The notes under the pieces were generated by a model. That model was not told the origin of the DNA. It did not search any database and saw nothing but the letters and a program-made list of their open reading frames with translations. A program made the position numbers and the translations under genes. Of a stretch of DNA of 64,000 bases, positions 1-64,000 are shown in pieces (positions within the stretch are counted from its first letter, which is position 1; each line of letters starts with the position of its first letter). Origin of the DNA: Niveispirillum irakense DSM 11586 (GTDB lineage Bacteria > Pseudomonadota > Alphaproteobacteria > Azospirillales > Azospirillaceae); the NCBI RefSeq assembly GCF_000429645.1, contig NZ_AUCG01000022.1, forward strand, positions 124,001-188,000. The letters run 5' to 3'.

Positions 1-2
1 AT

Positions 3-431
3 AAGGATGGCAAGGCCCGCATCTTCGCCCTGCCCTATGAACCGCCGGCCGAAAGCCCGGACACGGATTATCCGTTCTGGCTGTCCACCGGCCGGGTGCT
101 GGAACATTGGCACTCCGGTTCCATGACACGCCGCGTGCCGGAACTGCACCGCGCCGTGCCGCAGGCGCTCTGCTACATGCATCCCGATGATGCCCAAGCG
201 ATGAATGTGCGGCGCGGGCAGGAAGTGCTGGTGGCCTCGCGTCGGGGTCAGGTGCGGGCGCGGGTGGAAACGCGCGGCCGCAACAAGCCGCCGCGCGGGC
301 TGGTCTTCGTGCCCTGGTTTGATGCCGATGTGCTGATCAACCGCGTCACGCTGGATGCCACCGACCCGATCTCCAAACAGACCGACTTCAAGAAATGCGC
401 CGTGCGCATCACGCCGGTCCAGGGGGCATGA
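3..431 (+). CDS. napA: Periplasmic nitrate reductase catalytic subunit, C-terminal part
   Basis: This is the 3' end of a gene cut by the window edge; the reading frame is open from base 3 and stops with TGA at 429-431. It matches the molybdopterin dinucleotide-binding C-terminal domain of NapA, with [20 protein letters not shown] near its start and [16 protein letters not shown] at its end. NapA is the Mo-bisMGD/4Fe-4S subunit that reduces nitrate to nitrite in the periplasm. The stop codon overlaps the napB start (ATGA at 428-431), and napC follows, so the order is the usual napABC. The cluster, cofactor and Tat-signal regions lie outside the window and cannot be judged. Confidence 0.95.
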
Positions 432-964
432 TCATGAAGAACCTCCGTACCGCCCTGATCCTTTCCCTGCTGGCGGCCTTGCCCGTGCTGGGCGTGCCGG
501 TGGCGCAGAAAGCCTTCGCCACCGATCCGGCCCCCAGCGCCACCATCCGCGACATTACCGCCAGCGGTCGCCCGGCCTTCACCGGGGCCGAGGGGCTGAC
601 CGTGCAGGAAGCACCGCCCATCCCGAAGGATGCCACCGACGACCGCCGCCGCCAGCGCAATTATCCTGAACAGCCGCCGGTGATCCCGCATCAGATCGTG
701 GGCTATCAGTTAGACCTGCGCGCCAATAAGTGCCTGACCTGCCATGCGCGGGAATTTACCGGCGACAGTCAGGCGCCGATGATCTCCGTCACCCATTTCC
801 AGGATCGGGATGGGCAGGTGCTGGGGGCTGTGTCGGCGCGGCGCTATTTCTGCCTGCAATGCCATGTGCCGCAGGCCGATGTGCAGCCGCGCGTGCCCAA
901 TGACTTCCGCGATGTGGATAGCGTGATCCGCGAAGCCCACCCCACAGCGAAGGGGGGTAAATGA
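428..964 (+). CDS. napB: Periplasmic nitrate reductase, diheme cytochrome c subunit NapB
   Basis: NapB passes electrons from NapC to NapA in the periplasm. The 178-residue product has an N-terminal signal peptide (hydrophobic run [17 protein letters not shown], then a probable cleavage at AFA) and two CxxCH heme motifs, CLTCH and CLQCH, as expected for this small diheme protein. Conserved NapB features PPVIPH and the downstream CHVPQADV stretch are present. The ATG at 428 overlaps the napA stop; an ATG two codons later (434) is equally possible. Its own stop TGA overlaps the napC ATG, so the three genes are translationally coupled. Confidence 0.95.
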
Positions 965-1599
965 TGGGTATCATCCGCCGTGCGCTTGATATGGCCAAAT
1001 GGGCCTGGACGGTCTTCAACCGCCCTGCCGGCCATCTGGGGATCGGCTTCCTTACCATCGGCGGCTTTGTGGCTGGTGTGCTCTGGTGGGGTGGGTTCAA
1101 CACTGCATTGGAAATGACCAACAAGGAGGCGTTCTGCATTGGCTGCCATGAGATGAAGGACAATCCCTATGCCGATCTGAAACAGACCATCCATTATTCA
1201 AACCGGTCCGGGGTACGCGCTACCTGTCCCGATTGCCATGTGCCCCATAACTGGACCGATAAGATCGCCCGCAAGATGCAGGCCTCCAAAGAGGTCTGGG
1301 GCAAGATTTTCGGCACCGTGAACACGCCGGAGAAATTCGAGGCCAAGCGCAAGGAGCTGGCCAGCCACGAATGGGCCCGGTTGAAGGCCAACAATTCCCT
1401 GGAATGCCGTAATTGCCATAGCGCCGACAGCATGGATATCACCCGCCAGGGCGCGCGGGGGGCCGAGGCGCACCAGCGCTTCCTGTTCACCGGTCAGGCC
1501 ACCTGCATCGACTGTCACAAGGGCATCGCCCACCGGCTGCCCGACATGACCGGCGTGCCGATCTGGACAATGCCGCAGCAAGCGGCGGCCCCTCATTAA
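961..1599 (+). CDS. napC: Cytochrome c-type protein NapC, tetraheme quinol dehydrogenase
   Basis: NapC oxidises membrane quinol and feeds electrons to NapB/NapA. The 212-residue product has one N-terminal membrane anchor (about residues 20-40, [19 protein letters not shown]) and four CxxCH heme motifs: CIGCH, CPDCH, CRNCH and CIDCH. This is the NapC/NirT family layout. It starts in the stop codon of napB. It is the last gene of the operon: a strong inverted repeat follows at 1603-1655 and the next gene runs in the opposite direction. Confidence 0.95.
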
Positions 1600-1602
1600 T
1601 CA

Positions 1603-1655
1603 ATGGGGCGGTGGATGCAGAGATTTGGACAGACACCCTGCACCCACCGCCCCAT
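1603..1655. terminator. Inverted repeat between convergent napC and DUF3237 gene
   Basis: Two 18-base arms (1603-1620 and 1638-1655) are complementary with one mismatch; the first reads ATGGGGCGGTGGATGCAG. The position between two convergent genes suggests a bidirectional terminator. There is no long T-run on either side, so the termination role is inferred. Confidence 0.6.
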
Positions 1656-1682
1656 AGAGCCCGCCCTTGCACCCTCTCCCGC

Positions 1683-2165
1683 TTACAGAAGCTTGAAGTA
1701 ATGAATCCGGTTGGCGCCCGGCGTCTTCTCTGCCACGCCGACAAAGACATGCTTGGCCAGCCAGTCATAAGGGCCAGCCGGAACATCGAATTTCGGGGAG
1801 ACACGCATATAATAATCGGATGGGTCGACAGGTTCGTTCCGCGACAGCCGCTCCGCCGCCTCCGGCGTATAGGCCCAGCGATAGCCCCGGTTCTGGAGAT
1901 AGATGATGGTGCCATCCTCCAGTTCCAGCAGATAGCGCGCATCGAAATCGATCACCCCGTCCGGGCGCAGCAGCGGCCAGTCACCACCGCTCATCGGCAC
2001 GACGCGGCCTTTGATACCCGGTCCCTCAACAGTGCCTTCCGCCGCATAGATGGCGGCACGGGTCGCCCCCATATTGGTTGGGCGCAGCCAATAGGGTTTG
2101 GTCAGCGTGATGCCGATTGAAAAAGCGAATTCAAAACGCGGGGCAAAGGGATGCGGTTCAGACAT
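1683..2165 (-). CDS. DUF3237 (UPF0311) family protein, first copy
   Basis: A 160-residue protein of the DUF3237 family, a small beta-barrel fold of unknown enzymatic function that often sits in aromatic or terpenoid catabolic clusters. Family features are visible: an N-terminal FEFAFSIGI strand, a central IKGRVVPMSGGDWPLLRPDG segment, FDARYLLELEDGTIIYLQNRGYR, then DYYMRVSPKFDVPAGPYDWL and VFVGVA. No signal peptide or membrane segment is seen, so it is probably cytoplasmic. AAGGACC precedes the ATG. It lies 46 bases downstream of the CocE-type hydrolase gene on the same strand and probably shares its transcript. A second member of the family is encoded at 4177-4665. Confidence 0.85.
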   Translation of the reverse strand: MSEPHPFAPRFEFAFSIGITLTKPYWLRPTNMGATRAAIYAAEGTVEGPGIKGRVVPMSGGDWPLLRPDGVIDFDARYLLELEDGTIIYLQNRGYRWAYTPEAAERLSRNEPVDPSDYYMRVSPKFDVPAGPYDWLAKHVFVGVAEKTPGANRIHYFKLL

Positions 2166-2211
2166 GATGGGTCCTTATCAAACGGAAATTTCTTGGATGC
2201 CGACGGGAAAT

Positions 2212-3876
2212 TCAGGCTGGTGGAATGAGGGGCACCAGGAGGTGGGAATCATAGGGGCCACCCGTCTTCACGATATGCTGGCCGCGATTGCGTAAATCCT
2301 CATGCCGGGCGAAGGCCAGCCCATAGCGGTCATGATCGTAGATGTCGCGCCCCTGCACGGTCAGACGCAGCCCCTCCCCCGCGGCAAAATGGACGGAAGT
2401 CGGCCAGATCTCGATCTCCACCGGCACCGGGGCGTCAGCGGGCAGCGGCACTTCCCGGTCATGGCGATGTACCGGCTGCCAGGGGGTGGATGCCGCCTCG
2501 TCCAACGCACGGTGTGAGGCCCGCAACCAGCCCAGGGCCAGCGGCCCATCATCATATAGCGCATAGAAGGTGAAGGGGACGCGGTCGCCCGACCGGTCAA
2601 GCTTATCCAGCCCGACGAACAGATCCATATCATCGGCGCCGTCTGCCTGCACCCACAGGCGCAGCTTGAAATGGCCTGTCAGTTCCGTTTCCTTATCGAA
2701 TACGATGTCAAAGGAAGCGCTTCCCGTCTGCGCGTCGTAACGCGCCTCCGCCGCCTGCGCGACGGGAATGGCACTCATCGTGCTTTGGGCAGCGTCAAGA
2801 TAGAGCGGTTGATATTCGGTACGGGCCAGGGGCCAGGCCGCTTCATCCCGGAAATCTCCCTCGCTGCCGGTTTCGCGTACCTGGATGCGCACGCGCGGCC
2901 AGTCCGCCACGCCGGTCTCCTGTCCCTTCAGGAACTGGTCGAAGAACTGGCGCTGCAGCGCGACATTTTCCGGCATGTAATAATGCCGCCATTTCTTCTG
3001 GCCATGCACCAGCAGCCATTTCTGGTCCGACACCATGCGCTTATATGCTTCCAGCGTGCCGCGCGTGTGCAGGCCATGATCGGACCAACTGGCGACGATG
3101 AAGGTCGGCAGATCAATGGCATCCAGGTCCAAAGCCTTGCTTTGCCAATATTCATCAATCAAAGGATGGGCCCGCACATTGCCGGCCGTATCTTCCGTGC
3201 GTGTGGTAGACCAGTTCAGACTCATCGTCGCGCGGTCGACAAAATTGGTCTCCCGGATGCCGCCATGATAGGCGAACTCCCGGTACCAGTCGGAAAAGCC
3301 CTCCCAAGGGTTCAGCGCGGCTAGATGCGGCGGCTTCAGCGGCGCCACCAGATACTGGATGCAGGCCAGATAGGAAACGCCGGTCATGCCGACCTTGCCA
3401 TTACACCAGGGCTGAACGCCCAGCCATTCAATCAGATCGTAACAATCTTCCGCTTCGCCAATCCCGTTGTGCCGCAACTCACCTTCGGAGAGCCAGGCGC
3501 CGCGCGGGTCGGGATAGCAGATGGCATAGCCATGGCGGCACCAATAGGCCGGGTCCGGCGCCTCGAACGCCGTATGGCGAGAGTTCCAGCCGTCCTCTAT
3601 ACCGGCCGGTGGCCAGAGATTGGCGGCCTTGCCATGCTTGCCATAAGGGCTCCAGCCCAGCAGGACCGGCAGGTCACGCTCCCCCGCCGCCCCTTCCGGG
3701 CGGTAGATGTCCACATAGATCGTGACGCCGTCACGCATCACCACTGGCAGGTTACGCTCAAAAACCAGCCCATCTTCCACGATACGGGCATAATCCTTTG
3801 GCGGTAGCGGGGGCTTATAGGGGTTTGTCGCCGGGTCACGGCCCGCAATCATCTTCAACTCGAAAGCGCCGGCCAT
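2212..3876 (-). CDS. CocE/NonD-family hydrolase (X-Pro dipeptidyl-peptidase S15 type)
   Basis: A 554-residue alpha/beta hydrolase of the CocE/NonD family, which cleaves esters (as cocaine esterase does) or acyl/peptide bonds. The nucleophile elbow is GMTGVSYL with Ser168; Asp266 (SWSDHG) and His291 (LLVHGQ) are the likely other triad members. The N-terminal domain carries VVMRDGVTIYVDIYRP, typical of the family, and a C-terminal jelly-roll domain begins near residue 330. No signal peptide is seen, so it is probably cytoplasmic. GGAGA stands before the ATG. It is followed by the DUF3237 gene at 1683 and is divergent from the DUF3237 operon at 4177. The natural substrate is unknown; a carboxylic ester in the adjacent pathway is an inference. 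Confidence 0.85.
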   Translation of the reverse strand: MAGAFELKMIAGRDPATNPYKPPLPPKDYARIVEDGLVFERNLPVVMRDGVTIYVDIYRPEGAAGERDLPVLLGWSPYGKHGKAANLWPPAGIEDGWNSRHTAFEAPDPAYWCRHGYAICYPDPRGAWLSEGELRHNGIGEAEDCYDLIEWLGVQPWCNGKVGMTGVSYLACIQYLVAPLKPPHLAALNPWEGFSDWYREFAYHGGIRETNFVDRATMSLNWSTTRTEDTAGNVRAHPLIDEYWQSKALDLDAIDLPTFIVASWSDHGLHTRGTLEAYKRMVSDQKWLLVHGQKKWRHYYMPENVALQRQFFDQFLKGQETGVADWPRVRIQVRETGSEGDFRDEAAWPLARTEYQPLYLDAAQSTMSAIPVAQAAEARYDAQTGSASFDIVFDKETELTGHFKLRLWVQADGADDMDLFVGLDKLDRSGDRVPFTFYALYDDGPLALGWLRASHRALDEAASTPWQPVHRHDREVPLPADAPVPVEIEIWPTSVHFAAGEGLRLTVQGRDIYDHDRYGLAFARHEDLRNRGQHIVKTGGPYDSHLLVPLIPPA

Positions 3877-3910
3877 GGCCGTCTCCGTCCCTTGTTTTTG
3901 GTTTTATACC

Positions 3911-3944
3911 AACCTCCCTTGATCGTGACCGATCAAGGGAGGTT
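3911..3944. other. Perfect 15-bp hairpin in a divergent intergenic region
   Basis: The arms AACCTCCCTTGATCG (3911-3925) and CGATCAAGGGAGGTT (3930-3944) are perfectly complementary around a TGAC loop, followed on the plus strand by TTTTG. It looks like an intrinsic terminator, but no plus-strand gene lies upstream to terminate, since the flanking genes start at 3876 (minus) and 4177 (plus). A regulatory role is possible. The rest of 3945-4084 holds GC-rich sequence with no gene that I recognise. Confidence 0.6.
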
Positions 3945-4084
3945 TTGTTGTCCCTCAGTCGCCGGGCGCTGCCATCCGGCAGCTTGGCTTCACGGCGCAC
4001 GAGCGCCGGGCTGGCGGTCGCCAGCCTCTAACCTGCCAAGGGGCAAGCCCTCAGCAGGTCGGCATTAGCTGTGCGCGCCTCTCA

Positions 4085-4153
4085 TTGATTAATCATCATA
4101 ATTGAAAATCACCCCCTTGCAAGCGCCCATCGATGATAATATTGATTTCTCAA
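4085..4153. promoter_or_regulatory. Candidate MarR operators upstream of the DUF3237 operon
   Basis: TTGATTTCTCAA at 4142-4153 is a perfect TTGA-N4-TCAA dyad 23 bases before the ATG at 4177. A second near match, TTGATTAATCAT, lies at 4085-4096. The same dyad precedes the marR gene, the hydrolase/SnoaL operon, the carotenoid oxygenase gene and the TonB receptor gene in this window. Its closeness to the start codon would suit repression. Confidence 0.55.
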
Positions 4154-4176
4154 CGAATGACGGGAGGATAAATATC

Positions 4177-4665
4177 ATGACCACCGAAAACCCGCTGGCC
4201 CTGCGGCATGAGCATGTCTTCGATATCCGCATCAATTTCGACCGCCGCTGGGTGACGGGCGCCATCCACCAGGGCGGTCCCAACCATGGTTACACCTCTG
4301 TCGGGGAAGGATGCACGGTCAGCGGCCCGCGCCTGAATGGCAAGCTGGTTGACCATAGCGGTGCTGACTGGCCGGTGATCCGTACCGATGGCGTGGTGGA
4401 ACTGAACGCCCATTACATGATCCAGGCCGATGATGGTGCCTTGATCTATATCCGCAACATGGGCTATGTGCATGGCCCCCTGCAGCGACCCGGTTACCCC
4501 CAGCTTACCCCTTATTTCCGCTGCACCCCCTATTTCCGGGCGCCGGATGGGCCTCATGAATGGCTAAACCGCACGGTGATTGTCGGCGTGGGCCAGCGCC
4601 GACCGAAACTGACGGCGGAGGATGAACCCGATCATTCGCTGTTCCGCTATTACGCCGTGCTTTGA
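4177..4665 (+). CDS. DUF3237 (UPF0311) family protein, second copy
   Basis: A 162-residue DUF3237 protein. It shares the family layout with the copy at 1683 (HVFDIRINFD, then LNGKLVDHSGADWPVIRTDG, LNAHYMIQADDGALIYIRNMGY, YFRCTPYFRAPDGPHEWLN, VIVGVGQR) but is clearly diverged. The start at ATG 4177 is chosen because CGGGAGGA stands just upstream; an upstream in-frame extension would run through the operator. It is the first gene of a plus-strand run with two SnoaL-like proteins and an acyl-CoA dehydrogenase. Its biochemical role is not established; context suggests work on a small aromatic or terpenoid CoA-linked intermediate. Confidence 0.85.
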   Translation: MTTENPLALRHEHVFDIRINFDRRWVTGAIHQGGPNHGYTSVGEGCTVSGPRLNGKLVDHSGADWPVIRTDGVVELNAHYMIQADDGALIYIRNMGYVHGPLQRPGYPQLTPYFRCTPYFRAPDGPHEWLNRTVIVGVGQRRPKLTAEDEPDHSLFRYYAVL

Positions 4666-4687
4666 TCCCCGTACGGGAACTTTGGTC

Positions 4688-5080
4688 ATGGTTCAGTCCA
4701 ACCAGCGCCAGTGGTTTGATGATTATATTGCCGCGCTCAACCGCGATGATCTGGAAGCTGTGGCCGCCTTCTATGCACCCGACCTGCACCTGACGGACGG
4801 CATGATCGAGTGCCAGTCGGCTGGGGCGGCGATGGAAAGCCATCGCCGTTTGCGGGGCCGTGTGATGCAGCGACTGGAAGTGGTGAGCTATATTGACCGA
4901 CCGGGACGGATCGCGGCGGAAATCAGGAAGACGGAACAGGCGCAGCAGGATGTGCCGGACTTTCCGGGTGCCCCGCTTGCAAAGGGGGAACAGCGCACCA
5001 GCATCGGCTTTGTCATGTACGATATCGCCGATGGCTGTTTCATCCGCATCCGTGCCGCCCCTTACAAGGCAGCCCCATGA
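4688..5080 (+). CDS. SnoaL-like / NTF2-fold protein
   Basis: A 130-residue protein with the NTF2-like cone fold: helix WFDDYIAALNRDDLEAVAAFYAPDLHLTDG, then the strand-rich part ending FVMYDIADGCFIRIRAAPYK. This is the SnoaL-like pattern (polyketide cyclases, dehydratases, isomerases). The start at ATG 4688 gives the usual family length; an in-frame ATG at 4622 lies inside the upstream gene. Its stop overlaps the ATG of the next SnoaL-like gene (ATGA at 5077-5080). The two adjacent NTF2-fold proteins are similar to each other and may form a heteromer, but the reaction is unknown. Confidence 0.75.
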   Translation: MVQSNQRQWFDDYIAALNRDDLEAVAAFYAPDLHLTDGMIECQSAGAAMESHRRLRGRVMQRLEVVSYIDRPGRIAAEIRKTEQAQQDVPDFPGAPLAKGEQRTSIGFVMYDIADGCFIRIRAAPYKAAP

Positions 5081-5508
5081 CACAGATCCCCCCTTTCGCA
5101 TCGGATGCCAGCGCCGCTTTTGCCCGCTATATCGCCGCGTTCAACGCAGGTGATTTTGAAACCGCCTGTTCCTACTATGCCGACGATATAAGGCTGACCA
5201 TCGGCAATGGGCGGGTCTTGTGCGGGCGGGGAGAAATTGTCCGCTTTTATACTGGGGTGCGTCAGGTGACGCGGCGCACCATCAAGGTGCTGGATTGTTT
5301 TGCCAGCAACGTGATGCTGGCCGCTGAACTGGAATCTGAATTCCTGGCCGTCACGGATGTGCCAGATTTCACTTCCGGTCCCCTGCGCCAGGGTGACAGA
5401 ATGTATATTAACAGTTTCGCCTTTTACGATATTGACCAGGGTCGCTTCAGCCGCATTCGCGCCGCCGTGTTCCACCGGATATGGAAGCGCTGTCCCGATC
5501 CGGCGTGA
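5077..5508 (+). CDS. SnoaL-like / NTF2-fold protein
   Basis: A 143-residue NTF2-fold protein with the typical opening AAFARYIAAFNAGDFETACSYYADDIRLTIGNGR and an ending SFAFYDIDQGRFSRIRAAVF, parallel to the preceding gene (IADGCFIRIRAA). The pair probably arose by tandem duplication. Translation is coupled to the upstream gene through an ATGA overlap. No signal peptide is present. It sits directly before an acyl-CoA dehydrogenase gene, so a hydratase, isomerase or lactone-forming step on the dehydrogenated intermediate is a reasonable guess, not a demonstrated one. Confidence 0.75.
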   Translation: MTQIPPFASDASAAFARYIAAFNAGDFETACSYYADDIRLTIGNGRVLCGRGEIVRFYTGVRQVTRRTIKVLDCFASNVMLAAELESEFLAVTDVPDFTSGPLRQGDRMYINSFAFYDIDQGRFSRIRAAVFHRIWKRCPDPA

Positions 5509-5549
5509 TAAACAACAGGGGGGAGCCCGTGTTGATCACGGGCGTAATC

Positions 5550-7280
5550 ATGACCGACAAAACAGGCTTCCAGATCGCGCAGCAGGACATGCTGTTTGCC
5601 CTGCAGGTCGCAGGCGCCCCCGCCGATGCCCAGGAGATCCTGGCCGACCTTATTGCGCCGGCCGCCCGGCTGGCGGAAGCGGAACTTGCCCCGCTTGACC
5701 CCATAGGGGACCGGGTGGGCGCCCGGTACGCGGATGGTGCGGTGACGATGCCACCGGGCTTCGCCCCCTTCTACCGCCAATGGGTTGAAGGCGGCTGGAA
5801 CAATGTCGACGTGCCGGAAGCCTGGGGCGGGATGGGCTTGCCGGTAACGGTGGCAGCCCCCCTGATGGAAGGGTGGACATCGGCCTGTATGGCTTTCGGG
5901 CTGGCGCCTGTGCTGACGCAGGGCGCGATGGAGGTGCTACTGGTCCATGGCGATGATGACATGCGGCAACGCTGGATGCCGCCCCTGGTCGCCGGCACCT
6001 GCATGACCACCATGGCCCTGACCGAGCCGATGGCCGGGTCCGATCTCAACCTGATCCGTACCCGCGCGGAACGGGCGGGCGAAGGGCACTACCGCCTGTT
6101 CGGGCAGAAAATCTTCATCACCTATGGCGACCATGACCTGACGGCAAACATCATCCATCTGGTGCTGGCCCGGCTGCCCGATGCCCCGCCCGGCAGCAAG
6201 GGCCTGTCCCTGTTCCTGGTGCCGAAATACCTGCCCGATGATACCGGCAACCCCGGACCACGCAACGATGTGCAGTGTCTGGGGATTGAGCATAAGCTGG
6301 GGCTGCATGCCTCCCCCACCTGCACCATGGGATTTGGGGAGGATGGGGGCGCGGTCGGCTGGATCATCGGCGGGGAGCATCAGGGGCTTGCCTGCATGTT
6401 CACCATGATGAACCGGGCCCGGCTGGCCACCGGCCTGCAGGCCGTGGCTGTGGCAGAGAAAGCGACACAGGCCGCCTTTTCCTATGCAAGGCAACGCCAT
6501 CAGGGAAGCGCGCAAAGGGGCGCCCCGCCTGCCCCTATCATCGCCCATGCAGATGTCCGCCGTATGCTGACGGATATGCGCGCCCGGACCATGGCCATCC
6601 GGATGATCGCCTATGCCGCCGCCGTGGCCATTGATCACGCACATAGCGCACAAGACCCGGCAGCACGGCACGCAGCGTCGGAACGCGCGTCATTGCTGAC
6701 CCCCATCGTGAAGGCATTTTGCAGCGATACGGCCATTGCCGTCGCCTCCACCTGTATCCAGGTCCATGGCGGGGCCGGCTATGTGGAGGAAACGGGCGTA
6801 GCGCAATATCTGCGCGATGTTCGCATCACCGCGATTTATGAAGGGACCAACGGCATCCAGGCCATCGACCTTGTTCAGCGCAAGATCGTCCAGCCCGGCG
6901 GGGGCGCCCTGCTGTCCCTGCTGGACGAGATGCGGGCGGATGCGGAGATGGTCACAAACTCGGGCGATGCGATGCTGCGCGCCTGCGCGCCCCTGCTGCT
7001 GGCCGCACTGGATAGCGTGGCGACAACTGTTGACTGGCTGCTGACAGCGGAATCTAGCCTGAACGACCGTCTTGCCGGCGCTACGCCGTTCCTGGATATG
7101 CTGGGCCGCACCCTGGGTGGTGCCCTGCTGTTGCGTGCCGCTTTACAGGAACCGGGCCCAGCCACCCCGGCCGATATCGGCTGGCTGGCCGCCGCTTATT
7201 GCTGGATGCATCTGGCATCGGTTCCGGCATCCGGCCTGCTGGTCCGCCAGGGCGCCAGCCTTCTGCCGCCGGCTGACTGA
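5550..7280 (+). CDS. Acyl-CoA dehydrogenase with C-terminal extension
   Basis: A 576-residue FAD-dependent acyl-CoA dehydrogenase of the long subfamily that carries an extra C-terminal domain. Landmarks in order: YRQWVEGGWNNVDVPEAWGGMGLP (N-terminal helical domain), MALTEPMAGSDLNLIRTRA (flavin and substrate contact), KIFITYGDHDLTANIIHLVLAR (beta domain), VQVHGGAGYVEETGVAQYLRDVRITAIYEGTNGIQAIDL (C-terminal domain with the catalytic Glu region). It would introduce a 2,3 double bond in an acyl-CoA. The ATG at 5550 fits the family N-terminus, but the good ribosome site AGGGGGGAG at about 5517-5525 fits GTG 5529 or TTG 5532 better, so seven or six more residues are possible. It is the last gene before a 105-base gap. 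Confidence 0.88.
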   Translation: MTDKTGFQIAQQDMLFALQVAGAPADAQEILADLIAPAARLAEAELAPLDPIGDRVGARYADGAVTMPPGFAPFYRQWVEGGWNNVDVPEAWGGMGLPVTVAAPLMEGWTSACMAFGLAPVLTQGAMEVLLVHGDDDMRQRWMPPLVAGTCMTTMALTEPMAGSDLNLIRTRAERAGEGHYRLFGQKIFITYGDHDLTANIIHLVLARLPDAPPGSKGLSLFLVPKYLPDDTGNPGPRNDVQCLGIEHKLGLHASPTCTMGFGEDGGAVGWIIGGEHQGLACMFTMMNRARLATGLQAVAVAEKATQAAFSYARQRHQGSAQRGAPPAPIIAHADVRRMLTDMRARTMAIRMIAYAAAVAIDHAHSAQDPAARHAASERASLLTPIVKAFCSDTAIAVASTCIQVHGGAGYVEETGVAQYLRDVRITAIYEGTNGIQAIDLVQRKIVQPGGGALLSLLDEMRADAEMVTNSGDAMLRACAPLLLAALDSVATTVDWLLTAESSLNDRLAGATPFLDMLGRTLGGALLLRAALQEPGPATPADIGWLAAAYCWMHLASVPASGLLVRQGASLLPPAD

Positions 7281-7385
7281 GACGTCCCCTTTCCGGGGGA
7301 CAGAGTTTTCCCTTCCCCTGCCGCATAGTTGGCACATCGAACCGGGGCGCAGTTCCCGGACAAGCCAACAAAGGGGGAGGGAAAC

Positions 7386-8984
7386 GTGACCGGGTTGTCA
7401 CCGGCGGGCTATGACCTGCCCGTTTATGAATATGTTCGCCCGCCGGAAATGACGGGGAAACCCGCGCATCGTCACAAGGTGGCAATTGTGGGTGCCGGGC
7501 TGGCGGGCCTGACGCTGGCCTGTGATCTGGCCAGCCGGGGCATTGCCTGCGTCGTTCTGGATGAGGATGATACGGTGGGGGTGCGCGGCGCTTCCAGCCG
7601 GGGCATTTGCTACGCCCAAAAAAGCCTGGAGATTTTCAACCGGCTGGGCATCTATCCCCACATCCGGGACAAGGGCGTCACATGGTCGGTGGGCAAGGTA
7701 TTGCGCGGCCATGACGTGCTGTACCGGTTTGACCTGGCGGATGGCAGCCTGTCCGCCCAGCCGCCTTTCATCAATATCCAGCAATTTTATATCGAATGGT
7801 TCCTGGTTGACCGTATCCGGGAGCTGGGGCGTACCGATCTGCGCTGGCGCAGCCGCGTCGTGGATGTCCGCCAGGAGACCGATTTCGTAACCCTGCGGGT
7901 GGAAACGCCGGACGGCAGCTATCTGCTGGAAGCCGATTGGGTGGTGGACGCTTCCGGCCATGCCAGCCGCGTGCGGCAATCCCTGGGCCTGTCGACAAAG
8001 GGGGAGTTGGGCGAGGATCGCTGGTGCATTTCCGACGTCCGCTTTCAAAAAGACCTGCCGGTTGAGCGCTGGACCTGGGTGGAGGCCCCCTTTAATGAAG
8101 GGCGGGGCGTCTGGCAGCATCTGATGGCGGATGGCGTGTGGCGCATCGACTATCAGATGCTGCCCAACACCGATCCGAATGAAGCCAGCCGGCCGGAAAC
8201 CGCCGCCAGACGGCTGCGCGACCAGTTAGGCCCCGACGTGGCGTTCGAACTGGTCTGGGTTGGCGCCTATTCCTACCGCACCCAGTTGATGGATGATTTC
8301 CGCTGTGGCCGTGTCTTCTTCATCGGTGACGCGGCCCATGTGAAAAGCCCTTTTGGCGCGCGTGGCGGCAATAGCGGTATTCAGGACGCCGAGAATCTGG
8401 CCTGGAAACTGACCCTGGTGCTGACCGGCAAGGCGCCGCTCGCCCTACTGGACAGTTACCATGCCGAGCGCCACCCCGCGGCAGTGGAGAACATTCGCGT
8501 CACACGGCGTTCCGGCCGGTTCATGGCCCCTCGCACGGCGATGGAACGGCTGTTTCGCACGGCACTGCTGGATTTGGCGCCAGATCATGGTTTCGCCCGG
8601 CAATTGCTGAATACCGGCCGCATGTGCGTGCCCCATCGCTATGCGCCCTCCCCGCTGACCACCGGCGATGCTGGCATGGCCGTGCCTAACCTGCGCCTGG
8701 ATGAACAACATCTTGGCGATCTGCTGGCGGGAGAGGGCGCGCATTTCCTGGCGCTTTGGTGCCCACGCAGCCCCGAAGACGGGCTTGGAGCCGACCTGCG
8801 GGCACTGGTTCACGAAGGCTGGCCCTTGCGGATGCAGACCATACAGGCCGCCCTGCCCCCGTTGAACCTGTCCCCCGGCGATGTGCTGCTGATCCGCCCG
8901 GATATGCATATGGCCGCCCGCCTGACCAAGGCCGGCATTGAGGATGTCCGTACCGCCCTGGCCCGCGCCAGCGGCCATGTTTGA
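7386..8984 (+). CDS. FAD-dependent aromatic hydroxylase (PheA/TfdB-type)
   Basis: A 532-residue group A flavoprotein monooxygenase. The N-terminal Rossmann motif is VAIVGAGLAGL (residues 33-43), and the second FAD motif is FFIGDAAHVKSPFGARGGNSGIQDAENLAWKL; a thioredoxin-like C-terminal domain follows, as in phenol hydroxylases. It would hydroxylate a phenolic ring with NAD(P)H and O2. The GTG start at 7386 is chosen because GGGGGAGG ends six bases upstream. The stop is 15 bases before a DUF2783 gene and an MBL-fold gene, a trio that recurs around such hydroxylases. The exact phenolic substrate cannot be read from the sequence. Confidence 0.85.
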   Translation: MTGLSPAGYDLPVYEYVRPPEMTGKPAHRHKVAIVGAGLAGLTLACDLASRGIACVVLDEDDTVGVRGASSRGICYAQKSLEIFNRLGIYPHIRDKGVTWSVGKVLRGHDVLYRFDLADGSLSAQPPFINIQQFYIEWFLVDRIRELGRTDLRWRSRVVDVRQETDFVTLRVETPDGSYLLEADWVVDASGHASRVRQSLGLSTKGELGEDRWCISDVRFQKDLPVERWTWVEAPFNEGRGVWQHLMADGVWRIDYQMLPNTDPNEASRPETAARRLRDQLGPDVAFELVWVGAYSYRTQLMDDFRCGRVFFIGDAAHVKSPFGARGGNSGIQDAENLAWKLTLVLTGKAPLALLDSYHAERHPAAVENIRVTRRSGRFMAPRTAMERLFRTALLDLAPDHGFARQLLNTGRMCVPHRYAPSPLTTGDAGMAVPNLRLDEQHLGDLLAGEGAHFLALWCPRSPEDGLGADLRALVHEGWPLRMQTIQAALPPLNLSPGDVLLIRPDMHMAARLTKAGIEDVRTALARASGHV

Positions 8985-8999
8985 TCGGGAAGAACGCCC

Positions 9000-9176
9000 A
9001 TGCTCACCGACCCCGATGGCTTCTATGAAGCCCTGCTTGATGCCCATGCCGGTTTGTCGACGGAGGAAAGCCAGGCGCTCAACGCCCGCCTCATCCTGCT
9101 TCTGGCCCATCAGATCGGCGACCAGCAGATCCTGACCGCCTGCCTGCGCGCTGCAACCCAGAGGAATGCGCCATGA
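9000..9176 (+). CDS. Small DUF2783 protein
   Basis: A 58-residue protein starting at ATG 9000 behind GGGAAGAAC and ending in a stop that overlaps the next gene (ATGA at 9173-9176). Its pattern DPDGFYEALLDAHAGLSTEE, then QALNARLILLLAHQIGD, is that of DUF2783, a short all-helical family found beside flavoprotein aromatic hydroxylases and MBL-fold proteins. No catalytic residues are known to me; a role as a small partner or stabiliser of the hydroxylase is inferred from the constant gene neighbourhood. Confidence 0.8.
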   Translation: MLTDPDGFYEALLDAHAGLSTEESQALNARLILLLAHQIGDQQILTACLRAATQRNAP

Positions 9177-10123
9177 CCCAATCTTTCGCCTCTGCCGCGG
9201 ACAATGCCCAGCAGACCCCGCGTCTGGTCGAACTGGCCCCGGATGTTTACGGCTATATCAGCGATTTCGACCCGAATTGCGGCTTCGTCGTGGGACCGGA
9301 TTATGTGGTAGCCATCGACACCCGCGCCACGCCGGCCTTGGCGCGGGAGATGCTGGCCGCCATCCGTACCGTTACCGACAAGCCGGTGCGCTATGTTTTC
9401 CTGTCCCATTACCATGCCGTGCGGGTGATGGGAGCATCGGCCTTTGACGGTGCGGCCCTGATCGCCAGTCAGGCGACCTTGGACCTGATCACCGAGCGCG
9501 GGCCGGACGATTTTGAATCCGAAGTCCGGCGCTTCCCCCGCCTGTTCCGGGGTGTGGAGGAAATTCCCGGCCTGACCTGGCCCGATCTGGTTTTCGACCA
9601 GGGGTTGACCCTGCGTCTGGGCAACCGCGACCTGCATTTCCGCCATTTAGGCCGGGGCCATACGGCAGGGGATACAGTCTGCTGGATACCGGATTGCGGG
9701 GTGCTGTTCTCCGGCGATCTGGTGGAAAATCGCTGTGGCGTCTATGCCGGCGATGGCTATGTCGCCGACTGGATCGCCACGCTGGACCGGATGCGTAATC
9801 TGCCCGCCACCACCATGGTGCCGGGCCGGGGGGCCGCCCTCACCTCCCGCCAAGCAGTCTTGGACGCTATTGAGGCCACCCAAGGCTTCCTCGCCACCCT
9901 GCGCGCGGTGGTGGGCACTGCCCATGCGCAAGGGGCCGACCTGAAAGCCTGCTTCCTGGCGGCAGAGAAAGCCATGGTCCCGCTCTACGGCGACTGGCCG
10001 GTCTTCGCCCATGTGCTGCCCTTCGACGTGGCGCGGATGGTGGAGCAGTTGGAGGGCGGGGAGCATCCGACCCCCTGGACCGCAGAGCGTGATCAAGCGC
10101 TCTGGACCCTGCTGCGGGGGTGA
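9173..10123 (+). CDS. MBL-fold hydrolase-like protein with altered metal motif
   Basis: A 316-residue metallo-beta-lactamase-fold protein. The first metal motif, usually HxHxDH, reads H79-Y-H81-A-V83-R84, so the Asp and His of the second half are replaced. The later ligands are kept: GRGHTAGDT (His163) and LFSGDLVE (Asp182). This pattern recurs in MBL proteins encoded beside DUF2783 and flavoprotein hydroxylases, so it is probably a family trait and not a mutation here. With one half of the site altered it may bind a single metal ion. No signal peptide is seen. It is the last gene of the plus-strand run; a ring-cleavage or ester hydrolysis role is speculative. Confidence 0.8.
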   Translation: MTQSFASAADNAQQTPRLVELAPDVYGYISDFDPNCGFVVGPDYVVAIDTRATPALAREMLAAIRTVTDKPVRYVFLSHYHAVRVMGASAFDGAALIASQATLDLITERGPDDFESEVRRFPRLFRGVEEIPGLTWPDLVFDQGLTLRLGNRDLHFRHLGRGHTAGDTVCWIPDCGVLFSGDLVENRCGVYAGDGYVADWIATLDRMRNLPATTMVPGRGAALTSRQAVLDAIEATQGFLATLRAVVGTAHAQGADLKACFLAAEKAMVPLYGDWPVFAHVLPFDVARMVEQLEGGEHPTPWTAERDQALWTLLRG

Positions 10124-10136
10124 TGCCATGGCCGGA

Positions 10137-10943
10137 TCAGGGGGTGCGCATCAGGCGCGGCAGGTTGCGCAGGCACAGGGCGAACAGTTCGGACTGCGCA
10201 GAAATGCCCAGCTTCTGGTAAGCCCGCTTGCGCAGGGTGATCACCGTCGACGGGCGCACGCCCAGATCGGCGGCGATGCCATCTGTCTGATAGCCCAGCA
10301 CGATCCGGCAACACACGGCCAGTTCCCGCGTGCTCAACGTCTCGTCGGCCAGTTCCACCAGCCGTTCGACGAAAGGCAGGGTCCGGCCGGCATTGATGTC
10401 CGACTGTACGATATAATGGGCACAATGCTGGCGGACGATGCTGGTCAGCAGGGGCGTGATGGTGGACAGAAGCGCCACCTCCCCGCCCGTGAACGTGCCG
10501 CCCCGCAGGGAGCGGTAGAAGTTCAGGTAGAAAGCCATGTCCGACGTGCGCCAGATATAGGACACCTTATCGACAATGCCGGCGGTCGTATAAAAACGGC
10601 GCAGGTAATCCTGCATGGCGACACGGGCCGGATCGTGCCGACGGAAGATCACCTTCCGGCTGCTGGATATCCGCGACAGTTCCGCGAAATTCGGATCGAA
10701 CGCATGCAGGCCAGCGACATAGTCGCGTCCCAGCGACAAAACCGTTGCCCGGTCCTGCAGGCTGGACCCGCCCACCTGCTTCAGCCCCGCCGCCTGCGAG
10801 TAGCAGAGGATGGTGCAATGATCGACCGGGATCAGCCGCGCCACAGCCGCCAGCAACGCATCATCAAAGCGAGGCCTGCCAATGGCGGCCACCGCGTCGG
10901 ACAAGGCGCAGAGCCTGTCTGCAACGCTGTCCTGAATGGTCAT
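10137..10943 (-). CDS. LuxR-family transcriptional regulator
   Basis: A 268-residue regulator with a C-terminal LuxR-type helix-turn-helix: LSTRELAVCCRIVLGYQTDGIAADLGVRPSTVITLRKRAYQKLGI. The N-terminal 180 residues resemble a sensor domain of unknown ligand and do not show receiver-domain aspartates, so it is not a classical response regulator. It is transcribed away from the alpha/beta hydrolase gene at 11000 across 56 bases and towards the MBL gene. The position suggests control of the flanking catabolic operons. The ligand is unknown. Confidence 0.82.
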   Translation of the reverse strand: MTIQDSVADRLCALSDAVAAIGRPRFDDALLAAVARLIPVDHCTILCYSQAAGLKQVGGSSLQDRATVLSLGRDYVAGLHAFDPNFAELSRISSSRKVIFRRHDPARVAMQDYLRRFYTTAGIVDKVSYIWRTSDMAFYLNFYRSLRGGTFTGGEVALLSTITPLLTSIVRQHCAHYIVQSDINAGRTLPFVERLVELADETLSTRELAVCCRIVLGYQTDGIAADLGVRPSTVITLRKRAYQKLGISAQSELFALCLRNLPRLMRTP

Positions 10944-10999
10944 GGCCCGATATCCCGCTGCGTTAAAACCATAAACTGATCAAGAGATTGGGGGAGACG

Positions 11000-12118
11000 A
11001 TGAATATGGAGCTGGTCGTTATCGATGTGCGGCCCGGTGCCGCCATGGAAAGCCAGTCGGGGCTGCAGATGCTGCGCCCGCGCATCTATGGCGCCTTCAC
11101 CCGCCCGCCGGGTGCCCGCACCGCCGCCCTGATCATGCATCCGACCAGCAATTTCATGGGCCATTATCTGCTGGCCCCACTGGCGGCGCGCGGCATTGCC
11201 ACCCTGGCGCTGAATTCCCGCTATATGGGCAATGATGCGGTGCTGCTGCTGGAACAGGTGATCCAGGATATGGGGGCCGGCGTGGCCTGGCTGCGCCGGC
11301 AGGGCTTCGAGCGGGTGGCGCTGATCGGCAATTCCGGGGGGGCGGCCCTGTCCGCGCTTTATCAGGCGCAGGCGGAAAATCTCTCCATCACCGACACGCC
11401 GGCGGGCGACCCGGTTGACTTGCGCCCCGACGACCTGCCGCCGGCCGACGGCATCGTCCTGGCCGCTGCCCATCTGGGCCGGTCGCGGCTGATGGAAACC
11501 TGGATCGACCCGGCTGTGGTGGATGAACATGATCCGATGCCCACCTGCGCGCAACTGGACATGTTCAACCCGGACAATGGCCCGTCCTACAGTCCCGCCT
11601 TTCTGGAGCGCTACCGGACCGCGCAGCGCGCCCGCAATGCCGGGATCGAGGCGTGGGCGCGAGACAGGCTGAGCCAATTGCGGGCGCGCGCCGACGGGAT
11701 GCGGGATGAGGCCTTCGTCATCCACCGCACCCTGGCTGATCCGCGCTGTCTGGACCCGTCCATCGATCCCAATGACCGCATCCCCGGCACGACGGTCTGG
11801 GGGCCGCCGCACGCGCAGAACTACGCCGCCAACAGTATGGGCCGCTACACGTCGCTGACCGGCTATCTCAGCCAATGGTCGCCCAGCAGCCGGGGCGACG
11901 GCCCGGCCAATCTGGCGCGCACCCGCGTGCCGGTGCTGCTGCTGGAATATACGGCTGATCCATCGGTTTTCCCGTCCGACAATGCCGCTTGGGCGGAAGC
12001 CGCAAAGGGCCGGGTACAGCGTCACGCCATCAAGGGCGGCAACCATTATCTCAGCGGCCAGCCGCATCTGGTGGATCAGGTCGCTGACCATATTGCCGGC
12101 TGGTGCAACCGGCTTTGA
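11000..12118 (+). CDS. Alpha/beta hydrolase
   Basis: A 372-residue alpha/beta hydrolase with the nucleophile elbow LIGNSGGAALS (Ser112), a likely oxyanion strand at LIMHPTSNFMGHYLL, and a late His in KGGNHYLSGQPHL. The length and insertions between Ser112 and the His suggest a large lid. The ATG at 11000 follows GGGGGAGA. No signal peptide is seen. A VOC-fold gene follows after 15 bases, so the two are co-transcribed; together they could open a ring-cleavage product (dioxygenase-like VOC protein and C-C hydrolase), but this is inference. Confidence 0.75.
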   Translation: MNMELVVIDVRPGAAMESQSGLQMLRPRIYGAFTRPPGARTAALIMHPTSNFMGHYLLAPLAARGIATLALNSRYMGNDAVLLLEQVIQDMGAGVAWLRRQGFERVALIGNSGGAALSALYQAQAENLSITDTPAGDPVDLRPDDLPPADGIVLAAAHLGRSRLMETWIDPAVVDEHDPMPTCAQLDMFNPDNGPSYSPAFLERYRTAQRARNAGIEAWARDRLSQLRARADGMRDEAFVIHRTLADPRCLDPSIDPNDRIPGTTVWGPPHAQNYAANSMGRYTSLTGYLSQWSPSSRGDGPANLARTRVPVLLLEYTADPSVFPSDNAAWAEAAKGRVQRHAIKGGNHYLSGQPHLVDQVADHIAGWCNRL

Positions 12119-12133
12119 AACAGGAGACACCCT

Positions 12134-12682
12134 ATGCTGCCCCCCGTTCCCATCCAGGGTCTTCACCATTTCGCCTGGCGCTGCCGCGATGCGGAGGAGA
12201 CACGGCATTTTTATGAGGATCTGCTGGGCCTGCCGCTGGTGCATCTTGTGCGCAGCGACCATGTGCCCAGCACGGGCGAATATTGCCCCTATGTCCATAT
12301 CTTCTTCCAGATGCGCGACGGTTCCTACATTGCCTTCTTCGATCTGGGGGATGATGTGGCGGCGGCGCCTTCCCCCAACACACCGGCCTGGGTCAACCAT
12401 ATTGCCCTGCGCGTCGGCACAGTGGCGGAGGTAGAACAGGCCATGGCCCGCCTGCAGGCGGCGGGGGTGGAGGTTGTCGGCATCACCGATCATCACATCA
12501 TCCAGTCCCTTTATTTCTTCGACCCTAACGGTCTGCGCGTTGAACTGACGGCGCAGACCGTGACGGACGCGTACATGCAGGAAGCGGCAAAGACCGCCCA
12601 TGGTGAGCTGGCGCGCTGGGTGGTGGAGAAGGCGGCCCTACCCCGTCACCCGCGCCACGAAGCGGGCCAGGACGGGGCCTAG
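12134..12682 (+). CDS. VOC-superfamily protein (glyoxalase / extradiol-dioxygenase fold)
   Basis: A 182-residue protein with vicinal-oxygen-chelate repeats: GLHHFAWRCRDAEETRHFYEDLLGLPLVH at the start and WVNHIALRVGTVAEVEQAMARLQAAGVEV, then SLYFFDPNGLRVELT. Putative metal ligands are His in LHHF, His in VNHIAL and Glu in RVELT, the standard spacing. AGGAGA stands before the ATG. It is likely a dioxygenase, isomerase or lyase in the aromatic pathway. Its last 45 bases overlap the end of the convergent hydrolase gene at 12638. Confidence 0.8.
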   Translation: MLPPVPIQGLHHFAWRCRDAEETRHFYEDLLGLPLVHLVRSDHVPSTGEYCPYVHIFFQMRDGSYIAFFDLGDDVAAAPSPNTPAWVNHIALRVGTVAEVEQAMARLQAAGVEVVGITDHHIIQSLYFFDPNGLRVELTAQTVTDAYMQEAAKTAHGELARWVVEKAALPRHPRHEAGQDGA

Positions 12683-13516
12683 TTCATCGACGGATGAATG
12701 GATCTGGTGGACGGGGCTGATATGGTTATGCCCCTCCAGCCAGTGGAAATCTGGCCATTTCCCCCTGGCGGCCACCAGGCGTGAGACCAGCAGGGCCGCC
12801 TGGCGCTGGAAATCGGCCGGATCATTCTCCGAAACGGTGAACAGGCAGGGCACGCTGGTGGCGGCCAGCCCGTCGATGCTGGATTGCGCCGCGAACCGGG
12901 TCGGGTCCGTGCCGAAATAGGCATCCTGATAGGGATTGCGTGCGGCACTGGGCACATCATAGAGGCCCGACAGCATGATGGCCCCCGCGATGGACGTGGC
13001 TGCGCCGCCCGCGAAATCCTGCCCGCCGACATAGGACGCGACATGCGCTGCGCCCGCTGACTGTCCCATCAGCACGATACGGTCGGGATCACCGCCATGC
13101 TGTGCGACCTCGAGCTTCAGCCAGGCCACCAGCCGCGCCACATCCTCTGCCCCCGCCGGCCAGGGATGGGCAGGCGCCAGCCGGTACGTGGCGGTGACGC
13201 CCAGCCAGCCCTGGGCCGCCGCCCAGGCGCCGATATTGTTATAGAAGGGGGCACCGGGTGCACCCTTGTCCCCACCGATAAAGCCGCCGCCATGCAGGAA
13301 GACCAGAACCGGCCGTTTTGCCGCGACGCTTGCCGCGCCAAACAGGTCCAGCCGGTGACGGGGATCGGGTCCGTAGGACAGGTCGCGTTGCACCATCGCC
13401 TCATCGACAGGCGGCTGCAATGGGCCGAACAACGCGATGGAACCCTGGATCTGCGCCACCGAAAATTCCGTGCCCAGGGCCCGGATGCGGTCATGGATAT
13501 GCACACTCTCCCCCAT
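12638..13516 (-). CDS. Alpha/beta hydrolase, HSL/carboxylesterase-like
   Basis: A 292-residue serine hydrolase of the hormone-sensitive-lipase/arylformamidase-like group: oxyanion motif HGGG (residues 75-78 in LVFLHGGGFIGG), nucleophile elbow GQSAGA (Ser153), Asp in SENDPADF and His in LEGHNHIS. The start is placed at ATG 13516, which overlaps the stop of the upstream gene (TGATG), a translational-coupling arrangement; ATG 13522 is an alternative. The gene is second in a two-gene minus-strand operon with a SnoaL-like protein. It overlaps the tail of the convergent VOC gene by 45 bases. It is a probable esterase for a phenolic or terpenoid ester. Confidence 0.83.
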   Translation of the reverse strand: MGESVHIHDRIRALGTEFSVAQIQGSIALFGPLQPPVDEAMVQRDLSYGPDPRHRLDLFGAASVAAKRPVLVFLHGGGFIGGDKGAPGAPFYNNIGAWAAAQGWLGVTATYRLAPAHPWPAGAEDVARLVAWLKLEVAQHGGDPDRIVLMGQSAGAAHVASYVGGQDFAGGAATSIAGAIMLSGLYDVPSAARNPYQDAYFGTDPTRFAAQSSIDGLAATSVPCLFTVSENDPADFQRQAALLVSRLVAARGKWPDFHWLEGHNHISPVHQIHSSVDELGPVLARFVARVTG

Positions 13517-14070
13517 CACCATGGGTCCTGCGACTGCACGCTGAAGGGCCGGCAATCAACCGGGGCTGGGGTATTGAAGGGGCGCGGCACCATGGTCCGT
13601 TCCCCCTTCCAGGGGACCTGATCCGCCTTGGTCCAGGCATTGACGAACAGGCGATGGAATTTCCAGCTTCCATTACGTTTCACCAGCCGGTCATCGCGCG
13701 TGCCGATGCCGAAGATGAAATTGGTACCGTAATCGGCGTTGAACTGGATAATCTGGAAAAAGCAGCGGACCCGCGCCCCTTCCGGACGTGGGTCCATGAT
13801 GAAATGGTTGAACAGATGCTGCCGACCGAACCACCAATGCTGCCGATCATACCACAGGCCCCGCAGATGGGCGCGGATCGCGTCCCGCCCCTGCGCCTTG
13901 CCCTGCCAGAGATGGTCAAATTCCCCATCCTCGGCAAAGGTATCCAGCACCTGCTCCTCGTCGGCCAAATCCAGGCCCCAGGCATAGCGTGCGAACAGTT
14001 CGGTGATTTCGGCGCGATCCTCGGCAGGCATCAAAGCCGGAACACCGTCCGGCCAGCAGACCTCGACCAT
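13516..14070 (-). CDS. SnoaL-like / NTF2-fold protein (hydroxylating-dioxygenase beta-like)
   Basis: A 184-residue NTF2-fold protein: ITELFARYAWGLDLADEEQVLDTFAEDGEFDH, then RDAIRAHLRGLW, RQHLFNHFIMD and the ending GSWKFHRLFVNAWT. This SnoaL_4-like pattern includes enzymes and also small subunits of ring-hydroxylating dioxygenases; no large subunit is nearby, so an independent dehydratase or isomerase is more likely. GGGAGAGA precedes the ATG. It is the first gene of the operon behind two TTGA-N4-TCAA sites at 14149-14184 and is coupled to the downstream esterase. Confidence 0.78.
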   Translation of the reverse strand: MVEVCWPDGVPALMPAEDRAEITELFARYAWGLDLADEEQVLDTFAEDGEFDHLWQGKAQGRDAIRAHLRGLWYDRQHWWFGRQHLFNHFIMDPRPEGARVRCFFQIIQFNADYGTNFIFGIGTRDDRLVKRNGSWKFHRLFVNAWTKADQVPWKGERTMVPRPFNTPAPVDCRPFSVQSQDPW

Positions 14071-14148
14071 TGATCTCTCTCCCGGAAACGGCCCGCGCGC
14101 GTGCAGGACGACGCCGGGCGGAACAGGGACAGAGCTACCATCGAATTA

Positions 14149-14184
14149 TTGATAGTTCAATGAACTTTCACATTGAACTATCAA
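14149..14184. promoter_or_regulatory. Double TTGA-N4-TCAA operator, arranged as an inverted repeat
   Basis: TTGATAGTTCAA (14149-14160) and TTGAACTATCAA (14173-14184) are exact reverse complements, giving 15-base arms (14148-14162 and 14171-14185). Each arm is itself a TTGA-N4-TCAA dyad. The site lies 79 bases upstream of the SnoaL-like gene start at 14070 and between it and the marR gene, so it is the likely operator for that operon. Confidence 0.65.
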
Positions 14185-14213
14185 TGAAGTTTAAAATTTA
14201 CTTTCCCAACCGC

Positions 14214-14771
14214 TCACGTCTTCACCAGATGCGCCAGCCGCTCCCCGATACGGGAGAGAAGCTCATCAAGGACAACGCGCTCTTCTGGCGACAGATCAAC
14301 CAGCAGCGACTCATGGAAAGCCGTCCGCTCCTTCAGCGTGGCTTTATAGAGTTTCATGCCCGCCTTGGTCAGATAGAGGATGGGCGTGCGCAGGTCGTTG
14401 GGATTCTCCCGGCGCCTTGTATATCCACGCTCTTCCAGGGATCGGGCGGCACGGCTGACCTCCGCGCGGTCAACCCAGGCCAAGTCAGCGACCTGCCCTA
14501 CCGTGCCGCCATCCGGCATGGTGCCCAGCCGCGCCAGGATGCGCCATTCCGCATAGGTCAGTTCCCCCCGCTCCGCCAGCCGGCGGATAGTCAGCCGGTC
14601 AATGACCTTGGCGATCAAGGTGACGCGAAAGGTGGAAAACTGGAGATGGGGGACGTTCCAGCCCGGCAATTCAAGCTTTGCGCGGGGGGGCGCTGCGTTC
14701 TCCACGTCCTGCATCTCGGCCTTCACCTCGCTGCGGGCCGGGCCCGTGTCCGATCTGGCCTGCCGTTTCAT
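14214..14771 (-). CDS. MarR-family transcriptional regulator
   Basis: A 185-residue winged-helix regulator: LTYAEWRILARLGTMPDGGTVGQVADLAWVDRAEVSRAARSLEERGYTRRRENPNDLRTPILYLTKAG is the complete MarR DNA-binding domain. The start at ATG 14771 is chosen because it leaves the operator-like TTGATTACTCAA at 14829-14840 just upstream; an in-frame extension to 14999 would cover that site and lacks family similarity. MarR proteins commonly repress their own gene and nearby aromatic-catabolism genes and are released by a phenolic ligand. The shared dyad in front of its own gene and at least four other units supports that role here. Confidence 0.88.
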   Translation of the reverse strand: MKRQARSDTGPARSEVKAEMQDVENAAPPRAKLELPGWNVPHLQFSTFRVTLIAKVIDRLTIRRLAERGELTYAEWRILARLGTMPDGGTVGQVADLAWVDRAEVSRAARSLEERGYTRRRENPNDLRTPILYLTKAGMKLYKATLKERTAFHESLLVDLSPEERVVLDELLSRIGERLAHLVKT

Positions 14772-14828
14772 ATATCTTCTTTCATCCTGATGGCGCCTCA
14801 GCGCCGCCTGACCTGATTTCATTGTTAG

Positions 14829-14840
14829 TTGATTACTCAA
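14829..14840. promoter_or_regulatory. Candidate autoregulatory MarR operator
   Basis: TTGATTACTCAA, a perfect TTGA-N4-TCAA dyad, lies 58 bases upstream of the marR start. It matches the sites at 4142, 14149, 14173, 18001, 18365 and 18385. The position is suitable for autorepression. Confidence 0.55.
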
Positions 14841-14995
14841 GCATATTCCAGCTTTCTGGCAGCCGCCGGGCTGCTCTTTTGGGGACGATCGCCAATTATG
14901 CTGGCATGTGACCGCCACACGAGATAATAATGATTCCTCAAAGACCGGCACGACGGGTGGCCCGGCCACCATACGTGCAAAAGCCGGCATATCAG

Positions 14996-15020
14996 TCACA
15001 ATGACTTAAATCACAATGAC
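14996..15020. repeat. Short direct repeat upstream of the MFS gene
   Basis: TCACAATGAC occurs at 14996-15005 and again at 15011-15020, spaced 15 bases, about 50-70 bases before the start of the MFS transporter at 15068. No TTGA-N4-TCAA dyad is seen here, so this transporter may answer to another regulator or be controlled by these repeats. Function is unproven. Confidence 0.4.
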
Positions 15021-15067
15021 ATAGCCGGATACAGATCCGGTACCCTTGAGGGAGGGAGCGCAGCAGC

Positions 15068-16414
15068 ATGTCCGCGTTCGATGTCCAAACATTCATCGAC
15101 CAGCGCAAGATCGGTCTACCGCAGTGCCTTGTGCTTCTGCTGGCCACGCTGGCGATGTTCATCGATGGGTTCGACATATTCATGGTTGGCAAGATTGCCC
15201 CCGCCATTGCCGGGGCTTTCGACACCACGCCGGCCAGCATGACCATCGTCTTCGTGCTACAGCAGATCGGACTGGCCGTCGGCGCTTTCGTCATCAGCCC
15301 GCTCGCTGACTATTACGGTCGCAAACGGATGCTGTTGATCGCGTTCATCATCTTTGGTGTGCTGACGGCGGCAACGGTATTTGCCACCTCGCTGATGATG
15401 GTGGGCATCCTGCGCGGTCTGTCGGGTCTGTTCCTGGCCAGCGTCGTGCCGACCACCATGGCACTGCTGGCAGAATTCACGCCCAAGCGCTGGCGGTCGC
15501 TTTTCATCGCCATCGGGATTGCGGGCTACAGCGCCGGCAGTGCCGCCGGTGCCGCCGTTGCCCTTCTGGTCCCGCATTATGGCTGGGAGAGCGGTTTCTG
15601 GCTGGGCGGGTTGATGCCTTTGGCCCTGGTTCCGGTACTGGCGCTGTTCCTGCCGGAATCACTGACCTATCGGGTCGGGCGCAACCCCACTGATCCCGCC
15701 ATCGCCCGGACCATCCGGTGGATGGACCGGTCCCTGGTGCTGACCGGCGAAGAACGGTTTGTGACGGCGGAAACCGGCGGGAAGAAGGTGAAGGCCCATG
15801 TCATCGACGTGTTCCGTGATGGGCGCGCGCGGACCAGCGCCATCATGTTCGCCGCCTGCGTGCTGTCGATGGGCAATATCGCGCTGCTGGCCGCGTGGCT
15901 GCCAACCTTCTTCCAGGAAATGGGCGGCATATCGATCCAGCGTTTCGCCATCGTCTCCATGACCGCTTTCATCGGCGGCATGATCGGTACGGTGACCATC
16001 GGTTTCCTGATGGACCGCATCGGCCCCACCCGTCTGATCCCCGTCTACTATGTCGGGATCGCGGCGACGCTGATCCTGATGGGCCATGTGCCCTTCGGCA
16101 CGGTTGGCTTCGTGGCGCTGCTGATATGCTGGAGCTTCTGCCAGTCGGGCGGACAGGCGGGGCTGAACATGCTGCTGACCCAGATCTATCCCACAGCCCT
16201 GCGCAGCACGGGCGTGGGTTGGGCCGGCGGTGCAGGGCGGATCGGTGGCATCGTCGCCCCCCTGTTTGGCGGGATGGCGCTGGCCTCCTCCTTCACGCTG
16301 GAGGTGACGCTGGCCATGATCGCCGTACCGCCGATCATCGTGGCGCTGCTGGTCCTGCTGCTGAAACCCATCCGCCGCGATGGTGCACCGGCTGCCCGCC
16401 CGGCCGTGGCATGA
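15068..16414 (+). CDS. MFS transporter, aromatic acid:H+ symporter (AAHS) type
   Basis: A 448-residue twelve-helix permease. The family signature is clear: FIDGFDIFMVGKIAPAIAGAF in helix 1 (the DGxD/FD motif of AAHS transporters), ISPLADYYGRKRML (loop 2-3 motif), and GFLMDRIGPTRLIP in loop 8-9. These carriers import benzoates, hydroxycinnamates and related aromatic acids with protons. The gene follows a 296-base region from marR and ends before a strong terminator at 16430. It probably brings in, or balances, an aromatic acid for the surrounding pathway. GGGAGGGAG stands before the ATG. Confidence 0.88.
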   Translation: MSAFDVQTFIDQRKIGLPQCLVLLLATLAMFIDGFDIFMVGKIAPAIAGAFDTTPASMTIVFVLQQIGLAVGAFVISPLADYYGRKRMLLIAFIIFGVLTAATVFATSLMMVGILRGLSGLFLASVVPTTMALLAEFTPKRWRSLFIAIGIAGYSAGSAAGAAVALLVPHYGWESGFWLGGLMPLALVPVLALFLPESLTYRVGRNPTDPAIARTIRWMDRSLVLTGEERFVTAETGGKKVKAHVIDVFRDGRARTSAIMFAACVLSMGNIALLAAWLPTFFQEMGGISIQRFAIVSMTAFIGGMIGTVTIGFLMDRIGPTRLIPVYYVGIAATLILMGHVPFGTVGFVALLICWSFCQSGGQAGLNMLLTQIYPTALRSTGVGWAGGAGRIGGIVAPLFGGMALASSFTLEVTLAMIAVPPIIVALLVLLLKPIRRDGAPAARPAVA

Positions 16415-16429
16415 CGTACTGAACGCAAA

Positions 16430-16461
16430 AAAGGGCGGCATCCCACCGGGTGCCGCCCTTT
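16430..16461. terminator. Bidirectional intrinsic terminator
   Basis: AAAGGGCGGCA (16430-16440) pairs with TGCCGCCCTTT (16451-16461), flanked by A-runs and T-runs. It separates the convergent MFS gene (ends 16414) and carotenoid-oxygenase gene (ends 16475) and can serve both. Confidence 0.8.
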
Positions 16462-16474
16462 CAGGGAAACAGGG

Positions 16475-17920
16475 TTAGCCCGCTATGGAAACGGAACGCT
16501 CGCGGGTACGCAGGCTTTCCCCCGGCACCCAGGTGCCATGGAAAGTGGTTCGTACCCGCATCGGCATGTAGAGGCGGGCAACCGGCCCGGCTTCCACATC
16601 CTGGGCATCAAGGATCGCCAGTTCGCTGAGGTTGGTTTCCAGCCGGTTGACAATCACCAGCAGCCAGCCATCCCCCTCTGGCGCGCCTTGATAGCGGGGC
16701 ACGAATTGCGGTTCGTGAACAGAAGCACCAGGGCCTGGATGCCAGCGTTTCTGTTCACCGGTGCGCAGGTCGATACGGCCAATGGCCGATGATCCGTCAG
16801 CCCCGCGGCCAACGATCAGGAACCCGTGCCGGCATTCCTGCCCCTGGTAGCGGTCGTCCGTGCGCGGCATTTCACCGGGCGTATTGATGATCCGGCGGCG
16901 CTGGAAACTGTCACCCTCCCCCGTCAGGTCGAAACTGAGGCGGGACAGGAACGGCGGGCAGCCTTCGACATGCTGTCCTTCGGGCGTGGGGAAAAACGGA
17001 AAGCAGTTGCCCTCATAATAACAGGCATCGAGATGAACCGTTCCGCCCTCCTCCCAGGCGTTCATCATATGGCTGAGGCAACCGGCGGGGCCCCGGAACC
17101 AGCGGATATCGTCGCGCGTGCCGCCCCGCTTGACCAGGGCGACGACGACCTGTTCATCGGGATGCCACTCATAGAAGGTGCTGCCCCGCTTCAGGCTTTC
17201 CACATCCGTGATCAGCGGCATGAAGGGGAAGATCGCCCAGTTTGGCGTCACGGCGAAATCATGGACCAGGGACGCATAGGGCATCTCAAACCAGATCTCA
17301 TCCAGGATACGGCCCTGATCGTCGATATCGTAGAACACAATATCCCGCGTGCCGTCACCGCGCGCCTGATAGGAATAGGTCAGCAGGCGGCCATCATCCG
17401 GATACCATTTCGGGTGCGCCGTCAGGGAGGTGGCCCGGACCTTGCCGCCATAATCATAACGTCCGAGCGGTTCCAGCGTGTCGCGATCCACCTCGAACGG
17501 CAGATCGTCCTCCTTCAGCACCAGCAGACGCCCATTATGGAAGATGACATTGGTGTTGGCGGTGCCGCCGCTGACATCCTTCACCGACGGATCATCGGTG
17601 AAGCGGTTGCGGTAGAGGCCGAACAAGGACCGGCCGGCCTTGGCCTGCGCCATATAGCGGTCATTGCGGACCCAGCGGCTGCGGTAAGAAACGGCGCCAT
17701 CCTTGATGCGGAACATGTGGGCCATGCCCTCCCCATCAATGAAGATGTCGGTACCCAGCATGGGCGGATATTGCCGGTCCGGGCCGGCACGGTACCAGGT
17801 GCCATCCAGGCCGGGCGGCACCGTTCCCTCAATCAGTTCCAGCGCGTCAACAGTGGATTCCAGCCGCAACGGCTTAGCCCAGCCCTGATAGGCCGGTATG
17901 TCGGGGAAACGAACTTCCAT
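16475..17920 (-). CDS. Carotenoid-oxygenase family protein, lignostilbene-dioxygenase-like
   Basis: A 481-residue non-heme iron dioxygenase of the carotenoid cleavage (RPE65/CCD) family, a seven-bladed propeller. Iron ligands are four histidines: His169 (LTAHPKW), His220 (LVHDFAV), His284 (SHMMNAW) and His461 (FHGTWVPG). Tyr103 (FGLYRN) and Lys136 (LVLKEDD) occupy the places of the Tyr101 and Lys134 that bind the phenol of lignostilbenes in LsdA, as I recall that enzyme, but the LsdA Phe59 position is Ile61 here. It probably cleaves a phenolic stilbene to two aldehydes, perhaps with a different substrate from the copy at 22832. The start at ATG 17920 has GGGAGAGA upstream. An operator-like dyad lies 81 bases before it. 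Confidence 0.85.
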   Translation of the reverse strand: MEVRFPDIPAYQGWAKPLRLESTVDALELIEGTVPPGLDGTWYRAGPDRQYPPMLGTDIFIDGEGMAHMFRIKDGAVSYRSRWVRNDRYMAQAKAGRSLFGLYRNRFTDDPSVKDVSGGTANTNVIFHNGRLLVLKEDDLPFEVDRDTLEPLGRYDYGGKVRATSLTAHPKWYPDDGRLLTYSYQARGDGTRDIVFYDIDDQGRILDEIWFEMPYASLVHDFAVTPNWAIFPFMPLITDVESLKRGSTFYEWHPDEQVVVALVKRGGTRDDIRWFRGPAGCLSHMMNAWEEGGTVHLDACYYEGNCFPFFPTPEGQHVEGCPPFLSRLSFDLTGEGDSFQRRRIINTPGEMPRTDDRYQGQECRHGFLIVGRGADGSSAIGRIDLRTGEQKRWHPGPGASVHEPQFVPRYQGAPEGDGWLLVIVNRLETNLSELAILDAQDVEAGPVARLYMPMRVRTTFHGTWVPGESLRTRERSVSIAG

Positions 17921-18000
17921 TGATTCTCTCCCTGGGGCCATCCGGTCTGGTTCCGGACGGCGTGAATGGCGCAAAATTGGGCGCGGCATTTATCTTTTTA

Positions 18001-18012
18001 TTGATAAATCAA
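18001..18012. promoter_or_regulatory. Candidate MarR operator before the carotenoid-oxygenase gene
   Basis: TTGATAAATCAA, a perfect TTGA-N4-TCAA dyad, lies 81 bases upstream of the gene starting at 17920 (minus). It is identical to the site at 18385-18396. The remainder of the 17921-18457 intergenic region is AT-rich around 18200-18250 and holds no recognisable gene. Confidence 0.55.
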
Positions 18013-18364
18013 CATTAACACGGAAAATCCGCGCGTAAAGGCCAGAATCATGGGAGAGTGAAGAGAGGGTCGCCATAATGGCGCGCCGCTTTCCGGTGAG
18101 CGGGGGCCGCTAACCATCAGGCGCGGCGGCAAAAACATTTGCCGATGAAACCAGTAGCTCTGCCCCCGTAAGTGAAATACCATAGAATGCAGACAGGGAC
18201 GGCACGGAAACTTAAAATTATTAATAAATATAATTAGTTAGCGTGTTTTTTCGATTGAACGGACAATCACCCTTTATACAAGAGCGCGCGCCACCGCCTT
18301 ATCGGCCCAGCGATCAGAGTGATGGTGAATTTCCGAGATCACCCTATTGCCAAAGACCATATCA

Positions 18365-18396
18365 TTGAGCTATCAATGATCTCATTGATAAATCAA
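18365..18396. promoter_or_regulatory. Tandem candidate MarR operators before the TonB receptor gene
   Basis: TTGAGCTATCAA (18365-18376) and TTGATAAATCAA (18385-18396) are two TTGA-N4-TCAA dyads whose centres are 20 bases apart, about two helical turns, so two dimers could bind the same face. They lie 61-92 bases before the ATG at 18458. Confidence 0.6.
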
Positions 18397-18457
18397 CAAT
18401 GACGGATGCCGCCATCCCAAGGGCAGGTCGGCATACCGCACGGGGAGGAAAATCCAG

Positions 18458-21373
18458 ATGAGAAACCCGCTGGCGCCGTGGCTCACCCGCGTAAGCACCG
18501 TGGCTGTCATTGCCGCACTTGCCCATCCCGCCGTCGCGCAGGATGGCACCGTATCTGGTGGCGCGGCCCAGGCCCCCGTCCCTGCTGGAGAGCAGCATCA
18601 GGCGCTTGATTCGCTTGAGGAAATTGTCGTCACGGGCACGCGCCTGTCCATGTCTGGATTTGCCGCACCGACGCCAGTGACCGTGGTCGGTGAGGTGGAG
18701 CTGCAGCGACAGGGCGTGGCCAATGTCGCTGATATGCTGAACACGCTGCCCTCTTTCCGGCCGCAATCCACCCCGGCAACCGTCGGTATTTTCTCCAGCA
18801 ATGCCGGCGCCAATCTGGCCGATCTGCGCGGACTGGGCGCTCAGCGCACGCTGGTGCTGGTCAATGGCCGTCGTTTCGTCGCCAGCACGATTGCCGGCAG
18901 CGGCAATTCGCCTTCCGGCTCTGTCGACCTGAACCTGATCCCCACCGTGCTGATCGAACGAAGTGAAGTCGTCACCGGCGGCGCCTCGGCAGCCTATGGG
19001 TCAGACGCGGTGGCCGGCGTCGTCAACGTGATCTTGAACACCAGTCTCGAAGGCGTGCGCGGCAGCGTGCAATATGGCCTGTCGCAGGAAAGCGATAATC
19101 GCGAAATCTATGCGACATTGGCCGGCGGCACCTCTTTCGCTGATGGTCGCGGCCATATCGTGGCCGGTGCGGAATATTCGAACAACAAGGGCGTTGGCGA
19201 CTGCTACACCCGCGACTGGTGCGCGGAAAGCTACAACACCATCTCCAACCCGACACCGCAGACCAACGGTCTGGCGCGGACGATCCTGCTGCCGAACGCC
19301 CGTACGGCAACATCCTCCTTCAACGGTCTCATCACCAGCGGTGTACTGCGCGGGATCGAATTCCGCCCCGATGGCAGCTATTTCAATCATGATTACGGCA
19401 CCTATTACGGGACCGGCCCCACCTTCTCCAACGGTGGCCTTTTCCAGTCCGGTGGCAGTGCCGATCCGGTCAACGGCTTCTATAACAATTTCCCACTGGT
19501 GGCGCCGGTTGAACGTTTCTCCAGCATGACGCACGTTAAATTCCAGGCGACGGACAGCACGGAACTGTTCCTGGAAGCCTCTTACGGTCGTGCCGACGCG
19601 GAAACCATCGGCGCCTCGTCGCGCAATACCGGCAATATCACCATCCAGCGTGACAATGCCTATCTGCCGGCAGCCCTGCGCGCGCAATTGCTTGCCGCCG
19701 GCCAGGGCAGCTTCTCCTTCGGTCGCGTGTCCAATGATATCGGCCCGCCCGTGGCCGAGGTCAGCCGCGAAACCTATCGCGTCGTGTCCGGCGCGCGCGG
19801 CGACCTTGGCGCTGACTGGCAATGGGATGCCTATTACCAGTATGGCCGGACCAATTACGAACAGGAAACGCGCAACACCCAGATCACCGACAATTTCGCC
19901 CGTGCGGTGGATGCGGTGGATCAGGGGCTGTTCCAGAATGGTGTCGCCAACGGTAATATCGTCTGCCGCTCCACCCTGACCACGCCGACCAATCCGCTGG
20001 TGGCGGGCTGCAAGCCGCTGAACCTGTTCGGCGAGAACCGCTTCTCCCCCGAAGCTGTCGCCTATGCCTATGGAACGGCCTGGCAGAAAACCCACCTGAT
20101 CCAGCAGGTCGCCTCCGCCAATATCCAGGGTTCGCTGGCAGAACTGCCCGCCGGGCCGCTCTCCTTCGCCACGGGTGCTGAATACCGCGTGGAAAGCGTG
20201 GCCGGCAGCGCCGATCCGATTTCATCGGCCCTGCGCTTCATCACCAGTTCCGGTCAATCCATCTCCGGTCCGGATATCAAGGTGAAGGAAGGCTATGCCG
20301 AACTGGGCGTGCCGTTGCTGAAATCAGTCCCGTTTGCTGAAAGCCTGTCGGTTAATGGCGGCGTCCGCCTGACCGATTATTCGACCAGCGGTTCGGTCTG
20401 GAGCTGGAAGGCCGGCCTGTCCTGGGAGCCCACGGATTTCCTGCGGCTGCGCGGCACCCGGTCCCGCGATATCCGCGCACCCAACTTCTTTGAACTTAAC
20501 GCCCCGGCCAGCACCAGCTTCCAGTTGCTGACCGACCCCAGCAACGGGGGCAGTGCGCTGACCTCTGTGGTTTTGAGCGGTAATACCAAGCTGCAACCGG
20601 AAACCGCCAAGACCTGGACGGCCGGCGCGGTGGTCACGCCCCTCGACAATCTGCAATTCTCCGCCGACTATTTTGATATCAACCTGGACGGTGCCATCAC
20701 CACGCTGGGCGGTCAGGTCATCATCAACCGTTGCGCCGCCGGTGCCACGGCACTCTGTTCCCTGATCACACGCAACCCGACCACGGGTGCCATCACCAGT
20801 GTGAATAATGCCAACCTCAACCTCAACACCCTGATCACACGCGGCGTTGATGTCGAAGCGCGCTATAAGATCGAACTGGGCGAAGGCGATGTCACGTTGC
20901 GTGCCCTGGGCACCTACCTGTTTGATCTGATCACCGTCGATGCGACGGGCACCTCGGTCAACCGGGCTGGGATGAACGGTTCGCCCACCTCGCAGCCGTC
21001 CGGCCTGCCGACCTTCACCGGCACGCTCAGCGCCACCTATGCGCTGGGTGATTTCACCGGCACGGTGCAGTCGCGCTATGTGTCCAGGGGTGTCTACAAT
21101 GCCACGCTGATCGGTCCGCACCAGTCCGGCTATGACCCGACCCTGCCGAACAGCATCAGCGACAACCGCGTCAGCGCCTATTGGCTGTTCAATCTGAATG
21201 CCCAGTATGATCTGACGATGAATGGCACGAAGGTTCAGTTGTTCGGGGTCGTGAACAACCTGTTCGACCGCGATCCTCCCAATGACGTGCCTTCCAGCTA
21301 TGGTGTGACCAACCCGGTTCTGTATGACAATGTCGGTCGCGCCTTCAAGGCCGGCTTCCGCTTCTCCTTCTGA
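18458..21373 (+). CDS. TonB-dependent receptor
   Basis: A 971-residue outer-membrane receptor. A signal peptide (about residues 1-28, ending AVAQ) is followed by a TonB-box-like EEIVVTGTRL (residues 54-63), the plug with LNTLPSFRPQS, LRGLGAQRTLVLVNGRRFV and SAAYGSDAVAGVVNVIL, and the 22-strand barrel ending in FKAGFRFSF. GGGAGGA precedes the ATG. This plug type (QRTLVLVNGRRFV) is common in alphaproteobacterial receptors for plant-derived compounds. It heads the run with an MFS carrier, a lignostilbene-type dioxygenase, an aldehyde dehydrogenase and a LigW-like decarboxylase, so a dimeric aromatic is the likely ligand. Confidence 0.92.
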   Translation: MRNPLAPWLTRVSTVAVIAALAHPAVAQDGTVSGGAAQAPVPAGEQHQALDSLEEIVVTGTRLSMSGFAAPTPVTVVGEVELQRQGVANVADMLNTLPSFRPQSTPATVGIFSSNAGANLADLRGLGAQRTLVLVNGRRFVASTIAGSGNSPSGSVDLNLIPTVLIERSEVVTGGASAAYGSDAVAGVVNVILNTSLEGVRGSVQYGLSQESDNREIYATLAGGTSFADGRGHIVAGAEYSNNKGVGDCYTRDWCAESYNTISNPTPQTNGLARTILLPNARTATSSFNGLITSGVLRGIEFRPDGSYFNHDYGTYYGTGPTFSNGGLFQSGGSADPVNGFYNNFPLVAPVERFSSMTHVKFQATDSTELFLEASYGRADAETIGASSRNTGNITIQRDNAYLPAALRAQLLAAGQGSFSFGRVSNDIGPPVAEVSRETYRVVSGARGDLGADWQWDAYYQYGRTNYEQETRNTQITDNFARAVDAVDQGLFQNGVANGNIVCRSTLTTPTNPLVAGCKPLNLFGENRFSPEAVAYAYGTAWQKTHLIQQVASANIQGSLAELPAGPLSFATGAEYRVESVAGSADPISSALRFITSSGQSISGPDIKVKEGYAELGVPLLKSVPFAESLSVNGGVRLTDYSTSGSVWSWKAGLSWEPTDFLRLRGTRSRDIRAPNFFELNAPASTSFQLLTDPSNGGSALTSVVLSGNTKLQPETAKTWTAGAVVTPLDNLQFSADYFDINLDGAITTLGGQVIINRCAAGATALCSLITRNPTTGAITSVNNANLNLNTLITRGVDVEARYKIELGEGDVTLRALGTYLFDLITVDATGTSVNRAGMNGSPTSQPSGLPTFTGTLSATYALGDFTGTVQSRYVSRGVYNATLIGPHQSGYDPTLPNSISDNRVSAYWLFNLNAQYDLTMNGTKVQLFGVVNNLFDRDPPNDVPSSYGVTNPVLYDNVGRAFKAGFRFSF

Positions 21374-21429
21374 TCCGCCGCAGGGGGCCGACAGGTCCCC
21401 TGCCCTCAAGGGAAAGAAAGTGGGGCCGC

Positions 21430-22794
21430 ATGAATTCCCCCGTTTCCGCGAAAGCTACCGAAGGTCAGGCGCCGGTATCGAAGGGCGATCCCGTCGATAC
21501 CGAGTATAGCCGCGGCTACCGCGCCATGCTGCTGGTGCTGATCCTGCTGGTAGCGGCGTTTGCCTATGTCGATAGGGTCATCGTCCAGACCCTGGCGGAG
21601 CCGATCAAGAAGGATCTGGGCCTCAGCGATTTCCAGTTCGGCCTTTTGGGCGGTCTGGCCTTTGCGCTCCTTTATTCCACGCTGGGCCTGCCCATCGCCC
21701 GGCTGGCGGAGCGGCGCGACCGCGTCACCATCATTTCCGTTTCCGTGGCCGTGTTTTCGCTGATGAGCCTGCTATGCGGCATGGCCACCAATATCTGGAC
21801 ATTGTTCCTGTGCCGTATCGGTGTCGGCATCGGTGAGGCGGGGGTGCAGGCGCCCAGCACCTCGCTGATCGGTGACCATTTCCCGCCGCACCGGCGGGGC
21901 TTCGCCCTCACCGTCATGCGACTGGGCGCGCCAGTCGGTTCGCTGTTGGGTTCAGTCGTGGCCGCCTGGCTGGCCCGGGATTACGGCTGGCGCGTCGCCC
22001 TGATGCTGGTCTGCGCGCCTGGATTGATCGTAGCGGTACTGTTCCGGCTATTGTTGCGCGATCCGCCGCGCGGGCATAGCGACCGGCTGGCCGGTGTCAG
22101 TATGCCTAAGGCGGGTACTGCCGCGCCGCGCACTTTGGAAGTGTTCGCGCAGATGTTTCGCCGTCCGGCCTTCCGCCACATGCTAGCGGGGCTGGGGCTG
22201 ACCAGCATGGCTCTGTTCGCCGGTGGCGCCTTCACGGCCCCGTTCTTCATGCGCGTGCATGAATTGTCGCTGACCACCACCGCTTTCTATGTGGCCATCA
22301 TCAGCACAACAGCATCGACCGCGGGCATGAGCCTTGGCGGCTTTGGTATCGACTTCATCGCCCGGCGCGGCAAGCGCTGGTACGCGCTGCTCCCCTTCTG
22401 GGGCATTGCCATCTCTGTTCCACTCTACCTGACCGGCTATGCGGTGGATAATCATGTCGTCGCCGTGACCCTGATCACCATTGCCGGCATCTTCCTGTTT
22501 TTCCATTCCGTGCCCACGCTGGTCGCCTTCCAGAACATGGTCGCCCCTCAGCAACGCACGACGGCGGCCTTCGTCTATTTCTTCGTCTCCACCATGGTCG
22601 GGGTGGGTTTCGGGCCTCCGCTGTTGGGCCTGCTCAGCGATTTCTTTGCTTCCACCGCCGGCGTGACGGATCCGGCCGAAGCCTCGGCGATTGGCATCCG
22701 CAGCGCCCTGCTGACCAGCATCGGCCTCTATGCCTGGGCCGCCCTTCATTATGGGCTCGCCTCCCGCGCCATGGCGGCGGAGGAGCGCCCATGA
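21430..22794 (+). CDS. MFS transporter, Spinster-like
   Basis: A 454-residue major-facilitator permease. Features: FAYVDRVIVQTLAEPIKKDLGLSDFQFGLLGGLAFALLYSTLGLPIARLAERRDR spanning helices 1-2 and loop 2-3, and RIGVGIGEAGVQAPS in helix 4, the pattern of Spinster-type carriers common in sphingomonad catabolic clusters. It starts 56 bases after the TonB receptor gene and would move the substrate across the inner membrane after uptake through the receptor. The next gene begins 37 bases after its stop. Direction and substrate are inferred from the neighbours. Confidence 0.87.
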   Translation: MNSPVSAKATEGQAPVSKGDPVDTEYSRGYRAMLLVLILLVAAFAYVDRVIVQTLAEPIKKDLGLSDFQFGLLGGLAFALLYSTLGLPIARLAERRDRVTIISVSVAVFSLMSLLCGMATNIWTLFLCRIGVGIGEAGVQAPSTSLIGDHFPPHRRGFALTVMRLGAPVGSLLGSVVAAWLARDYGWRVALMLVCAPGLIVAVLFRLLLRDPPRGHSDRLAGVSMPKAGTAAPRTLEVFAQMFRRPAFRHMLAGLGLTSMALFAGGAFTAPFFMRVHELSLTTTAFYVAIISTTASTAGMSLGGFGIDFIARRGKRWYALLPFWGIAISVPLYLTGYAVDNHVVAVTLITIAGIFLFFHSVPTLVAFQNMVAPQQRTTAAFVYFFVSTMVGVGFGPPLLGLLSDFFASTAGVTDPAEASAIGIRSALLTSIGLYAWAALHYGLASRAMAAEERP

Positions 22795-22831
22795 CCATCC
22801 GTTCCGAAATTTTCTGTGCAAGGGGCAGATC

Positions 22832-24292
22832 ATGAAGTTTCCCAACACGCCCAACTTCACCGGCTTTTTCGCCCCGTCAGGTGTGGAGGCGGATGTCCAT
22901 GACCTGCCCGTGCTGGATGGTGCCGTTCCCGCCGACCTGGATGGCAGCTTCTACCGCGTGGCGCCGGACCCGCAATTCCCGCCGCTGGCCGGCGACGATA
23001 TCTGGTTCAACGGCGATGGCATGGTGACGCGGTTCCGGTTCAAGGACGGCAATGTCGCCCTGCAGCAGCGCTGGGTCCGCACCGAGAAATTCACCCGCGA
23101 ACGCGACGCGGGCCGCGCCCTGTTCGGCGCCTACCGCAACCCCCTGACCGATGATGAAAGCGTGCAGGGGGAGGTGCGCGGCACTGCCAACACCAACGTT
23201 GTCGTCCATGCCGGCAAGCTGTTTGCCCTGAAGGAGGACAGCCCGCCCGTCATCATGGACCCGGAAACGCTGGAGACGCTGGACCCGACCTATGATTTCG
23301 GCGGGGCGATGACATCGCAGACCTTCTCCGCCCATCCCAAGATCGACCCGCGCACGGGGGAGATGCTGAGCTTCGGCTATGCCGCCAAGGGCCTGTGCAC
23401 CCGCGACATGGTCTATTACACGATCAACGCGGAAGGGCAGATCACGAACGAGGTTTGGTTCGAGATTCCCTATTACTGCATGATGCACGATTTCGGCTTT
23501 ACCGAGAATTATGTCGTCTTCCATGTGGTGCCCATCGTCGGGTCTTGGGAACGGCTGAAGGCCGGCCTGCCGCATTTCGGTTTCGACCGGGGGCGGCCCG
23601 TGCATCTGGGTGTGTTGCCGCGCAAGGGCGGGGCAGAGGATATCCGCTGGTTCTCCGCCCCCACCTGCTTTGCCAGCCACGTCATGAATGCGCATGAAGA
23701 TGGCACCAAGGTGCATTTCGATGTGCCCATGGCCAAGGGCAACATGTTCCCCTTCTTCCCCGATACCGAGGGGGCACCGTTCCAGCCGCACGAAGCCGCC
23801 GCGACCATGACGCGCTGGACCGTGGATATGAGCGCCAACAGCGACGATATCCAGATGGCGCCGCTGGCCGGTCTGGTGGGGGAGTTCCCCCGCATCGACG
23901 ACCGGTTCGCCGGGGTGAAGAACCGTTATGGCTGGCAGCTTGTGCAGGACATGACCAAGCCCGTGGACCTGCCGGGCGGGCGCAGCGCCTCTGGCCTGAT
24001 GATGAACACACTGGGCCGCATCGACCTGGAAACGGGGGAGACCGATACTTATTGGGTCGGCTCCACCTCCTCCTTCCAGGAACCGGCCTTCATTCCGCGC
24101 CCCGGCTCCACAGCCGAAGGCGACGGTTACATTGTGGTGATCGAGAACCGGCTGGTGGAGCATACCTCCCGCCTGCTGCTGTTCAACGCGCTCAATCTGG
24201 CGGCCGGTCCCATTGCGACCATCGGCCTGCCCTTCCGCATCCGTCAGGGACTGCATGGCAACTGGGCACCGGCCCAGACCAACGCCGCCTGA
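22832..24292 (+). CDS. Lignostilbene-alpha,beta-dioxygenase-like enzyme
   Basis: A 486-residue carotenoid-oxygenase-family dioxygenase that closely resembles the sphingomonad lignostilbene dioxygenases (LsdA/LsdB) along its length: FPNTPNFTGFF, FNGDGMVTRFRF, LFGAYRNPLTDDESVQG, GTANTNVVVHAGKLFALKED, YYCMMHDFGFTENYVVFH, LHGNWA. Iron ligands are His168, His219, His283 and His475. Phe59, Tyr101 and Lys134, the residues I recall as binding the phenolic stilbene in LsdA, are all present at the same numbers. It would cleave a 4-hydroxystilbene into two aromatic aldehydes. The ATG at 22832 follows AGGGGCAG. It precedes an aldehyde dehydrogenase and a LigW-like decarboxylase. Confidence 0.9.
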   Translation: MKFPNTPNFTGFFAPSGVEADVHDLPVLDGAVPADLDGSFYRVAPDPQFPPLAGDDIWFNGDGMVTRFRFKDGNVALQQRWVRTEKFTRERDAGRALFGAYRNPLTDDESVQGEVRGTANTNVVVHAGKLFALKEDSPPVIMDPETLETLDPTYDFGGAMTSQTFSAHPKIDPRTGEMLSFGYAAKGLCTRDMVYYTINAEGQITNEVWFEIPYYCMMHDFGFTENYVVFHVVPIVGSWERLKAGLPHFGFDRGRPVHLGVLPRKGGAEDIRWFSAPTCFASHVMNAHEDGTKVHFDVPMAKGNMFPFFPDTEGAPFQPHEAAATMTRWTVDMSANSDDIQMAPLAGLVGEFPRIDDRFAGVKNRYGWQLVQDMTKPVDLPGGRSASGLMMNTLGRIDLETGETDTYWVGSTSSFQEPAFIPRPGSTAEGDGYIVVIENRLVEHTSRLLLFNALNLAAGPIATIGLPFRIRQGLHGNWAPAQTNAA

Positions 24293-24325
24293 CCTTCCCC
24301 CTTCGTGCGACCGAAAGGATCAATT

Positions 24326-25768
24326 TTGGTTGACCAGACTTCCGCCGATTATCCCAAACTCGGCATGTATATTGATGGTGAATGGATCATGCGGGCCGAC
24401 CGCAGCCATACCGTCATCAACCCGGCCAATGGTGAGACGCTGGGCGAGTTGCCGCTGGCCGGTGCCGCCGACCTTGACCGGGCGCTGGCCGCCGCCGACC
24501 GTGGCTTCCGGACCTGGAGCAAGACATCCGTTGATGAACGGGCCCGCGTGCTGCGCGATGCTGCCCGCCTGCTGCGCGAACGGGCCGACCTGATCGCCCG
24601 CAACGCCACGCGGGAGGAAGGCAAGACCCTGGCCGAAACCCGGATCGAAACCTTCGCCTGCGCCGGCCTGTTTGATTTCTATGCCGAGGAAGCGCGAAGG
24701 GTCTATGGCCGCGTGCTGGTGCGGCCGGCCGGCCAGCGCTCGCTGGTGATGAAGGTGCCGGTGGGTCCGGTGGCCGCCTTCGCGCCCTGGAACTTCCCCA
24801 TCCATAATCCGGGCCGCAAGCTGGGCGCGCCCATTGCCGCTGGCTGCTCCGTCATCCTGAAACCGGCAGAGGAGGCCCCGGCCTCGGCCATGGCCGTAGT
24901 CCAGGCCTTGATCGATGCGGGCTGTCCGTCCGATGTGGTGCAGCTTGTCTTCGGCGTGCCGGACGAGGTGTCGCGCCATCTGCTGGCCAGCCCCATCATC
25001 CGCAAGCTGAGCTTCACCGGATCAACCACCGTCGGCAAGCATCTGATGCGGCTCTGCGCCGACACGATGAAGGTCACCACCCTTGAACTGGGCGGACACG
25101 CGCCCGTGATCATCTTTGATGATTGCGATTTCGACCGGACGGTGGAGATGCTGGCAACCAGCAAAGTGCGCAATGCCGGTCAGGTCTGCGTCTCCCCCAC
25201 CCGGTTCTATGTCCAGGAGGGCATCTATGACCGGTTCGTGGAAGCCTACGCCAAGCGCATGTCGCAGATGAAGGTCGGCGACGGTCTGGCGCCCGACACC
25301 CATATGGGGCCGATGGCCAACCCACGCCGCCCCGCCGCCATCAGCGACCTTGTGCAGGATGCCGTCCGCCATGGCGCCCGCATCCGCACGGGCGGCGAAG
25401 CGATTGAAGGCAAGGGCTTCTTCTGGCAGCCGACGGTTTTGTCAGATGTCCCCAGCAATGCCCGCATCATGAATGAGGAGCCGTTTGGCCCCGTGGTCGT
25501 CGCCACCCCCTTCGCCACACTGGATGAAGCGGTGGAGCAGGCCAACCGTCTGCCCTATGGCCTGGCGTCCTTCGCCTTCACGGAGAATGCGCGCCGGGCC
25601 AACCTGATCGGCGATGCGATTGAAGCGGGCATGGTGGCCATCAACACCACGGCACTGGCCGCCGCCGACGCGCCGTTTGGCGGGGTCAAGGAAAGCGGCC
25701 ACGGGTCAGAGGATGGGCCGGAGGGTCTGGCCGCCTGCCTTGTCACCAAGACCATTCATCAACATTGA
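24326..25768 (+). CDS. NAD(P)-dependent aldehyde dehydrogenase
   Basis: A 480-residue aldehyde dehydrogenase. Motifs: NFPIHNPGRKLGAPIAAGCSVILKPAEE (cofactor region), FTGSTTVGK, LELGGHAP with Glu254, and NAGQVCVSPTR with the catalytic Cys288; EEPFGPVV follows. The TTG start at 24326 is preferred because AAAGGA lies six bases upstream and the family N-terminus begins there; a GTG at 24305 is in frame but without a ribosome site. The position right after a stilbene dioxygenase that would release vanillin-type or 5-formylferulate-type aldehydes suggests that it oxidises those to acids. Cys and Glu are intact, so it should be active. Confidence 0.9.
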   Translation: MVDQTSADYPKLGMYIDGEWIMRADRSHTVINPANGETLGELPLAGAADLDRALAAADRGFRTWSKTSVDERARVLRDAARLLRERADLIARNATREEGKTLAETRIETFACAGLFDFYAEEARRVYGRVLVRPAGQRSLVMKVPVGPVAAFAPWNFPIHNPGRKLGAPIAAGCSVILKPAEEAPASAMAVVQALIDAGCPSDVVQLVFGVPDEVSRHLLASPIIRKLSFTGSTTVGKHLMRLCADTMKVTTLELGGHAPVIIFDDCDFDRTVEMLATSKVRNAGQVCVSPTRFYVQEGIYDRFVEAYAKRMSQMKVGDGLAPDTHMGPMANPRRPAAISDLVQDAVRHGARIRTGGEAIEGKGFFWQPTVLSDVPSNARIMNEEPFGPVVVATPFATLDEAVEQANRLPYGLASFAFTENARRANLIGDAIEAGMVAINTTALAAADAPFGGVKESGHGSEDGPEGLAACLVTKTIHQH

Positions 25769-25785
25769 AAACAGGGAGGCGACCC

Positions 25786-26850
25786 ATGACCACGCCCAAG
25801 ACCGGCGGCGCCCAAGGTTATCTGCGCATCGCGACCGAGGAAGCCTTCACCACGCCCGAACTGATCGCGGCCTTCCGGGAAGAACTGGCGGCGCCCGATG
25901 TCGATCCGGGCTTCCTCAGCCTGATCGGCTATTACCTGGACCATCCGGCGGAACGGCCGCGCTTTGTTGCCAACGCCCTGATGGATCTGGGCGAACAGCG
26001 CATCGCCCATATGGATGAACGCGGCATTGACCGCCAGATTCTGGGCTTGACGGCGCCCGGCACCAACGTCATCCGCAATCCTGACCGGGCCACCATGGTG
26101 GCGGAAACTGCCAATGACCGGCTGGCCGAAGCCATCGCCAAATACCCCACCCGTTTCAGTGGCATGGCCGCCTGCGCGCCCCAGAATCCCAAGGCAGCGG
26201 CGCGGGAAATCGAACGCGCCATCGGCAAGCTGGGCCTGTCCGGCGTACTGATCAACAGCCACATCCTGGGCGAATATCTGGATAATCCCAAGTTCAACGA
26301 GGTGCTGGAAGCCATCGAGGCGATGGATGTCCCCCTCTATATCCACCCCAATACCCCGCCGGCCTCCATGATCGGCCCCCTGCTGGAAGCGGGCCTGGAT
26401 GGCGCCATCTTCGGCTTCGGCGTGGAAACCGGCATGCATGCGCTGCGCATGATCACATCCGGCGCCCTGGACCGTTTCCCCAAATTGCAGATCGTGATCG
26501 GCCATATGGGCGAGGCCCTGCCCTTCTGGCTTTATCGCCTGGATTTCATGCATGGCGCTGGCGTGCGCACCGGCCGGTATGAAAGCATGAAGGCGTTGAA
26601 AAAGGGCAAAGTCTCGACATATCTGCGCGAACATTTCCACATCACCAATTCCGGCGTCGCCTGGGAAGAGGCGATCAAGTTCACGCAGAAGGTGATGGGC
26701 GAAGATCGTGTCCTCTACGCCATGGACTATCCCTATCAGTGCCCGATAGCGGAAGTGGAAGCACTGGACGCAATGGACATGCCCCTGGAAGTAAAACGCA
26801 AATTCTTCCAGACCAACGCGGAGAGACTGTTCAAGATCAAGTCAGCATAA
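25786..26850 (+). CDS. Amidohydrolase-family decarboxylase, LigW (5-carboxyvanillate decarboxylase)-like
   Basis: A 354-residue amidohydrolase-2 (ACMSD-type) protein. It resembles LigW closely: KTGGAQGYLRIATEEAF at the N-terminus, LINSHILGEYLDN, PLYIHPNTPPASMI, AIFGFGVETGMHALRMIT, GHMGEALPFWLYRLDFMH, and AMDYPYQ. Likely metal and catalytic residues are Glu18/Glu19, His187, His240 and Asp314. LigW removes the 5-carboxyl of 5-carboxyvanillate to give vanillate; gamma-resorcylate decarboxylase is the nearest alternative. GGGAGG stands before the ATG at 25786. As the third enzyme after dioxygenase and aldehyde dehydrogenase, it could decarboxylate the aromatic acid they make. A terminator follows. 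Confidence 0.85.
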   Translation: MTTPKTGGAQGYLRIATEEAFTTPELIAAFREELAAPDVDPGFLSLIGYYLDHPAERPRFVANALMDLGEQRIAHMDERGIDRQILGLTAPGTNVIRNPDRATMVAETANDRLAEAIAKYPTRFSGMAACAPQNPKAAAREIERAIGKLGLSGVLINSHILGEYLDNPKFNEVLEAIEAMDVPLYIHPNTPPASMIGPLLEAGLDGAIFGFGVETGMHALRMITSGALDRFPKLQIVIGHMGEALPFWLYRLDFMHGAGVRTGRYESMKALKKGKVSTYLREHFHITNSGVAWEEAIKFTQKVMGEDRVLYAMDYPYQCPIAEVEALDAMDMPLEVKRKFFQTNAERLFKIKSA

Positions 26851-26929
26851 AACCCTTTATGGCCGCTCCGTTTGCACTGACCACTACCGCCCCGTTCTGA
26901 CGGCGGCTGTTGATCCGTAATGGGCATAT

Positions 26930-26964
26930 CCCGTCCTGGTAATAAAAGCGATTACCAGGACGGG
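26930..26964. terminator. Bidirectional terminator hairpin
   Basis: CCCGTCCTGGTAAT (26930-26943) pairs perfectly with ATTACCAGGACGGG (26951-26964) around a seven-base loop. It lies between the convergent LigW-like gene (ends 26850) and the GMC oxidoreductase gene (ends 27000). Confidence 0.75.
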
Positions 26965-26999
26965 TTCTGAAAACCTTAAAATATCAATTTAATCAGCGA

Positions 27000-28700
27000 C
27001 TAGATCGAGCCTTGCTTCAACAGGGAAACCGCATGGTGACAGGCACGGGCCGTCAGCGCCATGTAGGTCAGTGACGGATTTTGACAGGCGGATGAACTCA
27101 TCTGCGCCCCGTCGGTGACGAACAGGTTCGGCACGTCATGGGCACGGCTGAAGCGGTCGAGAACAGATGTCTTCGGGTCCCATCCCATACGGGCACCGCC
27201 CATCTCGTGGATCGAAGAGCCACCCAGGCCCGGCTCCGTGATCGAAATGACAACCTGCCCGCCCGCCGCCGTCAACATTGCTTTTGCTTCAGCGGCAGCA
27301 TCGGCCAGGGCTGTCCGCTCATTCTCTCCATGTTGGAAGGCAATCTGAAGAACCGGCATGCCATGCTTATCCTTCCGGTTTGGATCCAGTGTCAGCCGGT
27401 TGGATGCAAGAGGCAGGCTTTCAGCATAGGTCACCAGGACCATCCGCCAGGCCTGTGGCGTCCTTAACCGGGCCTTGAAGTCTGCGCCCACGCCCGGCAT
27501 GCGCTTGCCACCGGTCCAGCCGCCCTGAAAGGCACCGCCCTGGTAGGAATAGCCCCGTGTAAACCGGGGCGCATCGTTCCGGTCAAGGTTTCGGAAGCGC
27601 GGAATAACGATGCCCGTCGGGCGGTTTCCATAGGTCGTGTGCTGGTCGAAGCCCGGTATGATGGCAACCGCAGACACCGCGTTGGCATGGTCCATGATGT
27701 GGGTGCCCAGCACACCGGAACTGTTGGCCAGACCGTTCGGGAAGGCTGCCGACCGGGACCGCAGAAGCAGATGCGTGCTGTTGAACGCCCCGGCATTGAG
27801 AAAGATCAGGCGGGCGGTGTGACGGCGGCGGGCTCCGGTATTGGCATCAACGACAAGCACTCCCGTGGCCTTGCCCGTAGCCGGATCATGTTCCACCGCC
27901 TCCACAATGGTATCGGTGACCAGTGTCAGCCGGCCCGTGGCCTGGGCCGCCGGCAGGGTGGAACTCTGCGTGGAGAAATAGGCCCCGTAGGAACAACCGC
28001 GTGCGCAGATATTGCGGTTCTGACACGTGGCACGGCCTTCCTTTTCCTGGGTCAGATTGGCCGTGCGCCCGATGATCAGGCGCCGGTCGGGAAAGTTGCC
28101 CTCGATAGCGGATTTAACATGTTGCTCAACGATATTCAGGGCCATAGGGGGCTGGAACCGGCCATCGGGAAGTGCAGCGATGCATTCAACGGAACCTGAA
28201 ACACCAATAAATTCTTCAACATGATCATACCAGGGCGCCAGATCCGCATAGCGGATCGGCCAATCGGTCCCGTGACCATCGCGTTTGTTGGCCTCGAAAT
28301 CATAGTCCGACCAGCGATAGGTCTGGCGCCCCCATGTCAGGGAGCGACCGCCCAACTGGTAGCTGCGCAGCCAGAGGAACGCTTCGCTGCCCGCCGCCGT
28401 CGAATAAGGATTGTCGATGTCGTTGATGAAATGCCCCTGCGTCCATTCATCAAAGGCCCGGTTCCGGCGCTGGACCGGATATTTCTCGTCATACAGGGCC
28501 GCGTCACCAGCCCCGTGGAAAGGAAGCTCCCAAGGCGGCGTGGTTTCGGTAGCATAATCCTGACCATGGGTGATCTGGCGTCCCCGCTCAATCAGCAGGA
28601 CCTTGAGGCCGGCTTCCGTCAGTTCCTTCGCCGCCCAGCCGCCGGTGATCCCGGACCCGACGACGATGGCGTCAAATTCATAATTGCTCATCGTCTTCAT
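27000..28700 (-). CDS. GMC oxidoreductase, glucoside 3-dehydrogenase-like large subunit
   Basis: A 566-residue FAD enzyme of the glucose-methanol-choline family. The FAD motif is VVGSGITGGWAAKEL (residues 13-27), and the catalytic pair is His498 (SSIHEMGG) and Asn541 (CQNPSL). QLGGRSLTWGRQTYRW and CQNRNICARGCSYGA resemble sugar-oxidising members such as bacterial glucoside 3-dehydrogenase, which pair with a gluconate-2-dehydrogenase-subunit-3 protein; exactly such a gene lies just upstream. ATG 28700 overlaps that gene's stop (ATGA); ATG 28691 is an alternative. It probably oxidises the sugar C3 hydroxyl to a 3-keto group, the step needed before C-glycoside cleavage by the deglycosidase in this operon. 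It lacks its own signal and may be exported with its partner. Confidence 0.85.
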   Translation of the reverse strand: MKTMSNYEFDAIVVGSGITGGWAAKELTEAGLKVLLIERGRQITHGQDYATETTPPWELPFHGAGDAALYDEKYPVQRRNRAFDEWTQGHFINDIDNPYSTAAGSEAFLWLRSYQLGGRSLTWGRQTYRWSDYDFEANKRDGHGTDWPIRYADLAPWYDHVEEFIGVSGSVECIAALPDGRFQPPMALNIVEQHVKSAIEGNFPDRRLIIGRTANLTQEKEGRATCQNRNICARGCSYGAYFSTQSSTLPAAQATGRLTLVTDTIVEAVEHDPATGKATGVLVVDANTGARRRHTARLIFLNAGAFNSTHLLLRSRSAAFPNGLANSSGVLGTHIMDHANAVSAVAIIPGFDQHTTYGNRPTGIVIPRFRNLDRNDAPRFTRGYSYQGGAFQGGWTGGKRMPGVGADFKARLRTPQAWRMVLVTYAESLPLASNRLTLDPNRKDKHGMPVLQIAFQHGENERTALADAAAEAKAMLTAAGGQVVISITEPGLGGSSIHEMGGARMGWDPKTSVLDRFSRAHDVPNLFVTDGAQMSSSACQNPSLTYMALTARACHHAVSLLKQGSI

Positions 28701-29248
28701 CCAAAGGTTAAGGCTGTCCAATCGCTTGACCAGGCGCGGTTATCACCAGATACCGGCACATCAGGATCCCAGTGCCCCGGCACCAGCTCGTAGCGCAATT
28801 CCTGTGTCGCCCCGGCTTCAGACATGTAATAGCCAAGCAGGATCAATGATTTGATCCTTGTCCATGGCGTAGGTGGCGATGCAGGGCCGGCAGCGAAGGC
28901 GGCCTGGTCGACAATAGCGACCGCCCTTGCGATATCCTTTTCTCCCGTCTGCCGCAGGTGGGCGGCCAGCCAGTCCAGATGGTCCCGCCCTTTCGGTCCC
29001 GGCAGCGACGGATCGCGTGAGCCTTCCAGCCCATGTTCCAACGCCATGACCAGGAACCGGTGCACGCCCACGTCGCTGGCACCCGGTGTATCGGTGCGCG
29101 GGATCACTGCATCGACGACATCAACAAGCAGCCTTGATTGGCTTGGCGTTATGAGTTCTGCCGCCTGGGCCACAGGCAGGTTCGACAAGGCACCCCAGGC
29201 CAGCGCCGCCCCCATCAGGCGACGGCGATCCACAAATGTCGGTTCCAT
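28697..29248 (-). CDS. Gluconate 2-dehydrogenase subunit 3 family protein with Tat-type signal
   Basis: A 183-residue small subunit of membrane or periplasmic GMC dehydrogenases. The N-terminus DRRRLMGAALAWGALSNLP followed by AQAA is a twin-arginine-type signal; the mature part includes LVDVVDAVIPRTDTPGASDVGVHRF and ILLGYYMSEAGATQELRYELVPG, the subunit-3 pattern. Such proteins chaperone the FAD subunit and carry it through the Tat system. The stop overlaps the GMC start. It lies 12 bases after the MFS gene. This pairing supports periplasmic oxidation of the glycoside. Confidence 0.87.
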   Translation of the reverse strand: MEPTFVDRRRLMGAALAWGALSNLPVAQAAELITPSQSRLLVDVVDAVIPRTDTPGASDVGVHRFLVMALEHGLEGSRDPSLPGPKGRDHLDWLAAHLRQTGEKDIARAVAIVDQAAFAAGPASPPTPWTRIKSLILLGYYMSEAGATQELRYELVPGHWDPDVPVSGDNRAWSSDWTALTFG

Positions 29249-29260
29249 TCCCCGTCTCCA

Positions 29261-30484
29261 TCAATGCTGAGCATCCGCGACCGGCGCGGGCCGGTACTTG
29301 AGAAGGCAAAGAAATGTGACGACGGCGCCAAGCAGGGCGACCACCCCCAACAGGGTGAAAGCCCCCTGCATATCGCCGGCAAAATCGCGCGCAGCCGTTA
29401 CAAATAACGGGCTGGTGAACTGCCCCATGAAGAAGCAGGCAGACCAGATGCCCATACCGCGTCCACGGTGCTCTGCTGGTATCTTGGATACCGCCCACAA
29501 GACCAGGGCCGGAATGGCGATGCCCGCGCCTAGCTGTTGAACGAACGCAAAACCTGTCATGATCTTCTGGTCAGCCGCCAGGCCGATGCCAACCAGACCG
29601 CCCCCCAGCAGCAGCAGATAGATGCATACCATCTGCGGGCCTGTGAACCGGCCGGACAGCCACTGGAACAGGGCCGCACCCAGAAAGACGCCTATGCTGG
29701 CGACCGAGATCAGCAATCCGATGGTTTGCGGCGAGGAAACGCCAATTTCAGTGAAGGCGAGCCCGACCTGCACGATATAGACATAATACAGCGTTGCGGA
29801 AAACAGTGTCACCCCGCTGGTCAGAAGGACAGGCCCCCAGGGGAACTGCTGTGCTTCCTCCCGCCGTGCCTCCTTCTGTTCAGCAATGGCGGGTTCGTAA
29901 ATATAGAACAGCATGGCCAGGAAAATCGGGAAGGCAACAGCATAGATCAGGAATGAGGCGTTCCAGGAAACGGCCGTGATATATCCAGACAGCGCCACAA
30001 CGGAGGTGCCAAAGATCGGTCCCACCAGCCCCTGAACCGTCAGCCAGGTTCGGCGCTGATTATGAGCGAAATAGTCGCCGATCAGCGTATTTGTCACCGT
30101 CAATATGCCCGCTTCCGCGATCCCGAGGGCAAGCCGCGAGGCGATGATCAGTGTCAAATCCTGAAGGAAATAGGGAGCAACGCCGACGATACCGTATAGC
30201 AATGTCGCCGCAAGCAGCAGCCGGCGACGACCGTACCGGTCAATAGCCCAGCCCATCAGGGGGGAAGTCAGCGCAATCATCAGGCCCGGCGCCGTGACCA
30301 GAAGCGGTACCAGCGTTGCCGCCCCCGGCACATCAGCAAATTGGGCCATGATGCGCGGCACTGCCGGCGCCAAGGCCACAATGGCCAGGATCGGCAAGAA
30401 CCCCGCCAGCACAACCAGGATTCCCTGACCTATGCCCGCCTGCTGTGGCATCGGGCCACGTTGGTGTAAACTGGCACACGCCAT
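29261..30484 (-). CDS. MFS transporter
   Basis: A 407-residue twelve-helix permease with MGWAIDRYGRRRLLLAATLLYG (loop 2-3 motif), IASRLALGIAEAGILTVTNTLIGDYF in helices 4-5, and a C-terminal half ending LLKYRPAP. The start at ATG 30484 is preferred because GGGGAGGAG lies five bases upstream, so the 39 residues that could be added upstream are probably not translated. It sits between the monooxygenase and the dehydrogenase subunit genes of the C-glycoside operon; import of the (3-keto) glycoside into the cytoplasm, where the deglycosidase would act, is the natural guess. Confidence 0.85.
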   Translation of the reverse strand: MACASLHQRGPMPQQAGIGQGILVVLAGFLPILAIVALAPAVPRIMAQFADVPGAATLVPLLVTAPGLMIALTSPLMGWAIDRYGRRRLLLAATLLYGIVGVAPYFLQDLTLIIASRLALGIAEAGILTVTNTLIGDYFAHNQRRTWLTVQGLVGPIFGTSVVALSGYITAVSWNASFLIYAVAFPIFLAMLFYIYEPAIAEQKEARREEAQQFPWGPVLLTSGVTLFSATLYYVYIVQVGLAFTEIGVSSPQTIGLLISVASIGVFLGAALFQWLSGRFTGPQMVCIYLLLLGGGLVGIGLAADQKIMTGFAFVQQLGAGIAIPALVLWAVSKIPAEHRGRGMGIWSACFFMGQFTSPLFVTAARDFAGDMQGAFTLLGVVALLGAVVTFLCLLKYRPAPVADAQH

Positions 30485-30622
30485 GTCAACTCCTCCCCAA
30501 TTTGTTATTGTCGCTTTCCGGGCTGGAACGGCCCGGCCCGTCAGGCAATGATCGCCGCGATCCGCGTATCGCCCATCAAGGCGGGCCGGAATTGGTCGCA
30601 TCAGGGGGCCAACCCTGGCCCC

Positions 30623-31864
30623 TCAGGTGCCCACGCTCTCCTGGCGGAGGGGGGATGCAGGCCGGAACGGCGGGGAATCCTCTATTTCAGCCAGTTGGGA
30701 CAGGATGTGGCCGGGCATCGCGTCGCCAACGAATTTCTGGAGCATCGGCGTATTGTCGAAAACCCAATCCCTCAAAGGACGCAAAACCTTCGGCATGTGA
30801 TGGAACATCCGCCCGGTATGGAAGGCCCCCTGGCTGACCTGGGCCGTATGGGGCTTGCGCCGGTCCTCGAACCGCTGAAGCGCACCACGAACGGCATCCG
30901 CTTCCGATAGAGAAACTTCGTTCAGTTCCCGGGCGAGGAAATATCCATCCTCAATGGACATGCCCGCGCCATAGGCGGCGTAGGGCGATGTGGGATGTGC
31001 CGCATCGCCGACAAGGGTCGTGCGCCCCTTGGACCATTGCTTCAGCGGGGGACGGTCGCGGATTTCCCAGCGCTGGAGATGCTTCACCGGCGTTGCGTCG
31101 ATCAGTTCCCTTACTTTCTGCGTGAAGCCTGCAGCGCGTTCGCGGCTGAACGCCAGCAGATCGGCAGGGGGCGGCTGGTTGGGGTCACATGCTTCCAGCA
31201 CCCACCATTCATATCCCCATTTCCCTTCATGCCGGATAGGGGTGTAGCTGACCTGGGTAGTTCTGTTATGGGCAATGACCCCTTTTCCTTCCGGTGCCGC
31301 GTCCAGAAAAAGGTAGCCACCGACAAGATGCAGACGCTGGTGACGGATCGGCTCCTCTCCCCACAGAGACTTGCGGACAAAAGAATTGATGCCATCCGCG
31401 CCGACAAGAACGTCAGCCACAAACTCCGGCTTGTTGGCGAATTTCAGCCTGACATGTCTGCCGTCATCGTCGATGCCGGTCAGATTATGACCAAGACGCA
31501 GGACGCCGGGAGGCAGCGCATCAAGCATCCTTTTATAAAGGCCCCATCGCAGCAGGCCGATGAACCCACCGCCATATTCCTTCACTACCTCATCCGGCAG
31601 GATGACTTCCGCCCGTCTTTTACCGTCATAGCGTTCGAAGAATGTTTGGCAAGGCGCGCCGAGATCATCGGTATCAACACCAATAATCTTGAGTATTTTT
31701 TGCGGTGGTGGCCACAGGTTCAAGATATTGCCCGCGGCCTTCACCTCTTCCGCGCGCTCGAACAATACAACTTGAAATCCAAGCCTGATCGCGGCAAGCG
31801 CGGTGGCCATACCACCCGGCCCGGCGCCAACGATAGCGATGGTTCCCTTGATGCCCTTGCTCAT
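30623..31864 (-). CDS. FAD-dependent monooxygenase (group A, 3-hydroxybenzoate/salicylate hydroxylase-like)
   Basis: A 413-residue single-component flavoprotein hydroxylase: IAIVGAGPGGMATALAAIRLGFQV (residues 9-32), the NAD(P)H/FAD motif VLVGADGINSFVRKSLWG, and GRTTLVGDAAHPTSPYAAYGAGMSIEDGYFLA. It would add an OH group to a phenolic aglycone or its breakdown product. ATG 31864 is preceded by AAAGGAAAG. A 138-base gap separates it from the MFS gene and 155 bases from the TonB receptor gene; all lie on the minus strand. Whether it acts on the aglycone before or after ring cleavage cannot be said. Confidence 0.85.
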   Translation of the reverse strand: MSKGIKGTIAIVGAGPGGMATALAAIRLGFQVVLFERAEEVKAAGNILNLWPPPQKILKIIGVDTDDLGAPCQTFFERYDGKRRAEVILPDEVVKEYGGGFIGLLRWGLYKRMLDALPPGVLRLGHNLTGIDDDGRHVRLKFANKPEFVADVLVGADGINSFVRKSLWGEEPIRHQRLHLVGGYLFLDAAPEGKGVIAHNRTTQVSYTPIRHEGKWGYEWWVLEACDPNQPPPADLLAFSRERAAGFTQKVRELIDATPVKHLQRWEIRDRPPLKQWSKGRTTLVGDAAHPTSPYAAYGAGMSIEDGYFLARELNEVSLSEADAVRGALQRFEDRRKPHTAQVSQGAFHTGRMFHHMPKVLRPLRDWVFDNTPMLQKFVGDAMPGHILSQLAEIEDSPPFRPASPLRQESVGT

Positions 31865-32019
31865 CAAGCTTTCCTTTATTTTCGATGGTTTTGGTAGGGG
31901 CGAAATACATTGTCCAGGGGCGGCAACCAGCGCCGGCCCGCCCGGCCTGGCCGCTCATCGGCCCCACCTTCCTGTCATCATTCCTGGAAAGGACGCGCCG
32001 GGCGAGCCCGGCGCCCCCA

Positions 32020-34380
32020 TCAGAAGGTAAGGCCCAACTGGACACCGACCGTCCGCACGGAATTGAACCCGAACTGCTGAACGTAGGAGGCCAGGCCCGC
32101 AATGCTGTCGCCAGACTCCAGGTCAATATAATTGGGATAGACCTCGTTCGTGCAGTTCTTGCAGAACAGGGCGACACGCCAATTATCACCCTTCACGCCG
32201 ATATTGGCGCCCAGCACATCGATGGCGCCAACATGCGCCCCCGGTGCCTGACTGATGAGGAAATTGATCGAGGACCGGTGATACCAGTCGGCACCGATGA
32301 AACCCGTCAGATCATTGCTGACAGCAGTTTCGTAAGAAACATTGGTTGTGGTGGTGAATTTAGGCGAGGACGGGCTACGCAGCCCGCCAGCATTGAAGCT
32401 CTCATTCGTGGCGCAGCTTGGCGTCGTCTGCCCCGGATAGCACTGGGCACCGGGGAAATCATCGAACTTGGAATTCAGGATGGTGGTGGAGTTGCCGATT
32501 GTCAGGCCGTGCAGCGGTTTGGCATTGATGGACAGTTCAATGCCCTTGCTGGTCAGGCTGGCGCCATTGGCAACAACGAAGGTACGGACCACCGGATCGA
32601 AGGACTGGGTCTGGTAATTGCTGAATTTGGTGTGGAAGGCGCTGACATTCAGCATCAGCCGGCGATCAAGCAGGGTGCTTTTCACACCCGCCTCAAAACT
32701 CTTGGAGGTTTCCGGCCGGATTGACAGATCAAAATCAGGCGACGTGCCGACATCGTTGAAACCGGGCCCTTTGTAACCGCGGGCATAGGTGCCATATGCC
32801 ATCACGTTCGGCGTGAATTCATACTGCAAACCGGCCTTATAGCTGAAATCGGTATTATCCAGGCTCTGGTTATAGAGTTGTTTGGATGCGAACGGCGCGA
32901 AGTAGTTACGGAGCTGGTTTTGGCCCAGATCGATTGAAAGCTCGTCGCGGGTGACCCGGGCGCCGGCAATCAGCTTTAATTGATCGGTCACCGCATAGGT
33001 AAGCTGCCCAAAGGCGGCATAGCTGTCGGTGGACTGGACGATGGTTTTGTCGATGCCCAGGAAAAAATCGTTGGACACACTGCAATTTGGCGGCCCGCCC
33101 GGGGTAACCATTGCGCCAACGCAGAACGGAAATCCGGCCAGCATTGCCGGCGGGAAGAAATTATCGCCACCGATCTCCAGGAACGTGTCGATCTTGGAAT
33201 GGAAATAGTAAAGCCCGGCCTGCCCGGTCAGCTTTTCATCCTGCGGCAGAACAAGGCGCAGTTCATTGGAGAACTGATCGTAGCGGGTATTGTTATGGTT
33301 CAGGTTAGCAGCGTTCTGGCCTGTCGTATCGCCATCGATCTGCTGGTCCATCTTGAAGAAACGCCAGGCGGCGATGTTGTTGATGGACCAGCCATTGGCA
33401 AATTCATAGCCCAGGGACGCCTGTGCCCCGCCATTACGCAGGTTGCGATAGGCAGGCGCATCGGCGGCAGCCACCAAATTGTCTTTCCCCGGCACCACCC
33501 CGTCAGCCGCCAGTGGCCCCGTATTCACGCTGCCAGCAGCCATGGACCGGAAAGTACCATCATAGAAACCGGAAATACCGGCCGATTTATTATAATCACC
33601 CTGCAGACGCAGGCTGAAACCATTGTCCGGCATGTAATCATACTTGGCGCGGATACCAGACTGGCTGAGATCATCCTCATATTTTGCGCCCTTGCCACCC
33701 ACATGCCGGGTCAGCGCGTCCTGGCTGGAATGGAAAGCGGCGATGCGCAACGCAGAATCCGACGTTACCGGCACGTTCAGTGCCGCACGCGCGATCAGCC
33801 CCTTGCCATTGCTGCCCGGACGCGACCGCGACACGCCCTCCAGATCAACCGAACCCGACGTTTCACCCAGAACCGGCATGGCCGTGCCGATATTCACCAG
33901 GCCCGCCGATGCGTTCTTGCCGAACAGCAAACCCTGGGGCCCGTTCAGCACTTCCACCTGGGCGATATCGTAGAAGACCGGTGGCGCCGCCAGGGACCGG
34001 CCGATATTCACTTCGTCAATCGCCTGCGCGACGCTGGGGTCGATGGTCCCGGCAAAGGCCAGGGTGCCGATGCCACGAACCGTGAAGTTGTTTTCCTTGC
34101 CCAGTTGCAAGCTGGGCGCGGCCAGCGTGATCTGAGTCTGGTCGTTCAGGCCACGCTCGATCAGGCTGTCGGCGCTCAACGCCGTGACGCTGACGGGCAC
34201 AGTCTGCAACCGTTCGGGCCGGCGCTGCGCGGTGACCACGATCTCATCCAAAGTATCGCCGGATGCCAGGGAAGGCGCCGTGCCGCCTGCTGACTGGGCC
34301 AGGGCGCTGGTCGCACTGCCAAGGGTAAATGCCAGGATAGAGGCGGATTGGAGCAACCAAGATTTCTTTAAGCTGATCAT
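32020..34380 (-). CDS. TonB-dependent receptor (C-glycoside operon)
   Basis: A 786-residue outer-membrane receptor: signal peptide to about residue 29 (ATSALAQ), TonB-box region LDEIVVTAQRRPERLQ, plug with FTVRGIGT, VEVLNGPQGLLFGKNASAGLVNI, and a barrel ending SVRTVGVQLGLTF. The start at ATG 34380 is chosen because GGGAGGT lies nine bases upstream. This plug type (RRPERLQ...GPQGLLFGKN) is typical for receptors of secondary metabolites and polyphenols in sphingomonads. It lies 67 bases downstream of the deglycosidase beta-subunit gene and before the monooxygenase, so uptake of plant C-glycosides is the inferred job. Confidence 0.9.
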   Translation of the reverse strand: MISLKKSWLLQSASILAFTLGSATSALAQSAGGTAPSLASGDTLDEIVVTAQRRPERLQTVPVSVTALSADSLIERGLNDQTQITLAAPSLQLGKENNFTVRGIGTLAFAGTIDPSVAQAIDEVNIGRSLAAPPVFYDIAQVEVLNGPQGLLFGKNASAGLVNIGTAMPVLGETSGSVDLEGVSRSRPGSNGKGLIARAALNVPVTSDSALRIAAFHSSQDALTRHVGGKGAKYEDDLSQSGIRAKYDYMPDNGFSLRLQGDYNKSAGISGFYDGTFRSMAAGSVNTGPLAADGVVPGKDNLVAAADAPAYRNLRNGGAQASLGYEFANGWSINNIAAWRFFKMDQQIDGDTTGQNAANLNHNNTRYDQFSNELRLVLPQDEKLTGQAGLYYFHSKIDTFLEIGGDNFFPPAMLAGFPFCVGAMVTPGGPPNCSVSNDFFLGIDKTIVQSTDSYAAFGQLTYAVTDQLKLIAGARVTRDELSIDLGQNQLRNYFAPFASKQLYNQSLDNTDFSYKAGLQYEFTPNVMAYGTYARGYKGPGFNDVGTSPDFDLSIRPETSKSFEAGVKSTLLDRRLMLNVSAFHTKFSNYQTQSFDPVVRTFVVANGASLTSKGIELSINAKPLHGLTIGNSTTILNSKFDDFPGAQCYPGQTTPSCATNESFNAGGLRSPSSPKFTTTTNVSYETAVSNDLTGFIGADWYHRSSINFLISQAPGAHVGAIDVLGANIGVKGDNWRVALFCKNCTNEVYPNYIDLESGDSIAGLASYVQQFGFNSVRTVGVQLGLTF

Positions 34381-34447
34381 TCTGATCTTACCTCCCATTT
34401 CGTTATTATTTCTGACGATGCGTTTTCGCCGTCAGTTAGTGACTTGA

Positions 34448-34852
34448 TCAGGGAACGATGATCGTCGCGTGCCTTTCACTGCGGACGAAAACAGGCTGGA
34501 ACTGCGGCGGAAAATAGGGGTGGCGGAAGCGGATGCTGCTGGCCACATGGTGGACGCCGGGCGCCAAACCACCAGATTTGGGCACGATCACCGTGAAGAA
34601 GGTGCCCACGTAAAGCCGGGCCTCGGTTTCCTCTGCCATTTCCGCGTGCGAATATTCGTGCCCGCCTACCCGGATGCGGTTTTGTTCCGCCGGGTAGCTG
34701 ATCCCATCTACGACCAGATCGACCCCTTCGATCAGGCTGAGGCGAGAGCTGCGATAGTTGGGCTGACGGATGCGCAGCTCGAACCCTGTGCGGGCGCCCG
34801 CAGGACCGACATTCTGGAAACCGCTGCTCTGGATATGGCTGCGCTCAAGCAT
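34448..34852 (-). CDS. C-glycoside deglycosidase beta subunit (DUF6379-like)
   Basis: A 134-residue protein matching the small beta-sandwich subunit of C-glycoside deglycosidases (CarC/DgpC type, DUF6379): IQSSGFQNV, then GFELRIRQPNYRSSRLSLIEGVDLVVDG, GHEYSHAEMAEETEARLYVG, FTVIVPKSGGLAPGVHHV, and IRFRHPYFPP. It pairs with the alpha subunit encoded just upstream. The start at ATG 34852 overlaps the alpha stop by eight bases, and GGAGAAGG lies upstream; this coupling favours equal subunit synthesis. The enzyme cleaves the bond between an aglycone carbon and a 3-keto sugar. No signal peptide, so the complex is probably cytoplasmic. Confidence 0.82.
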   Translation of the reverse strand: MLERSHIQSSGFQNVGPAGARTGFELRIRQPNYRSSRLSLIEGVDLVVDGISYPAEQNRIRVGGHEYSHAEMAEETEARLYVGTFFTVIVPKSGGLAPGVHHVASSIRFRHPYFPPQFQPVFVRSERHATIIVP

Positions 34853-35762
34853 GAGCCTTCTCCCCATGCGTGGCGTCATACTCAGCCTCCAGCTTGCGGA
34901 TCAGCGCATGCTGACGGCGCACCTGCTCAATCGCGACCCATGGGTCGCGGGCCCCCTCATATTCGCTGGAGAGATAACCGTCATAACCCAGCTTCTTCAG
35001 CATGGGGACGATACGCTCCCAGGGAATATGGTGGTCGTGCAGATGCTCGTCGATATGGTGAAATTTGGCCTGAATGAACGGCACATATTTAATCACATCA
35101 ACCAGATGCTCAACCGGCACCTTGATGCCGTTAAGAAAGCTGAGCGCTCCCTTGCGGATCTCCTCCGTTTCCCCGCCGCCCCATTTATTGAGCGGACGGT
35201 CCTGGAAGATGCCGGTATCAATCAGCAGGCCGAAATTCTTCGTGCCGGTCCGTTCAATGAAGGCGATATAGGCGTCGGTGACCGGATGGCGGATCGGCGT
35301 CGGCGCATGTATCTCCGGCATGATCACGATGCCAAGCTGATGCGCAAGATCAAGATTCCGCTCAATCGCCGGTTCCCAAATCGGATCGGGCGTCAGCTCG
35401 TCATCAATCACCCCGAACTTGGGTCGCATGAATTTGAAACCCAGCCGGTGGGCTAACCGCAGATCACATGCGATCTGGGCTACACCTTCCTGCACGCTCA
35501 TGTTGCGGCCGATGGTCAGACGGGTATCGACCCAGGCGGCAAAATTTGTCGGTTCCAGTTGATAACGGTCAAGCAGAGCGAACCACGTATCAAGCCACGA
35601 AGCCGTCGGCTCCGGATATGTCGGGATGCTGGTCTCACCCAGTATCTCTATACCGGTGGCGCCCGCACTCGCGACATGGTCGAACCCGTCCTCCAGTGTC
35701 ATGACCGTGCCGAGATCGTCGGTGTAGCTATATAGCGACACCCCATATTTGAACGCATTCAA
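34845..35762 (-). CDS. C-glycoside deglycosidase alpha subunit (xylose-isomerase-like TIM barrel)
   Basis: A 305-residue sugar phosphate isomerase/epimerase-fold protein. Likely metal ligands: Glu150 and His152 (MPEIHAPT), Asp182 (LLIDTGIF), His235/His236 (KFHHIDEH) and Glu267 (LSSEYEG). This layout, with the adjacent DUF6379-like gene, matches the CarB/DgpB alpha subunits that, with Mn, split 3-keto C-glycosides to the aglycone and an unsaturated keto sugar. The start at TTG 35762 is chosen because GGGAGAGGG lies seven bases upstream; a GTG at 35807 lies inside the operator-like repeats. Without the beta gene I would have called it a general TIM-barrel isomerase. It is the first gene of the long minus-strand operon. 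Confidence 0.82.
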   Translation of the reverse strand: MNAFKYGVSLYSYTDDLGTVMTLEDGFDHVASAGATGIEILGETSIPTYPEPTASWLDTWFALLDRYQLEPTNFAAWVDTRLTIGRNMSVQEGVAQIACDLRLAHRLGFKFMRPKFGVIDDELTPDPIWEPAIERNLDLAHQLGIVIMPEIHAPTPIRHPVTDAYIAFIERTGTKNFGLLIDTGIFQDRPLNKWGGGETEEIRKGALSFLNGIKVPVEHLVDVIKYVPFIQAKFHHIDEHLHDHHIPWERIVPMLKKLGYDGYLSSEYEGARDPWVAIEQVRRQHALIRKLEAEYDATHGEKAHA

Positions 35763-35796
35763 AGCGTTACCCTCTCCCAAGCTGATATGGCGCACC

Positions 35797-35833
35797 TTAT
35801 TAAGCACAGCTTATTTTGTTCTTTATTAAGCAC
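35797..35833. promoter_or_regulatory. Direct repeats in the divergent TetR/deglycosidase promoter region
   Basis: TTATTAAGCAC occurs at 35797-35807 and 35823-35833, 26 bases apart; the first is part of the dyad TAAGCACAGCTTA (35800-35812). The region is AT-rich, directly upstream of the deglycosidase alpha start, and lies between that gene and the divergent tetR gene, so it is a good candidate operator. The remaining bases to 36103 hold no gene that I recognise. Confidence 0.45.
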
Positions 35834-36103
35834 TGATTATTCACAATGCAACAAGTTTGTTGGCCTGAGCGCAACGAAGCTGCGCACCAAGCGGGAGAAA
35901 TGGATGAATGCGTTGAGAAAGAGGATGCCCCACAGGAACTGGGGGTCTGTCGCGAGCCGCGACGGAAGCTGATAAAGCCCTTCACCCTCACCCCAAACTC
36001 ACGTAAAGGGTAGAACCTGTAAGGATCAAACTGATCGTGAATCCATTCATTGCAAGCCGGATGCGCCCTGCAAACCGGGCTCACGGGCAACACCATTAAG
36101 ATA

Positions 36104-36730
36104 ATGACCAGCCAGAAGAAAAACCGAGAACGGCGCGGCCGGCCTTCCCACAGAGATGATCTTCGAGGTCAACTGATTGCCGCGGCCTGCACCTTCGTCG
36201 CGCGTGAGGGACACGAGGGGTTGTCCATGCGCAGGTTAGCCGAGGAAGTGGGAGTGAGTTCGGCTGCGCCGTATCATCATTTCCCAGATCGCCGGGCGCT
36301 GCTCATCGAAGTAGCGCTCGAAGGCTATCGGACCATGTTCGCCGGTACGGAGCAGGAGAGCGTCTCTCCCACCGAACCACGGGCGCGCCTGTTCCAGACA
36401 TTGCGGCATTTCATCCGGTTCGCTGTCCAGAACCCGCACATGTTCACGCTCATGTACGAGAGTGAGCTTGTCCGTCCGAATCTCGCGCCGGAAATACAGG
36501 AAGCGCATGAATCCGGCTTTCAGAGGCTGGATGCTGAAGTGGGCGCACCGCTTTCAGGCTTATCGGACCGGGATCGCAGCATTCGTATCTCCACGATGTG
36601 GAGCGCTACCTTCGGCTTTGCGCTTCAGTCCAACAGGGCAATGATCCGCACCCCCAGCCATGAGCCGGCCCCGGACGAACTCGCCGATGAAATCGTCCGG
36701 CTGGCCATAAAGCTGATTGATCTCAAGTAG
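36104..36730 (+). CDS. TetR-family transcriptional regulator
   Basis: A 208-residue regulator with an N-terminal TetR helix-turn-helix: LIAAACTFVAREGHEGLSMRRLAEEVGVSSAAPYHHFPDRRALLIEVALEGY (residues about 26-77). The rest is the all-helical ligand domain with FAVQNPHMFTLMYESELVRPN. The start at ATG 36104 puts the usual 20-25 residues before the HTH. It is divergent from the C-glycoside operon and therefore its likely local repressor, with a flavonoid or phenolic glycoside as candidate inducer. It ends 72 bases before the convergent ABC-F gene. Confidence 0.88.
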   Translation: MTSQKKNRERRGRPSHRDDLRGQLIAAACTFVAREGHEGLSMRRLAEEVGVSSAAPYHHFPDRRALLIEVALEGYRTMFAGTEQESVSPTEPRARLFQTLRHFIRFAVQNPHMFTLMYESELVRPNLAPEIQEAHESGFQRLDAEVGAPLSGLSDRDRSIRISTMWSATFGFALQSNRAMIRTPSHEPAPDELADEIVRLAIKLIDLK

Positions 36731-36802
36731 GGGGCGGGAGGAGCCTCCCCGCCCCCAGGCATCTGGTCGGTCGATATTGTCGATATTCAGGAACCAACCT
36801 GC

Positions 36803-38425
36803 TCAGCTATGCAGGCCGGGCGCTTCCTGCCCGGTCCGCGCGACATATTCAGTATAGCCACCGCCATATTGATGGATGCCGTCCGGCGTCAGCTCCAGCA
36901 CCCGGTTGGACAGTGCTGCCAGGAAATGCCGGTCGTGCGAGACGAACAGCATGGTTCCCTCATAAGCGGCCAGTGCAGTGATCAGCATCTGCTTGGTGTC
37001 GAGATCGAGATGGTTTGTCGGTTCGTCCAGCACCAGGAAATTCGGTGGATTGTACAGCATGATCGCCATGACCAGCCGCGCCTTCTCCCCACCAGACAGC
37101 ACCCGGCAGCGCTTTTCCACATCATCGCCGGAGAAGCCGAAACAGCCGGCCAGCGCCCGCAGCGACCCCTGGCCCGCCTGCGGGAAGGCGCTCTCCAACG
37201 CCTCGAACACGGTCTGCTCCCCATCCAGCAATTCCATCGCGTGCTGGGAGAAATAGCCCATCTTCACGCTGGCACCGACATTGACGGTTCCGGTGTCGGG
37301 CTGGTCCACGCCCGCGATCAGCTTCAGCAGGGTTGATTTACCCGCACCATTGACGCCCATGACGCACCAGCGTTCCTTGCGGCGGATGGTGAAATCGAAG
37401 TCCTGATAGATGGACCGGCTGCCATAACCCTTATGGACGTTGCGCAAAACCGCGACATCCTCGCCTGAGCGCGGGGCCGGCGGGAAATCGAACGTCACGA
37501 TCTGACGGCGTCTCGGCGGCTCAACGCGTTCGATCTTGTCCAGTTTCTTGACCCGGCTTTGCACCTGACTGGCGTGCGAAGCGCGCGCCTTGAAGCGCTC
37601 GATAAACTTGATCTCCTTGGCCAGCATGGCCTGCTGGCGTTCAAACTGCGCCTGCTGCTGTTTTTCGTTCAACGCCCGCTGCTGCTCATAGAACGCATAA
37701 TCACCGGAATAGCTGGTCAGCGATCCGCCATCAATCTCGATGATCTTGTTGACGATCCGGTTCATGAATTCCCGGTCGTGGGAGGTCATCAGCAGGGCCC
37801 CCTCATAGCCCTTCAGAAAGCCTTCCAGCCAGATCAGGCTCTCGATATCCAGATGGTTGCTGGGCTCATCCAGCAGCATGGCGTCGGGCTTCATCAGCAG
37901 GATACGGCCCAGCGCCACACGCATCTTCCAGCCGCCGGACAGGGCACCGACATCCTTGTCCATCATCTCCTGGCTGAAGCTGAGGCCGGCCAGCACTTCC
38001 CGCGCCCGCCCCTCCAACTCATAGCCGCCTAACTCGTCAAAACGGGCCTGTACCTCGCCATAACGCTCGATGTTTTCGTCCATCCGATCAGCCTGATCGG
38101 GATCGGCCATGGCGTGTTCCAGGCTCGCCAGTTCCTTGGCGATCTCGCTGACCGGCCCGGCCCCGTCCATCACTTCCTGAACCGCGCTGCGGCCGGACAT
38201 CTCCCCGACATCCTGATTGAAATAACCGATGGAGACCTGCTTCTCCACCGACACCTGACCCGTATCCGGCTGTTCTTCGCCCGTGATCATGCGGAACAAG
38301 GTGGTCTTACCGGCGCCATTGGGGCCAACAAGCCCCACCTTCTCCCCCCGGTTCAGCGCTGCTGAGGATTCCAGAAAGAGAATCCGATGACCATTATGTT
38401 TGCTGATATTTTCAAGGCGGATCAT
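36803..38425 (-). CDS. ABC-F family ATPase (ribosome-associated)
   Basis: A 540-residue protein with two ABC ATPase domains and no membrane part: Walker A GPNGAGKTT (residues 34-42) and GVNGAGKST, signature/Walker B pairs LSGGWKMRVALGRILLMKP with DEPSNHLD, and LSGGEKARLVMAIML with DEPTNHLD. The linker contains KFIERFKARASHASQVQSR, the typical ABC-F interdomain helix. These proteins act on the ribosome, restoring stalled translation or protecting it. ATG 38425 gives the family start at MIRLENISKHNG; longer in-frame extension shows no similarity. It is a housekeeping gene, not linked to the accessory operons. Confidence 0.92.
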   Translation of the reverse strand: MIRLENISKHNGHRILFLESSAALNRGEKVGLVGPNGAGKTTLFRMITGEEQPDTGQVSVEKQVSIGYFNQDVGEMSGRSAVQEVMDGAGPVSEIAKELASLEHAMADPDQADRMDENIERYGEVQARFDELGGYELEGRAREVLAGLSFSQEMMDKDVGALSGGWKMRVALGRILLMKPDAMLLDEPSNHLDIESLIWLEGFLKGYEGALLMTSHDREFMNRIVNKIIEIDGGSLTSYSGDYAFYEQQRALNEKQQQAQFERQQAMLAKEIKFIERFKARASHASQVQSRVKKLDKIERVEPPRRRQIVTFDFPPAPRSGEDVAVLRNVHKGYGSRSIYQDFDFTIRRKERWCVMGVNGAGKSTLLKLIAGVDQPDTGTVNVGASVKMGYFSQHAMELLDGEQTVFEALESAFPQAGQGSLRALAGCFGFSGDDVEKRCRVLSGGEKARLVMAIMLYNPPNFLVLDEPTNHLDLDTKQMLITALAAYEGTMLFVSHDRHFLAALSNRVLELTPDGIHQYGGGYTEYVARTGQEAPGLHS

Positions 38426-38894
38426 GAGGGGACCGGGTTCCAGGACTTGAAGAGGCCCCCTTATGCCACAAGATGTGCGCCGTGCCAGTGTTCTGATAGG
38501 CCCCAATGCCAACTTACCGCGCGGTTCGGCCCAATCCCCCTTCCTGATTTGGCCACTGAAATGAACGCTTATCCCCAGTCGAACGCTGCCGGGGGACAGG
38601 TGCCCGCCGGCGCTACGCCATCCGCTTTCGATATCTTCTCTGATGGATCGTCGGGCTGGTTCTTGTCGCTTCTCCACGGGGCAAATCGTGGGCCCTCCGG
38701 CCAAGCGGTGTTGGCAAGTTTTTCAGGCATAGCGCACCGGGACGGGGCAAGCGGGGGCGGAAAGTCAGGCATCTGATCCCTCTCAAGGACCTGTTGGCGA
38801 TAATCACCATCTGTTTGGAGATGGGTCATTGCTTCACCAGGTCAGTCTAGCGGGGTGCCAGGAAGCCACATCGGTCTTGAGGATGACCGTATCG
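38426..38894. other. Intergenic region without a convincing gene
   Basis: This 469-base stretch separates the ABC-F and response-regulator genes. Open frames on both strands here (for example 38569-38829 minus and 38387-38776 plus) are proline/arginine-rich, lack a ribosome site and resemble no family I know. I see no clear terminator or operator. Confidence 0.5.
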
Positions 38895-39554
38895 CTATTC
38901 TTTGACGATGCCTTCGCGCCAGGCGTAGACGGCCGCCTGCGTGCGATCATTGAGGTAGAGCTTGCTCAAAATATTGCTGACATGGGACTTGACGGTCTTA
39001 TCCGATATCGACAGACGCGCGGCGATGTCCATATTGGACAATCCCCCGGCGATACAGTGCAGCACTTCCATCTCTCGCTCGGTCAGGTCAGCGTGAAGCT
39101 GATCTTCCTGCACCCTGCCATCGCGCGTGCGGGACATGATTGTCACCAGGGCTTTGGCGATACGGGGGCTCAGCATGCTTTCGCCAGCCGCCGCCTTGCG
39201 TACGGCATGGATAAGATCTTCCGGTGTTGTGTCCTTCAGGATGTAGGAGATGGCGCCCGCCTGTGTGGTGGGCACGACATATTCCTCCCCCTCATGGGAC
39301 GTCACCATGATGATCTGGCTGCGCGGGCTTACCCGCTTGATCTGGCGAACAGTATCGACGGCTGGCCGGTCCGGCATGAACAGGTCAAGCAGCACCACAT
39401 CGGGTGCATGCCGCCGCGCTGCGGTGACCGCCTCCACCCCGCAGGTGGCAACAGCCATCACCTGGATATCGGGCGCAGTAGCCAGAAAGGCCGTCAGCCC
39501 ACGGCGAACCATGGCATGATCATCGGCGATGATAAGTGTGATCTGGTCGGTCAT
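38895..39554 (-). CDS. NarL/FixJ-family response regulator
   Basis: A 219-residue response regulator. The receiver has the acidic pair Asp11/Asp12 and the phospho-acceptor Asp57 (VVLLDLFMPD), plus the conserved Lys in YILKDTTPEDL. A C-terminal LuxR-type HTH follows: LTEREMEVLHCIAGGLSNMDIAARLSISDKTVKSHVSNILSKL. Its ATG overlaps the stop of the histidine kinase gene (TAATG at 39556-39552), so the pair is co-translated. Its target is unknown; the long inverted repeat upstream of the kinase and of the MipA-type gene is a candidate. Confidence 0.93.
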   Translation of the reverse strand: MTDQITLIIADDHAMVRRGLTAFLATAPDIQVMAVATCGVEAVTAARRHAPDVVLLDLFMPDRPAVDTVRQIKRVSPRSQIIMVTSHEGEEYVVPTTQAGAISYILKDTTPEDLIHAVRKAAAGESMLSPRIAKALVTIMSRTRDGRVQEDQLHADLTEREMEVLHCIAGGLSNMDIAARLSISDKTVKSHVSNILSKLYLNDRTQAAVYAWREGIVKE

Positions 39555-40999
39555 TATTCGCTTTTCCAGGAAATCGTCAGTCGGGTTCCCTTGCCCTCAG
39601 CACTTTCAATATCAAGCCGACCATCCGGTAGATCACGTGCCCGATCGCGCATGGAGATGATACCGAATCCTTTTGTGACCGTGGAAATCTCGAACCCGAT
39701 GCCATTATCGGCAATCACCAGCATTGCGACGCTTCCGTTAGTCGCCGCGGATACGGTCACCCTGGACGCCCTGCCATGGCGCACGGCGTTCATCAACGCC
39801 TCATGCAAAATGCGCAGCACCTGATGCTCCACATGCCCGTTGGGCTGGATAACTTCCATATCTTCCAGGTGGATATCGACATCAAAGCGTCGCCTGAAAT
39901 CCTCAGCGATCATGCCAACCCGGTTGTGAAGTGTGCTGTCGCCGGTGCCGGTCGGGCGCAACTGCGTGATGATTTCCATCAAATCATGCTGCGCTTCCCG
40001 GTTAATGGTCTCCGCTTCCAGGATTGGCTCGCGGGCCGCCTCCAGCACTGTGGGATTGGCCTTGGCCGTCGCCAGTTGCAAGCCCAGTGCGAACAGTTTC
40101 TGCTTCACCGTGTCGTGCAGTTCACGCGCCACGCGGTTGCGTTCGTCGCTGACGGCGAGATTCTGTTTCAGCCGTAAATAGAGTTCCAGGTCATCCGCCA
40201 TGTCGTTCAGATGCTGGCTATGCTTGATCAGAACATCGTCATTGGGAAGGGCGATGCGGGCAGTGAAATCACCCCGCCGCCAGCTTTCGGTCACATAATT
40301 CATCCGCCCCAGATGCCGGGTGACGTAATGGGCCGCCCACACACCGCACGCAACACCAATGGGAAGAGAAAAAAGAATGAAGTAACCCCATGCGCCCTGC
40401 AGGAAGGCAACGATGCTTTGTATCTGCCTCCAGACATCAAATTCGGCAATATACAGGATGCGAAGCCGGCCAATCAGTGCGCCTTTGCCATCCTCAATGG
40501 GCATGTCCACCCAGATAGGGCCATTTTCAGCTATCCATATGACTTTGTCGGTGGCGTCCCGCTGCTGTTTCAGCGCCGTAAAAAGGGGCGCCAGATCGGC
40601 CGGAAGATTAACGGGATCAGATACGACAAGCCGATTATCTGCATCCTCTATTTGAATATAGACTTCGGGTCGGCTGGAGTTCGTGATCCGATAGATGGAC
40701 CCGTCGCTGACCTGTTCGATATTTTCGAGCTTCTCCCGAATGTTCTCGCACGCTTTCTGACGCCACCTGACATCGGTAGCATCCAGGATCGCCTGTGCGA
40801 CGGTAAGCTTCTCTCTGGAAATCACCTCCCTGACATGGTCCGGGGTGACTGCCCGGTGAAAGTCACCATAATCCTCCGCACTGAACTTGCTGGCACCGAT
40901 CAAGGTCAGCGCGCAGAACCCCAGCAGCGTGTAGATCACGGCAAATTGGAACCAAAGCCGGTTGACGAACGCTGGGCAATGGCTGAGCCAATTCTTCAT
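39554..40999 (-). CDS. Sensor histidine kinase, NarX/DesK-type (HisKA_3)
   Basis: A 481-residue membrane sensor kinase: first membrane helix about residues 17-36, a periplasmic sensor of about 160 residues (38-195), a second helix around 200-222, a HAMP-like linker (ARIALPNDDVLIKH), and the HisKA_3 dimerisation box RNRVARELHDTVKQ with phospho-His295. The ATPase part has ILHEALMNAVRHGRAS (N-box), ADNGIGFE and GFGIISMRDRA. ATG 40999 is chosen as the start because the first membrane helix follows directly. The cognate response regulator is encoded next. It is divergent from a MipA/OmpV gene, which two-component systems of this type often control. The sensed signal is unknown. Confidence 0.9.
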   Translation of the reverse strand: MKNWLSHCPAFVNRLWFQFAVIYTLLGFCALTLIGASKFSAEDYGDFHRAVTPDHVREVISREKLTVAQAILDATDVRWRQKACENIREKLENIEQVSDGSIYRITNSSRPEVYIQIEDADNRLVVSDPVNLPADLAPLFTALKQQRDATDKVIWIAENGPIWVDMPIEDGKGALIGRLRILYIAEFDVWRQIQSIVAFLQGAWGYFILFSLPIGVACGVWAAHYVTRHLGRMNYVTESWRRGDFTARIALPNDDVLIKHSQHLNDMADDLELYLRLKQNLAVSDERNRVARELHDTVKQKLFALGLQLATAKANPTVLEAAREPILEAETINREAQHDLMEIITQLRPTGTGDSTLHNRVGMIAEDFRRRFDVDIHLEDMEVIQPNGHVEHQVLRILHEALMNAVRHGRASRVTVSAATNGSVAMLVIADNGIGFEISTVTKGFGIISMRDRARDLPDGRLDIESAEGKGTRLTISWKSE

Positions 41000-41093
41000 T
41001 TTTCCGTGACGCTCCGTTCCCGCCCACCACCCTGCCCACAATCGATCGATCCGGGGCGGTCGGATATTGCTTACTGATCTTGATCCAGCATAA

Positions 41094-41149
41094 GGACTTT
41101 TCCTGAACGCGCATCCGCCTTGAGACCGATGTGCGTTCAGGAAAAGTCC
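41094..41149. repeat. 56-bp inverted repeat with 22-base arms
   Basis: The arms at 41094-41115 (starting GGACTTTTCCTGAACGC) and 41128-41149 (ending GCGTTCAGGAAAAGTCC) are complementary with one mismatch, around a 12-base loop. TA dinucleotides flank it (41091-41092 and 41151-41152). It lies between the divergent starts of the histidine kinase (40999) and the MipA-type gene (41191), so it cannot be an ordinary terminator of either. It could be an operator, a cruciform, or the remnant of a small inserted element. Confidence 0.7.
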
Positions 41150-41190
41150 CTAGGATGCGGACGATCAGCACCCCGCTCCCGGAGCATTCG

Positions 41191-42099
41191 ATGAATTATC
41201 CAAACATCTTCAAGACCGTAGCAACGTTCAAGGTCTTGTGTTCTGTGTCGCTTGCGGCTTCCCTCGCCCTAACCGTCCCCGTCCATGTGAACGCACAGGA
41301 GAACAGGCATCAACAGCGGCAGGGGGACTTCATCTCTCCCGCGCCCGGCACCGGGGTGAAACCCGACTGGAAACTTAGCGCCAGCCTTGCCACCCTGTAC
41401 ATGCCGGCCTTCACCGGCTCCAAGGATGATCAGGCACTGGTCGTCCCCGACATCAAGGTGGAATATCAGGATGTGTTCTTCGCCTCGCTCTTCGAGGGTA
41501 TCGGCTACAATATTATCAATAGCGGTGGCTGGCGCGCTGGACCGATCGTGAAGCTGGATATCGGCCGTGACGAGGATGACGACAACCCGTTCCGCATTGC
41601 CGGCAACAAGACCAGGGCGCTAAGGGGGCTGGGCGATGTGAGCGCGACGCCGGAACTGGGTGGCTTCGTGGAATATAGTATCGACCGGTTCAGTTATTCA
41701 ATTGAGGTGCGCCAGGGTGTCAGTGGCCACAAAGGTTTGATCGCTGATATCAGCGCGCACTATATGGACATGATCAAGCCGTCCGGCCAGCCGGTGACTT
41801 ACCTGATCGGCCCCCACGTGACCCTTGCCAGCGGGAAATACAATAATACCTATTTCGGTATTGATGAAAGCCAGTCTGCAAACACCGGGCTTCAGCGGTA
41901 CAAGGCCGATGCCGGCCTGGTTTCCTACGGCGTGAGCGCTTTTGTAATGACACCGGTCACGGATGCCCTGTCCTTGGGCCTGATCGCCCGGTACGACCGG
42001 CTGGGTTCTGAAGCCGCCGACAGCCCGCTTATCCAGGAACGCGGGCGGAAAAACCAGTTCATCGCCGGTGTACGCCTGACATATGAGTTCGGTCTCTGA
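41191..42099 (+). CDS. MipA/OmpV-family outer-membrane protein
   Basis: A 302-residue outer-membrane beta-barrel protein. Signal peptide about residues 1-35 (AASLALTVPVHVNAQ); the barrel shows the family patterns WKLSASLATLYMPAFTGSKDDQALVVPDIKVEYQDVFFASL and ends in VRLTYEFGL with a terminal hydrophobic residue. ATG 41191 is chosen because the signal peptide begins there. MipA/OmpV proteins scaffold peptidoglycan enzymes or act as porins, and are often under a neighbouring two-component system; here a NarL-type system is divergent. A terminator follows at 42166. Confidence 0.85.
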   Translation: MNYPNIFKTVATFKVLCSVSLAASLALTVPVHVNAQENRHQQRQGDFISPAPGTGVKPDWKLSASLATLYMPAFTGSKDDQALVVPDIKVEYQDVFFASLFEGIGYNIINSGGWRAGPIVKLDIGRDEDDDNPFRIAGNKTRALRGLGDVSATPELGGFVEYSIDRFSYSIEVRQGVSGHKGLIADISAHYMDMIKPSGQPVTYLIGPHVTLASGKYNNTYFGIDESQSANTGLQRYKADAGLVSYGVSAFVMTPVTDALSLGLIARYDRLGSEAADSPLIQERGRKNQFIAGVRLTYEFGL

Positions 42100-42165
42100 C
42101 ACGCACGGGCCACCGATGTTGGTGGAGAGAGCTGAGTGCGTTCATCCACATGGATGCTATATGTG

Positions 42166-42203
42166 CAGCGGCGGACAATGGGCTTTGTCCGCCGCTGTAT
42201 TTT
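42166..42203 (+). terminator. Intrinsic terminator after the MipA-type gene
   Basis: CAGCGGCGGACA (42166-42177) pairs with TGTCCGCCGCTG (42186-42197), followed by TATTTT. It closes the MipA/OmpV gene and separates it from the lacI-type gene. Confidence 0.8.
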
Positions 42204-42314
42204 GAGCATGTACAGAGACAAGGTGCTGTTTCCGTAGCTGCATCATTGGGAAAATGTGTCTTCTATGATACATCGCCTTGCTAACCATAATGACAAAGCC
42301 TGGGAGAGGCGGGG

Positions 42315-43352
42315 TTGAACGGTAAGAAGCCGACCATCGACGATGTTGCCCGCCTGTCCGGCGTGGCCCGTGTTACCGTGTCGCGCGTGTTGAATGGCGG
42401 CCCCAATGTGCGCCCCGCCGTACGCGCCAAGGTGATGGAAGCCGTCAAAACACTTGACTACAAGGTGAACCCGCAAGCGCGCAGCCTGGCCGGCGGGGCC
42501 AGCCGGACCGTGGGCTTTGTCTTCAATTCCGATCCGGAGAGCGAACCCAACTCCTATTACGAGGCTGCGTTGGAGTTAGGGGCCCTCAGGGCGTGCGTGA
42601 CCCTTGGCTATCAGTTGCTGATCCATCAGATCCCAACGGATTCGGCCGGTCAGCAACAGCGCATCCTGGAACTGATCGATGACCAGCGCTGCGAGGGGCT
42701 GATCCTCTGCCCTCCTTTCAGTGACGACCTTTTGCTGGTGGAAACCGTTCTGACGCGCGGCTGCAAGGTGGTGGCTGTATCCCCCGGCCCGTCCGCCCGC
42801 ACCCTGATTGACGGGGTCGGGGTGGATGATGAAGCGGCGGGGTATGACCTGACCTGTGCGCTGATAAAGCTGGGCCATCATCGCTTTGGCTTTATTGCGG
42901 GGCTGGAGACACATCTTTCTGCTGAACGCCGGCTTGAAGGGTTCCGCCGCGCGCTGGCCGACCATGGGCTGGGCGATGATGCCTGCCTGATCCGGCGCGG
43001 TGATTTCACCTTCCGGTCCGGCACACGGCTGACACCGGAAATGCTGGATGTTCCCCATCCACCCAGCGTGCTGGTCTGTGCCAATGATGATATGGCGGCG
43101 GGCGCGCTGGCGGCGGCGCATGCGCGCGGGCTGGATATACCCGGCGATATCGCCATCACCGGATTCGATGATGCGCCCGTCGCATCCATCGTCTGGCCAC
43201 CGCTGACAACGGTACATCAGCCGGTGAAGCTGCTGGGTCAGCGGGCTGTAGAAATGCTGGTCAGCCGCCTGACAGGGGCCATGGTGGATGGCCCCAGCTT
43301 TCAGCAATTAGACCATGGCCTGGTCTGGCGTCAGACGACCAAGGCGTTTTAA
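42315..43352 (+). CDS. LacI-family transcriptional regulator
   Basis: A 345-residue regulator with the N-terminal LacI HTH TIDDVARLSGVARVTVSRVLNGGPNVRPAVRAKV (residues 7-41) and hinge helix NPQARSLAGG, then a periplasmic-binding-protein-like ligand domain (TVGFVFNSD, GLILCPP, GFIAGLE, ITGFDDAPVASIVWPPLTTVHQP). The start is TTG 42315, supported by GGGAGAGGCGGGG upstream. It probably senses a sugar and represses the TonB/GH3/GH30 locus downstream, where a LacI-type palindrome is present at 43463-43478. Confidence 0.92.
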   Translation: MNGKKPTIDDVARLSGVARVTVSRVLNGGPNVRPAVRAKVMEAVKTLDYKVNPQARSLAGGASRTVGFVFNSDPESEPNSYYEAALELGALRACVTLGYQLLIHQIPTDSAGQQQRILELIDDQRCEGLILCPPFSDDLLLVETVLTRGCKVVAVSPGPSARTLIDGVGVDDEAAGYDLTCALIKLGHHRFGFIAGLETHLSAERRLEGFRRALADHGLGDDACLIRRGDFTFRSGTRLTPEMLDVPHPPSVLVCANDDMAAGALAAAHARGLDIPGDIAITGFDDAPVASIVWPPLTTVHQPVKLLGQRAVEMLVSRLTGAMVDGPSFQQLDHGLVWRQTTKAF

Positions 43353-43434
43353 CAGCCCAACCGACGGGGCCTGTCTTCCCCCGTCCTCTCTGTTGCAAAA
43401 ATCAAACATACGCACGTCACCCTTTCTCGGTGGC

Positions 43435-43478
43435 TTGACAAAGCTCTTGGGCTGCGCGCAGATTGGAAGCGCTTTCAA
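43435..43478 (+). promoter_or_regulatory. Promoter and LacI-type operator before the TonB receptor
   Basis: A -35 box TTGACA (43435-43440) is followed 17 bases later by GCAGAT as a weak -10, and then directly by the perfect palindrome TTGGAAGCGCTTTCAA (43463-43478). That palindrome has the central CG and fits the TGnAAnCGnTnnCA pattern of LacI/CcpA-type operators. Overlap with the transcription start region suggests repression by the adjacent LacI protein. Confidence 0.7.
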
Positions 43479-43560
43479 TGCCGGAAAACAGGGCATTTCA
43501 GCAGCAACAAAAAACAGAGCCGCCTTTGCCGCGGCCTGGGGTCGTGTGGGAGGAGAAGTT

Positions 43561-46401
43561 ATGGCGAACCGCGTTTCCAGCGGAGGCTGGACGCTGTCTG
43601 GCGTGCTGTATCGTACCGTGTCCGGTCTGGCGATCAGCCTGGCCTTGGCCGGTGGCGCAGCCGCCCAGCAACAGGCTGGCGGGGCTGAGGATACGATTGA
43701 CGAAATAGTCGTCACCGGTATCCGCGCCGGCATTCAAAATTCGATCAATATCAAAAAGAATGAAACCTCCATCGTGGAGGCCATCTCGGCAGAGGATATC
43801 GGCAAGTTGCCCGATGTCTCCATCGCCGAGAGCATCGCCCGCCTGCCCGGCTTGGCTGCCCAGCGCGTCAATGGCCGCGCCCAGGTGATTTCCATCCGTG
43901 GTCTGGCGCCCGACTTCACCACCACGCTGTTGAACGGTCGTCAACAGGCCAGTTCCGGCGACAACCGCGCTGTGGAGTTTGACCAGTATCCGTCGGAACT
44001 TCTCTCCTCGGTGGTCATCTACAAGACACCGGATGCGCAAGTTTCCGGCATGGGCCTGTCCGGTACTGCCGACCTGCGCACCGTCCGCCCGCTGGAATTC
44101 GGCAAACGGGCCGCATCGGTGAATGTGCGTGGGGAAAAACTGTCCGGCGGCAAGCTGAACAGCGATGTGAATACTTGGGGCAGCCGCGCCAGCGCGTCCT
44201 ATATCGATCAGTTTTATGATGGCAAACTGGGTGTGGCTATCGGCTATGCCCACCTGGACAGCCCGTCACAGGTGAAGCATTACAAGGCCTATGGGTACGA
44301 GGCATTCCCCGATGCGGTGGCTGCCCCCGCCGCCAAGAATGCCCTGATCCTGAATGGCCAGGAAGTATTCGCCACATCGCGCAACAATACGCGCGATGCC
44401 GTGATCGGTATTCTCGAATTTCAACCGAATGAGGCGATCCACAGCACGCTGGATCTCTATTATTCAAAGTTCAAGCAGGAGGAGACGACGCGCGGCGCGC
44501 AGTGGTTCGCCAACGGTTACGCGGACAATGCCACCTTCACCAACCTGAAAACGGAAAGCGTCGGCGGTTCAAATTTTGCCCGCAGCGGCAGGCTGAACAA
44601 TGGTGTCCCGCAATTACGCAATGATTTCAACACCCGCAATGATGCGCTGTTTTCCGCCGGTCTGAACAACGAGTTCGAGTTGACCGAGAGCACCCGTCTG
44701 GTCGCCGATCTTTCCTATTCGCGCAACAAGCGCAAGGAACAGATCATGGAAACCTATGCCGGCTACGGGCTGGGCGTCGGTGGGGTGACCAGCAGCACGC
44801 CGAATGTGGGCCGCACGTTTGACACCATTGATTTTACCGTCAATGATAATGGCTTCTCCCAGTACAAAACCGGACTGAACTATGCCGACGCAACCAAGGT
44901 GTCGCTGGGTGACCATGCGCCGTGGGGCGGCTGGGGCCATGATGGCGCCGTGCGTTACCCGAATGTGAAGGAAGAGGTAAAAACCGCTGAAATGCGGGTG
45001 GATCAGGACATTGACAGCTTCATCAACAAGCTGTCCGTCGGCATCAATTACACCAACCGCGAAAAGAGCAAGCGGGTGGTGGAATATGATCTGTTCCTGA
45101 AAAATGGCGGCCAGCAGGTCTATGTCGATCCCGCCGATCTGGTGGACCCCACCTCCCTGGGCTTTGCCGGGCTGGGCGATGTTCTGAGCGTCGATATCGG
45201 CAATGTCTGGCGGAAATATTATGATCAGCGGACGCTGCAGGACGCCAATAATTACGACAAGAACTGGGATATTTCGGAGAAGGTTACGAGCTTTTTCGCC
45301 CGTGGCAACTATGAGTTTGGTGACCTGACCGGTAATTTCGGCGTGCAGGTTGTCCATCAGGAACAGGCGTCCGACGGCGTTATCATCAATGGCACAAGTG
45401 GCAGTGTAGTCCCGACCGCCATCAGCGCCAAGAACAGCTATACTGACGTTCTGCCCAGCCTGAACGCCATCTATGACCTGGGCGACGGACACCGGCTGCG
45501 TATGGGCTTGTCGCGCACCATGGCTCGGCCGCGGATGGATGACATGCGGGCCAATGTCACGCCTTCCTTCAATTCCACCATCTGTTCCGGCCAGCCCTGC
45601 GCACCGGGCAGCACGATTAACCCCTGGTCGGCATCAGGCGGTAACCCCAACCTGAAACCCTGGAAGGCGGATGCCGCCGATCTGGCTTATGAATGGTATG
45701 TGGCCCCCACCACTTATCTGTCGGTCGCCGGCTTCTACAAGAAGCTGAAGACCTATATCTACAATCGGACAGAAGTGTTCGATTTCAGCGGCCTGCCGCT
45801 GCCCACCACAGCGTCGGCCATTCCCAGCAATGTCAATATCAGCTCCATGGGCCAGATCACCCTGCCGGCCAATGGCAATGGCGGCAATCTGAAGGGGCTG
45901 GAATTCTCCGGCTCTCTTGATTTCGGCCAACTTTATGAAGCGCTGGAAGGGTTTGGCGTACAGGGCAGCCTGTCGCTGACCTGGTCCAACTTGAACCCGA
46001 CGGACAGCAATGACCCAAGCGCCGTCACCCGCATTCCCGGCCTGTCCAAGACGGTCTATAACCTGACCGCCTATTATGAACGCGACGGGTTCCAGGCGCG
46101 TATCAGCCAGCGCTACCGCTCCGCCTTCAAGGGCGAGGTGGTGCAGCTTTATGCCAACCGGGGGTATACGGAAATCCTGTCCGACAAGCAGGTGGATGCG
46201 CAGATCGGCTACACCATCCAGGAAGGCCAGTTTGAAAATATGGGCTTCCTGTTCCAGGTCAACAACCTGACGGACAGCCCCTATCGCACCCGTCTGGGCC
46301 TGGATAATGGTGGCACCAAGACCAGCGACGGCGCCAGCCTGCCGGAAACCTATGAGAAATACGGACGGCAGTTCCTGTTTGGCGTCAGCTATCGCTACTG
46401 A
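43561..46401 (+). CDS. TonB-dependent receptor, glycan-type
   Basis: A 946-residue receptor. Signal peptide about residues 1-36 (ALAGGAAAQ), TonB-box DEIVVTGIRAG, and a plug with AEDIGKLPDVSIAESIARLPGLAAQRVNGRAQVISIRGLAPDF, the hallmark of the long receptors used for complex carbohydrates in sphingomonads, Caulobacter and xanthomonads. It ends in FLFGVSYRY. ATG 43561 follows GGGAGGAG. It heads an operon with a tryptophan-halogenase-like protein, GH3 and GH30, and sits behind a LacI-type operator. Its ligand is probably a beta-linked glucan or glucoside. Confidence 0.92.
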   Translation: MANRVSSGGWTLSGVLYRTVSGLAISLALAGGAAAQQQAGGAEDTIDEIVVTGIRAGIQNSINIKKNETSIVEAISAEDIGKLPDVSIAESIARLPGLAAQRVNGRAQVISIRGLAPDFTTTLLNGRQQASSGDNRAVEFDQYPSELLSSVVIYKTPDAQVSGMGLSGTADLRTVRPLEFGKRAASVNVRGEKLSGGKLNSDVNTWGSRASASYIDQFYDGKLGVAIGYAHLDSPSQVKHYKAYGYEAFPDAVAAPAAKNALILNGQEVFATSRNNTRDAVIGILEFQPNEAIHSTLDLYYSKFKQEETTRGAQWFANGYADNATFTNLKTESVGGSNFARSGRLNNGVPQLRNDFNTRNDALFSAGLNNEFELTESTRLVADLSYSRNKRKEQIMETYAGYGLGVGGVTSSTPNVGRTFDTIDFTVNDNGFSQYKTGLNYADATKVSLGDHAPWGGWGHDGAVRYPNVKEEVKTAEMRVDQDIDSFINKLSVGINYTNREKSKRVVEYDLFLKNGGQQVYVDPADLVDPTSLGFAGLGDVLSVDIGNVWRKYYDQRTLQDANNYDKNWDISEKVTSFFARGNYEFGDLTGNFGVQVVHQEQASDGVIINGTSGSVVPTAISAKNSYTDVLPSLNAIYDLGDGHRLRMGLSRTMARPRMDDMRANVTPSFNSTICSGQPCAPGSTINPWSASGGNPNLKPWKADAADLAYEWYVAPTTYLSVAGFYKKLKTYIYNRTEVFDFSGLPLPTTASAIPSNVNISSMGQITLPANGNGGNLKGLEFSGSLDFGQLYEALEGFGVQGSLSLTWSNLNPTDSNDPSAVTRIPGLSKTVYNLTAYYERDGFQARISQRYRSAFKGEVVQLYANRGYTEILSDKQVDAQIGYTIQEGQFENMGFLFQVNNLTDSPYRTRLGLDNGGTKTSDGASLPETYEKYGRQFLFGVSYRY

Positions 46402-46477
46402 CCGTTCCCATCGGGCCGGCATCCCGCGCATCGGGGATGCCGGCCCCCTTCCCTCTGGCAGTTGGAAGGTTTGGCCT

Positions 46478-47983
46478 GTGCAGCAACAGATCAAGAAAAT
46501 CCTGATCGTCGGGGGAGGGTCGGCCGGTTGGATGGTGGCCGCCCTGTTCTCCCGCCTGTTCAAACAGCTTTATGACATCACGCTGGTGGAATCCGATGAA
46601 ATCGGCACCATCGGCGTGGGTGAGGCGACCATTCCCGCCATCAAGCGATTCAATGAACTGCTGGGGCTGGACGAGGATGATTTCCTGCGCCGCACCCAGG
46701 GCAGTTTCAAGCTGGGGATCGAGTTTCGAAACTGGCACCGGCAGGGTGACAGCTATATCCATGGTTTCGGCCCCATCGGCCAGGATCTGGGCTGGCTGCG
46801 CTGCCACCATTACTGGCTGCACCAGCAGGCCCGGGGCAAGGCACCGGATTTCGACGGGCTGGCCATTAATACGGCCGCGGCGCGGGCCGGCAAATTCATG
46901 CGGGCGCGGCCGGATTTGCCGGACTCGCCCTTGTCCCACATCGCCCATGCCTTCCATTTCGATGCCGGGCTCTATGCCCGCTATCTGCGGGAAATGGCGG
47001 AAAAGGCCGGTGTGCAACGGCTGGAAGGCCGCATCGGGGACGTGCATCTGCGGCCCGAGGATGGGTTTGTGCAGTCGGTCACCCTTGCCGATGGCCGGGT
47101 GCTGGAAGCCGATTTCTTCATCGATTGTTCCGGCTTCCGGGGCCTGATCATCGAACAGGCGCTGAAAACCGGGTATGAGGATTGGCGCTACTGGCTGCCC
47201 TGTGACCGGGCGCTGGCCGTGCCCTGCGCCCGCCAGCCAGGGGAGATCACGCCCTATACAAGCGCCACCGCGCACGGGGCCGGCTGGCAATGGCGCATCC
47301 CGCTGCGCCACCGCACCGGCAACGGCCATGTCTATGCCAGCCCCTTCATGGAAGAGGCGGAGGCCGAGCGTATCCTGCTGTCCCACCTGGATGGGCCGGC
47401 ACTGGCCGAGCCGTTGCGGATACAGTTCACCACCGGCAAGCGCCGGCAGCTCTGGAACCGTAATTGCGTGGCGGTGGGGCTGGCCAGCGGCTTTCTGGAA
47501 CCGCTGGAAAGCACCAGCCTGCACCTGATCCAGTCCGCCGCCATCCGGCTGGTGCGGTTGATGCCCGATGGCCGTTTTGATCCGGCGGTGATCGCGGAAT
47601 TCAACCGCCAGAGCGACTTTGAGTATGAACGTATCCGCGACTTCATCATCCTGCATTACAAGGCCACCGCGCGGGATGACACGCCGTTCTGGCGGTATTG
47701 CCGGGACATGAACATACCGGAAACGCTGCAGCGCAAGATCGACCTGTTCGCCGCCTGTGGCCGCATCTTCCGCGAGGATGAGGAGCTATTTGCCGAGGAA
47801 AGCTGGATTCAGGTGTTCCTGGGCCAGGGCATCATCCCCCGTTCCCCCGACCCGCTGGTGCGGGTGCAGGGGGATGCGGAGATCGCGGAATATCTCGGCA
47901 ATATCGAAGGCGTCATCGGCAAATGCGTCGCCGTGATGCCGGGCCATGCGGCCTATCTGGAGCGGATTTGTGGGGTGGGGTGA
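46478..47983 (+). CDS. Tryptophan-halogenase-like flavoprotein
   Basis: A 501-residue FAD-dependent protein of the tryptophan halogenase family: FAD motif ILIVGGGSAGWMVAALFSRLF, VGEATIPAI, Lys78 in GSFKLGIEFRNW (the place of the catalytic PrnA Lys79), WQWRIP at residues 270-275 (the WxWxIP halogenase motif) and Glu344 in PLESTSLHL (the place of PrnA Glu346). All halogenase landmarks are thus present. The GTG start at 46478 has GGAAGG upstream. Such genes regularly follow TonB receptors in glycan loci of alphaproteobacteria, where their substrate is unknown. It could act on a cell-surface or substrate-linked aromatic, but there is no direct evidence. Confidence 0.85.
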   Translation: MQQQIKKILIVGGGSAGWMVAALFSRLFKQLYDITLVESDEIGTIGVGEATIPAIKRFNELLGLDEDDFLRRTQGSFKLGIEFRNWHRQGDSYIHGFGPIGQDLGWLRCHHYWLHQQARGKAPDFDGLAINTAAARAGKFMRARPDLPDSPLSHIAHAFHFDAGLYARYLREMAEKAGVQRLEGRIGDVHLRPEDGFVQSVTLADGRVLEADFFIDCSGFRGLIIEQALKTGYEDWRYWLPCDRALAVPCARQPGEITPYTSATAHGAGWQWRIPLRHRTGNGHVYASPFMEEAEAERILLSHLDGPALAEPLRIQFTTGKRRQLWNRNCVAVGLASGFLEPLESTSLHLIQSAAIRLVRLMPDGRFDPAVIAEFNRQSDFEYERIRDFIILHYKATARDDTPFWRYCRDMNIPETLQRKIDLFAACGRIFREDEELFAEESWIQVFLGQGIIPRSPDPLVRVQGDAEIAEYLGNIEGVIGKCVAVMPGHAAYLERICGVG

Positions 47984-48011
47984 CACTCTCCTCCCCGTCA
48001 TTACTTGTCTG

Positions 48012-48100
48012 CACCGTCACCCATGCTGCGGCCGGGGTCCAGGGGCCACAGGCGCTTTGCTCTACGAACCTGGACCCCGGCCTTCGCCGGGGTGACGGTG
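48012..48100. repeat. Dispersed palindromic repeat, copy 1
   Basis: The element begins CACCGTCACC (48012) and ends GGTGACGGTG (48100), with CTGGACCCCGGCCTTCGCCG in the right arm. The left arm has diverged. Related copies lie at 57145-57228 and 63698-63781. It is an intergenic REP-like element between the halogenase-like and GH3 genes. Confidence 0.75.
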
Positions 48101-48214
48101 GAAGGGACGGGAAGTGAAGGCCCGATGCCCCCCCCAAAAACAAAAACCCCAGCAATCCCCAACCGCCTTTCACCCCGCCCCGGCGGGCCCCCAACAAGCC
48201 TTAGGGAGAGAACC

Positions 48215-50503
48215 ATGCCCCGTTACCGCCAGCCAACGCTGGTCGCGCGCCAGCTTTGCCTGACGACCGCCATCGCCGCCCTGCTGGCCTTCAGCCCGGC
48301 GGGTTTCGCCCAGGCCAGCAATCCCCAGCCCACCGCTGACAGCCCTCCGCTGGCCGCCCGCGCGCATGACCCGATCTGGGCGCGGGCGGATGCGTTGGTG
48401 CGGCAGATGACGCTGGAGGAGAAGATCACCTATCTGCACGGGCTGTTCCCGCCGCAGACCAAGAACCCGCCGGCAGACATGATCCCGTCCGCTGGCTATG
48501 TGCCGGGCGTGCCGCGCCTGGGCATCCCCACTCTGCGGGAAAGCGATGCCAGTCTGGGCGTGGCCAATCAGGTGGAACAGCGCAAGGGCGACACGGCCAC
48601 CGCCCTGCCGTCCGGCTTGTCGCTGGCCGCGACGTTTGAGCCGGAACTGGCCTTTAAATCCGGTGCCATGATTGGCGCTGAGGCACGGGCCAAGACCTTC
48701 AACGTGCTGCTGGCCGGTGGCGTGAACCTGACCCGCGACCCCTGGGCTGGGCGCAATTTTGAATATCTGGGGGAAGACCCGCTGCTGGGCGGTGTGCTGG
48801 CCGGGGAGAGCATTCGCGGCGTGCAGTCCAACAACATCATCTCCACCATCAAGCATTTCGCCCTGAATGCGCAGGAAACCGGCCGCCATGTCATGGATGC
48901 CCGCATCGGCGAAGCTGACCTTCGGGAAAGCGACCTGCTGGCCTTCCAGATCGCCATTGAGCGCGGCAAGCCTGCCTCTGTCATGTGCGCCTATAACAAG
49001 GTGAATGGCGATTGGGCCTGCGAGAATGACTTCCTGCTGAACCGGGTGCTGAAGAAGGATTGGGCCTATCCCGGCTTTGTCATGTCCGACTGGGGGGCGG
49101 TGCACAGCACGGTGAAGGCGGCCAATGCCGGGCTGGACCAGCAATCCGGCCAGGAACTGGATCCGCAGATTTTCTTCGGTGATGATCTGAAAAAGGCGGT
49201 GGCCGAGGGCAAGGTGAAGCCGGCCCGGCTGGATGACATGGTGCGCCGCGTGCTGTATGGCGTGATCCAGACCGGGCTGATGGAAAACCCCATCCCCACC
49301 AGCGAACAGAAGATTGATTATCCCGCCCATGCCCAGGTGGCCCAGGCGGTGGCGGAACGCGGTTCCGTGCTGCTGAAGAATGATGGCCTGCTGCCGCTGG
49401 CCAAGACGGCGCGCAAGGTGGTGCTGATCGGTGCCCATGCCGATGTCGGCGTGCTGTCGGGTGGTGGTTCATCGCAGGTGCGCTCCGTCGGCGGGGCACC
49501 GGTGGAAATCCCGCTGAATGGCGGGGAAGCCGCCTCCTTCGTGCGCGTCACCTGGCACGCCTCCTCCCCCCTGGCTGCCGTGAAGGCGATGCTGCCGGGG
49601 GCCGAGGTCACCTATGTGGATGGCAAAGACCCCGCTGCCGCCGCCAAGGCCGCCGCCGGGGCCGATGCGGTGCTGCTGTTCGCCTGGCACTGGCAGACAG
49701 AGGCACAGGACGCCCCCTCCATCGCCCTGCCCGATGGGCAGGATGCGCTGATTGAGGCGGTGTCAGCGGCCAACCCGAAAACGGTGGTGGTGCTGGAAAG
49801 CGGTGGCCCGGTGCTGATGCCCTGGCTGGACAAGGTGAAGGCGGTGCTGGCCGCCTGGTATCCCGGCCAGCGCGGCGGGGAGGCCATTGCCCGCATCCTT
49901 TTCGGGGAAGTGAACCCCTCCGGTCGCCTGCCCATGACCTTCCCTGCCGCCGAAAGCCAGGCCCCCCGCCCATCCGCCCCCGGCTTTGCCGAGCAGGCCG
50001 CCCTGGATGAGGCCGGGCGCAATGGCCAGAAGGTGGGAAGGATCAAACCCTTTGCCGTGGATTATGTTGAAGGGGCCGCGGTGGGTTACCGCTGGTACGC
50101 CGAAAAGGGCCAGAAACCGCTGTTCCCCTTCGGCTACGGCCTGTCCTATACCAGCTTCCAATATGCCAACCTGAAGGTGGAGGGGGGTAGCCGCCTGACC
50201 GTCAGCTTCGATGTCACCAACAAGGGACAAGTGGCCGGGGCCGACACGCCGCAGCTTTACGTGCAGGCGGGTGAACGCAAGCCGATGCTGCGGCTGGCGG
50301 GGTTCAAGAAGCTGGACCTTGCCCCCGGTGAGACACGCCGCGTCAGCCTGACGGTCGATCCGCGCGTGCTGGCCGATTATGATGTCAAGGCCAGCGGCTG
50401 GCGCTTGCCTCAGGGCAGCTATGGGCTTTATGTCGGCACCCATGCTGGCGACAAGGCCCTGACCGGGGAAGCCAAGCTGGATGCATGGAAGGGCAAGCCA
50501 TGA
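48215..50503 (+). CDS. Glycoside hydrolase family 3 beta-glucosidase
   Basis: A 762-residue GH3 enzyme, exported: signal peptide about residues 1-33 (LLAFSPAGFAQA). The (beta/alpha)8 domain shows MTLEEKITYLHG, GIPTLRESDASLGV, IKHFALNAQ (Lys213-His214), and the nucleophile Asp292 in VMSDWGAVHS. The alpha/beta sandwich and the C-terminal FnIII-like domain (FPFGYGLSYTSF onward) are complete. It removes terminal beta-glucosyl residues, probably in the periplasm. AGGGAGAG precedes ATG 48215. Its stop overlaps the GH30 start (ATGA), so the two enzymes are made together. Confidence 0.92.
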   Translation: MPRYRQPTLVARQLCLTTAIAALLAFSPAGFAQASNPQPTADSPPLAARAHDPIWARADALVRQMTLEEKITYLHGLFPPQTKNPPADMIPSAGYVPGVPRLGIPTLRESDASLGVANQVEQRKGDTATALPSGLSLAATFEPELAFKSGAMIGAEARAKTFNVLLAGGVNLTRDPWAGRNFEYLGEDPLLGGVLAGESIRGVQSNNIISTIKHFALNAQETGRHVMDARIGEADLRESDLLAFQIAIERGKPASVMCAYNKVNGDWACENDFLLNRVLKKDWAYPGFVMSDWGAVHSTVKAANAGLDQQSGQELDPQIFFGDDLKKAVAEGKVKPARLDDMVRRVLYGVIQTGLMENPIPTSEQKIDYPAHAQVAQAVAERGSVLLKNDGLLPLAKTARKVVLIGAHADVGVLSGGGSSQVRSVGGAPVEIPLNGGEAASFVRVTWHASSPLAAVKAMLPGAEVTYVDGKDPAAAAKAAAGADAVLLFAWHWQTEAQDAPSIALPDGQDALIEAVSAANPKTVVVLESGGPVLMPWLDKVKAVLAAWYPGQRGGEAIARILFGEVNPSGRLPMTFPAAESQAPRPSAPGFAEQAALDEAGRNGQKVGRIKPFAVDYVEGAAVGYRWYAEKGQKPLFPFGYGLSYTSFQYANLKVEGGSRLTVSFDVTNKGQVAGADTPQLYVQAGERKPMLRLAGFKKLDLAPGETRRVSLTVDPRVLADYDVKASGWRLPQGSYGLYVGTHAGDKALTGEAKLDAWKGKP

Positions 50504-51903
50504 AGACCCGTATCACCATCGCCGCCACGCTGGCCCTGCTGACCCTGCCGCAACTGGCAACGGCGGCGGAGCCGATGCGGGCCTGGATTACCAGCGGCGA
50601 CCGCCGTTTCTCCCTCACCGAACAGGCACCGGTTAATTCCGGTGCCGCCACCGGCCTGCCGGTGATCGCGGTGGACCCGGCCCAGCGTTTCCAGACCATG
50701 GTGGGGTTCGGGGCGGCCATCACCGACAGTTCAGCCTGGCTGATCCGCACCAAACTGACGGACAGCCAGCGCCAGTCCCTGCTGGCGGAACTGTTCGGGC
50801 GGCAGAATGGCGGGCTGGGGTTCAGCCTGACACGGCTGACCATTGGCGCGTCGGATTTCTCCCTGGATCATTACAGCCTGGATGATGCGCCGAATGGCGC
50901 GCCCGACCCGGACTTGGCGCATTTCTCCCTGAAGCGCCCCGCCGAACATGTCTTCCCCACGGTGCGGCAGGCGCTGTCCATCAATGGCGACCTGAAAATC
51001 GTTGCCTCCCCCTGGAGCGCGCCGGCCTGGATGAAGACCACCGGTTCGCTGATCAAGGGGCAGTTGAAGGATGAAGCCTACCCCGTCTATGCCCGCTTCT
51101 TCGCCCGTTACATTACAGAGGCCGCAGCGCAGGGCGTGCCGACCGATTACCTGACCATCCAGAATGAACCGGATTTTGAGCCGAAGGATTATCCGGGGAT
51201 GCGTTGGCGGGCGGTCGACCGCGCCCGCTTCTTCGCTGACCATCTGGGGCCGGAACTGGTAACCCAGGGCATCAAGACCAAGCTGCTGGACTGGGACCAT
51301 AATTGGGACCAGCCGGAACAGCCGCTGACCGTCTTTGCCAATGAAAAGGCCAATGGCTATGTCAGCGGCGTGGCCTGGCACTGCTATAATGGTCAAGTGG
51401 CGGCCCAGGCGATCGTGCAGCAGGCTCACCCGGAGAAAGAGGTTTTTCTGACCGAATGTTCCGGCGGGGAATGGGCACCCGATTATGCCGACAGTTTCGC
51501 CTGGATGATGCGCAAGCTGATCATCGGTTCCACCCGTTATGGCGCGCGGGGCGTGCTGATGTGGAATCTGGCCCTGGATGAAAAGAACCGGCCCTTTGCC
51601 GGCGGCTGCGACACCTGCCGGGGTATCGTCACCATCAACAGCCAGACGGGGGCGATTACCCGCAACCAGGAATATTACGCCTTCGGCCATGCCAGCCGCT
51701 TCGTGAAGCCGGGGGCCGTGCGCATCGCCGCGCCGGCGGAGGTGGGTGACGTGGAAAGTGTCGCCTTTGAAAACCCGGACGGCAGCCGGGTGCTGGTCGC
51801 CTATAACCACGGCGACAAACCGGCCCGGTTTGTCATCGCCGATGGAACCAAACGCTTCAAGACGCAACTGCCGCCGCGCGCGGCGGGCAGCTTCGTCTGG
51901 TGA
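50500..51903 (+). CDS. Glycoside hydrolase family 30 enzyme
   Basis: A 467-residue GH30 enzyme with a signal peptide (residues 1-23, LPQLATAAE). It has FQTMVGFGAAITDSSA near the start, SPWSAPAWMKT, the acid/base Glu223 in IQNEPDFE and the nucleophile Glu319 in LTECSGGEW, followed by the side beta-sandwich. GH30 members of this kind act as glucosylceramidases, beta-1,6-glucanases or beta-glucosidases. With the coupled GH3 gene and TonB receptor, an endo-acting role on beta-1,6- or mixed beta-glucan followed by GH3 trimming is the favoured reading; sphingolipid glucoside is the alternative. It is the last gene of the operon. Confidence 0.88.
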   Translation: MKTRITIAATLALLTLPQLATAAEPMRAWITSGDRRFSLTEQAPVNSGAATGLPVIAVDPAQRFQTMVGFGAAITDSSAWLIRTKLTDSQRQSLLAELFGRQNGGLGFSLTRLTIGASDFSLDHYSLDDAPNGAPDPDLAHFSLKRPAEHVFPTVRQALSINGDLKIVASPWSAPAWMKTTGSLIKGQLKDEAYPVYARFFARYITEAAAQGVPTDYLTIQNEPDFEPKDYPGMRWRAVDRARFFADHLGPELVTQGIKTKLLDWDHNWDQPEQPLTVFANEKANGYVSGVAWHCYNGQVAAQAIVQQAHPEKEVFLTECSGGEWAPDYADSFAWMMRKLIIGSTRYGARGVLMWNLALDEKNRPFAGGCDTCRGIVTINSQTGAITRNQEYYAFGHASRFVKPGAVRIAAPAEVGDVESVAFENPDGSRVLVAYNHGDKPARFVIADGTKRFKTQLPPRAAGSFVW

Positions 51904-51983
51904 GCAGAGGGGCGCGGGCCCTTGCCCCGCCCCTTTACCACTTCCCTTTTAATGGGAAGGGACCTGTGCGCCCTGCATCAGGT

Positions 51984-52854
51984 TCAATCTTCATAATTTG
52001 CAACAAGCAGCCCATTACCTGGCGCCAATTCCAGCACGGCGCTGTGGATCAGTCCAAAGAGACTGTTGATCGAATCCGTGCCGCCAGCCCGCCCCGCCAG
52101 CGTCATGGAAACATGGGGCAAAGATGGCAACCCTTCCTCCAGTACAGGCGACATGGTGCCGAACAGCACAGTGCGGCAGGTGATACCCAAGCCCGCCCGC
52201 ACTGCCGCCCGTGGAGAGATTGGGCGTTTCCAGCACCACGCGATAAGGCCTGCCCGCCGCATCCAGGGCTGCAATCGCCGCTTCCCGGAAACGGCAGGGC
52301 TTTTCCAGAACGGCCAGTGGCAATACCGGCTCAGCCAGCAATTCGGCATTGCCCAACCACCGCATCGGTTCCTTCCGTACCATGGTGGGATCACCTGCGG
52401 GACCGAAGCCGGCAACGATGTCCAGTCGGTCCGTTTCCAGCATCTCCAGCAACTCCAGAGTACCGGCAACACGGGCCTGCAACTGGGCGCGCGGATGCAA
52501 CTGGGCGAATTGCGCCAATACGCCGGTCAGCAAAGTTTCAGAGACATCCTGAACCATACCGACCCGCACAGGCCCGGCAAAATCCTGCCCAGCCAATGCC
52601 GCCACAGCCTCATCATTCAAAGTCAGCATCCGCCGCGCATAACCGAGCAAGGTTGCACCTGCGGGTGTGATGGCCAGCCGTCTTCCATCGCGCAAAAATA
52701 ATGGTGTCTGGACCAAATCCTCCAGCCGCTTCATCTGCAGGCTTAAGGCCGACTGGGTCAGATAAATCCGCTCCGTCGCTTTTTGAAGCGTCCCAGCATC
52801 CACAATCACCGTAAAGCTGCGCAGCAGGTCGGTTGGCAGGTTGGGCGGCATCAT
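51984..52854 (-). pseudogene. LysR-family regulator, frameshifted
   Basis: The first frame (from ATG 52854) encodes a good LysR N-terminus: LLRSFTVIVDAGTLQKATERIYLTQSALSLQMKRLEDLVQTPLFLRDGRRL, then an effector domain to LETPNLSTG near 52205. After this the frame yields unrelated sequence and ends at 52015. The expected C-terminus, RAAVRAGLGITCRTVLFG to LELAPGNG, continues in another frame and stops at 51984. The break is at about 52200-52215; compared with a typical NLSTLRAAVRAG, about five bases seem lost. The gene may be a pseudogene or a sequencing error. It lies divergent from the ABC/organosulfur operon, which it would regulate, and a LysR-type dyad is present at 52878. Confidence 0.82.
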
Positions 52855-52877
52855 CTGGCTCCATCACTTAAACCACC

Positions 52878-52894
52878 CTCAAGTTTTGCTTGAG
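52878..52894. promoter_or_regulatory. LysR-type dyad in the divergent promoter region
   Basis: CTCAAG-TTTTG-CTTGAG (52878-52894) is a perfect interrupted palindrome of the size used by LysR regulators. It lies 24 bases upstream of the lysR start and about 98 bases before the permease gene start. Confidence 0.55.
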
Positions 52895-52991
52895 AGATAA
52901 TCTATTTACCCTATGGGATTTATATGGATATCATACATCATCAGGTGTGTGAGTATCTTTTTTATACACAAAATCCTGTGTGGTGAAGCCA

Positions 52992-53828
52992 ATGACCAGC
53001 ATCGTCTCCTCCGACAGCGTCGCGCGTGGCAGCATGGGTGACCCGTTGCGCAGCCTGAAACGCATCGCCTCCAAACTCTGGAATCCCCGCGCCACCTCAC
53101 CCCTGCTGCTGTTGCTGTTGTGGGAGATCGGCGCCCGCACCGGGGTGATCCCGCCGCGTGTGCTGGCCGCCCCGTCGGCCGTGGTGGGCACCTTCATGGA
53201 CATGACCCTGTCGGGGGAACTGCCCTGGCATCTGGGCGTCTCCCTGCTGCGGGTGCTGGCCGGGCTGGCCATCGGGGTGGCGGTGGGTGCCGTCCTGGCG
53301 CTGGCCGCCGGCCTGACCCGCCGGGGCGAAGTGCTGGTCGACCCGCCCCTGCAGATGCTGCGCACCCTGCCGCTACTGGCCCTGGTGCCGCTGTTCATCG
53401 TCTGGTTCGGCATTGGTGAGACGCCCAAGATCGGGCTGATTGCACTGGGGGCCTTGTTCCCGGTTTATCTGAACCTTTTCAATGGCATCCGATCCGTTGA
53501 TGCCAAATTGGTTGAGGCGGCGCGGGTCTTCGGCCTGTCGCGGCGGGAATTGATCCGCCATGTCGTGCTGCCGGGGGCGGCACCGGGATTTCTGCTGGGC
53601 CTGCGCTATGCGCTGGGGGTGGCCTGGCTCTGCCTGGTAGTGGCCGAACAGATCAATGCCGCCAACGGCCTGGGGGCCCTGGTGAACAGCGCCCGTGATT
53701 TCCTGCGCACCGATGTGATCGTGCTCTGCCTGCTGGTCTATGCCGGCATCGGGCTGGCCGCCGATGCCCTGGTGCGGGCGCTGGAACGGCGTGCATTGGC
53801 CTGGCGTCCCTCTTTCCTGGAGAATTGA
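52992..53828 (+). CDS. ABC transporter permease, SsuC/TauC type
   Basis: A 278-residue inner-membrane permease with about six helices. The binding-protein-dependent signature is clear: EAARVFGLSRRELIRHVVLPGAAPGFLLGLRYALGVAWLCLVVAEQ (EAA loop and following helix). LQMLRTLPLLALVPLFIVWFGIGETPKIGLIALG is typical of sulfonate/nitrate/taurine permeases. ATG 52992 is favoured; GTG 52980 is an in-frame alternative. It opens the transport half of the organosulfur locus. Its partner ATPase, encoded next, lacks most of its catalytic domain, so the transporter may be non-functional unless another ATPase serves it. Confidence 0.88.
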   Translation: MTSIVSSDSVARGSMGDPLRSLKRIASKLWNPRATSPLLLLLLWEIGARTGVIPPRVLAAPSAVVGTFMDMTLSGELPWHLGVSLLRVLAGLAIGVAVGAVLALAAGLTRRGEVLVDPPLQMLRTLPLLALVPLFIVWFGIGETPKIGLIALGALFPVYLNLFNGIRSVDAKLVEAARVFGLSRRELIRHVVLPGAAPGFLLGLRYALGVAWLCLVVAEQINAANGLGALVNSARDFLRTDVIVLCLLVYAGIGLAADALVRALERRALAWRPSFLEN

Positions 53829-53831
53829 ACC

Positions 53832-54191
53832 ATGTCGGTCGCCAATCCCCGCCTGCGTCTGGTGAATGACAGCGAAGCCGCTGTGGAACCTGTCGTCCGC
53901 CTGCGCCAATTGAACCGCCATTTCGGCAAGAACCATATTCTACGTGACCTGGATCTGGATATCGGCAAGAGCGAGTTCATCGCCCTGCTGGGCCGGTCCG
54001 GCTCCGGCAAGACCACCCTGCTGAAGCTGCTGGCCGACCGCGTGCTGATGCTGGATCAGGGGCGCATCACCCTGGATGAGCCGGTGGCCGCCGCCCGCCC
54101 ACGCACCCTGGCCGATCCGCAGATACAGGCCCAGCGTACCCGCCTGCTGGCGCGGCTGGGCGTCACCCCCAAGGGAGAGGAGCGGCCATGA
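53832..54191 (+). pseudogene. ABC ATPase (SsuB-type) with large internal in-frame deletion
   Basis: Only 119 residues remain of a protein normally near 250. The N-terminus is intact: VVRLRQLNRHFGKNHILRDLDLDIGKSEFIALLGRSGSGKTTLLKLLA (Walker A at residues 54-61). The sequence then jumps to DRVLMLDQGRITLDEPVAAARPRTL, which belongs to the C-terminal end of SsuB-like ATPases. The Q-loop, signature LSGGQ, Walker B and H-loop are absent, so it cannot hydrolyse ATP. Reading frame is kept across the junction, at CTGCTGGCC (54027-54035). It starts four bases after the permease stop and overlaps the next gene (ATGA). Confidence 0.85.
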
Positions 54192-55252
54192 CCGGCGCCA
54201 CCATCACCCGCTTCCCGCGTGAGAATGCCCATGGCCCGCTGGATGATGCCATCCTGGCCGACCTGACGCAGCGCTTTGCCGCCACCGCCGGCCAGCATGA
54301 CCGCGACGCCATCTTCCCCATTGAGAATATCGCTCTGCTGCACCAGCATCGGCTGCTGGCCCAGCGCCTTCCCCACGCCACCATCCAGCCGCTGGCCCCC
54401 GGCGTGCCCGATGATGTGCCGGAAACGGCGCGCGTGCTGGTGGCCCTGCCCTTCCGCAAGGCAGGCCAGCCCTTTCCGCCCCGCCCCGCCGGCTGGCCCT
54501 TCAACCTGAAGCTGGTGCAGCTGGCCTCCAGCGGGATTGATTTCTATCCCGACTGGTTGTTCGAGGGGACGGCGGTGGCCTCTGCGCGCGGCACCTCGGC
54601 CAATGCGCTGGCGGAATTCGCCCTGGCCGGCATCTTCGCCGCGGCCAAGCGGCTGCCGGATATCTGGATCGACCATCCCGACCGCTGGGCACACCAGCCG
54701 CTGGCCACGGTGCGCGGGTCGGTGCTGGGGATTGTCGGGCTGGGGGCGGCGGGATCGGCACTGGCCCGGCTGGCCCTGGCATTGGGAATGCGGGTGCTGG
54801 CCGTGCGCCGCTCCGACCGGCCCTCGCCGGTGGCCGGGGCGGAACTGGCGGCTGACCTGCCCAACCTGTTCGCCCAGGCCGACCATCTGGTGCTGGCCGC
54901 CCCGCTGACGCCGGAAACCCACCATCTGGTCAATGATGCCCTGTTGCGCCATGCCAAGCCCGGCCTGCACCTGATCAATATCGCCCGCGGTGCGCTGGTG
55001 GATGATGATGCCCTGCTGGCCGCCCTGGAAGATGGCCGCCTGTCCCGCGCCACGCTGGATGTCACCCATCCCGAACCGCTGCCGGCGGGCCATCCCTTCT
55101 ATCATCATCCGCGCATCCGCCTGTCGCCGCACACATCGGTGCTGACGCCGGACCAGCGCGACAATCTGGCCGCCAAGGTGGCCGATAATCTGATCCGTTT
55201 CACGAACAACCAGCCGCTGGCCGATCTTGTCGACCGCCAGCGCGGCTATTGA
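54188..55252 (+). CDS. Chimera: acyl-CoA-dehydrogenase-like N-terminus fused to D-2-hydroxyacid dehydrogenase
   Basis: The 354-residue product has two unlike parts. Residues 1 to about 58 (DDAILADLTQRFAATAGQHD, IFPIENIALLHQHRLLA) are the helical start of an SfnB/DszC-like acyl-CoA dehydrogenase/monooxygenase. From about residue 60 it is a D-isomer-specific 2-hydroxyacid dehydrogenase: NAD motif GIVGLGAAGSALA (GLGAAG at 184-189) and catalytic Arg267 (NIARGAL), Glu296 (THPEPL) and His315 (SPHTS). The flavin enzyme's remaining 300 or so residues are missing. The junction is at CTGCTGGCC (54353-54361), the same nine bases as at the ABC-ATPase junction. The dehydrogenase half looks complete and may work; the fusion probably arose by an in-frame deletion. 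Confidence 0.75.
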   Translation: MTGATITRFPRENAHGPLDDAILADLTQRFAATAGQHDRDAIFPIENIALLHQHRLLAQRLPHATIQPLAPGVPDDVPETARVLVALPFRKAGQPFPPRPAGWPFNLKLVQLASSGIDFYPDWLFEGTAVASARGTSANALAEFALAGIFAAAKRLPDIWIDHPDRWAHQPLATVRGSVLGIVGLGAAGSALARLALALGMRVLAVRRSDRPSPVAGAELAADLPNLFAQADHLVLAAPLTPETHHLVNDALLRHAKPGLHLINIARGALVDDDALLAALEDGRLSRATLDVTHPEPLPAGHPFYHHPRIRLSPHTSVLTPDQRDNLAAKVADNLIRFTNNQPLADLVDRQRGY

Positions 55253-55265
55253 TGGAGCCCCCGCC

Positions 55266-56114
55266 ATGAGCCTTCGCCTCGCCGTCCGGCGCAACAATCC
55301 GGCTGACACCAGCCCAGAGGCCCCCTTCATCCTGCCGCGCCCGGTGGAGCTGACCAATCTGGACTGGCGCAGCGCCGTGCCGCGCTACCCCGATATCGAA
55401 CAGGAACGGCTTTACCGCAAGCAGCGGCTGGCCGCCTCCTTCCGCCTGTTCGCCCGCTATGGTTTCGACATGGGCGGGGCCGGGCATATCACCGCGCGCG
55501 ATTCCGAACATCCCGACCATTTCTGGGTCAATCCGGCGGGTGTTTTCTTCGGCCATGTCCGGGTGCGCGACCTGCTGCTGGTCAACCATCATGGCGAGAT
55601 TGTGCAGGGCAAGGGCCTGTTGAACCGTGCGGCCTTTGCCATCCATTCCGAACTGCACAAGGCCCGCCCCGACGTGATTGCCGCCGCGCACAGCCACGGC
55701 ATCTATGGCAAGGCCTGGTCCAGCCTGGGCCGGTTGCTGGACCCGCTGACGCAGGATAGCTGCGCCTTCTATCAGGATCATGTGATCTTCCGCGATTTCA
55801 GCGGTGTGGTGCTGGACAGCAGCGAGGGGGAGCGCATTGCCGAGGCGTTGGGCGACAAATCCGCCGCCATCCTGCAGAATCATGGTTTCCTGACCGTGGG
55901 CAACAGCGTGGATGGTGCCGTCTGGCGCTATATCGCCTTTGAAAATGCCGCCCATGCCCAGCTGCTGGCCGAAGCCGCCGGCAAGCCGCAGGTGCTGTCG
56001 CATGAGGTGGCCAGCCACACCAACGGACAGGTGGGCAAGGAAACCGGCTCCTGGTTCTCCTTCCAGCCGCTGTTTGATCTGATTGCCCGCGAAGAACCGG
56101 ACCTGTTCGAATGA
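55266..56114 (+). CDS. Class II aldolase/adducin-family protein
   Basis: A 282-residue zinc-dependent class II aldolase/adducin protein. Metal motif His142-Ser-His144 in AAAHSHGIYGKAW, a further His in ILQNHGFLTVG, and the conserved ITARD and WVNPAG segments. Such enzymes cleave or decarboxylate small hydroxy acids or sugar phosphates, or serve as decarboxylases. ATG 55266 is used, 13 bases after the dehydrogenase stop. It lies between the chimera and the binding-protein gene in an ABC organosulfur operon; with the 2-hydroxyacid dehydrogenase it could process the carbon part released from the sulfur substrate. Start and function are supported by motif only. Confidence 0.8.
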   Translation: MSLRLAVRRNNPADTSPEAPFILPRPVELTNLDWRSAVPRYPDIEQERLYRKQRLAASFRLFARYGFDMGGAGHITARDSEHPDHFWVNPAGVFFGHVRVRDLLLVNHHGEIVQGKGLLNRAAFAIHSELHKARPDVIAAAHSHGIYGKAWSSLGRLLDPLTQDSCAFYQDHVIFRDFSGVVLDSSEGERIAEALGDKSAAILQNHGFLTVGNSVDGAVWRYIAFENAAHAQLLAEAAGKPQVLSHEVASHTNGQVGKETGSWFSFQPLFDLIAREEPDLFE

Positions 56115-57118
56115 CGGCAGCCTTCATTCTCCCCCGCCGGTCGCTGCTGCTGGGTGGCCTGTCGCTGCTGGCGCTGGCCGGTTGCGGCAAGGAGGCGCCG
56201 CCGTCGCAAAAGGCCAGCAGTGCCGGTGCCGATGCGGGGGCGGCCAGCTTACGCATCGGCACCTATCGCGGCCAGTATCAGGAGTTTTTCGGCGAAGCCG
56301 GGGTCGGTCAGTTCCCCTATGGCGTCAGCTATTCCTATTTCGCCGGCGGCAACCTGATTGCGGAAGCGATCAATGGCGGCTCCATCGATCTGGGCAGCAT
56401 GAGCGAGATACCGCCAATCTTCATCGCCTCGGCCAATGCGCCGATGCGGCTGGTCGCCACCATCAAGGGGGAAGTGACGTCGCAGGTGGTACTGGTGCCG
56501 GAGAAATCCGCCATCCAGACGGTGGCGGATTTGAAGGGCAAGCGCATCGGCTATGTCCGCGCCACCACCTCCCATTACATCCTGCTGCGGCTGTTGCAGG
56601 AAGCCGGCATCGGCTGGGGCGATATCACGCCCGTGGCCCTGTCGCCGCAGGATGGGCTGGCCGCCTTTGGGCGGGGCGATCTGGATGCCTGGATCATCTA
56701 TGGCGTGCAGGGCAGCCAGGCCCGCCTGACCTATAAGGCGCGGGTGCTGACCGACGGGCGGGGCCGCCTGTCCGGCAATTACGTCTTCGCTGCCTCCACC
56801 ACCGCACTGGCGGATGAAGGCAAGCGCAAGGCCATTGCCGATTTCCTGCACCGGGTCACCCGTGCCTATGCATGGGCCGACCAGAACCCGGAGGCCTGGG
56901 CGGCCCGGCTGTCCAAGGAAACCGGGGTGGCACCGGAAATTTTCCTGCTGCAGCACCGGGAACGGGATCGCCCCTATGAACTGGCCAAGGTGGAACCGGA
57001 AGCCATCCAGTCGCAGCAGTAGGTGGCCGACGCCTTCGCCGATGCCGGCCTGATCCCGGCCAAGATCAACGTGGCCAAGCTGTGGGACGACCGGTTGAAC
57101 GGGTTGCTGGCGGGGTGA
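56111..57118 (+). pseudogene. ABC sulfonate/aliphatic-type substrate-binding lipoprotein with in-frame TAG
   Basis: The coding frame runs from ATG 56111 to TGA 57116-57118, 335 codons, but codon 304 (57020-57022) is TAG. Translation would give 303 residues. The first part is an SsuA/TauA-like periplasmic binding protein: lipobox LALAGC (Cys25), RIGTYRGQ, GGSIDLGSMSEIPPIFIAS, VVLVPEKSAIQTVADLKGKRIGYVR, and AFGRGDLDAWIIYGVQG. The 31 residues after the TAG, VADAFADAGLIPAKINVAKL to the end, are the normal last helix of the family, so a CAG-to-TAG change is likely. The truncated protein may be unstable or have reduced function. The gene overlaps the aldolase stop. Confidence 0.85.
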
Positions 57119-57144
57119 GGGGGGGGAGCCGTCCACCACCACTC

Positions 57145-57228
57145 CCGTCACCCCGGCGAAGGCCGGGGTCCAGTATCGTTGAGCGAAGCGCCTGTGACCC
57201 TGGACCCCGGCCTTCGCCGGGGTGACGG
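57145..57228. repeat. Dispersed palindromic repeat, copy 2
   Basis: Starts CCGTCACCCCGGCGAAGGCC and ends with the near-complement CCTTCGCCGGGGTGACGG, with a short asymmetric middle (GCGAAGCGCC). It is the best-preserved of three copies. The rest of 57119-57384 is AT-rich, probably the promoter of the TonB receptor gene. Confidence 0.8.
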
Positions 57229-57384
57229 TTGAGAGTAGTGAAGCATAGAAATCAGTATCCGTGAAAACATCAAAACAAACAAAACCCATTAACACCCCCA
57301 AACAAACCCTAAAATCTTATTCGATTTTAATCCAAAACCCCTTCCCCCACACTCTCACCATCATCATTTCTTCTTGAGGCTTTC

Positions 57385-59565
57385 ATGTCTTCCGCCCGTC
57401 CCGCCACCCGCCCCATTGCCCGTATTTCCGGGGCGTTTATGCTCTGCACCGCCACATCCCTGCTCGCCCTGGGCTGTGCGCAGGCGCAGGACGTGCCGGT
57501 GCAGACGGCGGATGCGGCCGCCGGGGTGGAAGAAATCATCGTCACCGCCGAGCGGCGGGAGGCGGATTTGCAGAAGACGGCCATCGCCATTTCCGCCTTC
57601 AGCGCCACGCGGCTGGAGGAACGGGACACAAGGTCCATCCGTGATCTGGCTGGCCAGATTCCCAATTTCAACGTCGCCCGCGTCACCATCGGCTATACCA
57701 CGCAGACCTTCGCGCTGCGCGGCATCGGGGAGGCTGACCCGATCGGGGAGCCCGCCGTCTCCGTCTATGTCGATGATGTTTATATCCCGCGTCAGATCGG
57801 TTCCATGACCGATTTCAATGATGTGGAGCGGGTGGAGGTGCTGCGCGGGCCGCAGGGCACGCTCTATGGCCGCAACAGCTCCGCCGGGGCCCTGCGCGTC
57901 ATCACCCGCCAGCCGGACAATGACGCCCATGTCGCTGCCGAACTGTCAGCCGGCAATTATGGTGCCGTACAGGGGCGCGCCACGGTCAGCGGGCCGCTGG
58001 TGCAGGACAAGCTCTATGCCAGCCTGTCCTACCTGCATAATTCCCGCGATGGCGTGACCTACAACGCCACGCTGGGCAAGGACGTCAACAACATCGACGT
58101 CAATGCCGTGCGGCTCAAGCTGCGCGCCACGCCGACGGAAAAGCTGGATATCGACCTGACGCTGGATTACCTGCGCGACCGCAGCGACACGCGGGGATAT
58201 GTGCCGGTGAATCAGCCCGGCGGCTTCAATCCCTATCGCACCTATTCAGAGGTGGAACCCTATAACAAGCTGGACCAGGGCGGTGGATCACTGCGCGCGA
58301 GCTATGCCCTGTCGGATGAACTGTCGCTGAAATCCATCACCGCCTATCGCGGCTTCAACCAGCCGGTGGATTACGAGAATGACGGCACCGCCGCCATGAT
58401 CCAGAAGAACCTGATCACCTATAATGATCAGTATGCCACCCAGGAATTCCAGCTGAACGGTGATTACGACAAGGTCAGCTTCACCACCGGCGCCTTTTAT
58501 CTTTATGAGCGGTTTGATGTGGAGCGGGATGGCTTCACCCGCCAGGGCCCGCTGGCCACGTCCAGCGTCCGCCGCGAAGGGGCGTATAATATCACCAAGA
58601 CCAACAGTGTCGCCCTGTTCGGGCAGGCAACCTGGCACGCCACCGACCGGCTGAACCTGACCGCCGGCCTGCGCTATACGCGGGAAAAGAAGAATTTCCG
58701 CTTCGATAACAAGCTGATCGACGCGGACCGCCGCATCATCGGCCAATCCATCGCCGGTGAGGCGACGCGGCGCTGGAACTCCGTGACCCCGAAGCTGACG
58801 GTGGAATATCAGGCCACTGACAATGCGCTGGTCTATGCGACATATGCCCAGGGCTTCAAGGCCGGCGGCTTCGACAACCGCGCCACCCTGACCGTGGACG
58901 CCCAGCGCGGCTTCGACCCGGAAAAGGTGAAGAATTACGAAGCCGGCATCAAGGCCGACTGGCTGGACAAGCGGCTGCGCACCAACCTTGCCGCCTTCTA
59001 TAATGATTACACCGACCTGCAGGTCAGCGCCTATGACCCGGACGTGTTCCGGTCGCGGCGCGGCAATGCGGCGTCGGCCGAAACCTATGGCGTGGAGTTG
59101 GAGCTGGAGGCGCGGCTGCTGGAAAACCTGTCCTGGCAGGCATCCGGCGGCTGGCTGCACGCAAAGTACGATACGTACAAGGGGGCCGGCGGCGTGGGCG
59201 TGAATGCCGATGGCAATGATCTGCCCAGCGCGCCGCGCCTCTCGCTCTCCAGCAGCGTGACCTGGACCATCAGCGAAGACTTGTCGGGCGGCACGCTGAC
59301 CGGCAATCTCAATGGCCAGTATCAGACGAAGAACTACGCCTCCGCCCTGAACCGGCTGGCCGAGAAGATACCCAACCAGGGCTATCTGAATGCCGGCATC
59401 AACTGGGCGCAGAATGGCGGCCCCTGGTCGCTGGGGGCAACGGTGAAGAACCTGACGGATGAGGATCATGTGGTCGGCGTCGGCTACACGCCCGCCGTCG
59501 GCATCCATTATGTCAACATCGCCGATCCGCGGACCTGGCTGGTCACGCTGCGCTATCGGCTGTGA
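57385..59565 (+). CDS. TonB-dependent receptor (organosulfur locus)
   Basis: A 726-residue receptor: signal peptide to about residue 35 (GCAQAQ), TonB box VEEIIVTAERREADLQKT, plug with FALRGIGE, VERVEVLRGPQGTLYGRNSSAGALRVIT, and a barrel ending TWLVTLRYRL. This plug form (ERREADLQKT...GPQGTLYGRNS) is the common sphingomonad type. It starts a second transcription block after the repeat at 57145; a cysteine-dioxygenase-like gene follows 15 bases after its stop. An organosulfur ligand is inferred from the context. Confidence 0.9.
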   Translation: MSSARPATRPIARISGAFMLCTATSLLALGCAQAQDVPVQTADAAAGVEEIIVTAERREADLQKTAIAISAFSATRLEERDTRSIRDLAGQIPNFNVARVTIGYTTQTFALRGIGEADPIGEPAVSVYVDDVYIPRQIGSMTDFNDVERVEVLRGPQGTLYGRNSSAGALRVITRQPDNDAHVAAELSAGNYGAVQGRATVSGPLVQDKLYASLSYLHNSRDGVTYNATLGKDVNNIDVNAVRLKLRATPTEKLDIDLTLDYLRDRSDTRGYVPVNQPGGFNPYRTYSEVEPYNKLDQGGGSLRASYALSDELSLKSITAYRGFNQPVDYENDGTAAMIQKNLITYNDQYATQEFQLNGDYDKVSFTTGAFYLYERFDVERDGFTRQGPLATSSVRREGAYNITKTNSVALFGQATWHATDRLNLTAGLRYTREKKNFRFDNKLIDADRRIIGQSIAGEATRRWNSVTPKLTVEYQATDNALVYATYAQGFKAGGFDNRATLTVDAQRGFDPEKVKNYEAGIKADWLDKRLRTNLAAFYNDYTDLQVSAYDPDVFRSRRGNAASAETYGVELELEARLLENLSWQASGGWLHAKYDTYKGAGGVGVNADGNDLPSAPRLSLSSSVTWTISEDLSGGTLTGNLNGQYQTKNYASALNRLAEKIPNQGYLNAGINWAQNGGPWSLGATVKNLTDEDHVVGVGYTPAVGIHYVNIADPRTWLVTLRYRL

Positions 59566-59580
59566 GCGGGGAGACAGCAT

Positions 59581-60204
59581 ATGAGCCAACAGCCCCCCAT
59601 TCCCAAGCGTCTGGCCCGTTTCGTTACCGAACTGACCCGGCTGCTGGAAACAGACCGGTCCGAGGCGGCCTTGCTGGACGCCACCGCCCCGCTGCTGGGC
59701 GATCTGGTGGCCCAGGATGATTGGTTGCCCGACGCCTACACCGTGCCGGACCCGGAACGTTACCGCCAATTCCTGCTCTACCGCGATCCGCAGGCGCGTT
59801 TTTCCGTGGTCAGTTTCGTCTGGGGGCCGAACCAGGGCACGCCGGTGCATGACCATACGGTCTGGGGTCTGGTCGGTGTGCTGCGCGGATCGGAAATCTC
59901 CCAGGGCTTTACTGTCGGCCCCGCCGGGCCGCTGGTAACCAAGGGGCTGCCGCACCGGTTGAACCCCGGTGATGTGGAAAAACTCTCCCCCCTGGAAGGC
60001 GATATTCACCGCGTCATCAATGCGGAAGCCGACCGTACCACCATCAGCATCCATGTCTATGGCGCGGATATCGGGGCGGTGCGGCGCTGGACCTATCCGG
60101 GCGACGGGCAGCCGCGCAAGCCCTTCATCTCCGGCTATTCCAACGATGACCGGACACCGCCCTTCACCCTTTCCTCCTTTCGCCCGCTGGAGCTTGCCCG
60201 ATGA
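59581..60204 (+). CDS. Cysteine dioxygenase-type cupin (thiol dioxygenase)
   Basis: A 207-residue cupin of the cysteine dioxygenase family. Iron ligands are His90 and His92 (VHDHTVW) and His143 (DIHRV). FVWGPNQGTPVHDH is the family signature. The enzyme adds O2 to a thiol to give a sulfinate; a 3-mercaptopropionate or other thiol substrate is possible, as bacterial members vary. The protein length and lack of a signal peptide are as usual. It lies next to a multi-rhodanese gene (ATGA overlap at 60201-60204), which favours a role in oxidising organic thiols for sulfur release. Confidence 0.87.
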   Translation: MSQQPPIPKRLARFVTELTRLLETDRSEAALLDATAPLLGDLVAQDDWLPDAYTVPDPERYRQFLLYRDPQARFSVVSFVWGPNQGTPVHDHTVWGLVGVLRGSEISQGFTVGPAGPLVTKGLPHRLNPGDVEKLSPLEGDIHRVINAEADRTTISIHVYGADIGAVRRWTYPGDGQPRKPFISGYSNDDRTPPFTLSSFRPLELAR

Positions 60205-61784
60205 CCGCCCCCCGCACCGCCCTGCCCGCCGATATCAGGCTGGCCCTGCTGGCAAGGCAGGAAATCGCCCTGATCGATCTGCGGGAAGAGGATGCCTTTG
60301 CCCAGGCACATCCTTTGTTCGCCGCTAATTTCCCCCTTTCACGGCTGGAACTGGAAGCCTGGGACCGCATCCCCCGCCGGAACACCGCCATCGTCGTTTA
60401 TGACGATGATGGCAGCCTGACCGGACGCGGCGTGGATGTGCTGGAACGGCTGGGCTATCTGGATGTGCGGGTGCTGAAAGGCGGGCTGGATGGTTGGCGC
60501 GCGGCGGGCGGGGAGATTTTCCGCGACGTGAATGTGCCGTCCAAGTCGTTCGGCGAACTGGTGGAATCCCGCGTTCACACCCCTTCCCTGCCGGCACCGG
60601 AGGTAAAGGCCCTGCTGGACAGCGGGGCCGATCTGGTGGTGCTGGATGCCCGCCGGTTTGAGGAATACCGCACCATGAGCATCCCCACCGGCATCAGCGT
60701 GCCGGGGGCGGAACTGGTGCTGCGGGCCCCGTTGATTGCCCCGGATCCGGCCACCACCATCATCGTCAATTGCGCCGGCCGCACCCGCAGCCTGATCGGC
60801 ACGCAATCGCTGCGCAATGCCGGCCTGCCCAACCCGGTTTATGCCCTGCGCAACGGCACCATCGGCTGGACACTGGCTGGCCAGAAACTGGACCATGGCC
60901 AGGAACGCAGCTTCCCGGAAGCGGATGGGGAAGCGGTTGCCCAGGCCAAGGCACGGGCCCGCGATGTCGCCTATCGCGCCGGGGTGCGCTGGATCAACCC
61001 GGCGGAACTGGCCGTGCTGGCTGCTGACCGCACCCGCACCACCTACCGGCTGGATGTGCGCACGCCGCAGGAATATGCCGATGGCCATCTGCAGGGATTC
61101 CGCAGCGCGCCGGGTGGCCAGTTGGTGCAGGAAACCGACCATTCCGCCCCGGTACGGGGGGCGCGCATCGTGCTGTTCGACACGCTGTCCAGTCGGGCCG
61201 ACATGTCGGCTTCCTGGTTGGCGCAGATGGGCTGGGAAGTGCTGGTGCTGGAAAATGTACCGGCAGACGCGCTGAGCGAGGTTGGCCCCAACCGCATCCA
61301 CCATCCCGATCCCGGCCATGTCACCCAGATCAGCCCGGATCATCTGGCCCGCCTGCTGGAAGAAGGGCCGGTGACGTTGCTGGATTTCGCGCCCAGCCCC
61401 GCCTATCGCCGCGGGCATATCGATGGGGCGCGGTTCATCATCCGCGTCCGGCTGGAACAGGATCTCTCCCCCGCCGATGTGCGCGGGGCCCTGGTGCTGA
61501 CCTCCCCCGACGGGTTGCTGGCCCGCTTCGCGGCGGCTGAGGTGGCAAGCCTGACCGGCAAGCCGCCGCTGGTGCTGGAAGGCGGCACCCAGGCCTGGAC
61601 CGCCGCCGGCAAGTCGCTGGCCAACGGCACCGGCGCGCCGCTTTCCGCCTTCGACGATGTCTATCGCCGTCCCTATGAGGGCACGGACAACCCGGCCAGC
61701 GCCATGCAGGCCTACCTGGATTGGGAGTTCGGACTGGTGGAGCAGCTGCGCCGCGACGGCACCCACGGTTTCTACGTCATTTGA
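60201..61784 (+). CDS. Multi-domain rhodanese-related sulfurtransferase
   Basis: A 527-residue protein with four rhodanese-like modules, about residues 10-110, 125-240, 265-375 and 390-500. Only the second has an active cysteine: Cys191 in IIVNCAGRTRS. The matching positions in the others read VVYDDDGS, VLFDTLSSRA and VLTSPDG, so they are inactive or structural. Such proteins carry persulfide sulfur between enzymes. It is coupled to the cysteine-dioxygenase-type gene upstream and is followed by GST and SsuD-like genes, so it probably handles sulfane sulfur or sulfite released from the substrate. Confidence 0.88.
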   Translation: MTAPRTALPADIRLALLARQEIALIDLREEDAFAQAHPLFAANFPLSRLELEAWDRIPRRNTAIVVYDDDGSLTGRGVDVLERLGYLDVRVLKGGLDGWRAAGGEIFRDVNVPSKSFGELVESRVHTPSLPAPEVKALLDSGADLVVLDARRFEEYRTMSIPTGISVPGAELVLRAPLIAPDPATTIIVNCAGRTRSLIGTQSLRNAGLPNPVYALRNGTIGWTLAGQKLDHGQERSFPEADGEAVAQAKARARDVAYRAGVRWINPAELAVLAADRTRTTYRLDVRTPQEYADGHLQGFRSAPGGQLVQETDHSAPVRGARIVLFDTLSSRADMSASWLAQMGWEVLVLENVPADALSEVGPNRIHHPDPGHVTQISPDHLARLLEEGPVTLLDFAPSPAYRRGHIDGARFIIRVRLEQDLSPADVRGALVLTSPDGLLARFAAAEVASLTGKPPLVLEGGTQAWTAAGKSLANGTGAPLSAFDDVYRRPYEGTDNPASAMQAYLDWEFGLVEQLRRDGTHGFYVI

Positions 61785-61804
61785 TCTGCGATTGGGGATC
61801 AACC

Positions 61805-62461
61805 ATGTCACTGCGTCTCTATTATGCGCCCGGTGCCTGTTCGCTGGCCCCGCATATCGCGCTGGCGGAAGCCGGGGCCGATTTTGATCTGGTCCGGGTG
61901 GTGCTGTCCGAAGGGGAACAGCACAAGCCCGATTACCGCGCCATCAACCCGCGCGGCCGCGTCCCCACCCTGCTGGTAGATGGAAAGCCGCTGACGGAAG
62001 TGCCGGCGATCCTGGCCTATCTGGCGCAGCGTTTCCCGCAGGCCAACTTACTGCCGGCCGATCCGTTCGCCGCTGCCAAGGGGCTGGAGCTGGCAAGTTG
62101 GATCGCCAGCACCGTGCATCCCAGCTTCGCGCAGATTTTCCGCGGCGACCGCTTCACCGACGATCCCGCCGCCAAGGAGGCGCTGAAGACCGACGGTGCC
62201 ATCCGCTTCCAGCGCCATCTGGCGGAGATGGAGACGCTATTCGCCGATGGCCGCCCCTGGATTTTGGGCGATGCCTTCAGCGTCATCGATGCCTATGCGC
62301 TGGTCGTCTATCGCTGGGCCCCCCGGCTTGCCATCGACCAGCAGAGCTTCCCCGGCTGGACCGCCCAGGTCCGCCGCCTCTACGCCCGCCCCTCCGTCCT
62401 GACCGCACTCGCCCAGGAAGGCCAAGCTCCTGAAGCCGCTTTCCAGTCAGCCGCCGCCTGA
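61805..62461 (+). CDS. Glutathione S-transferase
   Basis: A 218-residue GST: N-terminal thioredoxin-like domain with LYYAPGACSLAPHIALAEAG (the beta-class Cys10/active-site pattern of bacterial GSTs, Cys12 here), RGRVPTLLVDGKPLTEVPAILAYLAQRFP, then the helical domain ending ARPSVLTALAQEG. It could conjugate glutathione to, or reductively remove, thiol or thioether groups. The ATG at 61805 lies 20 bases after the rhodanese stop. GSTs of this class are common beside organosulfur and aromatic-catabolic genes; the substrate is unknown. Confidence 0.88.
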   Translation: MSLRLYYAPGACSLAPHIALAEAGADFDLVRVVLSEGEQHKPDYRAINPRGRVPTLLVDGKPLTEVPAILAYLAQRFPQANLLPADPFAAAKGLELASWIASTVHPSFAQIFRGDRFTDDPAAKEALKTDGAIRFQRHLAEMETLFADGRPWILGDAFSVIDAYALVVYRWAPRLAIDQQSFPGWTAQVRRLYARPSVLTALAQEGQAPEAAFQSAAA

Positions 62462-62480
62462 TAGATCAAGGAACCCAGCC

Positions 62481-63575
62481 ATGAGCGTTGAATTTATCGG
62501 TTTCGTGAATACCCGCGAAGCATCCGAAATCCACCCGCCGCAGGGCGACCTGATCCAGCCCGATTATGTGACCAAGGTTGCCAAGGCGCATGAGGATGGC
62601 GGCTTCGACCGGGTGCTGATCGCCTTCCATTCCCGCTCCCCGGACAGTCTGGTGATTGCCCATCAGGTGGCAGCCCAGACCAGCCGGCTGGGCCTGATGG
62701 TGGCGCACCGTCCGGGCTTCATCAACCCCACCGTTGCCGCCCGCCAGTTCGCCACGCTGGACCATTTCAGCGGTGGCCGCGCCGCCGTGCATATCATCAC
62801 CGGCGGCAGCGACGAGGAACTGCGCCAGGATGGTGATTTCACCACCAAGGATGAACGCTACGCCCGCACGTCGGAATATCTGGATATTGTCCGCCAGGAA
62901 TGGACCAGCGACCGTCCCTTTGATTACCAGGGCAAGTTCTACAAGGTGGAACAGGCGTTCGGCGATGTGAAGCCGGTGCAGAAGCCGCATATCCCGATCT
63001 ATTTCGGCGGCTCCTCCCCCGCCGCGATTGAGGTGGCCGGCAAGCACGCTGACATTTTCGCGCTCTGGGGCGAAACGCTGGAACAGGTGGGGGAAACCAT
63101 CCGCGCCGTCCGCGCCTCTGCCGCCAAGCATGGCCGCACCATCCGTTTCAGCCTGTCGCTGCGCCCCATTCTGGCCGACACGGAAGAGGCCGCCTGGGCA
63201 CGGGCGGAAGCCATCCGCCAGCGCACCATCGAACTGCGCCAGAAGGCCGGCCTGGCCATCAGCGGCCATACCCCACCCAATGCCGGCTCCCAGCGCCTGC
63301 TGCAAACGGCCGCCCAGGGCGACCGGCTGGATAAGCGCCTGTGGACCGGCATTGCCGCCGTGACCGGCGCGCAGGGCAATTCCACCTCGCTTGTCGGCAC
63401 GCCCGATCAGGTGGCTGAAGCGCTGCTGGATTATTATGATCTGGGGGTTTCCACCTTCTTGATCCGTGGTTTCGATCCCTATCAGGATGCGCTGCATTAT
63501 GGCCGCGACCTGATCCCCGCCTTCCGCCGCCTGGTGGCGGAACGCCGCAGTCCGCCGCTTGCCGTGGCGAACTGA
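62481..63575 (+). CDS. LLM-class FMN-dependent monooxygenase, SsuD-like
   Basis: A 364-residue bacterial-luciferase-like TIM barrel of the alkanesulfonate monooxygenase type. Recognisable stretches: GGFDRVLIAFHSRSPDSLVIAHQVA, LMVAHRPGFINPTVAARQFATLDHFSGGRAAVHIITGG, EYLDIVRQEW, PIYFGGSSPAAIEVAGKHADIFALWGE, STSLVGTPDQVAEALLDYYDLGVSTFLIRGFDP. It would use FMNH2 and O2 to split a C-S bond of a sulfonate or related organosulfur compound, releasing sulfite. It is the last gene of the locus, and a terminator follows 60 bases later. An FMN reductase gene is not present in the window. Confidence 0.88.
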   Translation: MSVEFIGFVNTREASEIHPPQGDLIQPDYVTKVAKAHEDGGFDRVLIAFHSRSPDSLVIAHQVAAQTSRLGLMVAHRPGFINPTVAARQFATLDHFSGGRAAVHIITGGSDEELRQDGDFTTKDERYARTSEYLDIVRQEWTSDRPFDYQGKFYKVEQAFGDVKPVQKPHIPIYFGGSSPAAIEVAGKHADIFALWGETLEQVGETIRAVRASAAKHGRTIRFSLSLRPILADTEEAAWARAEAIRQRTIELRQKAGLAISGHTPPNAGSQRLLQTAAQGDRLDKRLWTGIAAVTGAQGNSTSLVGTPDQVAEALLDYYDLGVSTFLIRGFDPYQDALHYGRDLIPAFRRLVAERRSPPLAVAN

Positions 63576-63634
63576 GGCGGTTCAGGCCCTGGGGCACGGG
63601 TGGCTCCCCGGGGTTTTCCCTGAAGCTCACTGAC

Positions 63635-63665
63635 GGCCCACCGGTTTCCCGGTGGGCCGGTTTTT
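63635..63665 (+). terminator. Intrinsic terminator after the SsuD-like gene
   Basis: GGCCCACCGG (63635-63644) pairs with CCGGTGGGCC (63649-63658), followed by GGTTTTT. It closes the organosulfur operon. Confidence 0.85.
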
Positions 63666-63697
63666 GTGGGGTAAAGAGAGTATAGCACCTGCCGCTA

Positions 63698-63781
63698 CCG
63701 TCACCCCGGCGAAGGCCGGGGTCCAGTTTCGTAAAGCGAAGCACTGGCGGCCCTGGATCCCGGCCTTCGCCGGGATGACGG
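63698..63781. repeat. Dispersed palindromic repeat, copy 3
   Basis: Starts CCGTCACCCCGGCGAAGGCC and ends GCCTTCGCCGGGATGACGG; it shares most positions with copy 2 at 57145, including the GCGAAGC middle. It lies after the terminator at 63635. The following 63782-63915 is AT-rich and probably holds the promoter of the gene at 63916. Confidence 0.8.
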
Positions 63782-63915
63782 GAATGACAGTGAAATATAA
63801 AATAATAAACAAAACTCTAAAGCACCCAAAAACATAACCTTTTACTTTATGAAATATACTTATGAATCCCGCCCCATAAACTGCACGCAATCGAATTCAA
63901 TTTCCGGTCCAAGAC

Positions 63916-64000
63916 ATGAACTCCCGAATTTACTTTTATACAGCCAGCCTGCTGGCCACCTCTGCCCTGTTCACCGCCCCAAGCCTGGCCCAGACGGTGA
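63916..64000 (+). CDS. Start of an exported protein, probably a TonB-dependent receptor
   Basis: Only 28 codons are in the window. They encode a signal peptide, MNSRIYFYTASLLATSALFTAP then SLAQTV, with the AQ cleavage seen in the other receptors here. The product is cut by the window end, so the receptor identity is an inference from the signal style. A ribosome site is weak (no clear AGGAG); the ATG at 63916 is the only plausible start. Confidence 0.5.
   Translation, partial: MNSRIYFYTASLLATSALFTAPSLAQTV

Follow-up and report, generated by a model that had tools for sequence, protein, structure and literature searches.

We find that the 64,000-nucleotide stretch of Niveispirillum irakense DSM 11586 DNA analyzed here (hereafter, the window) carries a TetR-flanked operon that probably serves aryl-C-glycoside catabolism, as a periplasmic variant of the known pathway that is linked to respiration. 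C-glycosides, plant compounds in which the sugar is attached through a carbon-carbon bond, are resistant to ordinary hydrolases. Their breakdown is known to begin with an O2-consuming oxidase in soil actinobacteria or with an NAD enzyme in gut bacteria; judged by its sequence, the window dehydrogenase is unlike both. On balance, we give a slightly better than even chance to a broader reading, in which Alphaproteobacteria have a third, independent first step: a dedicated clade of Tat-exported [3Fe-4S] GMC dehydrogenases, which the window's family and the Sphingomonadaceae inherit together with the genes of the C-glycoside deglycosidase (CGD), would oxidize C-glycosides in the periplasm, pass the electrons to the respiratory chain and leave the activated 3-keto glycoside to be imported.

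All of the genes that a first-pass annotation had named between positions 27000 and 36730, a minus-strand run with a divergent TetR gene, are open frames on the strand it gave and have matching domains. The run comprises CGD alpha (34845..35762; a "type 1" TIM barrel of 305 aa; AP_endonuc_2, 1.3e-16), CGD beta (34448..34852; CGDB/DUF6379, 134 aa with an ATG start; PF19906, 1.9e-33), a TonB-dependent receptor presumed to take up the glycoside across the outer membrane (32020..34398; PF00593/PF07715), a class A FAD monooxygenase presumed to hydroxylate the aglycone (30623..31867; PF01494), an MFS transporter presumed to import the 3-keto glycoside across the inner membrane (29261..30601; PF07690, 6.3e-41), a Gluconate_2-dh3-type subunit 3 with a twin-arginine signal (28697..29248; PF13618, 1e-16) and a GMC dehydrogenase (27000..28721; profile match, and alignment to GDH alpha and the FDH large subunit). 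The monooxygenase had been called a phenol hydroxylase; its nearest solved kin is 6-hydroxynicotinate 3-monooxygenase. The TetR-family regulator (36050..36730, plus strand; PF00440, PF13305) and the CGD operon share an intergenic region (35763..36103, read directly) that presumably contains the operator and promoter; no consensus sigma-70 promoter was found there in a scan, which gave one site where shuffled sequences averaged 4.1. The first start codons of some frames probably lie upstream of the real ones. TetR likely starts at ATG 36104, and the MFS gene likely at 30484, where an in-frame ATG stands behind GGGGAGGAG, 138 bases past the monooxygenase; for the GMC gene, ATG 28691, 5 bases past subunit 3, is the more likely start. 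The CGD alpha start is a TTG preceded by a GGGAGAGGG stretch.

Because profile, sequence and fold agree, we assign the two leading genes, which overlap by eight bases, to a C-glycoside deglycosidase, and homology thus confirms the earlier call that 34448-35762 of the minus strand encodes both of its subunits. CGD alpha matches the Microbacterium testaceum CGD (8qrz) at E 5.9e-108, and a structure model of it (pLDDT 88) retrieved the same chain at rank 1 in Foldseek (TM 0.89 by query length, 56% identity). The small protein, for which a DUF6379 match had been proposed as the check, gave that match and also resembles the N-terminal part of 8qrz (1.5e-18), DfgB (9.8e-12) and DgpB (6.5e-9). AP_endonuc_2 is a broad fold family, and epimerases come next in the fold search, so that the same span could be read as an ordinary sugar isomerase or epimerase with an unrelated small neighbor. 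The structure-based search suggested in the first-pass annotation speaks against this, in that the first 16 matches are all CGD chains and epimerases follow at 4.8e-13 or weaker; on this ranking, together with the CGDB match of the neighbor, we rejected an ordinary isomerase, an alternative that we hold to be extremely improbable.

The catalytic residues reported for AgCGD2, His149 and Glu307 (PMC8563793), correspond to H152 and E269 in window alpha and are invariant in 29 of 29 aligned type-1 sequences. Of the metal ligands given there (Glu147, Asp179, His269, Lys271 and Glu305; PMC8563793), the window protein keeps E150, D182, K233 and E267 as counterparts, mapped by motif rather than by direct alignment to AgCGD2. 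By the same mapping, the His269 place is Gln231 in all 29 aligned type-1 alphas, and 28 of them have a histidine, His235, four residues further along. We count this Gln against the proposed pathway, though it does not rule out CGD membership, since the solved M. testaceum CGD also reads QAKFH.

Turning to the putative oxidation step, the best full-length kin of the window GMC protein are GDH alpha and FDH-L (7e-40), namely the alpha subunit of FAD glucose dehydrogenase (6a2u, 8hdd) and the large subunit of fructose dehydrogenase (7w2j). Its cysteines C233-x5-C239-x3-C243 align with those of these [3Fe-4S] enzymes, as does the C-terminal His/Asn region, with H505 and N548 at the catalytic places; the substrates differ. 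The C-x5-C-x3-C motif is present in 40 of 40 high-scoring members of the GMC clade, which forms one side of a branch in the tree, with 64-73% identity. Subunit 3 carries DRRRLMG followed by a hydrophobic stretch, a twin-arginine signal, and by eye 15 of 17 subunit-3 frames have RR and a hydrophobic stretch; its structure model is poor (pLDDT 49). The window pair is thereby a flavoprotein with an adjacent Tat-signal partner, as in GlycDH-type systems. GDH alpha and the FDH large subunit partner with a cytochrome c subunit, whereas no CxxCH frame of at least 60 aa was found in 26000-37000 of the window, and this too is counted against the pathway.

Other candidates for the first step were considered. 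A POx/CGOx reading of the GMC protein (CarA, PurA, PsG3Ox type) was ruled out by its full-length kinship and its cysteine motif; pyranose oxidase chains match it over one C-terminal segment (best 5.4e-9), and NCBIfam pyranose_ox scores 52.9 bits, where its cut-off is 544.9. None of the eight operon proteins is a Gfo/Idh/MocA oxidoreductase, as a DgpA-type step would use, and their profile matches reveal no candidate sugar oxidase other than the GMC protein.

The distribution of the GMC clade is strongly linked to that of CGDB. CGDB is rare, being found in 3 of 385 genomes of the class sample (two from the window's genus) and in none of 14 control genomes; the window genome has it at this locus and at one other, on another contig. 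Of 82 genomes sampled from the window's family, 11 have CGDB, and the same 11 have the GMC type. The family names used for these samples are deduced from relatives that are named. Among 347 Sphingomonadaceae genomes, scored on the best three GMC candidates per genome, 17 of the 20 CGDB-positive genomes have a clade member above 800 bits and none of the 327 CGDB-negative genomes does (best other, 747 bits), a cut-off chosen after the gap from 815 to 747 had been seen; all 17 clade-positive genomes lie within the CGDB-positive set. The three CGDB-positive sphingomonads that lack the clade are counted against the pathway. Clade GMC copies also lie close to CGDB, within 15.1 kb for 16 of 18 copies in Sphingomonadaceae and within 12.6 kb for 9 of 12 in the window's family, although Fisher values for these distances take no account of phylogeny. 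Proteobacterial genomes chosen for type-1 CGD have the clade in 19 of 21 cases, at least six of these 21 genomes also belonging to the two family samples. The full gene set is found again in two loci, one in a Sphingomonas and one in a Novosphingobium (L045 and L047). Because the clade is confined to CGDB genomes in the two families sampled and stands in the same operon at these two loci, the GMC/subunit-3 pair is the likely 3-oxidation partner of the CGD, as had been proposed from the window alone.

The pair might instead be a dehydrogenase of sugars or alcohols that does some other job in islands for flavonoid glycosides, C3 being oxidized by a different enzyme such as a choline-dehydrogenase-like GMC protein. 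GMC relatives of 46-59% identity do occur in 36 CGDB-negative sphingomonad genomes, and four close relatives (L032-L035) have a type-1 CGD operon with a choline-dehydrogenase-like GMC that lacks the cysteine motif. Its family is found in 11 of the 65 neighborhoods clustered, and we count it against the pathway as a rival for step 1. Against this alternative, only one of the 11 (L156) also shows the clade GMC within flanks of about 20 kb, it is the 64-73% clade, on its own side of the branch and above the score gap, that tracks CGDB, and the window operon offers no second oxidase; we therefore consider it unlikely. In the five CGDB-positive genus relatives the clade GMC never adjoins the type-1 CGD: four have it 10.6-35 kb from the other CGD, on that gene's contig, and one has it on a separate contig, a further observation counted against the pathway.

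A TonB receptor homolog of at least 250 bits flanks 15 of 27 type-1 CGD loci and a monooxygenase homolog of at least 400 bits is present at 7 of 27, the window included in both counts, and MFS relatives recur in CGD islands. The list of recurrent families includes some clusters that are antisense frames, and the clusters named are those with a Pfam match in the example or containing window proteins. Monooxygenase genes are also seen outside CGD loci, one in G006 (L181) and one, with a stop, in G808, a genome without a CGDB match; we count this against the pathway.

CGD islands also hold GH1, GH3, GH106 and a 3-keto-disaccharide hydrolase family, O-glycoside enzymes that we again count against the pathway. 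They would fit an operon used mainly for O-glycosides, in which the GMC enzyme makes 3-keto O-glucosides, the CGD eliminates them, and C-glycosides are a minor substrate or none; PuCGE likewise also eliminates 3-keto-phlorizin, and GlycDH is described as first known for O-glucosides (PMC10628242). Yet ordinary O-glucoside hydrolases are present in these same islands, and the beta subunit is retained in 27 of 27 type-1 loci tabulated, while PuCGE without beta has no 3-keto-nothofagin activity and keeps a little 3-keto-phlorizin activity. On plasmid records the hydratase is common (311 at 1e-40), whereas nine carry this GMC with an identity of at least 60%. A mainly O-glycosidic role thus seems rather improbable to us.

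For the aryl-C-glycoside operon, the analysis shows the identities of the genes, their motifs, their co-occurrence and the islands they share, and we infer all catalytic and transport steps as follows. The glycoside would enter the periplasm via the TonB receptor, where the Tat-exported GMC/subunit-3 pair would oxidize the sugar C3-OH, electrons passing from FAD to the respiratory chain by way of a [3Fe-4S] cluster. Import of the 3-keto glycoside would fall to the MFS protein, cytoplasmic CGD alpha/beta would eliminate the aglycone by metal-assisted beta-elimination, and the FAD monooxygenase would begin on the aglycone. The resulting 2-hydroxy-3-keto-glucal would be returned to glucose by a hydratase and then Gfo/Idh reduction. 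Genes for both lie beside the second CGD, on contig C4, where the adjoining TIM-barrel protein matches 8ro4 ("2-hydroxy-3-keto-glucal hydratase") at 3.3e-180; no hydratase or Gfo/Idh protein is among the window operon proteins, and the operon is not the complete one first described.

If correct, this pathway would provide a periplasmic, respiration-linked dehydrogenase, presumably without a peroxide product, and would account for plant C-glycoside use by sphingomonads and azospirilla; it would also supply a genome marker for such pathways and a new enzyme pair for producing 3-keto glycosides. Given the co-occurrence, the question is directly testable, for example in two strains that carry the operon, Sphingomonas yantingensis DSM 27244 and Novosphingobium hassiacum DSM 14552.

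Among known systems, the closest solved structure to both window subunits is the M. testaceum C-glucosyl deglycosidase (8qrz, 8un2; known by PDB title), which shares the QAKFH, EIH, DTG and SEYEG motifs but is one 435 aa chain rather than two overlapping genes. DgpABC and DfgAB of gut bacteria have a two-subunit CGD, as in the window, and among solved chains DfgA comes second only to 8qrz in closeness to window alpha; their first step is reported to use NAD-dependent DgpA (PMC12724307), whereas the window operon has no Gfo/Idh protein. In PurABC (Paenarthrobacter) and CarABC (Microbacterium), C3 oxidation by an FAD enzyme precedes the CGD pair, the order proposed here, but PurA and CarA are described as O2-using oxidases, in place of a GMC protein that bears [3Fe-4S] cysteines and is paired with a Tat subunit; PurABC homologs are also reported in Pseudomonadota (PMC12724307). 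In the GlycDH system of Rhizobium sp. GIN611 and A. tumefaciens (GlycDH, TAT, AtOGE, AtHYD and Gfo), a flavin dehydrogenase (accession AEX01166.1) is produced along with a Tat protein, an arrangement like that of the window pair, and the sugar likewise has its hydratase and Gfo enzyme (PMC10628242). A GlycDH ortholog was sought on plasmids: an Agrobacterium stretch had a hydratase match and Gfo genes with no GMC, and a Rhizobium GMC stretch (35% identity) had no Tat partner annotated. In vitro, GlycDH is reported to oxidize puerarin, nothofagin, orientin, vitexin and isovitexin at C3, with ferricyanide at least 100-fold better than the O2 used earlier (PMC10628242). The novelty suggested at first for the window's gene combination is accordingly narrower, as C3 oxidation of C-glucosides by GlycDH with a Tat protein is known; the eliminase in the A. 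tumefaciens operon acts on O-glucosides and is described as having no sequence similarity to CGD (PMC10628242).

The minus-strand run at 27000-35762 is transcribed in the order CGD (C-glycoside deglycosidase) alpha, CGD beta, TonB receptor, class A FAD monooxygenase, MFS carrier, Gluconate_2-dh3-type subunit (subunit 3) and GMC flavoprotein; a divergent TetR gene lies on the plus strand at 36050-36730. Successive genes are spaced by an 8-base overlap and then by 49, 152, 21, 12 and 5 bases, the 21-base gap before the MFS gene becoming 138 bases if that gene starts at 30484. This run is a real operon and recurs in other genomes. The first-pass annotation had proposed a CGD operon with 3-oxidation by the GMC/subunit-3 pair, and multi-genome comparison, which reaches beyond a single window, supported this core idea at the level of predicted functions. 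Elsewhere in the window, RPE65-family cleavage oxygenases of the carotenoid/lignostilbene type are encoded at 16475-17989 (minus strand) and 22730-24292 (plus strand), the latter followed by aldehyde dehydrogenase and Amidohydro_2 genes, convergent to the CGD operon; N. aromaticivorans pNL2 also encodes a related oxygenase within its CGD island. A TonB receptor (43315-46401), GH3 (48005-50503) and GH30 (50485-51903), all on the plus strand, perhaps form a separate sugar-use locus (43315-51903).

The small protein, described as DUF6379-like from the sequence alone, did match the corresponding Pfam family, CGDB (1.9e-33), and in sequence comparison CGD beta resembles the beta parts of solved CGDs. 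CGD alpha best matched 8qrz (5.9e-108), with DfgA next (1.1e-59). The structure-based search proposed at first pass was run for CGD alpha with an AlphaFold model (29 sequences, pLDDT 88) and agreed: CGD chains occupied ranks 1-16, led by the M. testaceum CGD 8qrz (56% identity), with epimerases only after them. Both the catalytic His and the helper Glu are conserved, as are four of the five metal ligands named for AgCGD2 in PMC8563793. The fifth, a His, is Gln in 29/29 aligned sequences of type 1, the CGD alpha class of the window, and in 8qrz; QAKFH stands at the first such motif in 45 of 48 frames above 300 bits, some loci being entered twice. Between the two types, the metal-ligand His seems to be shifted four residues along the strand: at residues 231-235 of CGD alpha, type 1 has QAKFH where several type-2 frames have HAKFY.

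Almost the whole GMC protein can be aligned with the glucose dehydrogenase (GDH) alpha and fructose dehydrogenase (FDH) large subunits, including the C-x5-C-x3-C cysteines and the H505/N548 region, while matches to chains named pyranose oxidase are confined to one segment. The corresponding cysteines of GDH and FDH bind a [3Fe-4S] cluster, and the motif is conserved in all 40 high-scoring GMC rows. Subunit 3 carries a twin-arginine signal, RR and then a hydrophobic stretch being seen by eye in 15/17 frames (one of the others has KR and one a wrong start); no CxxCH frame was seen near the operon. Because of the cysteine motif and the twin-arginine partner, the evidence points to a periplasmic dehydrogenase that would pass electrons out via the cluster.

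Across 82 genomes of the window's family, CGDB and a GMC match at <=1e-120 were each found in 11, the identical 11 genomes (6/11 sampled of the window's genus and 5/7 of another). CGDB was present in 20 of 347 Sphingomonadaceae genomes and GMC at 1e-120 in 53; the 17 genomes with a GMC of >=815 bits are all CGDB-positive, and the other 36 reach <=747 bits with CGDB in none, a cut-off chosen post hoc once the gap was visible. Three CGDB-positive Sphingomonadaceae genomes (G602, G640 and G647) gave no GMC match at 1e-120. The genes are often close, with 9/12 GMC copies in the window's family lying <=12.6 kb from CGDB (the others at 21 kb, at 35 kb and on a separate contig) and 16/18 Sphingomonadaceae clade copies <=15.1 kb from it (of the other two, one shares a contig with CGDB at a long distance and one is on a different contig). 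Among 21 proteobacterial genomes picked for type-1 CGD (22 loci, one strain entered once), the GMC clade was found in 19 but not in Duganella and Ideonella; these counts are not independent of the family samples, because five of the 21 genomes are in the first and one in the second. GMC matches occurred in 76 plasmid records, nine at >=60% identity, and seven of these nine also bear a CGD alpha match. That on NZ_CP117882 is only 29% identical, and AP027331 has CGDB too. CGDB is absent from the N. capsulatum plasmid record, with CGD present in another strain of the species, and N. resinovorum has a partial CGD match on a record other than that of its GMC. On AP027331.1, from Sphingobium sp. TomTYG65, CGDB lies ~14 kb from the GMC pair (72% identity); a gene annotated as chalcone synthase is also nearby. 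A quick-method tree of 49 GMC proteins, with long outer branches, separated the 41 high-scoring rows from the other proteins by a branch with SH-aLRT 97 and placed the window's copy apart from the second copy of its own genome.

We tabulated 27 type-1 loci including the window (~25 genomes by our count), with actinobacterial loci and refetched duplicates excluded. The full eight-gene set occurs in three, namely the window, Sphingomonas yantingensis and Novosphingobium hassiacum, the last two with a gene order unlike the window's; a further locus, L044, has 6/8 genes on a contig that starts just ahead of its CGD gene. The flanks of the 27 loci hold a TonB receptor in 15, the monooxygenase in seven and the GMC pair in five. 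The monooxygenase is less strictly linked to CGD. In the window's family it was found in 4/82 genomes, each of which has CGDB; among Sphingomonadaceae it was found in 3/347, two of them with CGDB and the third lacking a CGDB match and carrying a copy interrupted by a stop. No CGD was found in the 20 kb viewed around it in genome G006. That it hydroxylates the aglycone is a guess.

A choline-dehydrogenase-like GMC is a rival for the first step. It ends the type-1 CGD operon of four close relatives (L032-L035), and its family appears in 11 of 65 clustered CGD neighbourhoods (these four, L169 and others). It shares 25% identity with the window's GMC over part of the length and lacks the cysteine motif, and the same four genomes encode a clade GMC away from that operon. 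Either the two proteins have different jobs or the choline-dehydrogenase-like one is a further 3-oxidising enzyme; it perhaps acts in 3-oxidation or on the aglycone side. At loci L162 and L172, CGD genes adjoin GMC proteins of 287-302 bits without the cysteine motif, a possible alternative first enzyme. Subunit 3 was found in none of 16 actinobacterial loci (some short), and the flanking GMC gene present in ten has the motif in none, as would be expected for the O2-using C-glycoside oxidase type. Step 1 thus seems to have been exchanged between lineages, with CGD retained. At L058-L070 the actinobacterial type-1 CGD frames are ~430 aa or longer, a length that would accommodate beta and alpha fused into one chain, like the 435 aa of 8qrz, and several loci have >=3 CGD-like frames.

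Another contig of the window's genome, C4, carries a second CGD island whose GMC/subunit-3 pair includes a GMC 68% identical to the window's. Its CGD is nearer the Deinococcus aerius enzyme (8qvc, 5.3e-118), the two CGD alphas sharing 30% identity. C4 also has a Gfo/Idh-family gene, assigned via clustering, as well as a gene for a TIM-barrel protein whose match to 8ro4, '2-hydroxy-3-keto-glucal hydratase', reaches 3.3e-180; the N. hassiacum operon itself includes Gfo/Idh and hydratase-family genes. GH3-family and luciferase-like monooxygenase genes further occur in the C4 island. CGD islands of relatives hold GH106 rhamnosidase, GH1, GH3, esterase, VanA-type oxygenase and 3-keto-disaccharide hydrolase families, a content consistent with a natural diet of plant glycosides, for instance those of flavonoids.

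The route in which CGD cleaves after the sugar has been oxidised at C3 is established (PMC8563793, PMC12724307 and PMC10646112), and PMC13273386 gives a pathway of four steps with the beta subunit required. Our literature search, covering titles, abstract openings and selected passages, with few subscription papers among them, did not find a GMC/subunit-3 dehydrogenase and CGD in one operon, which at this coverage is weak evidence of absence. In PMC10628242, GlycDH, the flavin glycoside dehydrogenase of Rhizobium sp. GIN611, co-made with its Tat protein, performs C3 oxidation of C-glucosides and works >=100-fold better with ferricyanide than with O2; in A. tumefaciens, a homolog of GlycDH shares its operon with genes for an O-glycoside eliminase, a Gfo enzyme and a putative hydratase. 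Set beside these systems, the operon, by its predicted functions, represents a new form of C-glycoside breakdown.
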